Shown here: in pieces, positions 1-64,000 of the stretch
Numbering within the stretch: the first letter of the stretch is position 1
Layout of the letters: each line of letters opens with the position of its first letter
Assembly: GCF_029962835.1 (NCBI RefSeq)
Contig: NC_080577.1
Location: 22,922,501-22,986,500 of the forward strand
Reading direction: 5' to 3'
Source: Magnolia sinica
Taxonomy: Eukaryota; Streptophyta; Magnoliopsida; Magnoliales; Magnoliaceae
Length of the DNA: 64,000 bases
The notes under the pieces: model-generated
Databases searched by the model: none
Told to the model about the DNA's origin: nothing
The model's input: the letters and a program-made list of their open reading frames with translations, nothing else
Position numbers and translations under genes: made by a program

Positions 1-1978
1 TACATGTGCCTTACAACTCATTTTATTGATAGAGACTGGAAATTGCATAAAAGAATTTTAAACTTTTGTGTGATTTCTAGTTATAAATGTGAGGAAATTG
101 GTCGAGCGGTGGAGGCATGTTTGATGGAATAGGGTATAGAAAAACTATGCACACTTACTGTGGATAATGTAAGTTCCAATGATGTTGCTATTTCATAATT
201 GAAGATAAAGATGTCTAAGAAGAGTGACACCTTCATTTTAGGTGGCGAATTCTTTTACATGAGGTGTTGTGCACATATTCTTAATTTAATTGTGAAAGAT
301 GGGTTAATTGAATTAAAAAATTCACCAACTTGAATTCGTGGGGTAGTGAGGTATGTTAGGAGTTATCCACAAAGAGAACAACGCTTTAAGGCATGTGTAA
401 AGAAAGATACGATAACATATAAAAGTTATTTATGCCTAGATATTCAAACTATGTGGAACTCCACATATCTCATGCTAGATGCTATGGCAAAGTTTCAAAA
501 AGCATTTGAGATATTAGAAGAGGAAGATCCACATTTCACCATAGAACTTCATGATGAACCTCCTACCACTAGTGATTGGGATAATGCTCGGATTTTTACA
601 AAATTTTTGCAGAAATTCTATGTTGCCGCTGTTCGCATGTCTGGTTCTTTCTATGTCACTTCTAATTCGTATTTTTAAAAAGTTTGTGGCATTGAAAGTT
701 TCTTATCCGAATGGTCAATCAGTTATGATTCTACTTTAAATACCATGGCTAAGAAAATGAATATTAAATTTGAAAAGTATTGGAGAAATATTGAAAAAGT
801 GAATATGATGTTATTGATTGTTATTGTGTTGGATTCCTGTTATAAATTGAAATATGCGAAGTTTTGTTATTCTGAAGTTTACGAACCTGCCATGGTGATT
901 GAGGTCACTAAGAAGATAAGAGAGGCATTCAATTGTATTTATGGTGAGTATCAAAAGCTTCAGTCAGTTGATTCTTCTGCAAGTCAAACCGTTAATGATA
1001 TGAATGTTGACCAATCAAGCATTAGTACAAGTGATCAATTAATTTCTCTCAAATCAAAGCTTCAAAAACATTTGGAAGAAGAGCAGAGTAATGGAGGCAA
1101 GTCAAAAGTGGACAAATATTTGAAGGAATCTTGTGAAATGAATGATCCAAACTTTGAAATTTTGAGTTGTGGAAGGTGAATAGTTCAAAGTATAGAGCTC
1201 TTTCCCAAGTTGCAGGGGATATTTTAGCCATTCATGTATCTACCGTTGCTTCTGAATCCGCTTTTAATTCTGAATGTCGTGTTCTAGATCAATTTCGTAG
1301 TTCTCTTACCCCTAAGCTTGTGGAATGCTTAATTTGTGCACAAGATTGGTTACGTGCTTCATCTCTCCCAATTGAAGTTGAAGAAAATATGGCTGAAATT
1401 AAAGCTCTTAAATCAAGTAAATATTAATTTGATCAATTTGATTTTGTCATATAATTTACTTTTAAGTATTGAATTCTTCTTGATTTTAATAAATTATTAT
1501 ATTTTTGCAGCCCTAACTTCTATTTGAGGACTTTCATATCAAGTTTACGTTTTGCAACATCCTGCTAGTCTGCTGCGGGGTATATTATCATGCTTAATTG
1601 GACTTGTCTTAAAGCTATTTTATGAGTTTACAATATATTTTAGTTGTCTATTTGACTCATGACTTCTGGTTTACAATGTACCCTTTGATTGTTGCCGTAA
1701 ATGCATTTTTGGACACCTTATACAATATCTAGATGTTTTATTAGATGGATCACAACACGAATGGACATGGGCTAGATTAAAAAAAAACATGCAATTGGGC
1801 TGGATTATAAAAAGCCTAGAACCGATCCGGAATTGAACTGGTTATAACGGTCCGGTTTCGGTTCGGTTCTAGGGTGCTAACGGTCTGGTTTCGGTTCCAA
1901 TTCTCCTAGAACCGTTAGGAACGGTTCAGTTCCGGTTTCACCCCAAAACTGGACCGAATGGACCCGTGTGCACCCCTA
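1..1978 (+). mobile_element. hAT transposon, broken copy L (3' part)
   Basis: Transposase remnants read along the + strand from base 1 to about 1427. Recognisable blocks are VDNxSSNDVAIS (RNase H-like start), RCCAHILNLIVKDGLIELK, LDIQTMWNSTYLMLDAM, MAKKMNIKFEKYWRNIEKVN (DUF4413-like) and the C-terminal hAT dimerisation block DILAIHVSTVASESAF...LDQFRSSLTPKLVECLICA. This is the plant RICESLEEPER/Ac-like order. The reading frame is interrupted by a TAG at 130-132, where the family has Trp, and a TAA at 676-678 after NSYF, plus further stops and shifts. The 3' terminal inverted repeat ends CACCCCTA at 1978, preceded by GGTTC/GGTCCGG-rich subterminal DNA. The 5' end lies outside the window. It is non-functional. 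Confidence 0.85.
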
Positions 1979-2389
1979 ATTTGAACAATGGGCTTTCTAA
2001 ATGGAGCTTTGAAATGGGCTTGAACAATGAGCATTCTAAATGGGGAATGAAACTCCAAGGCGAGGGATCAATCAATCCATGAAAGGCAAATAAGGAGCCT
2101 CGCCAAGGAATTTCCCACATCCCTACCTTCAAATTGCCCAATGGTTCCATAAGAAAAGAAAGAAAGTGCATATCTTGCTTGAAAATGGGTGGAGCAAAGC
2201 ATGCTCCAATAAATGAGAAGAGGAGGTCCTTAACGCTCTTCTGGCATGATCCATCTATACGGCTTAGAAGGCCCATTGTTCAAGCCCATTTAGAAAGCCC
2301 ATTGTTTAAGCCCACTTCAAAGGCCAATTTAGAGAGCGCATTGTTCAAGCCCATTTCAAAGCTCCATTTAGAAAGCCCATTGTTCAAAC

Positions 2390-5230
2390 TAGGGGTGCAC
2401 ACGAGTCGATTCGGTCCGGTTCTGGGGTGAAACCAGAACTGAACACCCAACGAGGTTTGGGCGAATGGCCTTCATCGTAGGTTTGCTCCCTATAGGTGTG
2501 TGTTTGATTCCCCTCCTTGGCTTTACCCGATACACATGGTTGTGGGTGATTGCGTGTATTCGCAGGGATTAGTCTCACTTCAAAAGAGGTGGTGACACCC
2601 TGTGTCTTTAAAAAAAAGAAAAGAAACTGGAACCTAACCGTTCCTAACGGTTCTAGGAGAATCAGAACTGGAACCGGACCGTTAGCACCCTAGAACCAAA
2701 CCGAAACCGGACCGTTAAAACCGGTTCAGTTCCACGGTTTTGGGCTTTTAATAATCCAGCCCAAATGCATGTTTTTTTTTTTTTTTTTTTAAATAAAATA
2801 AAATCTAGCCCATGTCCATTCGTGTTGTGATCCATCTGATGAATCGTCTAGATATTGTATAGGGTGTGTAAATGCATTTACGGAAACAATCAAAGGGTGC
2901 ATTGTAAACCATAAGTCATGAGTCAAATAGACAACTAAAATATATTGTAAACTCATAAAATAGCTTTAAGACAAGTCCAATTAAGCATGATAATATACCC
3001 CGTAGCAGATTAGCAGGATGTTGCAAAATGTAAACTCGATATGAAAGTCCTCAAATAGAAGTTAGGGCTGCGAAAATATAATAATTTATTAAAATCAAGA
3101 AGAACTCAATACCTAAAAGTAAATTATATGACAAAATCAAATTAATCAAATGAATATTTACCTAATTCAAGAGCTTCAATTTCAACCATATTTTCTTTAA
3201 CTTCAATTGGGAGAGGTGAAACACATAACTAATCTTATGCACAAATTAAGCATTCCACAGGCTTAGGGGTAAGAGAACTACGAAATTGATCTAGAACCCG
3301 ACCTCCAATACTAAAAGTGGATTCAGAAGCAATAGTAAATACATGAATGGCTAAAATATCCCTTGCAACTTGAGAAGGAAATGTATACTTTGAACTATTT
3401 ACCTTCCACCAACTCAAACTTTCAAAGTTTGGATCATCTTTTTTACAAGATTCTTCTAAATATTTGTCCACTTCTGACTTGCCTCAATTACTCTCTTCTT
3501 CTTTCAAATGTTTTTGAAACTTCGATTTGAGAGAAATTAATTGCTCACTTGTACTAATACTTGATTGGTCAACATTTATGTCATTAACGGTTTTACTTGA
3601 AGAGGAATCAACTGACTAAAGCTTTTGATACTCATCATAAATATGATTGAATGCCTCTTTTATCTTCATAGTGAGCTCAATCACCATGGCAAGTTCGTAA
3701 ACTTCAGAATAACAAAACTTCGCATATTTCAATTTATAATGGGAATCCAACACAACAACAATCAATAATATTATATTCACTTTTTCAATATTTCTCCAAT
3801 ACTTTTCAAATTTAATCATCATTTTCTTAGCCATGGTATTTAAAGTAGAATCCTAACTGGTTGACCATTCGGATAAGAAACTTTCAATGCCACAAACTTC
3901 TTAAAAATACGAATTAGAAGTGACATAGAAAGAACTAGACATGCGAACAGCGACATCATAGAATTTCTGTAAAAATTTTGTAAAAATCGGAGCATCATCC
4001 CAATCACTAGTGGTAGGAGGTCCATCATGAAGTTCTATAGTGAAATGCGATCTTCCTCTTCTAATATCTCAAATGCTTTTTGAAACTTTGTCGTAGCATC
4101 TAGCATGAGATATGTGGAGTTCCACCTAGTTTGAATATCTAGGCATAAATAACTTTTATATGTTATCCTATCTTTCTTTACACATGCCTTGAAGCATTGT
4201 TCTCTTTGTGGATAACTCCTAATATACCTCATTGCTCCACGAATTCGAGTTAGTGAATTTTTTAATTCAATTAACCCATCTTTCACAATTAAATTAAGAA
4301 TATGTGCACAACACCTCATGTGAAAGAATTCGCCGCCTAAAATGAAGGTGTCACTCTTCTTAGACATCTTTATCTTTAAATACGAAATTACAACATCATT
4401 GGAGCTTGCATTATCCACAGTAAGCGTGCATAGTTTCTCTATACCCTATTCCATCAAACATGCCTCCACCGCTCGACCAATTTCCTCACATTTATGACTA
4501 GAAATCACACAAAAGTTTAAAATTCTTTTACACAATTTCCAGTGTCTATCAATAAAATGAGCTGTAAGGCACATGTAAGAAAGGTTCTGGACTGAGGTCC
4601 ATGAATCTGTAGTGAGATAAATTCTTTAATTTGAGTTCACTAACAAATCCTTCAATTTTTTTTTTCTCACTCACATACAATACTATACAATCCCTTGCCA
4701 TTATAGTACCTGACATTATTTTGAAATTAGGTTGCATCACGTTACAAAAGTAACGAAAACCTTCATGCTCAACAAACTTAAAAGGCAACTCATCTATATC
4801 ATTTTTGCAAGTGCTTCTCTACATATATCTTGGTCAAATTTCCAAACGCCAAGAGTACTACCACCATCTTCTAATATTGATTGCATTGACAAAAGTCTTT
4901 GTTTCTTGTCTTTATTGTGGGAAATCTTGGGACACTTTGAGATATGTTTTCTCAAAGAGCTAGTCCCATTCTCACTCGACCATGCATAGGCTGAATTACA
5001 ATAGTTACATTTAACACCTTTCACTTTTCCATTCCCTTCATTTACAATTTTGGTAAAATGATCCCAAACGTCAGATTTACGACCCTTTTCTTTAGGAAGA
5101 CATACCTTTGTATGAAAGGGAGAATTAGTAATAGTGAGCTCCTGATAATTATTTGTCTCTCCAGTGCTTGACATCTAATAAGAAACCCAAAAACAATAAA
5201 ATAATTAACAAAAATCAATAAAACACCCAA
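2390..5230 (-). mobile_element. hAT transposon, broken copy R (nearly full coding span)
   Basis: On the - strand the coding remnant runs from ATG at 5174 down to about 3238. The N-terminus has a BED-type zinc finger (VWDHFTKI, then CNYCNSAYAW, then LRKHISKCP). Next come PFKFVEHEGFRYFCNVMQ, DNASSNDVVISYLK, RCCAHILNLIV, DIQTRWNSTYLML, the MAKKMMIKFEKYWRNIEK block and the dimerisation block ILAIHVFTIASESTFSIGG. The 3' terminus TAGGGGTGCAC begins at 2390. Copy R shares two in-frame stops with copy L (plus-strand complements at 4446-4448 and 3901-3903) and has others of its own. The right-hand terminal repeat was not found in 5175-5700, so the 5' boundary is approximate. It is non-autonomous. Confidence 0.85.
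2445..2624 (+). mobile_element. SINE-like insertion in hAT copy R
   Basis: This segment of about 180 bp is absent from the mirror position in copy L (near 1925). It has an internal B-box-like motif (GTTTGATTCCC, 2502-2512) and ends in an A-rich tail. It is flanked by imperfect direct repeats, AACCAGAACTGAAC (2431-2444) and AACTGGAACCTAAC (2625-2638), which fit a target-site duplication. The A-box is weak, so the tRNA origin is likely but not certain. Confidence 0.6.
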
Positions 5231-6479
5231 CATTCAATAAAATATTTACAAAAAATCAACAAAATTGATTATTAGTAATTACTATCATAGAGAATGATGA
5301 TGAAGCTGTTGTTGAAATTCACAATGAGATGATAGAGAGATAGAAAGAAGTCAATGGCGGTAAGGGGGTTGGCGGTGGCTGGCCAGTGTGGAAAAAAAAG
5401 ATCGAGAGAGAGAGATATGCCAATGGCGAATGGTGAGAGAGAGAGAACCATCGAACCATGGAAGAGAGCAACCATCCAGGATCACATGATGACCCACCAA
5501 TTATCAAGCAGAAATGAACCTCTTGATGGCCCAACAAGGATTTGGGGTGGATTGTGGAAAGTTCTCGTCATAAGATGCAAGATTTGCAATTCCAAAAAAA
5601 AAAAAAAAAAATCTGGAAAATGCATGCACGGATGAGGGTGGGGCACTCTTCTTATCACACCCCACTCCGAAAAAAAAAATAAAATGGGGCCAAATGGGTC
5701 TCCGATTTGAGAAAAATGGAGGGATAAAATCCATTGGTGAGAAGGAAAATTTGTCCAGCAAGCTTAAGGTGCTAAAATTTCGGGATAACCATCCCAAAGT
5801 CCTTAAAATTTTTTTTTTTTTTCCTTCCCCCTTTAAAGAGAGATCCATGCCAATGAGAAAGATGAGATCAAGTTCCATAGGCATGGGTACCTAAAAACCA
5901 CCAAGCAATGGAAATATTGTGCAAGTGAAAAGTAACCACCTGAAAAAAAGGGATGAGGAAGATGGGAAGTAAGGAAGAAAGAATTGAAAGAAGGAAGATG
6001 CGAAAAGAGAAACAAAGGAGAGCTTGGAGGAGACAACAATGTTGTCCTTGGAGCATGGGACGAGGAAGAAATATAGGGAGGAGGAGGCCGACTTCGAACC
6101 AGCGCACGTTGCAAACCAGCGGACACTAGGATGAAGGGCGGTAATCCAATTACCGCCAGCGGTAGTTGGACTACCGCCCCTTACCATAATGACAACTCTG
6201 TAGCACCTGTTCCCCTTGAAGTGATGTAAGATGTGAATTTGACTGGAGAAAAGTTGAGGACAGGCGGGCAAAGAGGGGAAAAGGAGGAGAATGGTATTTT
6301 CATGGGATTTTAAGGATTATCTCGAGAAAATGGAAAATCTTGTGTTAATTTTGAAGAATCTCATGAGAAATTGGGAATCTATGATAAATTAGAGAGAATA
6401 AAAAAACAAAAAAAAAGAGGATGAAAATGAGAAGGAATTCAAATATGTGTGTGTGTGTGTGTGTGTGTGGAGGGGGGGG

Positions 6480-6514
<35 letters not shown>

Positions 6515-7600
6515 CTCAAAGAAAAAGAGAATAAATCCAAGGAAAATGGAAAAATTGAAAAAAAAAACATACCAATGAAATCCAATCTCGCTCACAGCCA
6601 CGGGATGGCAAGACAACAGATCGGATCATCTCAGAAAAGCAAAAATATGTATCCTCAGCGGAGCCAATCTCGATCGTAACCGTTAGAGTGCGAAACGACG
6701 GATCGGATCCTTTTCAGGAAGAAAAAAATTCACAAAAATACATTTCTCAATAAAACCGATGTTTTGTATAGTTCCAATAAAACCAGATCAGTCAGAAGTC
6801 TCATGGAACCCCAAGTGGAGGCAACATGATCATCTGGACTTACTCTAAAAAAAATCTTTGTAATAAAAACCCTACGAATCATTGGATCTACATGTAGGGG
6901 CATTTTTAAAGAAAAAATTCCAAAAAATCATTCCCAATAAAAATGGCCTTGATCATCCCCATTATCTCTAGTGGAGAAAGGCCAGACTTATTTCAAATTC
7001 CAAAAAAATTGAAGGCCATAATAAAAACCGAACAATAACGCCCTTCAACGAGATTGGACGGATCTTTTAGATGACATAAGAAAACTTTCCAAAAACCGTT
7101 GCAATAAAATCCCCAGGGAGTGTAGCCCCTCATATCGTATAGTTGAAAAAAGTAAAAAATTTCAAAAAAAAAAATAACGCTCAGCATCCAAGGCACTAGG
7201 AGGTTTTCTATACCTTTCATTGGCATCCAACGCAATAGCAAAAATAAGATTCAACATCTTCCGGTTTCCCCAGGAGTTGTCGAATCCGTATGCGATACGA
7301 GCATGGTTAGCCTGGATTTCAATTAGGATAGTCGTGTAACGATGAAGTGCATTGCAAGTGATGGTGAACTCGACCCAACCCTGGTCAGAATAACCATTTC
7401 AAAAGAGTGGGAAAGATCAATTGTAATCAATGTATCAAAATCAAAATACTGCATGGAAAAAAATGTCACCTGCACATACCTAGTTGGGGATGCTTGGTAA
7501 GTTTGATCGAGTCCAAGTCAGCATAGTGAGTTCCTAGTAAGGCCTTAGAAAGCGCCGGGCAGCTAATCACTTTGACGATTAAATGGAACAAGTACTTCTA
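5231..7600. other. Gene-poor stretch, nothing firmly recognised
   Basis: No supported gene. It holds A/T runs, a compound GT/GA microsatellite and small perfect hairpins such as GGCGGTAATCCAATTACCGCC near 6138. A similar GCGGTAATCTGATTACCGCC motif recurs near 9446, suggesting shared repeat ancestry. On the - strand, about 7220-7390 and 7490-7570 look coding over short spans, but I recognise no family. Confidence 0.4.
6445..6511. repeat. Compound (GT)n-G run-(GA)n microsatellite
   Basis: A GT dinucleotide run passes through a G-rich bridge into a GA run, about 67 bp in all. Confidence 0.9.
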
Positions 7601-8705
7601 GGGTGATCACGTAGCAAAGGAACATCACAGATCCAGACAGTAGGGGTGATGCATGACATGAAATTTAGATATGATATGCAAGATTTGAGATTTAAGATCA
7701 CATAGTTCATAAATAATTACACAAATTCCACATCCCACACAAAAGTCCAAATATTCAATTAAGGGGAATCTATGTGGGTCCAGGCCTACACACGTTAGGG
7801 CTGGATCAATAAAAATTATGAACCAAACAATAATCAAAGGGAAATAGAAATCATCCACACATGCATGACAATCAATCCTTAATCGAAGGAATTCACCAAT
7901 TTCAAATCAAGGAACCCTAGGGTGAGAAAAGAGATAGAAATTGGGGATCTAGGGCAATTTAGGGTAAGGGTTTATAAAATTAGGGATGAAAAGAGGAAAA
8001 CAAGGAAAAACCTGTCCCAGAAATAGCTCCCGCGTGCAGACGGTGCCCCGGGGCTGACGCACCTGCGCAGATGGGCTGGCCGCACGTGCGATGAAGGCCT
8101 GCCTTCCCAAATCGGATTCTTGGCCCTGGTTGGCTAGGCTGGGGTTGCAAAACCTCCAAATCTCACGTCGATCCGGGTTGTGGTCTCGGTGTGGTGCTCC
8201 GTTGAAGTTTCAGCCCTCCTGCAGGGTTAGATTCTGAAAACTGGCTGTGGAGGGATGAACAACTGCAAAACAAATGGATTGGGCGCGAAGATGGTCGTGG
8301 GAAGGATGAAATAAGATGGAGGGGCAGATGGGGATAAACGTGGCTTCGCACCACGGTAGTTAACCCTTCGAAAAGGGAGGGCTTCGCAACCACTTTAATT
8401 TTTCCACAACTCAGAAACTTAGAGAGCAGAAAAATCACGCAAGAATTTTTATTCAACTTCAATAGATCCAAAGAACTACAAGGGGTGCCTATTTATAAGG
8501 AAAATCCTATACCCCTAAACTCCCGCCATGTGTGCAACTTCTTACTTGGCGATGAAGTAAACTAAAATAAAAACAAAACAAAGAAAGCCAAAGCGTTTAT
8601 GATGTTCTAAATAATAATAATAAGCAAAACCTAAAATATGAAATCAATCCGACTAGTGGGCCATGTTTATGAGATCCCATGATAGGCTTTTCTTGACTAT
8701 CGCGC
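7600..8705 (-). mobile_element. Gypsy-type LTR-like segment (fossil)
   Basis: Read on the - strand, this resembles a long plant gypsy LTR. A purine-rich tract (AAAAGAGTGGG) near 8710 precedes AAACATGGCCCACTAG. Next come a TATA box (TATAAATA, plus positions 8490-8497) in the context CCTTATAAATAGGCACCCC, a leader-like stretch, and a long R/U5-like tail. No paired LTR or coding body of the same element was found. Boundaries are approximate and the family is an inference. Confidence 0.4.
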
Positions 8706-9129
8706 CCACTCTTTTAAATCAAAACTTCGTCTTCTAGTTAGGAGGCCCTCCCTGGACGTCGTCATCGAGCAGATCGACGGTGTGGCCCTCCATCTTTGTA
8801 CGTACGTGCGTAGGGTGGGTGGTGTGTGTGCACGTGTGGGCATGCGTGTGCACGATGTCCTCATCAAGGAGGATCCCTGCAAGGTTGCGAAGCGCTGGGG
8901 CACTACTTTTCAGATTTACCCTTCGATGCTATTAATGACCTGATGCGAAAGGGTTGTGATTCGTGGCCTGTAATACCGCAGAAAGTGTACGGACAATCAC
9001 AACGTTTTCCTTCAAACCCTCGTGTTATGTGCAAGTTATCTCTTTTCCAGATAGTAAGCTGACAATGATACTATGACAGGCAACATGTCTAGACCATAAT
9101 CTTTTTTGTTCAGAGGGGTGGGGTGTCCA

Positions 9130-9747
9130 CTCGCTTTGGCATTCGGTTGCACGCAACTTTTGCTAAAGAGGGGCATCTATAGACATCCCACCTAGGCCAG
9201 CAACTTTATGAAGCATGGATGATCCTTAGGAACTAAACCTAAAACCTTACACCCTACCTAAAACCTTAGCCGTTTTTAAGCCTAAAGCCAAACCTTAGCC
9301 AAACCCAAGCCACATTACTCAAGCCATTACCCAAGCCGAGCCAAACCCAAGCCATTTCAGAGCCAAATCTCCAAACCCCGGGCCTTTAGCCATCTTCAGG
9401 CCCGGATAAGCCCTCTGGCTAAACCGCGAAAGTAAACAGAAGGAAGCGGTAATCTGATTACCGCCCCCTCTCGACAAATGTGCCCGGAGCCATAATTGTT
9501 GTTCCCCTGGAGGACAACTATCCTGGGACCCACTTAACCCTTAGAATTCTCACTATTTACCATTTTACCAAGCCTTTTAACCCATAAGGAAGTGCCATGT
9601 GGCATATCCCTTCCATCCACCAATCCTAGGCTGCCACATCATCATTTACCCTTCATAGTTCCTAAAATTACCTAACTACCATCCCAATGGGCTATAAATA
9701 CCCTCCTCTCTTCATTTCACAAATAACTAATAACCAAGCAAGCCCCA

Positions 9748-9797
<50 letters not shown>

Positions 9798-10565
9798 ATG
9801 AATCTTCAAGCTCCCATACTTTTCAGCCCCTTCTAGCCTCCTCTAGCCATCTCTTAGCCTCCAATCCTACTTAAGATCAACCATTCCCAACATAATGCAC
9901 CCAAACATGCAAGCCATTTCAAGTGTAAGCAAAAGATTACACTATCATAACTACCTTTCATACTTCATCAGTCGCATCATTGCTTCCCTTCTCAACCCCC
10001 CTGCTTCTCCAAGTTACCATCGATTGCATGCTCTGTGACCTGTCGGAACTCTAGACCTTGTCACATCAGAAACTCATGGTAACGTAGTCCTCTTGCATAA
10101 CATTTCAGTGTAATCACATCTCCTATTAACCTCCTTTCTCCTCTAGACATTCTCTGGACGTATGCTCCGTGCCTTGCCTGAATTTCAGACCCTGCTACAT
10201 AAAAAATCTGAGTCTGTCTAGTCTCATTTCAACGCTTTACATCCTATCATCTTATCCTCCAAGATCAACTTACCACACGAAGTAGAGATTGTACACCTGT
10301 ACGGGCAGAGAGGGTGCCTAACACATTCCCTCTTTGCAACTGAGGTCCCTTACTCGGAATCCCAGGTCGCAGATTAGGAGTCAACTAAAAGTAAGAGGAT
10401 CTCCGGGTTCACTAGGTTTTACAGATTTCGCAGGTTTTAGCCGACGGTGGGATTTTGAGCTAATTGGCTAGTGGCTACTCCAAGTCTATTGGATCACCAA
10501 TCCAAATCAGCCCCTATAGCCTCAAACCAAAGATAAATTCGCGTGGACGCCGGTTTCCAGTGTTC
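9130..10565 (+). mobile_element. LTR-like segment with TATA box (fossil)
   Basis: This stretch looks like a solitary or truncated LTR. It has a promoter-like TATAAATA at 9693-9700 followed by a pyrimidine-rich leader and a GA run, and ends in a region with GTGGCTACTCCAAG, loosely like the Tat-type gypsy LTR/primer-site area. Ends and target-site repeats could not be fixed. Confidence 0.3.
9751..9796. repeat. (GA)n microsatellite
   Basis: An uninterrupted AG run of about 46 bp within the LTR-like segment, just downstream of its TATA box. Confidence 0.9.
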
Positions 10566-13500
10566 ACAGTGTGATGGGTCAATCAAAGTGAGCCCACACT
10601 CATCTACATTTGGGTTTATAGTCAAATTCGAAGGGTAAGGTCAAATTTGAAGAAAGAAATTATGCGTGAAGGTTGTTGATGGTACAAATCGAAAAAAAGG
10701 TACACGAGTGAAAGCCAGAAAGCAGGTAATGATGTAGTTGATTCTGTTCATGGATATATACATCCTTCTACTTGTGTGATGTCCAATTCAGTTGAAGGTT
10801 TTCTCTAGTGTGTATTCAAAGTTCTTTCCTTTTGTCAAGTTGGACACCAATAATGAATCAATGAATAGCATCATGTCTCCATCTGAGTCGATGTCTCTCC
10901 AAATTACATCTATTAAAACTGAATGGAATAAACTATCTACAATGGGCTTTATCTGTAGAGGTTTTTCTGATAGGAAAACGAAAGGTGAAATATTTGAAGT
11001 CACCCAAACCCGATGAGACTGCGACGTACTATGATGATTGGGTAGCAGACGATGCCCAAATTAGTGCATTATTGTGGGAATAGTATGGAGCCAAGTGTGA
11101 GCGTCATCTTCTTCAAGTCTGCCAAAAAGTTTAGGATATCTTGAAGGGGATGTGTACGGGTGGAAAAAACTTCACTCGTATTTATGAGCTTCTACATAAC
11201 ATACTTTCATTTCAACAATGAGATAACGAGTGTGGGAGAGTACTATTCTGCCCTATGGGGCATGTGGAAAAAATTGAATGTGTATTAGCTAATGTCAACA
11301 GACATTGAGACTGTGAAGGTAAAGGGGGGAATTTCGTGTCAGTAAATTCCTTTACGGCCTCTGACCTGAGTTCGGACCCCTGAGAGCTCATATTATTGGA
11401 AGAGGCAAGATCTCATCAGTTAGAGGCTTTCGCCAGAGTTCAACATACAACTGTATAACCACACATGGTTCCTCATCATCTGATTGGTCTACATTTATTT
11501 CTTCATTTGGCAGATGTGATGGGGGGAGCCGAGGATGTCGTGGTTGTAGAGGTCATGTTGCAAGTAGGAATAGTTGGGGTGGTTAAGGCATAGATTCTAG
11601 TGGTGGTGATGGCTGTCATTGTGGTAATCGACATTGCATGCATTGTGGCCTTAACAATCACACAATTGATACAAGTTGGCCGTTGGGATCTCGTGGGAAC
11701 AACCAACATAGGTAAATCAAGTCTATTTATTTGATGATGGTTCTGAAGGGTATGCGTATAAGTCTGCTACTCCTCTATATCTAAGGAAGAATATGCCAAG
11801 CTTTTACGAGATCACTCCACCCATGCCTCTTCCTCTATATCTACTTTGTCCCAATACTGTACAACTTGTTTTACTTCTTTTGAGAGTGTCCCTTAAATTA
11901 TTGATTTTGGTGCTTCCAATCACATGACTGGTAAGCATACTATGTTGTCACCGTTAGCCCAGTCCTCATCCATCTCTTCTGTGACACTAGTTGATGGTAC
12001 ACCAACTCATGTATATAGTGCGGGCACTGCCTACTTCAGATCTCATTATCTTCAGTTTTGTATATTCGTAAGTTTCCTTTAAGCTTATTATCTATCAGTA
12101 AACTAACCAAAGCCCTAAATTGTTTGTTTGTCAAATTCTATCATTCCTGAGATGAGTTTCAGGATCTAAAGACATGGAGGATGGTTGGTGGTGGACATGA
12201 ATTAAATGAACTTCATGACCTTGTTCATGGAATAGCTAGGACTGGAGCTGCATTACAGATCAACGTCTCTCCTTATCAGTGGCATTTCAGGCTTGGTCAC
12301 CCATCTTTAAATAGTTTGAAGAGTCTTGTCCCGTCTTTGTCGCATGTGCCTAGGCTAGGGTGTGAAGCTTATGAGTTAAGCAAGCATTGTCGAGCATTTT
12401 TTTTTTTTTAATCACATGAGGATAAATTAAGTGATAAACATTTCACTTGATATATTCATATATTTGGGGTCTTGTTCATGTTTCTAGTTTATCTAATTTT
12501 ATATACTTTGTTATCTTTATGGATGATTGCTCTAGAATGATTTGGTTACATTTAATGAAAGAACGCTTTGGTGTATTTATGTGTTTTAAAGAATTTCATA
12601 TGCAAATACAAATTCATTTTGATGCTGAAGTGTGTATTCTAAAATTTGACAAAATATGACAATGCTAAGGAATATGCATCGAACTATTTTCGTTCCTATC
12701 TTTTATCCCACGATATCATTTATTAAACATCATGTTGAAACACACTACAACAATGTGGAGTTGTAGAGCGTAAAAATCATCATTTTGCCTGAGGTTGCTA
12801 GGGCATTGTTGTTCCAAAAGGTTTTTGGAGTAATGAGGTTTTGATTGCATGTTATCTCATAAACTGGTTGCCTTCATCAGTCTTAAGCGGCAAAATTCAT
12901 TTTTTTGTCATATATCCCTACATAAACTGTTTAAAAATCTTCCTAAAGTTTTAAAATATATATGCTTTGTACATCAATTTGACCGTTTTTTACAATAAAT
13001 TTGAACATAAGGTTGTAAAGTATGTTTTTTTGGGTTACTCTTATACTCATCTGGGTTACAAGTGTTATAATTCAGTCACTCATAGACGGTATGTGTCAGC
13101 TATTATCACTTTATTATTATTATTATTATTTTTAAAAATTTAAATACTCCATATTTTTTTGAGGGAGGAAGATCGTTATAACTTGTAGAAGTTTCCATCA
13201 CTCTTCCTATAATGCCAGACACGACTTCATTCGCACAGCGAGTTCCTATGCAACGTTCAGATCCGCAACCCCTGTAGGTCTACTCCAGACGTTCCAAGAG
13301 AGGTGATGAAGTGCATTTCAATGTGTCCTCTATTAATCCTGCCACCCCATTTGAAGATTATTCTTTTGGGTTTTCACTAGTACTGCCTAATTATAGTGAT
13401 TTGCCCATTGCTTTCCTTAAGGGTATACGCTTGCACCCAACATCTTTTTTCTAATTTCGTTTCCCTTGATGGCCTATCTCCTTGTTTTTGGCAATTTGTT

Positions 13501-14530
13501 GTCTTTATCCTCTGTGTTTGTTTCCCACTCTTTCTAGGAGGCTCTTAACAGTGATGGGTAGAAGTGAACTATAGAAGAAGAGATGGCTGCACTTCAGCGA
13601 AATCAAACGTGGACTTTAGCTGAGATAGCTATATGAAAACCTGCCATAGGGTGCAGATGGGTATATACCATCAAGTACAATCCCAATGGCTCAGTGGATT
13701 GTTTAAAGGCTTGACTGGTTGCGATGGGGTACAATTAGACTTTAGGGGTTGACTACTATTAGACATTTTCTCTTGTGGTCAAGCTTTATTTTGTACGTGT
13801 GGTGATCTCTATTACTGCAAATTTAGATCGACCTCTGTACCAATTTGATGTGAAGAACACTTTTCTTTACGTGGATATGCTTGAAGAGGTGTATATGGAG
13901 CAACTGCCCGACTTTGTTGCTCAGGGGGAGTCAGATAAAGAAACCAATTTATGGTTTAAAATAATCTACTCATGATTGGTTTGACAAATTTAGTAAGGTA
14001 GTGCTTCAATTTGGAATGAAACATAGTCAGGCAGGTCATTTGGTTTTTGTTCGATAGGGCTAGACAAGCATCATTGCGTTAGTTGTAGTTGTGGATGATA
14101 TCATTGTTACTAGCAGTGATAGTACATGTATTTCTGAGTTAAAGTTCTTGCAATAATACTTCTGCACAAAAGATTTAGGTGACCTTTGATACTTTCTAGG
14201 TATTGAGGTAGCAAGGTAGAAGGTGGGAATTAAGTTATCGCGGTGGAAGTATGTGATGGATTTGCTAGAAGAGATAGGTTTGTTGGGGACTTAGCTAGTT
14301 GAAACTCGCATCGATGCTAATTTAAAATTGAGCATAGATGAAGATGAATTATTTGATGATCTAGGGAGATTATTAGATAGTTGGCAAATTGATTTATTTA
14401 ACGATTTCACGACCAGACATCTCTTCTCTAGTTAGTGTAGTTAGTCAGTTTATGCAGACCATGCTTTGCATGCTTAGATATTTAAAGGGAACTCTTGGTC
14501 ATTGAAATTCTTTATAAGAGAAATGTTCAC

Positions 14531-15939
14531 ACCCCAAGTGCAGGGTTGTGATGTAGTAATAAACTCGGTAAGACCGAGGTCGAATCCACAGGGACTGAAA
14601 CCTGTACGTTATCTGAAAATAACCAGATCTAGAACTAGGCTAAGATGAAATCTAAACCAATTGTGATTTGAGGAATAATGGTGAAATATTAATCTAAACT
14701 TAAAGAATTCAGAGAAAGGGAACTAGGGATTCAGAGGATCCACTTGTAGAGATCAGGGAGATCTTATGCCTGCTTCATGGATATTATACTGAACTTACTT
14801 GATATAGTTTTCAAGAGATGAAAGGTATAAGAATTAGGTATGATTCCATCACAAATCCATGCCTAAGAGACAAGGTAAACAACAGAACTTAGACCAATCC
14901 ATAACCAACTAAAAGATGTATGAGTGTTAGGAAGGATTCCATCATCCAACCATGTCTATGAGACGATGGCGAACAACAGGGTTTCCGAACATCAAAATAA
15001 AAGGAAAGGAATTATTCAAGCCATCACAGATCTACTGTAATTTAAATCCCAACAAACCATTAATGACTAAAAGAATTTCTTAAATCAAAACAGAGTCAAT
15101 CAGTTCAGTTTAAATCAAACCTGTAGAAGCTCCCATCACGCCACAAGCTTCACCTCTTAGCCCTAGCTAAGAGATTTAGCCTAACATAATCATAGGAAGA
15201 AGAAGAAAAATAAAGAAAAAATACATAAAAATTCCAAACACTTCTCTCTCCGCCTCTCTTTCTCTATCTGACGTCCCCTGTTCAAGCACACCCTCTTCTC
15301 CACGTTTGGAACTCTTTTTGTAGCTTTTGGAGTGGTGGAACTTTTACAGGTTTGATTTAAACTGAACTGATTGACTCTGTTTTGATTTAAGAAATTCTTT
15401 TAGTCATTAATGGTTTGTTGTGATTTAAATTACAGTAGATCTGTGATGGCTTGAATAATTCCTTTTCTTTTATTTTGATGTTCGGAAACCTTGTTGTTCG
15501 CCATCGTCTCATAGACATGGTTGGATGATGGAATCCTTCCTAACACTCATACATCTTTTAGTTGGTTATGGATTGGTCTAAGTTTTGTTGTTTACCTTGT
15601 CTCTTAGGCATGGATTTGTGATGAAATCATACCTAATTCTTATACCTTTCATCTCTTGAAAACTATATCAAGTAAGTTCAGTATAATATCCATGAAGCAG
15701 GCATAAGATCTCCCTGATCTCTACAAGTGGATCCTCTGAATCCCTAGTTCCCTTTCTCCGAATTCTTTAAGTTTAGATTAATATTTCACCATTATTCCTC
15801 AAATCACAATTGGTTTAGATTTCATCTTAGCCTAGTTCTAGATCTGGTTATTTTTAGAGAACGTACAGGTTTCAGTCCCTGTGGATTCGACATCGGTCTT
15901 ACCGAGTTTATTACTACATCACAACCCTGCACTTGGGGT
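14531..15939. repeat. Inverted repeat in the gypsy-type fossil
   Basis: Two arms of about 595 bp (14531-15125 and 15345-15939) are near-perfect reverse complements around a 219 bp spacer. The outer ends read ACCCCAAGTGCAGGGTTGTG on each strand. The right arm abuts the protease region and the left arm reaches almost to the element's TG end. The arms do not resemble the LTR at the other end. Confidence 0.85.
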
Positions 15940-18900
15940 AACTCTTCAAATTGTGGCCTCCACTGGTTAATTTCAAGTACCGGTACCGCATCAACCATGG
16001 CACACGTCTCCCTAATTATGTCATCATCAAACTCATGGGAGTGGGCCAGGCACGTCTCTAGAGGATCAGAGGATAAGGTAAGGGGTGTCCTGTCATCCAC
16101 GAAAGTATCGATCATGTTAATATCGTAGATATCGTCATCTTCCTCTATCCGTCTGGCCGTGTTGAAAAAGATATTCATTTCTAATGTCATATTCCCGAAA
16201 GACATACTCATGACACCATTCCTGCAATTGATAATTGCGTTTGAAGTGGCAAGGAATGGGCGACCAAGAATGACGGGAATCTGAGTGCTTGTGTTACCGA
16301 TGGGTTCGTTATCCAGGATGATGAAATCAACTGGGTAGTAAAATCGATCAACCTGGACCAACACATCCTCAATTATCCCTCTTGGTATATGAACAGAGCC
16401 ATCAGTAAGTTGTAGTGTGGTTAAGGTGGGTTTTAATTCACCTAAGCGCAGCTGTTTATATACCGAGTAGGGGATAAGATTAACGCTCGCTCCTAAGTCA
16501 AGAAATGCGTGATCAATTCGATGGTCCCCAATTACACATGATATGGTTGGGCTACCGGGGTCTTTGAATTTTTGCGGCATATCTTGCTTTAGGATGGCAC
16601 TCACTTTCTCAGTCAGGAAGATTTTCTTTTGAATATTTTGCCGTCTTTTGGTTGTACATAAGTCTTTCAGGAATTTGGCATATGAAGGTATTTGTTTCAC
16701 GGCATCAAGTAGTGGAATGTTGACCTTCACTTGTTTCAACACCTCTAGAATATCTTGAGAGTTAGAGAGCGATTTTGGTGCAACCAACCGTTGGGGAAAT
16801 GGAGCAACCGGCTTTCCTTGAGGTTCCGGTTCTAACTCTGGTGGGGCATGGCTAGATCCATCTTCTTTATCCACTTCCGGGTCCTTAGGCTTTTCAGCCC
16901 TAACCGGAATGGTTTTGTCAATGATCTTTCCACTCCTAAGAGTGGTGATGGATTTAGCTTGCTCCATCTGATTTGAAGAGCTTGGGTCGCTAACTTCATA
17001 TTGTGGTTTAGGATTGGGAAGAGGTTGAGCTGGGAAGCTCCCCTTGTTCCCAATCGTATTTTCAGCCTTAAGTCATTGTATTGCTTTTGTTAGGTCTTGG
17101 AAGGCCTGTAGCATACCCTGATTGAAAAGCTCTTGCTTTTGAAAATGTTTCAGAACCGAATCCTCTTGAGGTTTCTCTTGAGTTGGATTTTGATTTAGGT
17201 AACCTTGAGGTGTAGCGGTTTGTCCATTCCTCCAACCGAAGTTTGGATGATTTCTCCAGCCAGGATTGTATGTGTTAGAGGTGGGCCCATTGAAAGGTCT
17301 TTGGTAATTGCTTACAGCATTGGATTACTCATTTAATACCTCTTGAAAGGCAGAGATAGTTGGACAGTTTTCAGTAGTATGAATGTTGCAACCACAGATG
17401 CTACAAACAATTTCCTTAGCCTTATCCTTCTTAAATTCCATGGCCTCGAGTTTCCTAGTGAGATTAGCTACCTTAGCATTAATATTATCGTCTTCTCTCA
17501 GGAGATACATTCCACCCCTTTCCTTGGAATGAGTCGGCCTAGACATATTACTAGGTCTAGGGGAGATGTCCCATGATTGGGTGTTCTCAGCAAGTTTATC
17601 AAAGTAATCCCACACTTCATCGACTCCTTTATTCATAAACTCCCCATTACACATCGTCTCGACTAATTAGCGCATGGGAGATGTCAGTCCATCATAGAAA
17701 AAGTTCGTGATGCGCCACATTTCAAAACCATGTTGTGGGCATGTACTGACAAGATCCTTGAACCGCTCCCAACATTGGAAGAATGTTTCATCTTCCCTTT
17801 GGGCGAAGTTCATGATCGACTTTCTCAGGGTGTTCGTCTTATGGTATGGGAAAAACTTCTTAATGAACTCCCTTGTCATGTCATTCTATCTGCCAATTGA
17901 TCGAGGACGTAGTGAATGTAACCACGTCTTGGCTTTCTCTTTCAAAGAAAAGGGAAAGAGTTTCAATCTGACCGTGTCATCAGACACGTTAGGAAAGTAT
18001 AAGGTAGCTATGATCTCGTCAAATTCTTTTAAATGTAAGTAAGGATTCTCTGACTCAAGCCCATGAAATTTAGGGAGGAGTTGGATCACCCCTGGCTTGA
18101 TATCCATGCGTCCTGCATTCTCAGGAAAAACCATGCATGAGGGCGTACTCACCCCCGCCGGTTGTAAGTAATCTCGTAAGGTACGAGGCGGGGGTGCTTG
18201 ATGCACCTCATTCTCATCCTGGAGATCTTCTTCCCTAGGTTGGGGTAGAAGAGGTTGATTTCCAGCCATATCCTCAATTAACTCAGGGGATTTCGAGCGG
18301 TGTCTAGTCCTACGATGGACAGTTAACCCCTCAACTAATCCTCCTTCAGTCAAGAGACGTCGAGTGTTGTCACGAGCCCACTTGGGCATGAAACACTCGC
18401 AGCCCTCAATCAAATTCTAAACCTAATCCTAAGAAGGGAAATAAAAATCTAAAAAGAGAAAGAGGGTTGGAAGGAAGTTACCAAATTGGAGTCCCTAAAT
18501 TGAAACCTGCAAAATAGAACAAAACAAGTTAGTTTATAAGAATAACAAGCCTATAAAATTCCAAAGAAGAGAAATATAGAAATAAAAAGAAACAAGGAAG
18601 AATTCCTAAATTAGAAAGTAGAAATTTAGAAAGAGCGTACCGAATTAGAAATTTCTAATAAGCCTACAAAACAAGAAAGTTAGTTTCTAAACAGAAAGTC
18701 TTCAAATAGAAAATTTCTAAAAGAAAAATAGGAAACAAAATTAGATTCTAAAAGAGTTAGAATTAGAAACTTACTAAAAAGGAATCCTAATCTAGAAATA
18801 GTAAGGAAGAGAGAAATTACCAATTTAGAAACCTATCTCAGAATCCTACAAAATAAGAAAGTTGGGTTAGTTTCTAAAAAAAAGGGAAACTATCTAAAAA

Positions 18901-19068
18901 TAGAAAGTTATTTAAATAGAAAATTTCTAAAAATTAAAGAAAAACCTGAAATTAGAAAATTCTAAAATAAATCTTAAAAATCAGAAAAGTCCTAATCTTA
19001 AACTAATCCTAAAACCAGTTAACTTCAGGAAACGTAGCCGTCAATCCCCGGCAACAGTGCCAAAAACT

Positions 19069-19575
19069 TGTTCACAATTTTTGCTCAAGGCCAAGAAAAT
19101 GCTGATTAGGAAACCTAATCTCCCACCCCCAAACTGATGAAGTGCCTCGATCGTCTAACCTCAAGCCACCGAAGCTTGACCTGTCAGTTGGGGCACTTCC
19201 ATAGTGATCCGAGGGCTGAAATTTGATATGTACGGTTAATTTATGGCCCTCAGGCCATGTATGAAGTTTTGAGCCAATCAGATGGCGAGAACTATGTGGT
19301 CTTGCATTTTTCACCAATTTCGGGCCTCTTTAACGTGAATGACTTGATTTCCTCAGATCCCTGGCATGTAAATTCTTCAGTCTTGGTTCTTTGGAGTGCG
19401 TCCCTTGCTTTGGTAACTTCAGAGTGTCAAATCCACACTTCTAGCACCCCTTTTCAGTCCATGCTGGTAAATACACTCTGCATCACAAACACGATTAAAT
19501 CGGGCCATTAAACGGTATCATGCTTGTAAATCCATGCAATAACTGGGTCTGATATGCAATATTTGACCCTCAACA
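19069..19575 (-). mobile_element. 5' LTR of the gypsy-type fossil
   Basis: About 507 bp between the CA-terminated right edge (19575) and the TG beside the primer-binding site (19069), read on the - strand. It shares only the terminal TGTTCACA with the left end of the element. Confidence 0.75.
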
Positions 19576-20079
19576 AGAAATGGACATCTTAGAGTAGAAG
19601 GGTTTTCTGATGCATATTGGGCTGGCTCTCTTTTTAAGAGGAGATTGACCACATGTTATTTTATGTCTGTAGGAGGAAATCTAGTTACATGGAAAAGAAA
19701 GAAGCAAAATGTTGTCGCTTGGTCTAGCGCAAAAGCAGAGTATAGGGCTATGACCTATGCAACATGTGAACTTATTTGACCAAAGACATTAATGTGTGAG
19801 CACGAGTTTTTGGTGGATGCTCCTATTAGATTGTGTTGTGCTAATCATGCATCATCTCACACCGCCAACAATCAAGCCTATTACAAAAAGAACCAAAGAA
19901 ATTGAGTCAACTGTCACTTCATTAAGGAGAAGGCCGCTAACAAGGAAATATGCACACCGCTTGTTAAGTCCCAAGATCAAGTGGCCGACATGTTTACGAA
20001 GGCTTTAAGTTGGGCTCCTTTGGACGTATTCTTTGTCAAGCCGGGTATTCATGATATTATGCTCCAGCTTGAGGGGGAG

Positions 20080-20379
20080 TGTTGATGCATCATGAGTCAT
20101 GACCACACGTGTGGGCCAACCTGGTCACACGTGCGGTCCTTACATGTTTGTGTTTATGTTGGGCCTATGTCATATGTTTGGGCTATAGTCTTTAGGCCCA
20201 GAAGTCATTGTTATTTTATCTTTTAGTCAAATGTGTATAATTGTAATTTTCTTATATTAAGTAATTGCCCTAATTATAATAAAAAAGATGTGGGGACGTG
20301 TGGAGCATTCTAAGCTCTCTCATCTTCTATTCCTTTTCCTCTCGCTTTTCTTCTTCTTGTTTCTCCGTCATTTACTACA
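20080..20379 (+). mobile_element. 3' LTR of copia fossil A
   Basis: 300 bp, starting TGTTGATGCATC right after the purine tract and ending TTTACTACA. The partner in unit B is at 34484-34782. Confidence 0.85.
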
Positions 20380-21373
20380 GTTTGTAAATTTTAATAGAGA
20401 CCAAAAGATGTTTACCAATTGGTATATACATCCAAAAGTTACTCTAGTTGCACTTGTGGGTCCATAGCCCAACCACTTCAGCACATAATCTATTTGGATT
20501 TTTGGGCCCCAGAGTCCAATCTGATGTCTTTCTGGGCTGAAAAAGACAGTTGTATAATGTGGGGTCCACTTTGGACCTCCTGTGGAACACACCTTTGATG
20601 TGCTGCCTGGTCTGCCTGGATGCGTCTGCAACTGTCCTAGTCGGAGACATTCTATGCATTTGATTCTTGCTTCATTTCCCGCATTTGTTCATCATTATAA
20701 GAGTAGAAGATATAAACTGCAACTACAATTCACTCATTTCTGATCCATATGAGATGATTGTCATTTTTAAAAGATGGATTCCTGTGCACAGGCAGCATGA
20801 TGGCTCAATAAGAAAAATCTAAAATGCTTTCTCACTTTTTTAGCATTTTTGAGTATCTACATCTTTCCAACCATGTATTTATCATATATGTTCTCCATTA
20901 CACTTTTTTACCCCTTGGGGATCTGATCGTCATCAATCTGACAAACTTGCCAATTTGGATGGGGATGCATATCACACCATTTTGGTGCCCTTTTTGGTTT
21001 TTACTGTATCTATCCAAAGTCTATGTTCGCGGTTCTGCCTCTGTTTCATGGAGAATGCAGTCCTGTATTTGGATAAGAAGGACCAAACTAAAAAGAACTA
21101 TTCATGCAAGTGAAAATCTACTTGTCACCACTCAATTAATCTACATCAGCTCATTGATGCGCATGTGATAACCATCTATGAATTTGCTTATTTTTTTATT
21201 TTCTGGACATTGGTGATTGAGAATCTCGAGAAAATATACATGTTATTTGCTATAGTTCTCACACATTCTTTGCATATCAATGTTAAATGAAAGTTATCTG
21301 TACTTCCATTAGACATTTGTCTTTTAATGTAAACAAGTTATATCCTCTCTCTAACCCCCCCTCTCTCTATCAG

Positions 21374-24300
21374 GACTCATCTGGTAACAGTTTACTGCTT
21401 GAAGATGTGCTCTCCGATGCAGAGCTTGATGCTCAATTAGACTCCTTGAGAGAAAAGCTTGTTGTGGTAAGCACCCTGTAGCTTATCTTGCATTGCATCC
21501 TCTGCAATTGGTCTTTTTTCGAAGGTGGTTGTCTTTGAGATGCTTGCTGGCTGCCTTAGGTTGGAAGGGAATCTGCTGAGCTGCACAGAGAGCTTCATGC
21601 ATTGCAAAAGCAGTCTATCTTAAGCAGCAGTTGTGCCAGGTCTGTCGCTGAGGCACTAGAACCATTCAAGCAGAACTCCACGCATGACATGTTCAAGGGT
21701 ATGTCTGTTAACCATTAATTATTCTTTTATTAACACAATATCTGTTTGTCCAAGACCAGCTCATTAGTCTATTGCTGTTAATTATAATTACTTGATTAAA
21801 ATTTCCATGATCTTTTGACAACATTTTCAGATGTTATTAAAACAATGAAAAGTGCCTCATGTTCATGATAACCTTTCATGTAAGATGTATTAGTAATTTA
21901 ATATAGGTATCGTATGAGGCTCACTAGGGCCACATGTGTAGAGCCTGTCTATCCACATGTATCAATATGGCACTCGTGTGCAAGATCTTAGTTTTCCTTC
22001 AGGTGGGGCACATTGATTAGATCTTCTGTTTCAAAGTTCAGTCTGTTTCATTCCTCAGGTCGGTCATCTAACTTTTTGCACAGTGGCTAAGGAGTGGAAT
22101 GTTCTAGTTTTGAGGCAGATCTAATCAGTGTGGCCCACAGGGTGGAAAGTTTGGATCTCCTTCACCTGTGCAATATCGACACTTATGCTTGCATGTTGGA
22201 TGGGCAGGACTCGAAAGACATGTGGCCTTACAAATCACAGTGTTGCATTATGTATGTTGTAAACCCTGGAAATTGGGAATGATTTTGCTTTTCAATGGAA
22301 CCAATCTACATTCACTTGGGGTGGCTTGAGAAATGAGGAGTAGTGGGGCTTCCGTTTCCCCTCTTCTTTCTTCTACTGCAAATCAGGAAACTTCTAACAC
22401 ACAACCTTCAGCCATGAATGAAACATGTCTTTTCTCAAATGTTGGTATGCAGTGGTGGGTCGGGTAGTAATTAAATCCCATGAATTCCGGTCTGCATCTC
22501 CTTGCCATGAACCTGAAATTATTTATGTATTAATCCTTCTAGTTACCTGAAGGAGATGTGGGATAGTTTCTGATGCTATAACCATATCTATATTCCCCCC
22601 AAATGCCACTTTCTGGAGCTGAGTAATACAAACTACCATTTGGTCGGATCCCACTGAATGGGATAACTTGGGCTTTAAATTCTTTTCCATGGACGGCATT
22701 CTGAAATTCTTATGACATCCATTTGTAATTGTCCTTAGGTATGTATGACTAATTATTTCCACGAGAAATTTAACCTTCATACTCGAGTTCTTGGAGCCAT
22801 GAGAAATACAAGCAGGAATCTTAGATAGCCCGCACTGAAGTACCTCTCATAGTATGTTCTAATGTACCATCCCTTGTGCTAACCCACCTCAGTACTTTAC
22901 TAGGGCACTTTCCTAGGTTAGGTCTCAACAACCACCTCCATAAGAGAACATTTTGCAATGGAATTCTCTTATTATGTACGAGGTTTCACATGCTCGGGCC
23001 AAAATCTGCACAGTACCATTCATGTTATGTGCAAATTTTGCCCATATTTCAATGATCTAAATGTTGATATTATGGGCCCCACTGTTGATGGCCGATGCAC
23101 CAAAAATCTCCCAGATGGAAAGATCCTAATCCTTCAATAGGTGGCTGAAAATGGACTGTTAAGAAAAAGAATGCTGCAATGCATATTGAATGCAGAAAAG
23201 TTGAAATTTTCTGTGGGCAAGACCTTCAAAGCTGGGGGATTTTTGCGCACGGGTTATTCATGGCAAGGTCCATAGTATCAATGGTTTGGATCACTGAATC
23301 ATGTGCCGTACTTGTACAAATTTTGAACCTGGACAGTACTGTGCAAACTTCTGTCCTGAGAATGGTAGAATACCTCAATATGTATTCAAGTATGAATTGG
23401 AGAAATTAGGCTGAATGTGTTATATGAACAAAGGTTTGCATTTCAAAGATGAGGAGATGTTGCAATGGATGTTTGAAATACTAGGGAGGAGAGATTAAGA
23501 AGGATATCCTTCAAAGCAATATGAGACTAATTCCAATTGGAGACAATTATATAGTGGATTGAGGTGCTTTTGCCATGTGGTTATAAAATCGGTGATGGCG
23601 TTTGCAACGATGGGAACTTTGATTAAGGCTGAAGGGCCTGAAAGGACTTTGGGTGGAGATTTAAGGGATATTGCATTTTTCACTTATCAAAGATAGGCCT
23701 TAGGAATTTTGGTGAAACAATATCCATCAAATAGCTGGGATGAGGTGATTATGACAACGGCGATGTATTCAAGGGGCTTTACTTTGTTAATGTAATTCCC
23801 AGGGCACGACATGCAAAAGACCACCTTAAGACAAAGAGGCCCTTTGAAACTATATCGACTTTGTCTATAAGTTTCACGAGGAGCTGCATGACCCTTGGCC
23901 TGAGGGTAACCATAGTATTATACTCTTGTTTTTGTTCTTACAACTATGGCCAATGATTCAGTGATCAAGATCATTAGTCACTTGGGAGCCACCATGGGTG
24001 GACCATGCCCCAAGAATCTTGCAGATTGGAAAATTCTAGCCACCAAACTTGAACCTTCTTGTAGGATGTTGCTGCATTTCTCTTTTTAACCATCTATTTG
24101 CAAGTCATGAATTTAAAGGTTAGAGATTTTCGAAGCATGGTCCATACGCAATGGGACCCAATAGACAATCAGTCTTGACCACTGTATCATGGACCAGTTG
24201 TACCAATTGAATACCCTCTATACCGTGCATATCCTTGGGTTGAGAATCCCCGCAATTTCTGTAAATTCATTACCACACTTGTGGGAAGCAAATGCATGCA

Positions 24301-25376
24301 ATGAAAACAATGGTTTCAGCTATTTCCTTAGGTTTAATGTAAACCTAAATGAATGAGGAAGGACATCTAACAGATATGAGGTTGCTCTCTTCTCCATAAA
24401 CTCATACATCAACCAATTATGGTGGCTTCTTCAGTGAATGATTCAGGTCATATAGCACACATTATTTATGTGTCTAGGAAATGGTCGCCACTGAGGCTCC
24501 TTGGGGTTGTTTTACAATTTTGCCGAAGTTGTTTTCCTGAAGGGGTGCACTCCAGTTGTACCATTACTACTGCAGACTTACAATGCTACCTGGCAGATGT
24601 GGTGCCCAAGTGATGCGTTCGCTCGATCCAATGTCTATCAAATGCGTCACCTTAGAAAATCCCATAGGATCCAAAACTAAGCCCAATACAAAAAATTAAG
24701 GTGGGCCACTGAAAAAAGGGAACGAGCTGGGAGGAAACACTGCCCTTTGAATTTCACAGGGACTTATCTGAGTCTCAAAACAGCCTGAATTTTGGCCTTA
24801 TCCTTCGTGTGGACTGGATGAAAGCTCTGAACAACCTTGATTATATATATAACATTTTGGATCCCCATGCTAATCAACGAGCTCTCAATATGTTCTCGGT
24901 TCTGTGGCCCATTTAATTTTTGGTCGGGTGAGTTTTGGGCTCTGGGATTTTCTGTGGTGACCAGTGTTGTCATATGCAATCGCATAAGCCCTTATACACC
25001 CTAATATGATCACACATGCCATTTTGGACCAACGGACCGCATATGCTATGGTGGCATATGTGGTTATCATACTGTTGGGGCTTTCGTGGTCGCATGGAGA
25101 AGTATACGACTGTATAAGCCATAATTATGCGGTTATGCCATCTTGTACATAGTATGCAATGGCATAAACTCCTAACGGTTAGTTTTTTTACTGTTGAGAC
25201 TTATTTTTTACTTCATTTTCTCTCACTTTTTGCCTCTTTATTTATTTATTTATTTTTTACACACCCACCCACTCACACCACATGGGCACTCCCTGGTGTG
25301 TGTTGAAATAGAGCCTGTCTACTACTGAGCCATGGAGCCGGACACTTTTTGCCTATAGATAGGCATTCCCACCCCC

Positions 25377-25430
<54 letters not shown>

Positions 25431-26422
25431 TACGCTCATTCTCTCTTAAAATGACATCAATAAAATTTATACATTGTATTTTCACATTTTTTAATATATG
25501 TATTCATTTTAGTTAGTTGTCTTATTATAGTCTAATAAAGCTATATAAAAAAAATCTTATACTTGTAGTCTTTTTTCGTAATTTTTCGCATGTGCGTGTA
25601 TTAATTTTTCCTTGAATTTTCTGTGATGTGCCATCACATAAGTGCACAACCCCCTTGAATCACCACTGGATCGCTCATGCCATTTGACAACATTGGAAGT
25701 GACGCATCCTATGGACAATTTGGATTCCATGAAGACATCACTAGGTCCCACATCTGCCTGGTAGATGGTTTCTGTACCACCGGAGTGCACCCCTTTCCTA
25801 AAAATGTTGAAATATCCAGCGCATGCTATCACATGCACCAATCATTTGCTAAGTACTCATCATCACGCAGGGTCCATGACCCACTCCAGTCGTGCGCATG
25901 GCCGCATGCCTAATCATTGCCCAATTGTAAATAGAGAGTGGTGGCGAGTCATATAGTGCATTGTTGGGTGTACAAACTGTAGTCTGGATAGCTTTTTCCT
26001 TTCATTTTTGAGAAAAGATTTTGCATGTAAATTCCTAGCATACTGATGCACATTCAACTATCCACGATATTTATTTATTTATTTTTATTTTTTTGAAAAG
26101 AATCTAATCAACTCAAGAAAGTTCACATGACACAGAAATGCTAAGAACTGCATCTGAACTACGCGCAAAAATGGAGATAATGAAGGCCAAGAGAAGGGAA
26201 GAGATGGAGCGCATTAGAATTGAGAGGATTTACAATCCGGACAAGAGTCAATCTATGATGTATAGCAATGGTAATTTCTACATCAAAACCTACTCTTTAC
26301 CATATTGATTTAAAAAAAAATTAAGTGGGGAGATCTATAATTCTCTACCTTGTCCTGTAGGCCTCTCTGCTAGTTTGGAGGATCTTCAGGAATTTGCAGA
26401 TGATATGACAAAAAAGATGTGA
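21374..26422 (+). CDS. MIS12: MIS12-like kinetochore protein, copy A (last four exons)
   Basis: Four exons fit GT-AG rules and join in frame: 21374-21466, 21560-21698, 26136-26270 and 26361-26422, encoding about 142 residues and a stop. The peptide contains LSDAELDAQLDSLREKL, then VGRESAELHRELHALQKQS, MFKEMLRTASELRAKMEIMK and the C-terminus LEDLQEFADDMTKKM. This matches, from memory, the C-terminal coiled-coil part of plant MIS12, a subunit of the MIS12 complex that links centromeric chromatin to the outer kinetochore. The family is about 240 residues, so roughly the first 100 are missing. No upstream exons are visible between the copia LTR and 21374 or further left. They may lie beyond the transposons or be lost. 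Intron 3 of the visible part is about 4.4 kb. The KIN2-like gene A lies tail to tail downstream. Confidence 0.8.
25381..25428. repeat. (CT)n microsatellite, unit A
   Basis: A 48 bp CT run in the large MIS12-like intron. The unit B counterpart at 43739-43777 is shorter. Confidence 0.9.
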
Positions 26423-28602
26423 ACATGGACGTTGCACTGCATTTTGGTGCATCAGGCAAAGTCTCAAGAATGGTTTGGAAGTACTGTTATGCCATCGCAT
26501 TAATTCGAATAACCGTATCTTCACATAACAGAAGTTGGTGTCACCACGTTTAAACGCCTGGCAATACAAGTATAGCATCTCAGCTGACTGATCTGATATG
26601 AATCTAGATTTTGTCACCAATACTATCATGTTAACAGCTTTAAGGAATGTCTGTATCAGTGTGATGCCACTGCTTGAAATTTAAGCTTCATCTTGTCTGT
26701 GTTTATGTTTGTGCGCATTTGAAATGGTGAAACTATTGTTGCCATTTAAAACGGCCTTGCCTGTTTGGATTGCCAATTACATTAGTGATGTAGTGTAAAA
26801 GCTCCATCATTACGATTTTACCACAATTGTTTAAACACCTGATTCAGCAGTCCAATGCATATATATTAGGAGACAAATAAGGATTTTGTAATAATTACAA
26901 TTTTACAGTGGAAATCTCCTATCCAAACACATTAGTGTATTTTTCTCTATGATTTGACATTGAAGTGTGGAAAGTTATTATAATTATGATTTTACCACTA
27001 TAAACCAAATAAAGGAATTGTCGGTCAAATGCAATGTTTTCGGGAAATGGGTAAAGGAAATTGTAATCATTGCACTTTTAACAGTGCATTATATATGTAA
27101 TTTGCAATCCAAATGGGCCCACTTTGAACGATTTATCCTTTCGCATTTGGTTGCACCAAATATCATGATATTTTGCACCAAATGAGACTGATTAATCATG
27201 AAATTTCATGATTTTGGTGCAACCAAATCACCCTTAACCTTTTCAAATACCAAAAAAGAAATGAATACAATTGTTGGCAATGCACTCCAACCTAATGATC
27301 AAAAGCATTCATGGGTTATACTAGTTATCCCCATGCATTAGATAGTAATGTGACCGAATATTTATTCCATTTTGAACTGTAATGATTGCTGCCATGTTGG
27401 ATTTGCAATCGTTATTTACTGTTGAACTAACTGAATATCTCATTGGGAAAAAATTAAAAATAAAAATAAAATCCAGGCTCTGTTTGGTAGTAGCACAATA
27501 TATTCTGGTAGGAACTTGCATTGTCAATATGCAACTGTTAAACCTTGATTTTATTTGTTATGTAGTGCCGCAGAAGCTCAAATTGCCAAGGAAAACAGAT
27601 TCCAGTATTTTTTCAATTTTAATATTTTACATCTTTATATTCCGAGGACAAACGAAAAAAGAGGGAAAAGGTGTAATGGCTACACCTTGGAAGTTCGTGT
27701 GCCTACCATTTTCTACTTTGTCCACAACTATCACATTAATGGGACTTTTGAGTTGATTTTTTTTTTTCCTCACCATGATCTAGGCAGTCAATGAACTGGA
27801 CCTGGGATAAGCAGAATCAAAATTTTGAATAGGGAAAGTGCTATTCATGGCCCGCAAGTCCAGTGTATGTCATTCAACCTGTCCAGTAGGATTGCTATTG
27901 TGAAAGTCAGGCCGACCTAAGCATTGTGTGGGCCATGATGTGAATCTGGAGGTTTTTGATTTTTCCTACATTGTTCTCTATGGTGTGGCCCATGTAATGA
28001 CTGTACAGGCTTGTTTTTTTAGGCATTCCATCAACGTGATAGGGCTAACGTAATGCACGGGTCAAATGGCATATGCATAACATGGTCGGGCCCACCATAG
28101 AAAGCAATGGTTGGATTAGGTGTCCAAAACCTCCAAATTCAATTGGGAGGGCATATGATGGTTGGATTAGGTGTCCAACTTTCATGGTGGGGCACCCAAA
28201 TGGATTGGTTGGATGCCCATACACACCCTAGTGGGCCATAGGCGCAGCACTTGTAAATTCACAGCACCATTTATACCATTTTGTCTTAAATGTCTTGTTC
28301 CAGAACATAAGATCTAAACTACTCTAATATCACACATCAGGAATGTAAAACAGTCACTCCATGTTCTATGGAATTAAGAACGAACATAGGAAGCAATTTG
28401 GAAAGCTTAAACCAATGGAACTAAAAAGCTTTTATTAATGTTAGTTACATAAGAGTGAGATGCCTCTTTTCCAATAACAAGAAAACCACAGCCACCTTAT
28501 TTAGAAGAGCAACCAAGCGACAAAAGCTTTTGTACTAAAACATCAAGAAAAACAAAAACACCTATAGTTCCGAAAGGAAAAAAGAAGAAGAACAAAACAG
28601 AT

Positions 28603-28641
28603 TCAGCACTTCATTGTGAGAGTGTCTTTCGCAGCATCAGC
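28603..28641 (-). repeat. Second copy of KIN2-like A C-terminal codons after the stop
   Basis: On the - strand, the last 13 codons including the stop of KIN2-like gene A recur immediately downstream with a few differences. The period is 45 nt, so the second copy is in frame with the gene and ends in its own TGA. Confidence 0.85.
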
Positions 28642-28647
28642 ACTGAT

Positions 28648-29852
28648 TCAACGCTTCATTCCGAGAGTGTCTTTCGTAGCATCAGCAGCCCCCTGCGCTG
28701 CTTCCTTCACTTGCTGACCAGCCTATAAAATAGTAAGATAATATTTTTTTTAAAAAAAAAAAAACCCACAAAAGCATATCCATAGGACCTGTTTGGTTGT
28801 TGGGAAGTCATTCCCTGGTTTTTTCGTTTCTCATGAAAGTTGAGGCAAATTTTTTTTTTTTAAAGAAAAGTTGGGAAATGGAATTTCTAGGAAATGTAAA
28901 GCCAATCATAACCAACAACCAAACACCCATCTAGATGACGGTGTATACACTGAATATTCAGTGTATTGCTGCCATCATTGCACTAAGGGCATGTTTGGAC
29001 AGTGGTAAAAATAAAAGAACATGGATGTTTTTTCTTATGGTGAGATATTTCATTATGTTTGGATAACAAAGGAAACATTAGATTTCAAAATGCAATCAAT
29101 TTACCAAACACCATATTTAAATTCTCAGGCATAAAATATAAATTGATTTTTGTGGGAGTTTTATTTCAATCTCCATTTGTTATTGAAACAAGATTCTCAA
29201 AATAGAATCCATGTTAATGAAAAATCTTTGAAAACCATCACTGGGTAATTAATGTCGCTTTCTTTTCTTTTCTTTTTCCACTATCTAAATAAGCTCTAAT
29301 AAAATGGTAAGGTGTCACCCTGCACAAATGAGTCCAATAACCATAACTTTTTAGGAACATATGGTGATGAGTGACGGTCCACTACACACTAGAAGTGTGT
29401 GCCTACATCGGCATTGGAACCCACTCAACACATGGAAATGGTCATCAACGGTAATCAACGGCGTAAAAATGCTGAAACCTTCTTAATAAGGAAAATGTGG
29501 GTTTGTTGGAGGAACCTCTTGGCAAGATTCCTTGCAAGATTCAGCTGCACTGGATGCCTTGTCCACCATCTCATCCTTCTTCACCTGAAATAAAATGAAA
29601 GGAAAGATATCATGACCATGCACACATCATACATCCATCTCCAATATCATGGGCCTTACACCTGATCACACCACCTCCCATCCAACACCCCCAACTATCA
29701 CCATACCATGTCTTGATTACAATCTTCATGCATGATAACAGAACATCCATGCCATGGAAATCATCATCATGCATGCTTCAAGGACCACTCACCTGAGCCT
29801 GGCCTTTGGCTTCACCAGCTTTGTAGCTTAAATCCTGTGACTTATCAGACAT
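28648..29852 (-). CDS. KIN2-like stress-induced LEA protein, gene A
   Basis: Three exons on the - strand (29793-29852, 29516-29584, 28648-28722) give an open 67-residue protein. It starts MSDKSQDLSYKAGEAKGQAQ, continues with DKASSAAESCKESCQE and ends AAQGAADATKDTLGMKR. This is the layout of plant KIN2-type stress proteins (AGEAKGQ head, DKAxxAAxSxKES middle, KDxxGMxx tail): small, hydrophilic, cysteine-poor relatives of LEA proteins, made under ABA, cold or drought. All introns are phase 0. The exon 2 donor is the weak GTTCCT. A Tourist-like MITE of 310 bp lies in the second intron. Two G-boxes and a TATA box precede the ATG. Exons 1 and 2 are identical in gene B; exon 3 differs at two residues. 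Confidence 0.85.
28987..29296. mobile_element. Tourist-like MITE in KIN2-like A intron 2
   Basis: 310 bp with imperfect terminal inverted repeats (GGGCATGTTTGGACAGTGG against GAGCTTATTTAGATAGTGG) and a 3 bp TAA target duplication (28984-28986, 29297-29299), as in PIF/Harbinger MITEs. It is shared with unit B and so predates the duplication. Confidence 0.75.
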
Positions 29853-29930
29853 TTTCTTTTCTTTTCTTTTCTACAAACAAGCAATTGAACTCTTTTTTTG
29901 GATGATGAGAATGGAAAGAGCATGCAAGCC

Positions 29931-30005
29931 TATTTATATGCCCTTTGCCAACCAGAGTCATCAAGGCACACGTGTGAGGACCATTGCATTTTGTTGAGAC
30001 ACGTG
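29931..30005 (-). promoter_or_regulatory. Promoter of KIN2-like A: TATA box and two G-boxes
   Basis: Minus-strand TATA box ATATAAATA (plus 29931-29939) lies about 80 bp before the ATG. CACGTG occurs at 29969-29974 and 30000-30005 in ABRE-like contexts (ACACGTGT, GACACGTGT). Paired ABREs near the TATA box fit ABA-responsive expression. Confidence 0.7.
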
Positions 30006-30111
30006 TAAGAGTGTGACTTGAGCGACCTGATTTTTGCCATTTGAACCGGGATTATTGGATGACTGATTCAAAAAGGTTAGGAAGGGAAACGGATTGCCTA
30101 CTGACGGTGCT

Positions 30112-30540
30112 CTGTGGGCCCCATCATGATGTATGTGTTTTATCCACTCCGTCCATCCATTTTGAATAATTAGATTACGTCTTGAGAATAAAAATGAGGC
30201 AGAAAAATATATCAGGTGGATCACATCACAGGAAAACAGTTATTATTGAACGCCCACCATTAAAAACTTCCTAGGCCGCACTGTAATTTTTATTTACCAT
30301 CTGACCTGTTGACTAGATCACAAAGACATGGATGAAGGGAGAATACAGATATCAACTTCATCCAAAACTTTTGTCGCCCTCAGGAAGTTATAACGGTGAG
30401 TATTCAATCAAAACTCTTTCCTGTGGTGTGGTCCACAAGAGATTTGGATATGTCTCAATTTTGGCATATTGATCTAAAATGATCTGGAAAAATGTATGGA
30501 CGGCATGGATAAAACACATACATCATGGTAGGGCCCACAG
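30112..30540. mobile_element. GGGCCCAC foldback MITE, copy 1
   Basis: Long inverted ends: CTGTGGGCCCCATCATGATG on the left, and CTGTGGGCCCTACCATGATG read inward from the right. Pairing continues for about 50 bp through GTCCAT. It is the same element as 48348-48776 in unit B. Confidence 0.75.
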
Positions 30541-32084
30541 ATCCCGTCCAGTAGCTACTGCACCTGAATAGACAAACCGCGTCCGTCAGGAAGAATCGCG
30601 CCTGATTTATTTTATTGGACTTCAAAAAATATATTTTATTCTCAAGCTCTTATTTCTCGTCTCATCATACATGGTTTGATAATCTCGACCATTGAATTCG
30701 ATCCAAAAATCTACTTGATAAAAGAATATTAACCTTTTGGGTTGTGGCCCATGGATAGGCGATTAAGAAGAAATACATCATTGGTGTACATTCAAATGAA
30801 AAAGGCACGTCTGGTGGTTTTTGGGTCATGGTGCATCTGATGGGCGAGGCAGATCAACGGTCTAGATCACCGAACCACTTGCCCAGTTCTCAGAACTGAC
30901 TACACATGAAATACACGTGAAAGGTCAGCAAAAGAAACGAAAGGAAATGATACAACTACATGCAGAGAGAAAAATAAATGGTTTTGACAGTAGGCTTATC
31001 CCTAATTATTCGAGTGCTTTAGGCCACTCAAGGTTTTAGATTTAGTTCATTTTTACACTGATGTTCTAACGTTGGGGTGGCGCGGCTAATGTATTGAGTG
31101 AATGTTACAAAATCATTATGATAGATTATAGAACTTTTGTCGCATGAGCTATATAATACAGTACGGCTTTGTCTATATATACCCTTTAGAGGAGAAAGTG
31201 GGAACAGGCTACTTGCGTAAAAGTATTGAAATGAAAACAATGACCCATTTTTCTTGTAAATTTGAAAGTTTATGCCCTCTCTCCTAGACTTTGATTAATT
31301 GGAGTAAAATTGGTCAAAACCATTCACATAGTATAGAATGTAAGATGGATGATTGGGTTGTCCAAGTATCTAGATGCAAATATAGGAGGATTATAACTTA
31401 CTACCAGACGTAAAAATCATTCCAAAAGGTTGTTAGGGCATTGTTGTTTCAAAAGGTTTTTGGAGTAATGAGGTTTTGATTGCATGTTATCTCATAAACC
31501 GGTTGCCTTCATCAGTCTTAGGCGGTAAAATTCATTTTTTTGTCATATATCCCCACATAAACTGTTTTAAAATCTTTCTAAAGTTTTAAAATATATATGC
31601 TTAATTTGAACATCAATTTGACCGTTTTTTAAAATAAATTTGAACCTAAGGTTGTAAAGTGTTCTTTTTTGGGATACTCTTATACTCATCTGGGTTACAA
31701 GTGTTATAATTTAGTCACTCGTAGACGGTATGTGTCAGCTATTGTCACTTTTTTTTAAAAAAATTATTTTTTATTTTTAAAATTTAAGTATTCTATATTT
31801 TTCGGGAGGAAGATCATTGTAACTTGTAGAAATTTCCATCACTCTTCCTATAATGCCAGACACAACTTCATTCGCAAAGTGAGTTCCTATGCGACATTCA
31901 GATCCGCAACCCCTATAGGTCTACTCCAGACATTCCAAGAGAGGTTATGAAGTGCATTTCAATGTGTCCTCTATTAATCCTGCCACCCCATTTGAAGATT
32001 ATTCTTTTGGGTTTTCACCACTACTGTCTAATTATAGTGATTAATTTGCCCATTGCTTTCCTTAAGGGTATACGCTCTTGCACC

Positions 32085-32897
32085 CTGTGTTCAAATTATC
32101 TCCAATATTATCGAAATATCTCCGATATTATCTTTATCTCCAACTCAACAATACTGATAACACTGGTAACGATACCGATATCGCTGGAAGTATTAGAAAT
32201 TCCAGGTATTATCATTGTATCGCTAATGCGCCAATATTTTCAACTATGTAAATTCTAAGTGTCACTTGTATTGCCAATGCATCAATATCACCAATATTTT
32301 CGACTACGTAAATTCTAAGTAATGCTTGTATCATAATTATATTGACGATATTTCAATAATATCGCCAACGTATTGATATCATCAAAATTTTGTTTATTAG
32401 AAAAAATTATATTTTAATTTTTTTTTAAATGGGCACATGGTTGTATGTAGTGTTCAATTCATCATTGATAATATTGATAATATCTCGATATCGAGACCAC
32501 AATCTTTCGTTTTATTTCTAATTGTTGATGATTTTTTGATGAAATATCATGTTTTGTTGATATTTTGCAATATCGATGGATGTTTGGATGAAAGGTTGGA
32601 TGGTTAAATAGGTCGGATGGGATGGTTGGACTGATTTCTTACAACAACACATGCTTTTAAGGCTCCATTAAATGGAAACTTATTATGTATGCATTCTTTT
32701 TGCAATTTTTTTTTAAAAAATTTCTAAATATGCAAATACGTACATTTTAACATCTCTTGAAGTTTTGCTGAAAATTCTACTGTTTTTCTCATGTTTTTCC
32801 GCATTTTCGGTTATCAACGATATTATTAGTGTTATCGATATTGTTTCTGTTTCCCTGGCCAACGAAACTTGTAGCGATACCGATACTTCGAACACTG
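32085..32897. mobile_element. Non-autonomous hAT element in copia fossil B
   Basis: 813 bp flanked by a perfect 8 bp duplication CTTGCACC (32077-32084 and 32898-32905). The empty site is at 13430-13437 in unit A. Ends are CTGTGTTCAAATTATC and, inverted, CAGTGTTCGAAGTATC (13 of 16 match). The interior is AT-rich with many CGATAT/TATCG motifs and no transposase. Confidence 0.85.
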
Positions 32898-34483
32898 CTT
32901 GCACCTAACATCCTTTTTCTAATTTTGTTTCCCTTAATGGCCTATCTCATTGTCTTTGGCAATTTGCTTTCTTTATCCTCTGTGTTTGTTTCTCACTCTT
33001 TCTAGGAGGCTCTTAACAGTGATGGGTAGAAGTGAACCGTAGAAGAAGAGATGGTCGGCGAAATCAAATGTGGACTTTAGCTGAGATAGCTATAGGAAAA
33101 CCTGCCGTAGGGTGCAGATGGGTATATACCATCAAGTACAATCCCAATGGCTCAGTGGATTGTTTAAAGGCTTGACTGGTTGTGATGGGATACACTTAGA
33201 CTTTAGGGGTTGACTACTCTTAGACATTTTCTCCTATGGTTAAGCTTTATTTTGTACGTGTGGTGATCTCTATTACTGCAAATTTAGATCGACCTCTGTA
33301 CCAATTTGATGTGAAGAACGCTTTTCTTTACATGGATATGCTTGAAGAGGTGTATATGGAGCAACTGCCCGGCTTTGTTGCTTAGGGGGAGTCAGATAAA
33401 GAAACCAATTTATGGTTTAAAATAATCTACTCATGATTGGTTTGACAAATTTAGTAAGGTAGTGCTTCAATTTGGAATGAAACATAGTTAGGTAGGTCAT
33501 TTGGTTTTTGTTCGATAGAGCTAGACAAGTATCATTGTGTTAGTTGTAGTTGTGGATGATATCACTGTTACTAGCAGTGATAGTACTTGTATTTCTGAGT
33601 TAAAGTTCTTGCAATAATACTTCTGCACAAAAGATTTAGGTGACCTTTGATACTTTCTAGGTATTTAGGTAGCAACGTTGGTGGGAATTAAGTCATCGTG
33701 GTGGAAGTATGTGATGGATTTGCTAGAAGAGATAGGTTTGTTGGGGGCTTAGCTAGTTGGAACTCACATCAATGCTAATTTAAAATTGAGCATAGATGAA
33801 GATGAATTATTTGATGATCTAGGGAGATCGATTATTAGGTAGTTGGCAAATTGATTTATTTAACGATTTCACGACCAGACATCTCTTATCTAGTTAGTGT
33901 AGTTAGTCAGTTTATGCAGACCATGCTTTGCATGCTTAGATATTTAAAGGGAACTCTTGGTCATTGAAATTCTTTATAAGAGAAATGGACATCTTAGAGT
34001 AGAAGGGTTTTCTGATGCATTTTGGGTTGGCTCTCTTTTTCAGAGGAGATCAACCACATGTTATTTTATGTCTGTAAGAGGAAATCTAGTTACATGGAAA
34101 AGAAAGAAGCAAAATGTCATCGCTTGGTCTAGCGCAGAAGCAGAGTATAGGGCTATGACCTATGCAACATGTGAACTTACTTGACCAAAGACATTAATGT
34201 GTGAGCACGGGTTTGTGGTGGATGCTCCTATTAGATTGTGTTGTGCTAATCATGCATCATCTCACACCGCCAACAATCCAGCCTATTACAAAAAGAACCA
34301 AGAAATTGAAGTTAACTGTCACTTCATTAAGGAGAAGGCTGCTAACAAGGAAATATGCACACCGCTTGTAAGTCCCAAGATCAAGTGGCCAACATGTTTA
34401 CGAAGGCTTTAAGTCGGGCTCATTTGGACATATTATTTGTCAAGTCGGGCATTCATGACATTATGCTTCAGCTTGAGGGGGAG

Positions 34484-34782
34484 TGTTGATGCATCATGAG
34501 TCATGACCACACGTGTGGGCCAACCTGGTCACACGTGCGGTCCTTACATGTTTGTGTTTATGTTGGGCCTATGTCATATGTTTGGGCTATAGTCTTTAGG
34601 CCCAGAAGTCATTGTTATTTTATCTTTTAGTCAAATGTGTATAATTGTAATTTTCTTATATTAAGTAATTGCACTAATTATAATAAAAAAGAAGTGGGGA
34701 TTGTGGAGCATTCTAAGCTCTCTCATCTTCTATTCCTTTTACTCTCACTTTTCTTCTTCTTGTTTCTCAATCATTTACTACA
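34484..34782 (+). mobile_element. 3' LTR of copia fossil B
   Basis: 299 bp, differing from the unit A LTR by about seven substitutions and one single-base gap by eye. Confidence 0.85.
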
Positions 34783-36211
34783 GTTTGTAAATTTTAATAG
34801 AGACCAAAAGATGTTCACCGATTGGTATATACATCCAAAAGTTACTCTAGTTGCACTTGTGGGTCCATAGCCCAACCACTTCAGCACATAATCTATTTGG
34901 ATTTTTGGGCCCCAGAGTCCAATCTGATGTCTTTCTGGGCTGAAAAAGACAGTTGTATAATGTGGGGTCCACTTTGGACCTCCTGTGGAACACACCTTTG
35001 ATGTGCTGCCTGGATGCGTCTGCAACTGTCCTAGTCGGAGACGTTCTATGCATTTGATTCTTGCTTCATTTCCCACATTTGTTCATCAGTATAAGAGTAG
35101 AAGATATAAACTGCAACCACAATTCACACATTTCTGATCCATATGAGATGATTGTCATTTTTAAAAGATGGATTCCTGTGCACAGGCAGCATGATGGCTC
35201 AATAAGAAAAAATCTAAAATGCCTTCTCACTTTTTTAGCATTTTTGAGTATCTCCATCTTTCCAACCATGTATTTATTATATTATATGTTCTCCATTACA
35301 CTTTTTTACCCCTTGGGGATCTGATCGTCATCAATCTAACAAACTTGCCAGTTTGGATGGGGATGCATATCACACCATTTTGGTGCCCTTTTTGGCTTTT
35401 ACAGTATCTATCCAAAGTCTATGTTCCCGGTTCTGTGTCTCTGTTTCATGGAGAATGCGGTCCTGTATTTGGATAAGAAGGACCAAACTAAAAAGAACTA
35501 TTCATGCAAGTGAAAATCTACTAGTCACCACTCAATTACTTGACATCAGCTCATTGATGTGCATGTGATAACCATCTATGAATTTGCTTATTTTTTTTTT
35601 ATATTTTATTTTCTGGACATTGGTGATTGAGAATCTCGAGAAAATATACATGTTATTTGCTATAGTTCTCACACATTCTTTGCATATCAATGTTAAATGA
35701 AAGTTATCTGTACTTCCATTATACATTTGTCTTTTAACGTAAACAAGTTGTATCCTCTCTCTACCCCCCTCTCTCTCTATCAGGACTCATCTGGTAACAG
35801 TTTACTGCTTGAAGATGTGCTCTCCGATGCAGAGCTTGATGCTCAATTAGACTCCTGGAGAGAAAAGCTTGTTGTGGTAAGCACCCTGTAGCTTATCTTG
35901 CATTGCATCCTCTGCAATTGGTCTTTTTTCGAAGGTGGTTGTCTTTGAGATGCTTGCTGGCTCCCTCAGGTTGGAAGGGAATCCGCTGAGCTGCACAGAG
36001 AGGTTCATGCATTGCAAAAGCAGTCTATCTTAAGCAGCAGTTGTGCCAGGTCTGTCGCTGAGGCACTAGAACCATTCAAGCAGAACTCCATGCATGCCAT
36101 GCTCAAGGGTATCTCTATTAGCCATTAATTATTCTTTTATTGACACAATATCTGTTTGTCCAAGACCTGCTCATTAGTCTATTGCTGTTAATTATAATTA
36201 CTTGATTAAAA

Positions 36212-39200
36212 TGTAACGCCCTGAAATTCGGGGGTCGAGCATAACTCAGCTCTCGAGTTCCAAAACATCACTTATGCAACATATTTGATGATGGATGTAT
36301 GTTGTCTGTATTAGTGCATAAAACATGGAATAGATTAAGCCAAAGTGCAAATATAATTCAGGGATAAGTGAAGAAAGCAAGCGGAAGACTTAAAGAAATA
36401 TATGTGTATATGTGCGAATCCCTGAAATACATACACATACCAGGTCGTAATGTAAGTGTTGCTATCAAAATTATAAGTATCAAATTACATCATTTAGTTT
36501 CCAAAAGAAATCCCAGCATCCCGCACATCAGAATAAGGCTCACTAGAACCCGTCTGAAAACTGCATAAAAGAGAAAGCAGCCTCATCATCATCCATCTCC
36601 CGATCTACCTCAGAAGTCACATCAACATCTGCAAAATCAGCATCTAAGACAGTCTGGTGGGTGTTTAACACCGCCCCAGAACGTGGGAGTGAGTGATCAA
36701 CTCAGTAGAACAATAAAGCAAATGTTAACATGTTATTAGTTCAATCAAGCAGTAATGATAAGACAACAATTAAACAGGTCCTAAGTACTCTTGTTAATGC
36801 AATGATGTATGTAGAATGATGCGTGCCCTCACGCGTACACCCTCAGCGTCTTCATCTTACGTTACGCATGACATCGTCTCAAAGTGCGCCACGTCTACAA
36901 AGCACATGCAAATGCGGTGCATGAACATGATTACTGAGTTGTTATTAGTCTTTTTCATACAACAGGATTGGGAAGCTAAGGTACCTTCCTCATATCACCA
37001 TCCAAACAGTGATCCATTCTAGGGTCGTCAGTTCTAGACATCTCATACGATCATATGGTTTGAGGTCATTGCAAATGGCTCGTCACCAATCAAAGCACGC
37101 CTATCATACCTTTATTACCACATTAAGGCTCGTCACCTCAATGCGGTATCCAGGCATGCTCGAGGTCATTACAAAGGGCTCGTCACCAATCAATGTAGGT
37201 CGACAGCACGAATATAGTGTCCCATACCACCATAATCGGCTCACGAGTTTGGTTGCTCACTGGTCACTACGGGGAGGCTCGTCACCCCAGCGTAGGCCGA
37301 CAGCTCGACCACGGTGTCCCATACCACCATGTCCGGTTCATGAGTCTTAGCGGATCAAGGTACCATGGTTAATAGGATTTCATCGGTAAGTTGGTACCCT
37401 AGATTCAAGCAGTAGCGTCCATACATGGTGAACATACATCGGATAATCGGGTTACTTGACGAACTCGACTAGCACGAGCGCACGTTGAGTTGAACGACAT
37501 ACAGTGCGCAAACACTCCGCGTGGCCAAACCACTGCCGACAACCCTAATACGACTCGGGTTTGTCTAATCACGTCCTACGTGGCGAAAGCAATCTCAGCC
37601 ACGAACTTAAGGCCGACTACCGATTTCCTGGACTATTCATAGTCCCAAACACATTACACTACAACAGATATACGTATTGAATGTAGAACAGTAATGGAAC
37701 AACGACTTCAACCATGAAGCATATGAGTACTTGAAGAATATCAACTTAACATGAATGTAAGCATAAGTAATGCTTGAACTTAAACAACAAGGAATGTAAC
37801 TAGCATGAAGGAAATCATACACACTAGTGGGAGAGTTGAGAATCGCTTCTCAACGCCCATACTAGGTTGATATATCACACGTTAGATCATTCAGACATTT
37901 CTACAAACACTTAGAATACATAAAGCAACATACATGACGTATGTTGAAATACACACATTTGGACAATTCCTTTTGTCAAGGAGTTGCCGCACATATGATT
38001 AGCATAAGTACACGACAAATACTCATGGCAATCACATGTTCATATTTTATACGCATACGGTACTTTATACATACACATAGAATACACAAATCTCAATATA
38101 ACACATGCATATCAGGAACGCAGAATAAACATAACATTTGGCATGTGAAAATTCATCCATAGCAAGAATAAACCATTCATTGGCATTGAAAGCCTTGAAA
38201 ACCATAACTTATACGATTAAAGTCCGCACCTTAATCCAGAAAAGAAACACCGAACTGATTTCAGACGATTTGTCTTCGTCAACGGCGACAGAATAACCTA
38301 AGGCAAGAATAAAAATGAGCTACAACAACACAAAGACTATTCTAAGCTCTAACACAGATTAGTGTTAGGTTAACTTACCCAAAGTTGAACTCAGAATCGC
38401 CGGAATAACGATTCAAAAGTGAAGGTTCAAGGATGAAGAAGAACAGGAAAGAATCTAAGATGATTCACCAACTTCTCTCTCACTTTCTCTCTCTTTTCCA
38501 CTCTCATTCTTAGCTAGGGTTAGAAAATTCGTATGGAAAAGAGAGCTAGGGTTTTAAGGTTTATAAATAGGCCTAACATTGATGAAAATAACCCCAGGGC
38601 CAAGGTATACTTAGGGTATAACCAAAATCGGCCTCTTACGATCCAACGAAGCACTTCCGGTGGGCCTATTACTACGAAAGGTTGGACTTAAGCTCACTGA
38701 CCATGGATCTAGGTCAAGCTGAGTTTTCGTACCGACCGGATCTTCAGATCAGCCGTGACGGACCACACTCAATTCAACGGTCACAGAATCTCGATCAAGT
38801 CCACAAGCACAAGGACATGCCTGGGCCACCCTCCCTGATCAGAGGGTGAAATTTGGTCAGAATCCAACGGTCAGATTGCTTAAAATCGTCGCGCAAGCGA
38901 CACGACTCAGATTTCATAAAATCTTATTGAATTTCCAACCGTTCTCACACTCTTCACTCCAGACTTAATTAAATCGACCCAGAACATCATCTGGACTTGA
39001 TTTTCGAGGTGATGACCAAGTCCAACATGGTGACCGCAACAGCCTAAGATCATCGCTATCGGACTTTCGACGCGCGGTCCAGGTCCGATCCAGATCTTCC
39101 AAAAATTTTCAAGAACAACTGGATTTAGCGATGGATCCCAGATTTTAGAGTAACATAGCGCTAACCAATCTACAAGTTTTGAGTCATGTAGATACAATTT

Positions 39201-39320
39201 AAAGTGATTGATGCAAATTTCACAAGCAATCGAGTATAGCGCTAATTACCCCAAAAACAACTACTAAAGAAAATAGAGGTAGTACTCGGGTCTTGGCACA
39301 AAAATTCCCGGGTCATTACA
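36212..39320 (-). mobile_element. Solo LTR (gypsy-type) in MIS12-like B intron
   Basis: 3,109 bp beginning TGTAACGCCC and ending GGTCATTACA, flanked by TAAAA (36207-36211, 39321-39325). The empty site in unit A is near 21806. The length, TG..CA ends, 5 bp duplication and lack of coding sequence suggest a solo LTR of a long-LTR gypsy family (Tekay/Del-like ends). A TATA-like TATTTATAAAC near 38563 and a leader-like stretch favour minus orientation. Younger than the duplication. Confidence 0.7.
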
Positions 39321-42300
39321 TAAAATTTCCATGATCTTTTGACAACATTTTCAGATGTTTCTGAAACAATGGAAAGTGCCTCGTGTTCATGATAACCGTT
39401 CATGTAAGATGTATTAGTAATTTAATATAGGTATCGTATGAGGCTTACTAGGCCCACAGGTGTAGAGCCTGTCTATCCACATGTATCAATATGGCACTCG
39501 TGTGCAAGATCTTAGTTTTCCTTCAGGTGGGGCACATTGATTAGATCTTCTGTTTCAAAGTTCAGGCCGTTTCGCTCCTCAGGTGGGCCATCCAACTTTT
39601 TGCACAGTGGCTAAGGAGTGGAATGGTCTAATTTTGAGGCAGATCTAATCAGTGTGGCCCACAGGGTGGAAAGTTCGGATCTCCTTCACCTGTGCAATAT
39701 CGACACTTATGCTTGCATGTTGGAAGGGAAGGACTCGAAAGACATGTGGCCTTGCAAATCACAGTGTTGCATTATGTATGTTGTAAATCCTGGAAATTGG
39801 GAATGATTTTGCTTTTCAATGGAACGAATCTACATTCACTTGGGGTGCCTCAAGAAATGAGGAGTAGTGGGGCTTCCGTTTCCCCTCTTCTTTCCTCTAC
39901 TGCAAATCAGGAAACTTCTTACACACAACCTGCAGCCATGAATGAAACATGTCTTTTCTCAAATGTTGGTATGCAGTGGTGGGTCAGGTAGTAATTAAAT
40001 CCCATGAATTCTGGTCTGCATCTCGTTGCCATGAAGCTGAAATTATTTATTTATTAATCCTTCTAGTTACCTGAAGGAGATGTGGGATAGTTTCTGATGC
40101 TATAACCATATCTATATTCCCCCCAAATGCCACTTTCTGGAGCTGAGTAATAAAAACTACCATTTGGTCAGATCCCACTGCATGGGATAACTTGGGCTTT
40201 AAATTCTTTTCCATGGACGGCATTCTGAAATTCTTATGACATCCATTCCTAATTGTCCTTGGGTATGTATGACTAATTATTTCCACGAGAAAATTAACCT
40301 TCATACTCGAGTTCTTGGAGCCATGAGAAATAGAAGCAGGAATCTTAGATAGCCCGCACTGAAATACCTCTCATAGTATGTTTAATGTACCATCCCTTGT
40401 GCTAACCCACCTCAGTACTTTACTTGGGCACTTTCCTAGGTTAGGTCTCAACAACCACCTCCATAAGAGAATATTTTGCCATGGAATTCTCTTATTATGT
40501 AAGAGGTTTCACATGCTCGGGCCAAAATATGCACAGTACCATTCATGTTTTGTGCAAGTTGTGCCCATATTTCAATGATCTAAATGTTGATATTATGGCC
40601 CCCACAGTTGATGGCTGATGCACCAAAAATCTCCCAGATGGAAAGATCCTAATCCTTTAATAGGTGGCTGAAAATGGACAGTTAAGAAAAAGAATGCCGC
40701 AATGCATATTGAATGCAGAAAAGTTGAAATTTTCAGTGGGCAAGACCTTCAAAGCTGGGGGATTTTTGCTTACGGGTTATTCATGGCAAGGTCCATAGTA
40801 TCAATGGTTTGGATCACTGAATCATGTGCCGTACTTGTACAAATTTTGAACCTGGACAGTACTGTGCAAACTTCTGTCCTGAGCATGGTAGAATACCTCA
40901 ATATGTATTCAAGTATGAATTGGAGAAATTAGGCTGAATGTGTTATATGAACAAAGGTGCGCATTTCAAAGATGAGGAGATGTTGCGATGGATGTTTGGA
41001 AATACTAGGAAGGAGAGATTAAGAAGGATGTCCTTCAAAGCAATATGAGACTAATTCCAATTGGAGACAATTATATAGTGGATTGAGGTGCTTTTGCCAT
41101 GTGGTTATAAAATCGGTGATGGCCTTGGCAAGGAAGGGAACTTTGATTAAGGCTGAAGGGCCTGAAAGGAGGATGATATGAAGGCCTGAAAGGACTTTGG
41201 GAGGAGATTTAAGGGATATGGCTTTTTTCACTTATCAAAGATAGGCCTTAGAAAGGAATTTTGGTGAAACAATATCCATCAAATAGCTGGGATGAGGTGA
41301 TTATGACGACGGCGATGTATTCAAGGGGCTTTACTTTGTTAATGTAATTCCCAGGGCACGACACGCAAAAGACCACCTTAAGACAAAGAGGCCCTTTGAA
41401 ACTATATCGACTCTGTCTATAAGTTTCACGAGGAACTGCATGACCCTTGGCCTAAGGGTACCCATAGTATTATACTCTTGTTTTTGTTCTTACAACTATG
41501 GCCAATGATTCAGTGATCAAGATCATTAGTCACTTGGGAACCACCATGGGTGGACCATGCCCCAAGAATCTCGCAGATTGGAAAATTCTAGCAACCAAGC
41601 TTGAGCCTTCTTGTAGGATGTTGCTGCATTTCTCTTTTTAACCATCTATTTGCAGGTCATGAATTTAAAGGTTAGAGATTTTCGAAGCATGGTCCATAAG
41701 CAATGGGACCCAATAGACAATCAGTCTTGACCACTGAATCATGGACCAGTTGTACCAATTGAAAACCCTCTATACCGTGCACGTCCTTGGGTTGAGAATC
41801 CCCGCAATTTCTGTAAATTCATTACCACACTTTTGGGAAGCAAATGCATGCAATGAAAACAATGGTTTCAGACCTAAATGAATGAGGAAGGACATCTAAC
41901 AGATATGAGGTTGCTCTCTTCTCCATAAACTCATACATCAACCAATTATGGTGGCTTCTTCAGTGAATGATTCAGGTCATATACCACACATGATTACGTG
42001 TGTAGGAAATGGTCGCCACTGAGGCTCCTTGGGGTTGGTTGTTTTAAATTTTTGCCGAAGTTGTTTTCCTGAAGGGGTGCACTCCAGTTGTACCGTTACT
42101 ACTGCAGACTTACAATGGTACCAGGCAGATGTGGTGCCCAAGTGATGCGTTTGCTCGATCCAATGTCTATCAAATGCGTCACCTCAGAAAACCCCATAGG
42201 ATCCAAAACTAAGCCCAATACAAAAAATTAAGGTGGGCCACTGAAAAAAGGGAACGAGCTGGGAGGAAACACTGCCCTTTGAATTTCATAGGGACTTATC

Positions 42301-42647
42301 TGAGTCTCAAAACAGCCTGAATTTTGGCCTTATCCTTCGTGTGGACTGGATGAAAGCTCTGAACAACCTTGATTATATATATAACATTTTGGATCCCCAT
42401 GCTAATCAACGAGCTCTCAATATGTTCTCGGTTCTGTGGCCCATATGAATTTTTGGTCGGGTGAGTTTTGGGCTCTGGGATTTTCTTTGGTGACCAATGT
42501 TGTCATATGCAATCGCATAAGCCCTTATACACCCTTATATGATCATATATGCCATTTTGGACCAATGGACCGCATATGCTATGGTGGCATATGTGGTTAT
42601 CATACTATTGGGGCTTTTGTGGTCGCATAGAGAAGTATACGACCGTA

Positions 42648-43475
42648 CACTACCAAAAAAATGACTTTGGCTGTTTCAGATTTTATTTGTTCAGAAATGA
42701 GAAGATCAGTGTATGCTCCCGAGTATTGTCTTTCTTTTTTATATCATCTTGTTGTTGTCTTTCTCTATAATTTAGTTCTTTAGTTTCAAGGCATAGCTTT
42801 TTCATATGACTACCTTTTTTTATGATGAAATTTATTTTCAGCCATGTGCAGTAAGCTTTTAGATCAAAGCGAAGCTAAGAATAGGGTGTTAGTTGACGGC
42901 AAATTGATAACCATTAGAGGCACATCCATGTAGTTCTCGCTTGCGATTGTTGAGAAGCGATTTGGCTGCGAGAAGGCATTGGATCTTGCTATCAATAAAA
43001 ACTTTAAATAGACATATAACTATTATGTTAGTATTGTACAATTTTGTGAATGGATTAAAATGAATGATTGTATTTGATTAAATGATTTAGCTGTGAAGTT
43101 TGATTAAAATGAATGATTGTATTTGAATGAATGAATGAATGATCTGTTAGGACATGTACTACAATGGTAAGAGATGCCATTAGAATAGTTTCTTTAAATT
43201 AGGCATTAGCTACGGCTATTAACCGTAGCTGTTTCTAATTTTAGCCTTTTGCTGGTGTGCTAGTTCTACTTTTAGCTACAAATATAATCCGTAGCTATAT
43301 AGATTTAAACTACGGAAACTATGTTATGGATTTAATTCTACCTATTATTACTACGAATTAAATCCGTAGCCATTGTTAACCTGCAATAGCTATGGTCATG
43401 CTACGGATTTTAACCGTAGCTATAGTAATTTAGCTACGTATTTTATCCGTAGCTTCTCCCCATTTTGTGGTCGTG
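42648..43475. mobile_element. CACTA (EnSpm) non-autonomous element with captured gene piece
   Basis: 828 bp starting CACTACCAAAAAAATG, with the inverted end CACGACCACAAAATGG and a 3 bp GTA duplication (42645-42647, 43476-43478). Unit A has the unfilled site (GACTGTATAAGCC, near 25109). The right half carries many subterminal motifs CTACGGAT / CCGTAGCTA in both orientations, typical of CACTA elements. The left half contains a DJ-1-like exon. No transposase. Confidence 0.8.
42842..43011 (+). pseudogene. Captured last exon of a DJ-1/PfpI-family gene
   Basis: Inside the CACTA element an intron-like tract ending TTATTTTCAG (acceptor at 42841) is followed by a coding stretch. It reads MCSKLLDQSEAKNRVLVDGK, then LITIRGTSM, a TAG at 42931-42933, FSLAIVEKRFGCEKALDLA and a final TAG at 43009-43011. 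This resembles the C-terminus of plant DJ-1 homologues, where VDGxxITSRGPGTSMEFALAIVEK and KALxLAK are typical. Pro-Gly of RGPGTS is missing and the TAG stands where Glu is usual, so it cannot make an intact domain. Keeping an intron border points to capture of genomic DNA rather than a cDNA. Confidence 0.75.
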
Positions 43476-43734
43476 GTATAAGCCATAATTATGCGGTTAT
43501 GCCATCGTGTACATAGTATGCAATGGCATAACCTCCTAACTGTTAGTTTTTTTTACTGTTGAGACTTATTTTTTACTTCATTTTCTCTCACTGTTTGCCT
43601 CTCTTTTGTTTTTGCACACCCACCCCCTCACACCACATGGGCACTCCTTGGTTTGTGTTGAAATAGAGTCTGTCGACTACTGAGCCATGGAGCCAGACAC
43701 TTTTTGCCTATAGATAGGCATTCCCACCCCCTAT

Positions 43735-43738
<4 letters not shown>

Positions 43739-43777
<39 letters not shown>
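43739..43777. repeat. (CT)n microsatellite, unit B
   Basis: Counterpart of 25381-25428, shorter by several repeats. Confidence 0.9.
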
Positions 43778-43778
<1 letters not shown>

Positions 43779-46700
43779 TACTCTCATTCTCTCTTAAAAT
43801 GACATCAATAAAATTTATACATTGTTTTTTCACATTTTTTAATACATGCATTCATTTGAGTAGTTAGTTGTCTTATTATAGTCTAATAAAGCTATATAAA
43901 AAAAATCTTATACTGGTAGTCTTTTTAGATAATTTTTCACATGTGTGTGTATTAATTTTTCCTTGAATTTTCTGTGATGTGCCATCACATAAGTGCACAA
44001 CCCCCTTGAATCATCACTAGTTCACTCATGCCATTTGACAACATTGGAAGTGACGCATCCTATGGACAGTTTGGATTCCATGAAGACATCACTAGGTCCC
44101 ACATCTGCCTGGTAGATGGTACCTGTACCACCGGAGTGCACCCCTTTCCTAAAAATGTTGAATTATCCAGCGCATGCTATCACATGCACCAATCATTTGC
44201 TAAGTACTCATCATCACGCGGGGTCCATGACCCACTCCAGTCGTGTGCATGGCCGCATGCCTAATCATTGCCCAATTGTAAATAGAGAGTGGTGGCGAGT
44301 CATATAGTGCATTGTTAGGTGTACAGGTTGTAGTCTGGATAGCTTTTTCCTTTCATTTTTGAGAAAAGATTTTGCATGTAAATTCCTAGCATACCGATGC
44401 ACATTCAACTATCCACGATATTTATTTATTTATTTATTTTTATTTTTTTGACAAGAATCTAATCAACTCAAGAAAGTTCACTTGACACAGAAATGCTAAG
44501 AACTGCATCTGAACTACGTGCAAAAATGGAGATAATGAAGGCCAAGAGAAGGGAAGAGATGGAGCGCATTAGAATTGAGAGGATTTACAATCCTGACAAG
44601 AGTCAATCTATGATGTATAGCAATGGTAATTTCTACATCAAAGCCTACTCTTTACCATATTGATTTTGCAAAAAATTGAGTGGGGAGATCTATAATTCTC
44701 TACCTTGTCCTGTAGGCCTCTCTGCTAGTTTGGAGGATCTTCATGAATTTGCAGATAATATGACAAAAAAGATGTGAACATGGACGTTGCCCTGCATTTT
44801 GGTAAATCAGGCAAAGTCTCAAGGATGGTTTGGAATTACTGTTATGCCATCGCATTAATTCGAATAACCATATCTTCACATAACAGATGTTGGTGTCACC
44901 ACGTTTAAACGCCTGGCAATACAAGTATAGCATCTCAGCAGACTGATATGATATGAATCTAGATTTTGTCACCAATACTAGCATGTTAACAGCTTTAAGG
45001 AATGTATGTATCAGTGTGATGCCACTGCTCGAAATTTAAGCTTCATCTTGTCTGTGTTTATGTGTGTGCGCATTTGAAATGGTGAAACTATTGTTGCCAT
45101 TTAAAACAGCCTTGCCTGTTTGGATTGCCATTTACCACAATTGTTTAAACACCTGATTCGGCAGTCAAATGCATATATATTAGGAGACAAATAAGGAATT
45201 TGTAGTAATTACAATTTTACAGTGGAAATCTCCTATCCAAAAACATTAGTGTATTTTTCTCTATGATTTGACATTGAAGTGTGGAAAATTATCATAATTA
45301 TGATTTTACCACTATAAACCAAACAAAGGAATTGTCGGTCAAATGCAATGTTTTCGGGAGATGGGTAAAGGAAATTGTAATCATTGCACTTTTAACAGTA
45401 CATTATATATGTAATTTGCAATCCAAACAGGCCCACTTTGAACGATTTATCCTTTCGCATTTGGTTGCACCAAATATCATGATATTTTGCACCAAATGAG
45501 ACTGATTAATCATGAAATTTCATGATTTTGGTGCAACCAAATCACCCTTAACCTTTTCAAAAACCAAAAAAGAAATGAATACAATTGTTGGCAATACACT
45601 CCAACCTAATGATCAAAAGCATTCATAGGTTATACTAGTTATCCCCATGCATTAGATAGTAATGTGACTGAATATTTATTCCATTTTGAACTGTAATGAT
45701 TGCTGCCATGTTGGATTTCCAATCGTCATTTACTGTTGAACTAACTGAATATCTCATTGGGAAAAAAATAAATATCCAGGCTCTGTTTGTTAGTAGGACA
45801 ATGTATTATGGTAGGAACTTGCAGTGTCAATATGCAACTGTTAAACCTTGATTTTATTTGTTATGTAGTGCGGAAGAAGCTCAAATTGCCAAGGAAAACA
45901 GATTCCAGTATTTATTCAGTTTTAATATTTTACATCTTTATTTTCCAAGGAAAAACGAAAAAAGAGGGAAAAGGTGTAATGGTTACACCTTGGAAGTTCA
46001 TGTGCATGCCTACCATTTTCTATTTTGTCCACTACTATCACATTAATGGGACTTTTGAGTAGATTTTTTTTTTTTTTCCTCACCATGATGTAGGCAGTCA
46101 ATGAACTAGAGCTGGGATAAGCAGAAACAAAATTTTGAATAGGGAAAGTGCTATGCATCGCCTGCAAGTCCAGTATATGGCATTCAACCTGTCCAGTAGG
46201 ATTGCTATTGTGAAAGTCAGGCCGACCTAAGCATCGTGTGGGCCATCATTTGAATCTCGAGGTTTTTGAATTTTCCTACATTGTTCTCTATGGTGTGGCC
46301 CATGTAATGATTGTACAGGCTTGATTTTTTAGCCATTCCAACAACATGATAGGGCTAACGTAATGCACAGGTCAAATGGCATATGCATAACATGATAGGG
46401 CCCACCATAGAAAGCAATGGTTGGATTAGGTGTCCAAAACCTCCAAATTCAATTGGAAGGGCATGTGATTGTTGGATTAGGTGTCCAACTTTCATGGTGG
46501 GGCACCCAAATTGATTGGTTGGATGCCCATACACACCCTAGTGGGCCATAGGTGCAGCACTGGTAAATTCATAGCACCATTTACTACCATTTTGTCTTAA
46601 ATGTCTTGTTCCAGAACATAAGATCTAAACTACTCTAATATCACACATCAGGAATGTAAAATGGTCACTCCATGTGCTATGGAATTAAGAACGAACATAG

Positions 46701-46892
46701 GAAGCAATTTGGAAAGCTTAAACCAATGGAACTAAAAAGCTTTTCTTAATGTTAGTTACATAAGAGTGAGAGGCCTCTTTTCCAATGACAAGAAAACCAC
46801 AGCCACCTTATTTAGAAGAGCAACCAAGCCACAAAAGCTTTTGTACTAAAACAAAAAAGAAGAAGCAGAAGAAGAAGAAAAAGAAGACAGAT

Positions 46893-46931
46893 TCAGCACT
46901 TCATTGTGAGAGTGTCTTTCACAGCATCAGC
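46893..46931 (-). repeat. Second copy of KIN2-like B C-terminal codons after the stop
   Basis: Same in-frame 45 nt period arrangement as in gene A (28603-28641). The frame between the two stops is open in both units. Confidence 0.85.
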
Positions 46932-46937
46932 ACCGAT

Positions 46938-48088
46938 TCAACGCTTCATTCCGAGAGTGTCTTTCGCAGCATCAGCAGCCCCCTGCGCTGCCTGCTTCAC
47001 TTGCTGACCAGCCTGTAAAATAGTAAGATTCAGGAAGTCATTCCCTGGTTTTTTCCCTTCTAGTGAAAGTTGAGGCAAATTTTATTTATTTATTGATTTT
47101 TTAAAGAAAAGTTGGCAAATGGAATTTCTGGGAAATGTAAAACCAATCATAATCAGCAACCAAACACCCATCTAGATGACAGTGTATACACTGAATATTC
47201 AGTGTATGGCCAGATCATTGCACTAAGGGCATGTTTGGACAGTGGTAAAAATAAAAGAACATGGATGTTTTTTCTCATGGTGAGACATTTCATTATGTTT
47301 GGATAACAAAGGAAACTTTCAAAATGCAATCAATTTACCAAACACCATATTTAAATTCTCATGCATAAAATATAAATTGATTTTTGTGGGAGCTTTATTT
47401 CAATCTCCATTTGTTATCGAAAAAAGACTCTCAAAATAAAATCCATGTTAATGAAAAATCTTTGAAAATCATCACTGGGTAATTACTGTGGCTTTTTTTT
47501 TCTTTTCTTTTTCCACTATCTAAACAGGCTCTAATAAAATGGTCAGGTGTCACCCTGCACAAATGAGTCCAATAACCATAACTTTTTAGGAACATATGGT
47601 GATGAGTGACGGTCCACTACACACTAGAAGTGTGTGCCTTCATCGGCATTGGAACCCACTCAACACATGGACATGGTCATCAACGGTCATCAACGGCGTA
47701 AAAATGCTGAAACCTTCTTAATAAGGAAAATGTGGGTTTGTTGGAGGAACCTCTTGGCAAGATTCCTTGCAAGATTCAGCTGCACTGGATGCCTTGTCCA
47801 CCATCTCATCCTTCTTCACCTGAAATAAAATGAAAGGAAAGATATCATGACCATACACACATCATACATCCATCTCCAATATCATGGACCATACACCTGA
47901 TCACACCACCTCCCATCCAACACCCCCCACTATCACCATACCATGTCTTGATTACAATCATCATGCATGAATAACTGAACATCCATGCCATGGAAATCAT
48001 CATCATGCATGCTCCAAGGACCACTCACCTGAGCCTGGCCTTTGGCTTCACCAGCTTTGTAGCTTAAATCCTGTGACTTATCAGACAT
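46938..48088 (-). CDS. KIN2-like stress-induced LEA protein, gene B
   Basis: The tandem duplicate of gene A: exons 48029-48088, 47751-47819 and 46938-47012, open for 67 residues. Exons 1 and 2 are identical to those of A; exon 3 reads VKQAAQGAADAAKDTLGMKR, two residues different. It keeps the weak GTTCCT donor at exon 2, the intronic Tourist-like MITE, the TATA box and both G-boxes. Everything needed for expression seems present, so both copies are probably functional. It lies divergently from KIN2-like gene C, with about 4.6 kb between start codons. Confidence 0.85.
47227..47531. mobile_element. Tourist-like MITE in KIN2-like B intron 2
   Basis: Duplicate of 28987-29296, with the TAA target duplication kept (47224-47226, 47532-47534). 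Confidence 0.75.
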
Positions 48089-48166
48089 TTTCTTTTCTTT
48101 TCTTTTCTACAAACAAGCAATTGAACTCTTTTTTTGGATGATGAGAATGGAAAGAGCATGCAAGCC

Positions 48167-48240
48167 TATTTATATGCCCTTTGCCAACCAGAGTCATCAA
48201 GGCACACGTGTGAGGACATTGCATTGCATTGAGACACGTG
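48167..48240 (-). promoter_or_regulatory. Promoter of KIN2-like B: TATA box and two G-boxes
   Basis: Minus-strand ATATAAATA (plus 48167-48175), with CACGTG at 48205-48210 and 48235-48240; same spacing pattern as gene A. Confidence 0.7.
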
Positions 48241-48347
48241 TAAGAGTGTAACTTGAGCGGCATGATCTTTGCCATTTGAACCGGGATTATAGGATGACTG
48301 ATTCAAAAAGGTTGTTAGGAAGGGACACCGATTGCTTACTGACGGCT

Positions 48348-48776
48348 CTGTGGGCCCCATCATGATGTATGTGTTTTATCCACGCCATCCATCCATTTTG
48401 AATAACTAGTCTACATGATGAGAATAAAAATGAGGCAGATAAAAATATCAGGTGGACCACCTCACAGGAAAACACTGATGATTGAACACTCACCATTAAA
48501 AACTCGCTAGCGAGCACTGTAATGTTTATTTGCCATCTAACCTGTTCATTAGGTCACACAGACATGGATGAAGGGAGAATACAAATATCAACTTCATTCA
48601 AAACTTTTGTCGCCCTCAGGAAGTTTATAATGGTGAGCTGTCAATGACAACTGTTTCCTGTGGTGTGGTCCACATGAGATTTGGATATGCCTCAATTTTG
48701 GTCCATGGACCTAAAATGATCTGAAAAATGGATGTACGGCATGGATAAAACACATATATCATGGTAGGGCCCACAG
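48348..48776. mobile_element. GGGCCCAC foldback MITE, copy 2
   Basis: Unit B duplicate of 30112-30540, with the same long inverted ends CTGTGGGCCC. Confidence 0.75.
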
Positions 48777-49521
48777 ATCCCGTCCAGTAGCTACTGGCCC
48801 CCTGAGTAGACAAACCGCATCTGTTAAGAAGAATCCCACCTGTTTTATTTTATTGGACTTCAAAAAATATATTTTATTCTCACTCTTATTTCTCGTCTCA
48901 TCATACATGGTTCGATAATCTCGACCATTGAATATGATCCGAAAATCTACTTGATAAAAGAATATTAACCTTTTGGGTTGTGGCTAATGTATAGGCGATT
49001 AAGAAGAAATACATCATTAGTCTATGAAAAAGGCGCAAGATTGGACGTCGACTGGTTTTTGGGATTTGGTGCATCTGATGGACAGATCAACGGTCTGGAT
49101 CACCGAATCACTTGCCCACGTCTCAGAACTGACCAATGCAAAGTAGAGGGTGGGATAGCAAGTAATGTGCCTTATAATTCCTCTTGCAAAGGGAAAAAAA
49201 AGGTTTGATCTCTCCATGACATATGTAATATTATTTAAATTAGAAATACATGTGGAAGCGCAATAGAAGAAACGGAGGGAAATAGTACAACCACGTGTGG
49301 AGAGAAAATGATGAATAGTGCTTAAAATGGTTTTGACCGTAGACTTATTCTTAATTATTTGAGTGCTTTAGGCCACTCGAGGTTTTAAATTTACTTCATT
49401 TTTACACATTGATGTTCTAACGTTGTCCAAGTATCTAGATGCAACTAGGAGGATTATAACTTATTACTGGGTGTGGCACGTGCAACCCACATGGAGAGAA
49501 TGGCCATACGCAAGTGTACGC

Positions 49522-49525
<4 letters not shown>

Positions 49526-49560
<35 letters not shown>
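49526..49560. repeat. (GA)n microsatellite
   Basis: GA run of about 35 bp, just outside the duplicated unit. Confidence 0.9.
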
Positions 49561-49564
<4 letters not shown>

Positions 49565-50372
49565 TGGAATGGTTTCAACGATGGGATACCTATCCTCACT
49601 TTTTCGAGTGATGTTGCTCACATAGTTCTAAATCAAACTCAACTTTGAGCTAAAGCATTAACCTAACTCGATATAATAAATGTATAAAATGGATGTCACA
49701 CAATTATTCTAATGCCCTCACATGGTCTTTGTTGCACACAGAAGGAAAAATGGGGGGTGGCTCATCACATTATATGCACTTTATTTAAATTTAAAACTAT
49801 TCCACGTCCTTTAAAAAAATGCCAGAAACAAAGTGCTAAAAATCAGACCATAGCTCGGCTGAGGATCCAGCATAGCTTGAAATGAACACTGACCGGATGA
49901 TCTCAATCATCTCTTTTGCCATTCAAAAGATTTACAATGCTATTCTTAGCTGTCCATTTTCTAGCCTTGAAATCAATTGTTAAAAATGTTAGGTTCGTTG
50001 TGATTTTCAGTTATCTGCTTTTAAGTCCTTGCAGGGAAGAGTACTAAATTGCTAATCTCAGGTGCAAAACGAGGAATTGATGCATAAACACACCTTGATT
50101 ATTTTTATTATTATTATTATTTTAGGTTAGCTTGTTAGTACACACCCATGTCAGTACACACACTCCATGATTGCCACCCCCGCTAGGGATCGATACCAAG
50201 ACCTCAAGTGCTAAACACACCTTGATTGGTTCTTATAGGAGTGGGACAATGTATGAAAGATCTTATGCATGGTAGAAATAAAATAAAATAAATTTGGATG
50301 TTCTTTAGGCATTCATGAATTATAAAGTACACTTTCAGTGAAAATTAGAAGAGGAGGACAATTGGCAAGGTG

Positions 50373-50521
50373 GTCCTTACCCTTACTCTGGTGGTAGACT
50401 CTTAGGAGTTTCAACATCGGGTCTAGGGTTCGAGTACCCATAGGTGGTGAAATTCCAATATGGCGTGAGTGTGTGGGGGTGTGTGTGCGTGCGTTTAAAA
50501 AAGAAAAAAAGAAAAAAAAAA
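50373..50521 (+). mobile_element. tRNA-type SINE with clear target duplication
   Basis: A 149 bp body with an A-box-like TGGTGGTAGACT (50389-50400) and a B-box GGTTCGAGTACC (50427-50438), ending in an A-rich tail. Flanking repeats of 19 bp differ at one base: GAGGACAATTGGCAAGGTG (50354-50372) and GAGGATAATTGGCAAGGTG (50522-50540). This is a textbook SINE layout and a fairly young insertion. Confidence 0.8.
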
Positions 50522-51995
50522 GAGGATAATTGGCAAGGTGCTTTTATTATTATTATTATTATTATTATTTAAGATAAAATTATGTTAGAAAGAGAAAAAA
50601 CAAACACAAAAACACCAACAATTAAAAAAAGAAACCTAAAGACTAAAGACTCTGCAAATAACTAGTATGAAACAGTCCTATGACTTGCTAGAACCCCAAC
50701 CCCCTACCCTATTCTCAACCCAAAACGAAACTTTTTTTTTTCCCAATTCTATAAAACATCAACAAAAAACAAAACTATTTTACTTTATTTTTACAATCCT
50801 TAGAACTGATTTTTTCTAGAGTTTTTAGTTTATCAGCTATTGGAAAAATGTGTTGGAACAATGAAGTGCAAAGTGTGCCAACTAGCGCCACTATGATCAC
50901 ATTGCTCATGCCCAAGCGCACATGTGCATGCGTTCCAATGCACAATCCGAATGTCTCAATCTCCAAAGCTAAAGTAAGAATACTATGCACACCTTTACAT
51001 ATAAATTACAATTTTCTTCTTTTCATTCTCGATGTGTGACAAAAGAATACCACACTTTTCAATTTGAATATTTCAAAAAGTATTTTGGCAGCAAAACAAA
51101 AATCTTGAAATTTTCAAATTTTAATTTTTTTTTCAAAAACTACAAATTTCAACATCAAGTAAGGAAGCCTTTTTTTATTTATTTTATTTTTTTATTTTTA
51201 ACACACGCACGCACAGCCCAACACACTCACGCTAGTGGAATTTCACTACGTGAGGAAGCCTTCTTGTAATATAGGACTCAGCGTGGCTTGTTACGCTATT
51301 TTATAAAAATAAATGGATGGCATAGATTAAAAACATACATTATAGTGGGTTCAGATAGCCCCAACCAGTAACCACATCACTATGCAATAAGCTTGAAGAG
51401 AAAACTCCTGATTTTTCCCCAGATCTAAATACCTATTTAATTCCTCTTAAGCCACCTCATTAATGGGTGAGTGTTTTCGTCATTTAAAAAATATATTTTA
51501 AATAAATGGTTGTTAGGGAAAACTAACAGAAGGTACACAGTTGACAATAAAAGTACTATTTTGTAAAATTTTCTATATTTTTGTGTACTTCATTTTCTAA
51601 AGATGCAAAGGCCTTGATGAAATCTTTTAACCAAATCCATCACAATTATATTTATTGTATGTACGGTCATTAAGAAAGTATAACTACTTAAAAATATATA
51701 ATTATTTGGAGTAAGAGCATGTACTATGGAGTAGAACGGTGGAATAAGATTTCATGTAGTGGGCCCACCTGAGTTTCAGATTGGACTATTTTTTTCTTAT
51801 GTATAATGAATATGAGAAGAAACACTAGATGAACGGAGCGGATGTCACACGCACAACACGGTGGACCCCACAGAGCGTGAATGTGCAGCATAGAGGATTC
51901 TGGCTGGGTTTGTGGATTATGGTTATAGAGGTACGTGGGGGTTGGGACCTGCTGCATTTTGAATAGAGGATCACTCAGGACGCGGATTTCCTGGG

Positions 51996-52410
51996 CTGGG
52001 ATGCTAAGTGAGCCCACTGTGATGTTTGTGAGAAATCCACTCCGTCCATTCTTTTTGCGAGCTTATTTTAGAGAATGCAAGAAAAAATGAGGAGGACTCA
52101 AGACTCAAGTAGGCCACACAATAGGGAAAATCGGGGAAAGAAATTCCTACCGTTGAAACGTTCCTAGGTTCCACCATGACGTTTATGAGGTCATTACCAC
52201 ACAAAATACTTAGCCTGATAAGAAACTTTTGTGGCCATGCGAATGTTTCAACGGTTGTGATTGTATCCACACTGTTTCCTCTCGTGTGGCCCACTTGAGT
52301 TTTGAATCCGTCGTATCTTTTTTATCCCATGTTCTAAAATGATCTTGCGAAACGTATGGACGTAGCGGATTTCTCACGAATATCACGGTGAGCCCCACCT
52401 AGCATCCCAG
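51996..52410. mobile_element. GGGCCCAC foldback MITE, copy 3 (variant)
   Basis: Ends CTGGGATGCTAAGTGAGCCC and, inverted, CTGGGATGCTAGGTGGGGCT; pairing continues through GAGAAATCC and CGTCCAT. The interior shares phrases with copies 1 and 2 (TTTTGTGG, CCTAGG...CCACC..TGACGTTTATGAGGTCA), so it is a divergent relative. It ends about 116 bp before the G-box of KIN2-like gene C. Confidence 0.7.
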
Positions 52411-52525
52411 AGCATGAACTTCAACTTCCTGCGAAATCCGCGTCCATTCAGTTGGTTGTGAACCCACGTCAAGCGCAATCCGACTCGCTCCTACTCCCAA
52501 GTGTCACCTGTTCCTTGAACATGAC

Positions 52526-52568
52526 TGACACGTGTCACCCTCACACCCACCCCCAGGATCTATAAAAG
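52526..52568 (+). promoter_or_regulatory. Promoter of KIN2-like C: palindromic G-box/ABRE and TATA box
   Basis: Perfect 12 bp palindrome TGACACGTGTCA at 52526-52537 contains CACGTG. TATAAAAG follows at 52561-52568, about 83 bp before the ATG. The arrangement suits an ABA-responsive LEA-type gene. Confidence 0.75.
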
Positions 52569-52650
52569 CGACGCGCCCTGAAGTTTCCACAAAAGCAAAG
52601 CAGCAAACACACTCAAAAAAATCCCTCTTTCGTAATATCAACGAAAAACG

Positions 52651-54994
52651 ATGTCGAACTCTCAGCAAATGTTCCAATCCGGCGAAGCCCGTGGTCACGC
52701 AGCGGTGAGTATTTAGCTCCACGTTCAACTCCCGGCCAGCTCGAAATCAGACCACTTTTCTGTAAGTGGGCCTGGTTGGGCTGGACCATATTTCAACTGG
52801 GCTCGTGCCATGGGCCTAAAATAATCTATCATACATAACACGCCCGGAAATAGAGCTAGGGTAGGGTCGGGTTTAGCTGGTGTTCAACCCCAGCCCAACC
52901 CAAGGTTTCTATACCTCAACCTTAACCCAATCGGGTTGGGAATTCTTAACCCAAGCCCAACCCAAGCAGGCCGATGCATACTAATATTTTCGTTATTATA
53001 TTGCAATACACATTTTATTTTATTTTACCTATGATTTTATTAATTATATATGTAGTTATTTATAAGTAAAACTTTATTTTTTTCTAAACAAACAAGCTAA
53101 AATATAGGACAACTACTCCTTTAAAAAGTCGCACTCAATTTATTTGGGAGAGAGAAATCTAGCATATCTTGTTAGCTTGAGTCTATCTCGAGATAGTGTG
53201 GACTAATGAGACTCGACGGCAATGGGATTTCCTATGCCTCAATTATAATTTATAAGTAACTTATATATTAATCAGTTTGTGACCCGAGCCCGACCCAAGT
53301 TTTATCGGGTTGGCATTTATATAGTGGCGTTTATATAGCCCAAGCTTGAGGCCAAATCCGATACATCCTGCCCAACCCTAACCCACTGTCGGGTCAGTCA
53401 CAGGTTGATCGGGTTGAACCTGCCCGACTTTCAGCCCTAGCTAGCAATGTGTCAGTTGGGCCTGACCCACTTCCAAGGCGAGTTTGGGCCGAGTTCAGTA
53501 ACAGCTCTTGGTTTTTAATGTTGGTGGAAGTGGCCCACTATCTAACGGTTGGATTCGCAGGCTAAGACGGACCAAATGACGCAGTCGGCTAAGAATACGG
53601 CAAATACGGCCCAAGAGAAGGCAAGCAATGCTGCCCAATCTGCTAAGGAGTCTGCCCAGCAGGGAAAGGAGTCTACCCAAGGATTTTTACAGCAGGTTCT
53701 CTCTTTAATTACGGAATTACCCTTGCCCTTCCAACCTAATATTATTCAGAAAATATGGGACGTTGATACCTTCATTTTTCTCAAGTGGGGCCCATGGTCC
53801 ATGGTCTGTTGATCCAGAACGTTCCATCCTCTCATTCTACGTGGGATCATTTAAGTATGCATTGTGATGGCCCCACCTTGGATGCCTATGGTGATAAAAG
53901 CTTAATCTGATTGGTCGATCCTAACCACCCCATGATTTTTTAGCCATCGATTGTGGATGTCTGCATTTTGACCGTCCTTTTCTGGGCTATTGATGGACCA
54001 TGGCAATCAAGTAGATAGTCCAGATCATTAGAAGTGGGCCACAAATTTTTAGTAAATCCATGAATTTGCATTGGATCTGGATTTGGTAATTTCCAAGTCC
54101 ATGTATTTATTAGAACATGGGTTTGGAAAATCAATGAATTCCTACCCTCCAATGGGAAATGGTATAGGAGGGTGCGGCTTATGTGGTAAGGTGGATCCCT
54201 AACTGTGGGGTCTACCGTGATGTATGTGTTTTAGATCCATGCCGTCCATCCGTTTTGAAAGATTATTTAAGGGCATGATCTCAATAAAATGAAGCATATC
54301 CAGATCTTGGATGGACCACACCACAGGAAACGGTTGTGATTGAATACCCACCATTAAAAGCTTCTTGGGGACCACCGGAATGTTTATTTACCATCCAACC
54401 TGTTGATAAGGTGACAAAGATCTGGGTAAAGAGACCACACAAATATCAGCTTGATCCAAAACTTGTAGCCCACAAAAAGTTTTTAATGGTTAATCACCAC
54501 TGTTTCCTATGGTGTGCTCCACCTGAGATTTAGATCTTCTTTATTTTTGTAATCATGCCCTAAAATCAGCTTTCAAAACGGATGGACGGCGTGGATGTAA
54601 GTAAAATACATCAAGGTGGGCCCCACAGTCAAGGATAGGAGACCATGAATTAATGCAATAGGGTTCTAGGCCAATCAAAGATGGACAAGTGGAGGCACTT
54701 CTAAGAAAAAGCATTCTGAAAGACCGTGGGGCCCACCTCTGATTTGAAACTCCACCTGCCCTTCTCTGATTGGTCCAGTGCCTTATTATGGTAGGTCATG
54801 ACCCCATCGAATCACCGTTAGTTTGGGAATGGACGGTGGATAGTTGATCTTAGTTTGCTGCTCATGCGTTGATTTATTTATTATTTATTTTTTAACATGG
54901 ATAGACTGGGGAGCAAGTGATGAACATGGCCCAAGGTGCTGTGGACAGCGTGAAGAGCACTCTAGGAGTGGGTGAATCCCAGACCAAGAAATGA
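52651..54994 (+). CDS. KIN2-like stress-induced LEA protein, gene C
   Basis: Three exons (52651-52704, 53561-53695, 54905-54994) join in phase 0 to an open 92-residue protein. It begins MSNSQQMFQSGEARGHAA; the middle exon has AQEKASNAAQSAKESAQQGK, and the tail is TGEQVMNMAQGAVDSVKSTL followed by GVGESQTKK. It matches the KIN2-like head (SGEARGHA for AGEAKGQA) and DKA/EKA..SAKES repeats, but its middle exon is 22 codons longer than in A and B. It is alanine-, glutamine- and lysine-rich, predicted hydrophilic and amphipathic-helical. The exon 2 donor is GTTCTC, again non-consensus. Both introns hold MITEs. A possible poly(A) signal AATAAA lies at 55271. It is outside the tandem duplication, hence an older paralogue. 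Confidence 0.85.
52856..53440. mobile_element. MITE-like inverted-end element in KIN2-like C intron 1
   Basis: Ends CTAGGGTAGGGTCGGGTT and, inverted, CTAGGGCTGAAAGTCGGGC, both leading into GTTCAACCC/AGGTTCAACCC. The interior is rich in AACCC/CCCAACCC. The target duplication is unclear, so assignment to hAT is tentative. Confidence 0.5.
54203..54628. mobile_element. GGGCCCAC foldback MITE, copy 4, in KIN2-like C intron 2
   Basis: Ends CTGTGGGGTCTACCGTGATG and, inverted, CTGTGGGGCCCACCTTGATG; the interior phrases (CCACCATTAAAAGCTTC, ACCATCCAACCTGTTGAT) match copies 1 and 2. Confidence 0.75.
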
Positions 54995-55607
54995 AAGGCC
55001 CAATTCAACTCTCTCTCTTTCTCTCATGTTTTTACTAGTTGTTCTTATTTTTTATAATAATAAATATAGTATTTTATAATTATCAATAATACTATTATTA
55101 TTTGTTATTGTTTTTTGTTTATTAATAATATGTAGGTGGGGTGTGGCTCTTAGGGATTGCAAGGGCTTGCAATGGTTACAAATGAAGGGAAATGATGATG
55201 TGAGAGGTGCTATTTGTATTTGTTTTCATTTGGGTTGAGATTTCTCAGAGAGAAATGGCTTATGAGATGTAATAAAACTAATGAGTAATGAAAATGCTGC
55301 ATTCACCACACTTCTTTTGCCTCTTTTCTGTGTGTATATATACGTCTCGGTGCAATCCTATGCAAATGGTCCACTTGTAAAGATGTCTAACTTGCTCATA
55401 CGGTGCTTGGGAACATGGGCTGGGCTCTATTATGGTGACCGCCTACTGCATGGACCGCGTTCTGATTTTCTGGACATCCCACCCAACACTAGAAGCTTGC
55501 CTGAAGGAAGACCTAAATAGATGGCCCAGCCTGAGCCTGGCTTGGGTTTGGCCCCATGCAGGCCATGCATTGATTGATGACTCATCTGATTCCTATATGA
55601 TTTGTCT

Positions 55608-56196
<589 letters not shown>

Positions 56197-56204
56197 ATTT
56201 CTCT

Positions 56205-57873
56205 GACTCTTGGATGAGTCGACTCAAACAGGTCACCTCAACTCAACTCAAGACTAAACAAGTTGGTCTAAATCACCAAATCTTCAATTCACGAGGTCAC
56301 GTCGGGAAACGGCTTGTGCTTATCCCATTTTCTAGCTGTATTCGCCCTGTAGCTATTGCGTGCGATCGACCGAGGTCAAGCTACCAATCAAACCAGCTAC
56401 AGCACAGTGAAATCCTGGAATAAGGAATGCCCATCTCCAGCAGTCACGAAGCTGTATTCTACGGTAGAGTAGCATTTTTGTCACAGCCCAAGATGTTAAT
56501 TTGCACAAGCACTAGAAATGTTAATTCTCAGTTTTCAGTTCCAACGGGTGCGACCCATGGTTCATTAATTAAGACCATGGTTTCCCAAAACTCATTTATC
56601 CTATTAACCGTTTCTGCAAGCACCAGTATGTAAGTTTTCGGCATTCATTTCTCGTGTTGGCGGGCCGCACCGGAACTTTTCCAGGTTGGAAGATACTAAC
56701 CACCACATCTTGGGCCTTATTACAGTTGAATGTGGATTGTTTCGATATTACTAGTAGTTGTCTACTTGTAGGACAAAAATCTAACGGTTTGAATCTTTCT
56801 GGGCATTATCCATCCACGGCAGCAGACAAAAAATCAATGATCTGGATTGTTTTTGTGCCCCACTTGCTAGAAGCCTGAAACCAAATGATCAGACCACATA
56901 AATGCAAAACTGAAAAATGGGGTATGGTTTCAATCAGCTGTAGAGATTGAACATTTATTAATAAATGTTGAGAGGTTGATTATCAAGAGTACAAGGGCCA
57001 TAAATGCTTCTGGTTTTAGGCCCGGAAGGTCTTCTTGATGACATGGGGCTTGTTATGTTGACAAGTTGATATTCTCAAATTACAAATTTGTAATTTCTGT
57101 ATTAAAAAAAGAAAAAGAAAAAGAAAAAGAAAAAGAAAAGGAAAGAAACCGAAAATATTAAAGACATACTGAAGCACGTGTGATGATATTGTCCTTAAAG
57201 CATTATTCACCCATTCTCAAATTAATTGACATTGTTGACAGGCAAATAGCTTCTAGGATACGATGAGCCTACGTGTGGTTCCGCATTTAGCAAGCATGAA
57301 GAAATCACTATTGGAACTTTGTAAGCACAATATGCTGGCAGAGAGACAAAAAAAGAAAATTGTTAGCTTAGACCACTACACTAGTATAGTTCTTGCGGGC
57401 TTACTGGCTTAGGTTCATATTGAACTTCGTTGGCTTGATCAAAGAACTGTTGAAACTTTACTAGTTCATATGAGAGAGAGTCGCGTGGCTTTTGTTGATG
57501 AAATGAACCAGCCAAGTTCAGTTTATATAGGCTAGGGTAGCTGGACATTTTGGTCCAGGGTCATAACTCCAATTGATCGTTTCTAATTATTGGTGAGAAA
57601 CTAGATGTTATTTGGTGGTTTCTGACTGTTTTGCATGTGAAAAAAATCAGCTACATGCTATCTGTTTAGACTCATTGGCTAGCCGTTTATGATTGTTGGG
57701 CTAGTCACATGCAATAGTTTCTACATAATTCAGCTTAATACAAGTCTCGGTTCTCCTTTATTTCTCTAAGCAAATAGTAAGGTACTCAACACCCTACTTA
57801 TTAAGATAAAATTTTCTTTTCTCCTCTAATACAGAACTATTCCTAAAACACAAAAACCGAGTTTTTTACAAAC

Positions 57874-57942
<69 letters not shown>

Positions 57943-58147
57943 ATTGAAATTTTTTTTCATCAAAATATTTTCCATAACATAGTAGTTGTATGATATGGAG
58001 TGACCGTCTAGTAGACTCATGACAGGTGGGCTGCAGTTGAAATATTGCAAAGATGTCCCAGTCATCTGATTGATATACTTCCTGTTGAGTATGGACAGTG
58101 GCTAATACTCCTTCACAGTCCATTCTCAAGTCACTTACAGATCGGTT
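56205..58147. other. Intergenic stretch, no gene seen
   Basis: Unremarkable AT-rich DNA with an AAAAAG run near 57105-57150 and an AT microsatellite at 57877-57939. No conserved protein could be recognised. Confidence 0.5.
57877..57939. repeat. (TA)n microsatellite
   Basis: About 63 bp of pure TA. Confidence 0.95.
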
Positions 58148-58155
58148 GAGACAAG

Positions 58156-58721
58156 TAGGGGTGCACACGGGTCGGTTCGGTCCGGTTCTGGGGTGAAACC
58201 GAAACCGAACCATTCTTAATGGTTCTAGGATATTCGGAACCAAAACCGAACCGTTAGCACCCTGGAACCGAACCGGAACCAGACCATCAAAACCGGTTCG
58301 GTTCCATGGTTTTGGGCTTTTTATAATCCAACCCAATTACACGTTTTATTTTATAATCTAGCCCATGTCCATTTATGTTGTGATCCATTTGATGAATGGT
58401 TTAGATATTATATAAGGTGTGCAAAAATACATTTATGGAAACAATCAAATGGTGCATTGTAAACCATAAATCATGAGTCAAATATGGAAAAAATCAAAGG
58501 GTTCCTAGTTCGGTTCCAAGTGCGGTTCCACGGTTCGGTTCTACGGATCGGTTTATAGTTCAATTCGGTTCTACATACCTCCAAACCAAGAACCGAACCA
58601 ATGTAATCAGTTCTTTGATTTTTGGAACCGGAACCAGTGCACTCTAGAACCAAACCAGACTGAACCGTTTGGTTGGTTCTAGTCCGGTTCCACGGTTTTA
58701 CCAGTTCAACGTGCGCCCCTA
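58156..58721. mobile_element. hAT MITE, deletion derivative of the family at 1-5.2 kb
   Basis: 566 bp beginning TAGGGGTGCACACGGGTCGG and ending GTGCGCCCCTA, with an 8 bp duplication GAGACAAG/GAGACAGG (58148-58155, 58722-58729). Its interior (GTGATCCATTTGATGAATGG, ACAATCAAATGGTGCATTG, AAATCATGAGTCAAATA) matches the subterminal DNA of the large hAT copies near 1640-1780 and 2800-2940. It keeps both ends of that family and lacks the transposase. Confidence 0.8.
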
Positions 58722-58729
58722 GAGACAGG

Positions 58730-59738
58730 TGTTTCGATACTAAGTTACTTTAGATAAGCTACTTATGCCATAAGTAACTTATCTTGATTTATACTTAATC
58801 AGCATATAAGTATTTCATCCAAAAAGCAGAAAAATCATATTTGTTTCCAACATCATAAATAATTATTCTGAAAGTCGGTTTGGTTCCCTCATATCCACCG
58901 TCCATAATGGGGGCCAACTTTTGATGTGGATCATTCATTGCGTGGCCCCACCTTCGATGTGGGTTGTCCATCATGCAGGGCCCACCTTGATTGTGGGCCA
59001 TCCATCATGCGGGTCCCACCTTGGTTGTGGGTCGTCCATCATGTAAGGCCCACCTTTAATTGCATAATTCATCATGTAGGGCCCACCATCAATATTGTTG
59101 TCCATCATATGGAGCACATCTTCAATATCCATTGCCCATCATGTAGAGCCCACTTGTGATGTGGACTATCCATCACGAGGGACCCGCCTTGGATATGGGC
59201 CACTCGTCATTAGGCCAACCTTTGATGTGGGTTGTCTATCATGTGGGGCCCACCATTATTAATTGGCCATCACGTGGAGCACACCTTGATGTGGATCATA
59301 CATCATGTGGGGCCCACCATTATTAATTACCCATCATGCAGGGTTCACCTTGGATGTGGGTCATTCATCATTAGGGGTGTACCTTTGATGTGGATTGTCC
59401 ATCATATGGGGCCCATTAGATCATCTACCCATTCATTGAATGATTTTTTCAATCTCATGAACATAGAAGGGGTTCATTCATGGCCATAGAAAGCATAGCA
59501 TATTTCCTTAAATAATTTTCTATTTAACTGTGCCACCAATGAAAATGAAGGAAATAAGTTACTTTTATAAGTTGAAAAGCAATAAAAAATAACTTATAAA
59601 AGCAATTTACTTTTTCTAAAAAAAAAACTACTTATTTAAGTTTAATAACCAAACTAACTTATTTAAGCAAAATAACTTATTAACTTACGTAAGTTTTTTA
59701 AAAAACAACTTATTTGGTGGTATCCAAACTAGCCCTTA
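58730..59738. mobile_element. Inverted-end element carrying a minisatellite, copy 1
   Basis: The outer parts are AAGTTACTT/AAGTAACTTAT-rich and the right end, inverted, reads GGGCTAGTTTGGATACC against GTTTCGATACTAAG on the left. Between them, about 58920-59425 is a tandem array of about 33 bp units of the type GGGCCCACCTTGATGTGG followed by TCCATCATG, degenerate from unit to unit. No coding sequence. Confidence 0.6.
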
Positions 59739-60636
59739 AGGAGCGTTTTGATTGTAAGTTATTTTACATAAGCTACTTATATATCGAGTAACTTATCTTA
59801 GTTTCTACTTGTTTAGTAGATAAGCATGTTTGGTAAACAACATACTTCTCAGCTAAAAAGTTTAAAAATTATGTTTTAGTTTCCAACATCACATAAATAC
59901 TTATCCCTCAAGCTTGTTTAGTCCACCCTTAATATCCACCGTCCATCATGTGGGCCCAACCTTTGATGCAATTGTTCATTATATTGGACCCACCTTGGCC
60001 CTGTCTTCATTGTGGACCATCCACCTTGTGAGGCCCACCGTCGATGTGAACTGGTGATCGTGCAGGGCCTACCTTAGATGTGGGCATTCATCATTAGGGG
60101 CCAACCTTTGATGTGGGCCATCCATCATTTGGAGCCCACCTTCAATGTTATTGTCCACGTGAGGCCACCTTCCATATCCACCACCCCTCATGTGTAGCCC
60201 ACCTTTGATATGGACTGTCCATCATGTGGGCCCATCTTCAATGTGGGTTGTCCATCATGTGAGGCCCACTTTGAATGTGTGTCATTAATCATTAGGAGCA
60301 CACCTTTAATGTGGACAATCTATCATGTGGGTCCACCTTGATGTGGACCGTCCATTGTGTGGGCCCCACCTTTGATGTGGACCGCCCATCATGTGAGGCC
60401 TCCTTTGACATGGGCCATCCATCACATGGAGAGAGAGAGAGAGAGAGAGAAGTTAAAAGTTGGAAAGCAAGAAAAAAAAAAAAAAAAAAACCTTAAAAAA
60501 AAGTAACTTTTAAGTTACTTTCATCACATAAGTTACTTTCATAACGGTGCTTACCACACTAAAACTTAAAAAAGTAACTAATTAACTCAAGTTAAAAAGT
60601 TACTTATTGGGTAGTAAGTATCCAAACTGGCCCTTA
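59739..60636. mobile_element. Inverted-end element carrying a minisatellite, copy 2
   Basis: Immediately adjacent relative of copy 1: left end GAGCGTTTTGATTGTAAGTT, right end, inverted, AAGGGCCAGTTTGGATACTT. It contains the same kind of GGGCCCACC...CCATCATG array (about 59935-60430) followed by a GA run. Confidence 0.6.
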
Positions 60637-61039
60637 GCATATCGGGCCTTTCAATTGGTAGTTGGAATGTTGGATATTCGGGAGCCAAACACAAGAAAAG
60701 ACTTCCATGATACTAATATATTGATCCTGACCATCCCACCAGTTCGACCTATTGGTAGTGCGACCCACATGATAAATAGTTAGTTTATTAGCCATGAACA
60801 CACTGTTTTAGACATTGGTTTTTTTACTAACCCAAAAGGAAGACAAAATCCAAAATGACACCGCTACAAGAAGAAGAAGAAGAAGAAGAATATACAAAGG
60901 GCCCCGCAGAATAAAATACAAAAAGAAAGTGAAAATTTACTTACAAATACACCAAAAGAATAATAGATGATGCACCAGAAATTGAGGGACAAAAAGAAGC
61001 TAAGCATCACATCACAATGTACATGGACCAAAGAAACAT

Positions 61040-62350
61040 TCATGCACCCACCTTTTCTGGCTTGCTTCTGCTTGCTCCCCATATCCGAATGGTGTGATCA
61101 TCGCTTGCTGATGCCAGCATTCGTGGCTTTGCCAGGTTCCAGCTCACACAGTTCACTGTCTTCGAATGGCCCGGTAAGATCTCAATAAGCTTGCAGCTCT
61201 GTCGGTGCCAGATGTAGATCTGCAACGAAATGGAACACATGACTCATCAGCATCCATAAATAATAATGCGCGATAGATAAGTTCCAACTTTTCATGTGTA
61301 TAATCCAATCTGTCCAATAGGTTGGCGCTGCCAGAAGGACTGCCTAGTGAAAAAATTGACTCATTCCACTCATCAGGGGTGGGCCATACCGTACAGAACA
61401 ATGGATAACAACTGATATAACATAGAAATACAGGTGTGGCCCACTGCATAAGGTGATCTCATGGTGAGGCCAACCTTTTGCGCAGATGTTCCTCCCTCCC
61501 TCCCTGCACACTGCATAAGGTGATCCTTATGGTCAGGCTGACCTTTTAGGCGGGACATCCCTCCCTCGCTCCCTCCCTCTACACATATGCATGCATCATA
61601 TATCCACACATATGCACATGCATGCATGAGCACACATTTCTAAAAGAATGGCATGTCCCATGTGGGATGTTCATGTTCATAGCAAAAGCAGTAAGAAGAA
61701 TATAAACAGAAACGTACCTGTGAATTCTCACTACCACTGGCAATGAATGCACAATCTGACCCACCAAAGCAGGACCGTATCACGTACTGCCCTTGCTTGT
61801 GGCCTGTGTACTTAAATGGTGCGTCCCACTTCCCAGCTACATCCCACATATGGATCTCTTGACTGTTGAGATTGACAATAAGAAACCGACTATCCTTGGA
61901 AACAGAGAGCGATGTGATCGGGGAGTCCTCTGAGATGAACCTTTCAGTCCTTGTTTGGAAGTTATATATTTGAATCTCTTTCTCATCACAGACGATGATC
62001 AGATGCTCCCCATCCGGTGTCACAACCAGGTCAGAGACCTTTGGCACCCTCACTCCCCTCCAAGCATCCAGCTCATTGCCTTGAATGTCCCACGTGTAGA
62101 TGCACTTGTCAGGGTTGCAGCTGCCACTAACTAGCCGCTTTGAGTCAGGGAACCATGCACATGAGCTGACAATGGGGCTCCGCTCACCGAACGTGTGCTT
62201 GCATGTGCCTGTCTCCACATCCCATAGTTTGAGGACTTCTTCATTGCCACATGTGAGAAGCATTGTGTCGTCAGGGCTCCATGATACGAAGGAAACAGGG
62301 TTCCGGTGGCTGCGCAGGATGTGCTTCAACAACACAGTGCCTTCTGATAC
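61040..62350 (-). CDS. WDR26: WD40-repeat protein resembling plant WDR26, last two exons
   Basis: Minus-strand exons 61718-62350 and 61040-61219 join in phase 0 (donor GTACGT, acceptor TTGCAG) and encode about 270 residues and a stop. The protein has a run of WD repeats: [19 protein letters not shown], then [65 protein letters not shown] and [13 protein letters not shown]. Sequence such as VIRSCFGG and FIASGSE is typical of plant WDR26/GID7-related proteins, scaffolds of the CTLH/GID ubiquitin ligase. The preceding splice acceptor is at 62351-62352. The LisH/CTLH part and first WD repeats must lie on exons to the right, and I found none before 64000. The C-terminus ends soon after the last repeat, as in the family. 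Confidence 0.85.
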
Positions 62351-62574
62351 CTGAAAGATTCAGGCACTACAATCAGAAAACAAAAGCTTTTAAAGCCATT
62401 CTGCTTCTAGTTTGCATGAGTAGGAGCTCCTTAGACCGACTTTATATCGTTATGCATTTTAAGTTGCATTCAGATGCACAAGCAAATTGAATCATGAACG
62501 TTCAGTAGAAGCATTCATAACGAGCAACCAGCCCTCAGATTGCAAGTATGTTCCTTTCAAATCCAACTTGGAAG

Positions 62575-62952
62575 CATAGTTTAAAAACTCGAGTCAGTGG
62601 TCATTCGGGTTGGGTCAACTCAGAGAATTGACCAGACTCATTTCTTAATAATCATAAATTTTTATATTTACAATTATAAATAGTATTTAAAAAATTTAAG
62701 TTAATATAAGGATTATAAAATAAGAAAACTACCAACAAACAGCTTTGTAGAAGGCATCACTACCTCTCTAGAGGACGTCAGTCAATTCTTGTTAACTACA
62801 TTTTTCCATTTTCAATAAAGACTAATTTTACAAGCCGAGTGACTCAGCTCAAGTCACTGCAAGTTGCGTCGAGTTGACTGAGTTTGCAAGTCGACTCAAG
62901 GCGAGTTGATTCGTCATAGTTTCAAGTTGAGTCAGTGAGTTTTAGAACTATG
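62575..62952. mobile_element. hAT MITE upstream of or within the WD40 gene
   Basis: 378 bp with ends CATAGTTTAAAAACTC and, inverted, CATAGTTCTAAAACTC, and an 8 bp near-duplication CTTGGAAG/TTTGGAAG (62567-62574, 62953-62960). The interior is rich in GAGTCAxxT motifs. Because the WD40 gene has more 5' exons, it probably sits in an intron. Confidence 0.75.
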
Positions 62953-62960
62953 TTTGGAAG

Positions 62961-64000
62961 TAATGCAATTGCACTTTGGAGCACAAACCCTCAAAATATG
63001 AAGGCTATGGAAGGACATTGCAATTTGGTCATTTCAATTCTAGTTGACTGACAATTGCAATTCAATCGGATAGTGCATCCAAACACACTGTTGAATGTTG
63101 GTGTGAATCAATTTGAGCAGGCATCCCGAATACTGATGCTTAGAAATTATATGGATCAAAAGACCAATAAACCATTCTTGCATGCGCTCCAATTTAAGTG
63201 ATGTTGGGCACAGATGAATGGTCCCTAGAAAATGTGAGCATAAGATAAAATGGCAATTAGGGTAGTATAAAGTCAGCTTTGACCATGTGGCAATATCATC
63301 CTACGGATCAAATCTCAAATACCATCACGGAAAATTAAATTGAGTTTCTTAAGCAGTTGAATTTAGTTAAACATCTATAGATTTGATACCTGATGATCCT
63401 CTTCTAGTTGCTCAGCCAAGCTCACAAACCCAAAACAAGAGCTTGCAAAAGGGATATTCTGAACTAAATAGATCTCTGGTTATGAATTTAGAGCCTTCCA
63501 ATTTAGGGAGAGTACATGAGTACATAGGCCTATGAACATTTGCTAATTGTTCATTCTAAAGAATGGGGTCCATCACCACACTTGTTCCTAAATGGAAGCT
63601 AATGTCATGCCGTTCTAGATTGAAGAAAAAGCCCCAACGGCCAATTGATGACTTGGGAAAGTTACCGAGTGGTCACATTTCTTCTAGCTGATTACTGCCT
63701 CTTCTCAACTCATTACCAACTGATATGGTCAGTATACAGAAACTGAATGGTCAAGCTGATGCAGGACAATTAACCACTTGCTCTAAAAGCTTGAATTGAT
63801 AGAGCATGGCGAATCAATCCCTTTATCTCATAGCCCAGGCCCCACATCCCATGAGTTAGGACCTCGGCCAAACCCCCCTCATGGGCCCCACTTCACATGG
63901 GTTCCGCTCCACACGAGCCACCCGCCTCACACGAGTCACTTGCATCACACGGGCCGCCCACCCTGAGTGTGCCCTTGCATCCCACAGGCCACCCCACTCG
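62961..64000. other. Probable intron of the WD40 gene, no exon recognised
   Basis: No coding stretch matching the N-terminal part of a WDR26-like protein was found on the - strand. The right edge is rich in CCACC/CACACGGG phrases that look repetitive. Confidence 0.4.

Follow-up and report, generated by a model that had tools for sequence, protein, structure and literature searches.

A CACTA-like transposon carrying a terminal exon fragment of the DJ-1/YajL family in one of two tandem duplicates

A non-autonomous CACTA-like transposon of 828 bp was found at positions 42648-43475 of the 64-kb stretch of DNA that was analysed (the window). The element starts with CACTACCAAAAAAATGAC and finishes with CCCCATTTTGTGGTCGTG, is flanked on each side by GTA, and carries a damaged terminal exon of a stress-protection gene of the DJ-1/YajL family, while the corresponding site in a tandem duplicate of the same segment is empty. 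The composite is very probably a non-autonomous CACTA element that captured a genomic piece of a DJ-1/YajL-type gene, moved in trans, and inserted at a GTA. As an instance of gene-fragment capture, a known process, the locus is tidy but unexceptional, and it has little general value, since Pack-CACTA elements and captured exons that retain parts of introns are already on record from plants. The filled and the empty site within one duplicated segment provide an internal control that orders the events, and the locus can matter to genome annotation, where the fragment could be taken for a DJ-1 gene or exon. The features of the locus are listed in Table 1.

Table 1. Positions of the element, its parts, its cargo and the empty paralogous site within the window.
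Feature	Position	Strand	Basis
CACTA-like element (Pack-CACTA type)	42648..43475	+	Ends, target site duplication (TSD), absence from paralogous duplicate
TSD GTA, left copy	42645..42647		Single GTA at empty paralogous site
TSD GTA, right copy	43476..43478		Directly 3' of element
5' terminal inverted repeat, CACTACCAAAAAAATG	42648..42663	+	12/16 bases agree with 3' end
3' terminal inverted repeat, read inwards, CACGACCACAAAATGG	43460..43475	-	Compared with 5' end
Intron-like stretch, 48% T, ending TTATTTTCAG (acceptor-like)	42690..42841	+	Composition, position before exon
Terminal exon fragment (DJ-1/YajL family) through its final TAG	42842..43011	+	Profile, PDB and YajL alignments
AT-rich stretch, possibly captured downstream DNA	43012..43195	+	Origin inferred
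Direct and inverted GCTACGG/CCGTAGC array, subterminal	43206..43466		7/8 exact copies in the window
Empty site, single GTA, unit A	25112..25114		Paralogous duplicate without element

The ends of the element are imperfect inverted repeats which, when both are read inwards, are identical at 11 of the 13 and 12 of the 16 terminal bases. As in other members of the CACTA (En/Spm) superfamily, the 5' end is CACTA (CACTACCAAA at 42648) and the TSD is 3 bp long, a GTA at each flank. The 3' end, read inwards, is CACGA where CACTA (TAGTG) is expected; with one copy in view, this one-base departure may be a late point change or a family trait. The subterminal repeats characteristic of the superfamily are present on the right side alone, where a GCTACGG/CCGTAGC array occupies the right-hand 270 bp of the element. 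Counted over both strands, the window has eight exact copies of this motif, seven of them in the element and all seven at 43209-43453. When up to one mismatch was allowed, 10 of the 72 copies in the window were in the element, over the same interval, and none was present in the element left of 43209. The inverted ends, the GTA flanks and the array bear out the proposal in the initial annotation that this is a short CACTA element.

No Pfam transposase match was obtained for 10 scanned ORFs of the element, and these 10, out of 17 ORFs of at least 22 aa, also gave no Pfam match to a second gene fragment at E values up to 1. Together with a match of the cargo to the NCBIfam profile TIGR01383, this gives the combination that marks a Pack-TYPE (Pack-CACTA) element, namely DNA of a cellular gene without a transposase. 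No Rfam match was found across 42000-44500, and self-comparison of the 64-kb window revealed no second copy of the element. The window was also scanned for other CACTA elements, which had to have exact CACTA/TAGTG ends separated by 100-12,000 bp, agreement of at least 10 of 14 end bases, and a TSD of 3 bp; the lone weak candidate, at 44015-44309 (10/14 end bases), was taken as chance. Separately, an 11-mer, TTTTGTGGTCG, is common to the left flank of the element (42615-42625) and its 3' end (43463-43473), where that end deviates from CACTA, and these two copies are the only ones on the plus strand of the window. At least 11 shared bases were seen in 15 of 20,000 random draws of stretch pairs of the same size, in a comparison that was chosen post hoc. 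Chance, or gene conversion between the flank and the end, may account for the sharing.

BLASTN comparison of the window with itself showed that the element lies within a tandem segmental duplication of approximately 18 kb, in which unit A spans 12769-31074 and unit B, which holds the element, spans 31409-49425. The two units match in six pieces longer than 600 bp, with 89.8-95.5% identity, and in a final piece of 183 columns with 78.7% identity. Over 8903 aligned positions (21797-30900 of unit A and the counterpart in unit B), 405 positions differ, or 4.5% with 280 gap columns left out. The element is the exact break in this match: 21797-25114 corresponds to 39321-42647, and 25112-28739 corresponds to 43476-47029. 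Once the element and one GTA are removed, the units align without a gap over the 80 columns shown across the junction. Since the match breaks at the element and unit A has a single GTA, the element is an insertion. The GTA duplication claimed at the outset is thus seen at both flanks and against a single GTA at the empty paralogous site. The initial annotation had also named the presence of the same sequence at the empty site in relatives as grounds for refutation; when this test was run in another form, on the paralogous duplicate, the element withstood it, unit A being without the element and holding one GTA. A resident pseudogene with no link to a transposon was considered and rejected, as the paralogue match stops exactly at the CACTA ends.

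The order of events is, most simply, duplication followed by insertion. CACTA elements can excise, and the site in unit A might therefore be empty because a copy once present there was lost, but CACTA excision usually leaves footprints and the unit A site is a single GTA with no base gained or lost. Loss from unit A with no footprint left is less likely than insertion after duplication, and we regard it as highly improbable.

Two further insertions, later than the duplication, distinguish the units. One, 3.1 kb long at 36213-39320 and confined to unit B, is bounded by TG...CA with TAAAA as its 5-bp repeat; it looks like a solo LTR or another LTR-derived insertion. The other, at approximately 14526-19575 and confined to unit A, is likewise bounded by TG...CA, here with a repeat of AGAAA; both repeats were identified by eye. 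Each of the two looks like an LTR-retrotransposon insertion, and both show a single target copy in the unit where they are missing, which indicates that comparison of the two units works. The insertion in unit A contains an inverted 622-bp repeat (14531-15152 and 15319-15939, 97.4% identity) and minus-strand ORFs that, labelled by eye, we take to be gag-like.

The cargo of the element is a reading of 57 codons at 42841-43011, AMCSKLLDQSEAKNRVLVDGKLITIRGTSM*FSLAIVEKRFGCEKALDLAINKNFK*, made up of 55 residues and two stops, one internal and one terminal; its first residue uses the G of the acceptor AG at 42841. The initial annotation had made its interpretation depend on DJ-1 similarity in a profile search, and such similarity was found: the reading matches TIGR01383 with E = 1.4e-4 over profile positions 127-177 of 180, which is the C-terminus. 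The score of 21.6 bits is far below the full-length cut-off, which is 131.25, as must be the case for a short fragment. Local alignment with E. coli YajL gave a score of 50, a value reached by none of 5000 shuffles (mean 23.6, sd 4.0, maximum 45), whereas the scores against E. coli HchA and YhbO were shuffle-like, being reached by 1975 and 4643 of 5000 shuffles respectively. The cargo therefore belongs to the DJ-1/YajL branch, in the C-terminal register of the family. Among the 2120 ORFs of at least 20 aa in the window, the best score against YajL was 42, compared with 50 for the fragment when X was placed at its stops. Weak matches to chains of DJ-1/Parkinson disease protein 7 were also found in the PDB.

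Could this similarity be due to chance? The best PDB match had an E value of only 0.033, the cargo matched no Pfam family with an E value of 1 or less, a tblastn search of 72,556 plasmid records was negative up to E = 10, and viral contigs yielded no confirmed relative. Chance was nevertheless rejected, and we give it almost no credence, because the TIGR01383 match and the shuffles speak against it despite these negative searches, and because the reading opens at an AG and closes with a stop shortly after the C-terminus of the family.

The cargo is a gene fragment and not a member gene of the DJ-1/YajL family, with no complete open coding sequence in its 55 residues. The motif that reads RGPGTS in DJ-1 and QGPGTA in YajL reads RGTS in the fragment, the PG having been lost in frame so that GPGT is cut to GT, and an in-frame TAG (TSM*FS) stands at the site of an acidic residue in both DJ-1 and YajL. 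The alignments thus agree with earlier statements that key residues had been lost and a stop gained. The cargo is a dead pseudogene fragment, with nothing pointing to a function. Most plant DJ-1 proteins contain a pair of DJ-1 domains, according to the available part of PMC4702089. Among the literature matches listed, no title refers to a captured DJ-1 fragment, and the string CACTACCAAAAAA had no match in the literature text searched.

An intact-looking CAG acceptor, with its AG at 42840-42841, stands directly before the DJ-1 exon and behind a T-rich stretch. With the TIGR01383 match and the YajL shuffles, this upholds the earlier description of a DJ-1-family terminal exon behind an AG. As the acceptor and the intron-like stretch have been kept, a genomic rather than a reverse-transcribed source is suggested. 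Beyond the exon, the AT-rich stretch contains a 33-nt direct repeat (43053-43085 and 43102-43134).

Gene-fragment capture as an event, and its place before insertion, are inferred. The donor would be a plant DJ-1/YajL-type gene elsewhere, and the piece acquired would run from the end of the last intron through the last coding exon and probably into the DNA beyond, all of it genomic and not derived from mRNA. In the element, the captured piece would have replaced the 5' subterminal and internal regions. The Pack-CACTA capture model, as given in the available part of PMC13317346, holds that neighbouring elements lose their facing ends in an aberrant excision, which results in a hybrid; such a hybrid would enclose the DNA lying between two neighbouring elements. 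The composite would then have been mobilised in trans, with a transposase supplied from another locus, and would have inserted at a GTA within one of the tandem duplicates, which have diverged; the remaining subterminal repeats could serve a trans-acting DNA-binding protein. A single copy, the CACGA at the 3' end, the lack of a motif on the left side and the weakness of the DJ-1 matches count against this explanation, in which we still place high confidence.

Another order is conceivable: an ordinary deletion derivative of the CACTA element would have landed here before it carried any DJ-1 DNA, and its 5' subterminal region would have been replaced at this site by a patch of DJ-1 sequence, for example filler DNA from break repair. 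Such an order would fit the single copy known and the DJ-1 side, which left of 43209 lacks the subterminal motif, sequences of this kind being thought to aid transposition. There is, however, no direct evidence for later patching, and unequal subterminal arrays also occur in the soybean element Tgmt*, as described in the available part of PMC2613891. We consider patching after insertion unlikely, though it keeps a small share of our confidence, and prefer capture followed by insertion of the composite.

An intronic position of the element within another gene, as stated in the initial annotation, did not find support. From the ORFs in the window, of which 434 have at least 50 aa, 19 were picked by hand (9 in unit A and 10 at 40-54 kb, one of these ten being the counterpart of a unit A ORF), and no recognisable gene emerged from them, as none had a match above the cut-off of any family. 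Their sub-threshold matches were to LEA_4 (0.03), Tape_meas_lam_C (0.033), NUP160_helical (0.039), Fe_hyd_SSU (0.054 and 0.059), YtxH (0.083) and DUF1281_C (0.13). A PDB search with three unit A ORFs joined returned nothing at E up to 10. Changes between the units were counted per codon position and, on inspection by eye, did not clearly point to coding constraint; the ORF at 24713-24913 has a single change between the duplicates. The only clear cellular gene recognised is represented by a WD40-repeat ORF on the minus strand at 61643-62359, approximately 18 kb from the element. By eye, this gene is WDR26-like and spans 61043-62359 on the minus strand, with a smaller exon. At the opposite end of the window, within 1-4577, inverted copies at 1-1939 and 2623-4577 share 91% identity; by eye, each copy looks like a hAT-type transposase gene. 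The retrotransposons and repeats of the window suggest that it is plant nuclear DNA.

These surroundings bear on whether the cargo has been exonised, with the acceptor at 42840-42841 serving in the splicing of transcripts from a gene around the element. The acceptor itself looks intact, and there is a precedent in Tgm-Express1, fragments of which are spliced as cassette exons according to the available part of PMC1947982. Yet no surrounding gene came to light among the 19 hand-picked ORFs or in the PDB search of three, and the DJ-1 frame meets a stop after 29 codons, so that exonisation seems most improbable. Hardly more credible is the wider proposition that the DJ-1 exon is expressed at all, whether exonised in a transcript of the duplicated unit or as a small RNA acting on a parental DJ-1 gene. 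If the cargo were expressed, the two duplicates would form a natural plus/minus pair for measuring its effect.

Gene-fragment capture of the Pack-CACTA type has been reported from Arabidopsis, maize and soybean. The present element shares with the Pack-CACTA and Pack-TYPE elements, as described in the available parts of PMC8903248 and PMC13317346, a non-autonomous structure with terminal inverted repeats (TIRs), a TSD, gene-derived DNA and the lack of a transposase, but it is known from one copy and its donor gene is a putative one. Its TSD of 3 bp also differs from the 5 nt given for rice and maize CACTA elements in the available part of PMC8903248. As in Tgm-Express1 of soybean, the cargo of this CACTA element is host gene DNA that includes parts of exons and introns; Tgm-Express1, however, is 5.7 kb long, has five gene fragments, lies in intron 2 of F3H1 and was shown to be spliced into transcripts (PMC1947982, available part), whereas the element described here has 828 bp, one fragment and no recognised host gene. 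Tgmt* of soybean resembles it in its 3-bp TSD, in its 13-bp TIRs, which are imperfect and have three mismatches, and in its subterminal repeats, which are more numerous at the right end (24 over 732 bp) than at the left (4 over 159 bp; PMC2613891, available part). As that array is also unequal, the lopsided array found here is not strange in kind, although the left side here lacks any subterminal motif. By the same partial source (PMC2613891), Tgmt* is also 20.5 kb long and putatively autonomous, and a 10-bp part of its subterminal motif differs from GCTACGG. The CACTA elements of Chenopodium are complete or nearly so, and the fragments named in the available part of PMC8978399 are of Neprosin and AP2 rather than DJ-1, but like the element described here they carry captured host gene fragments in their 5' part.
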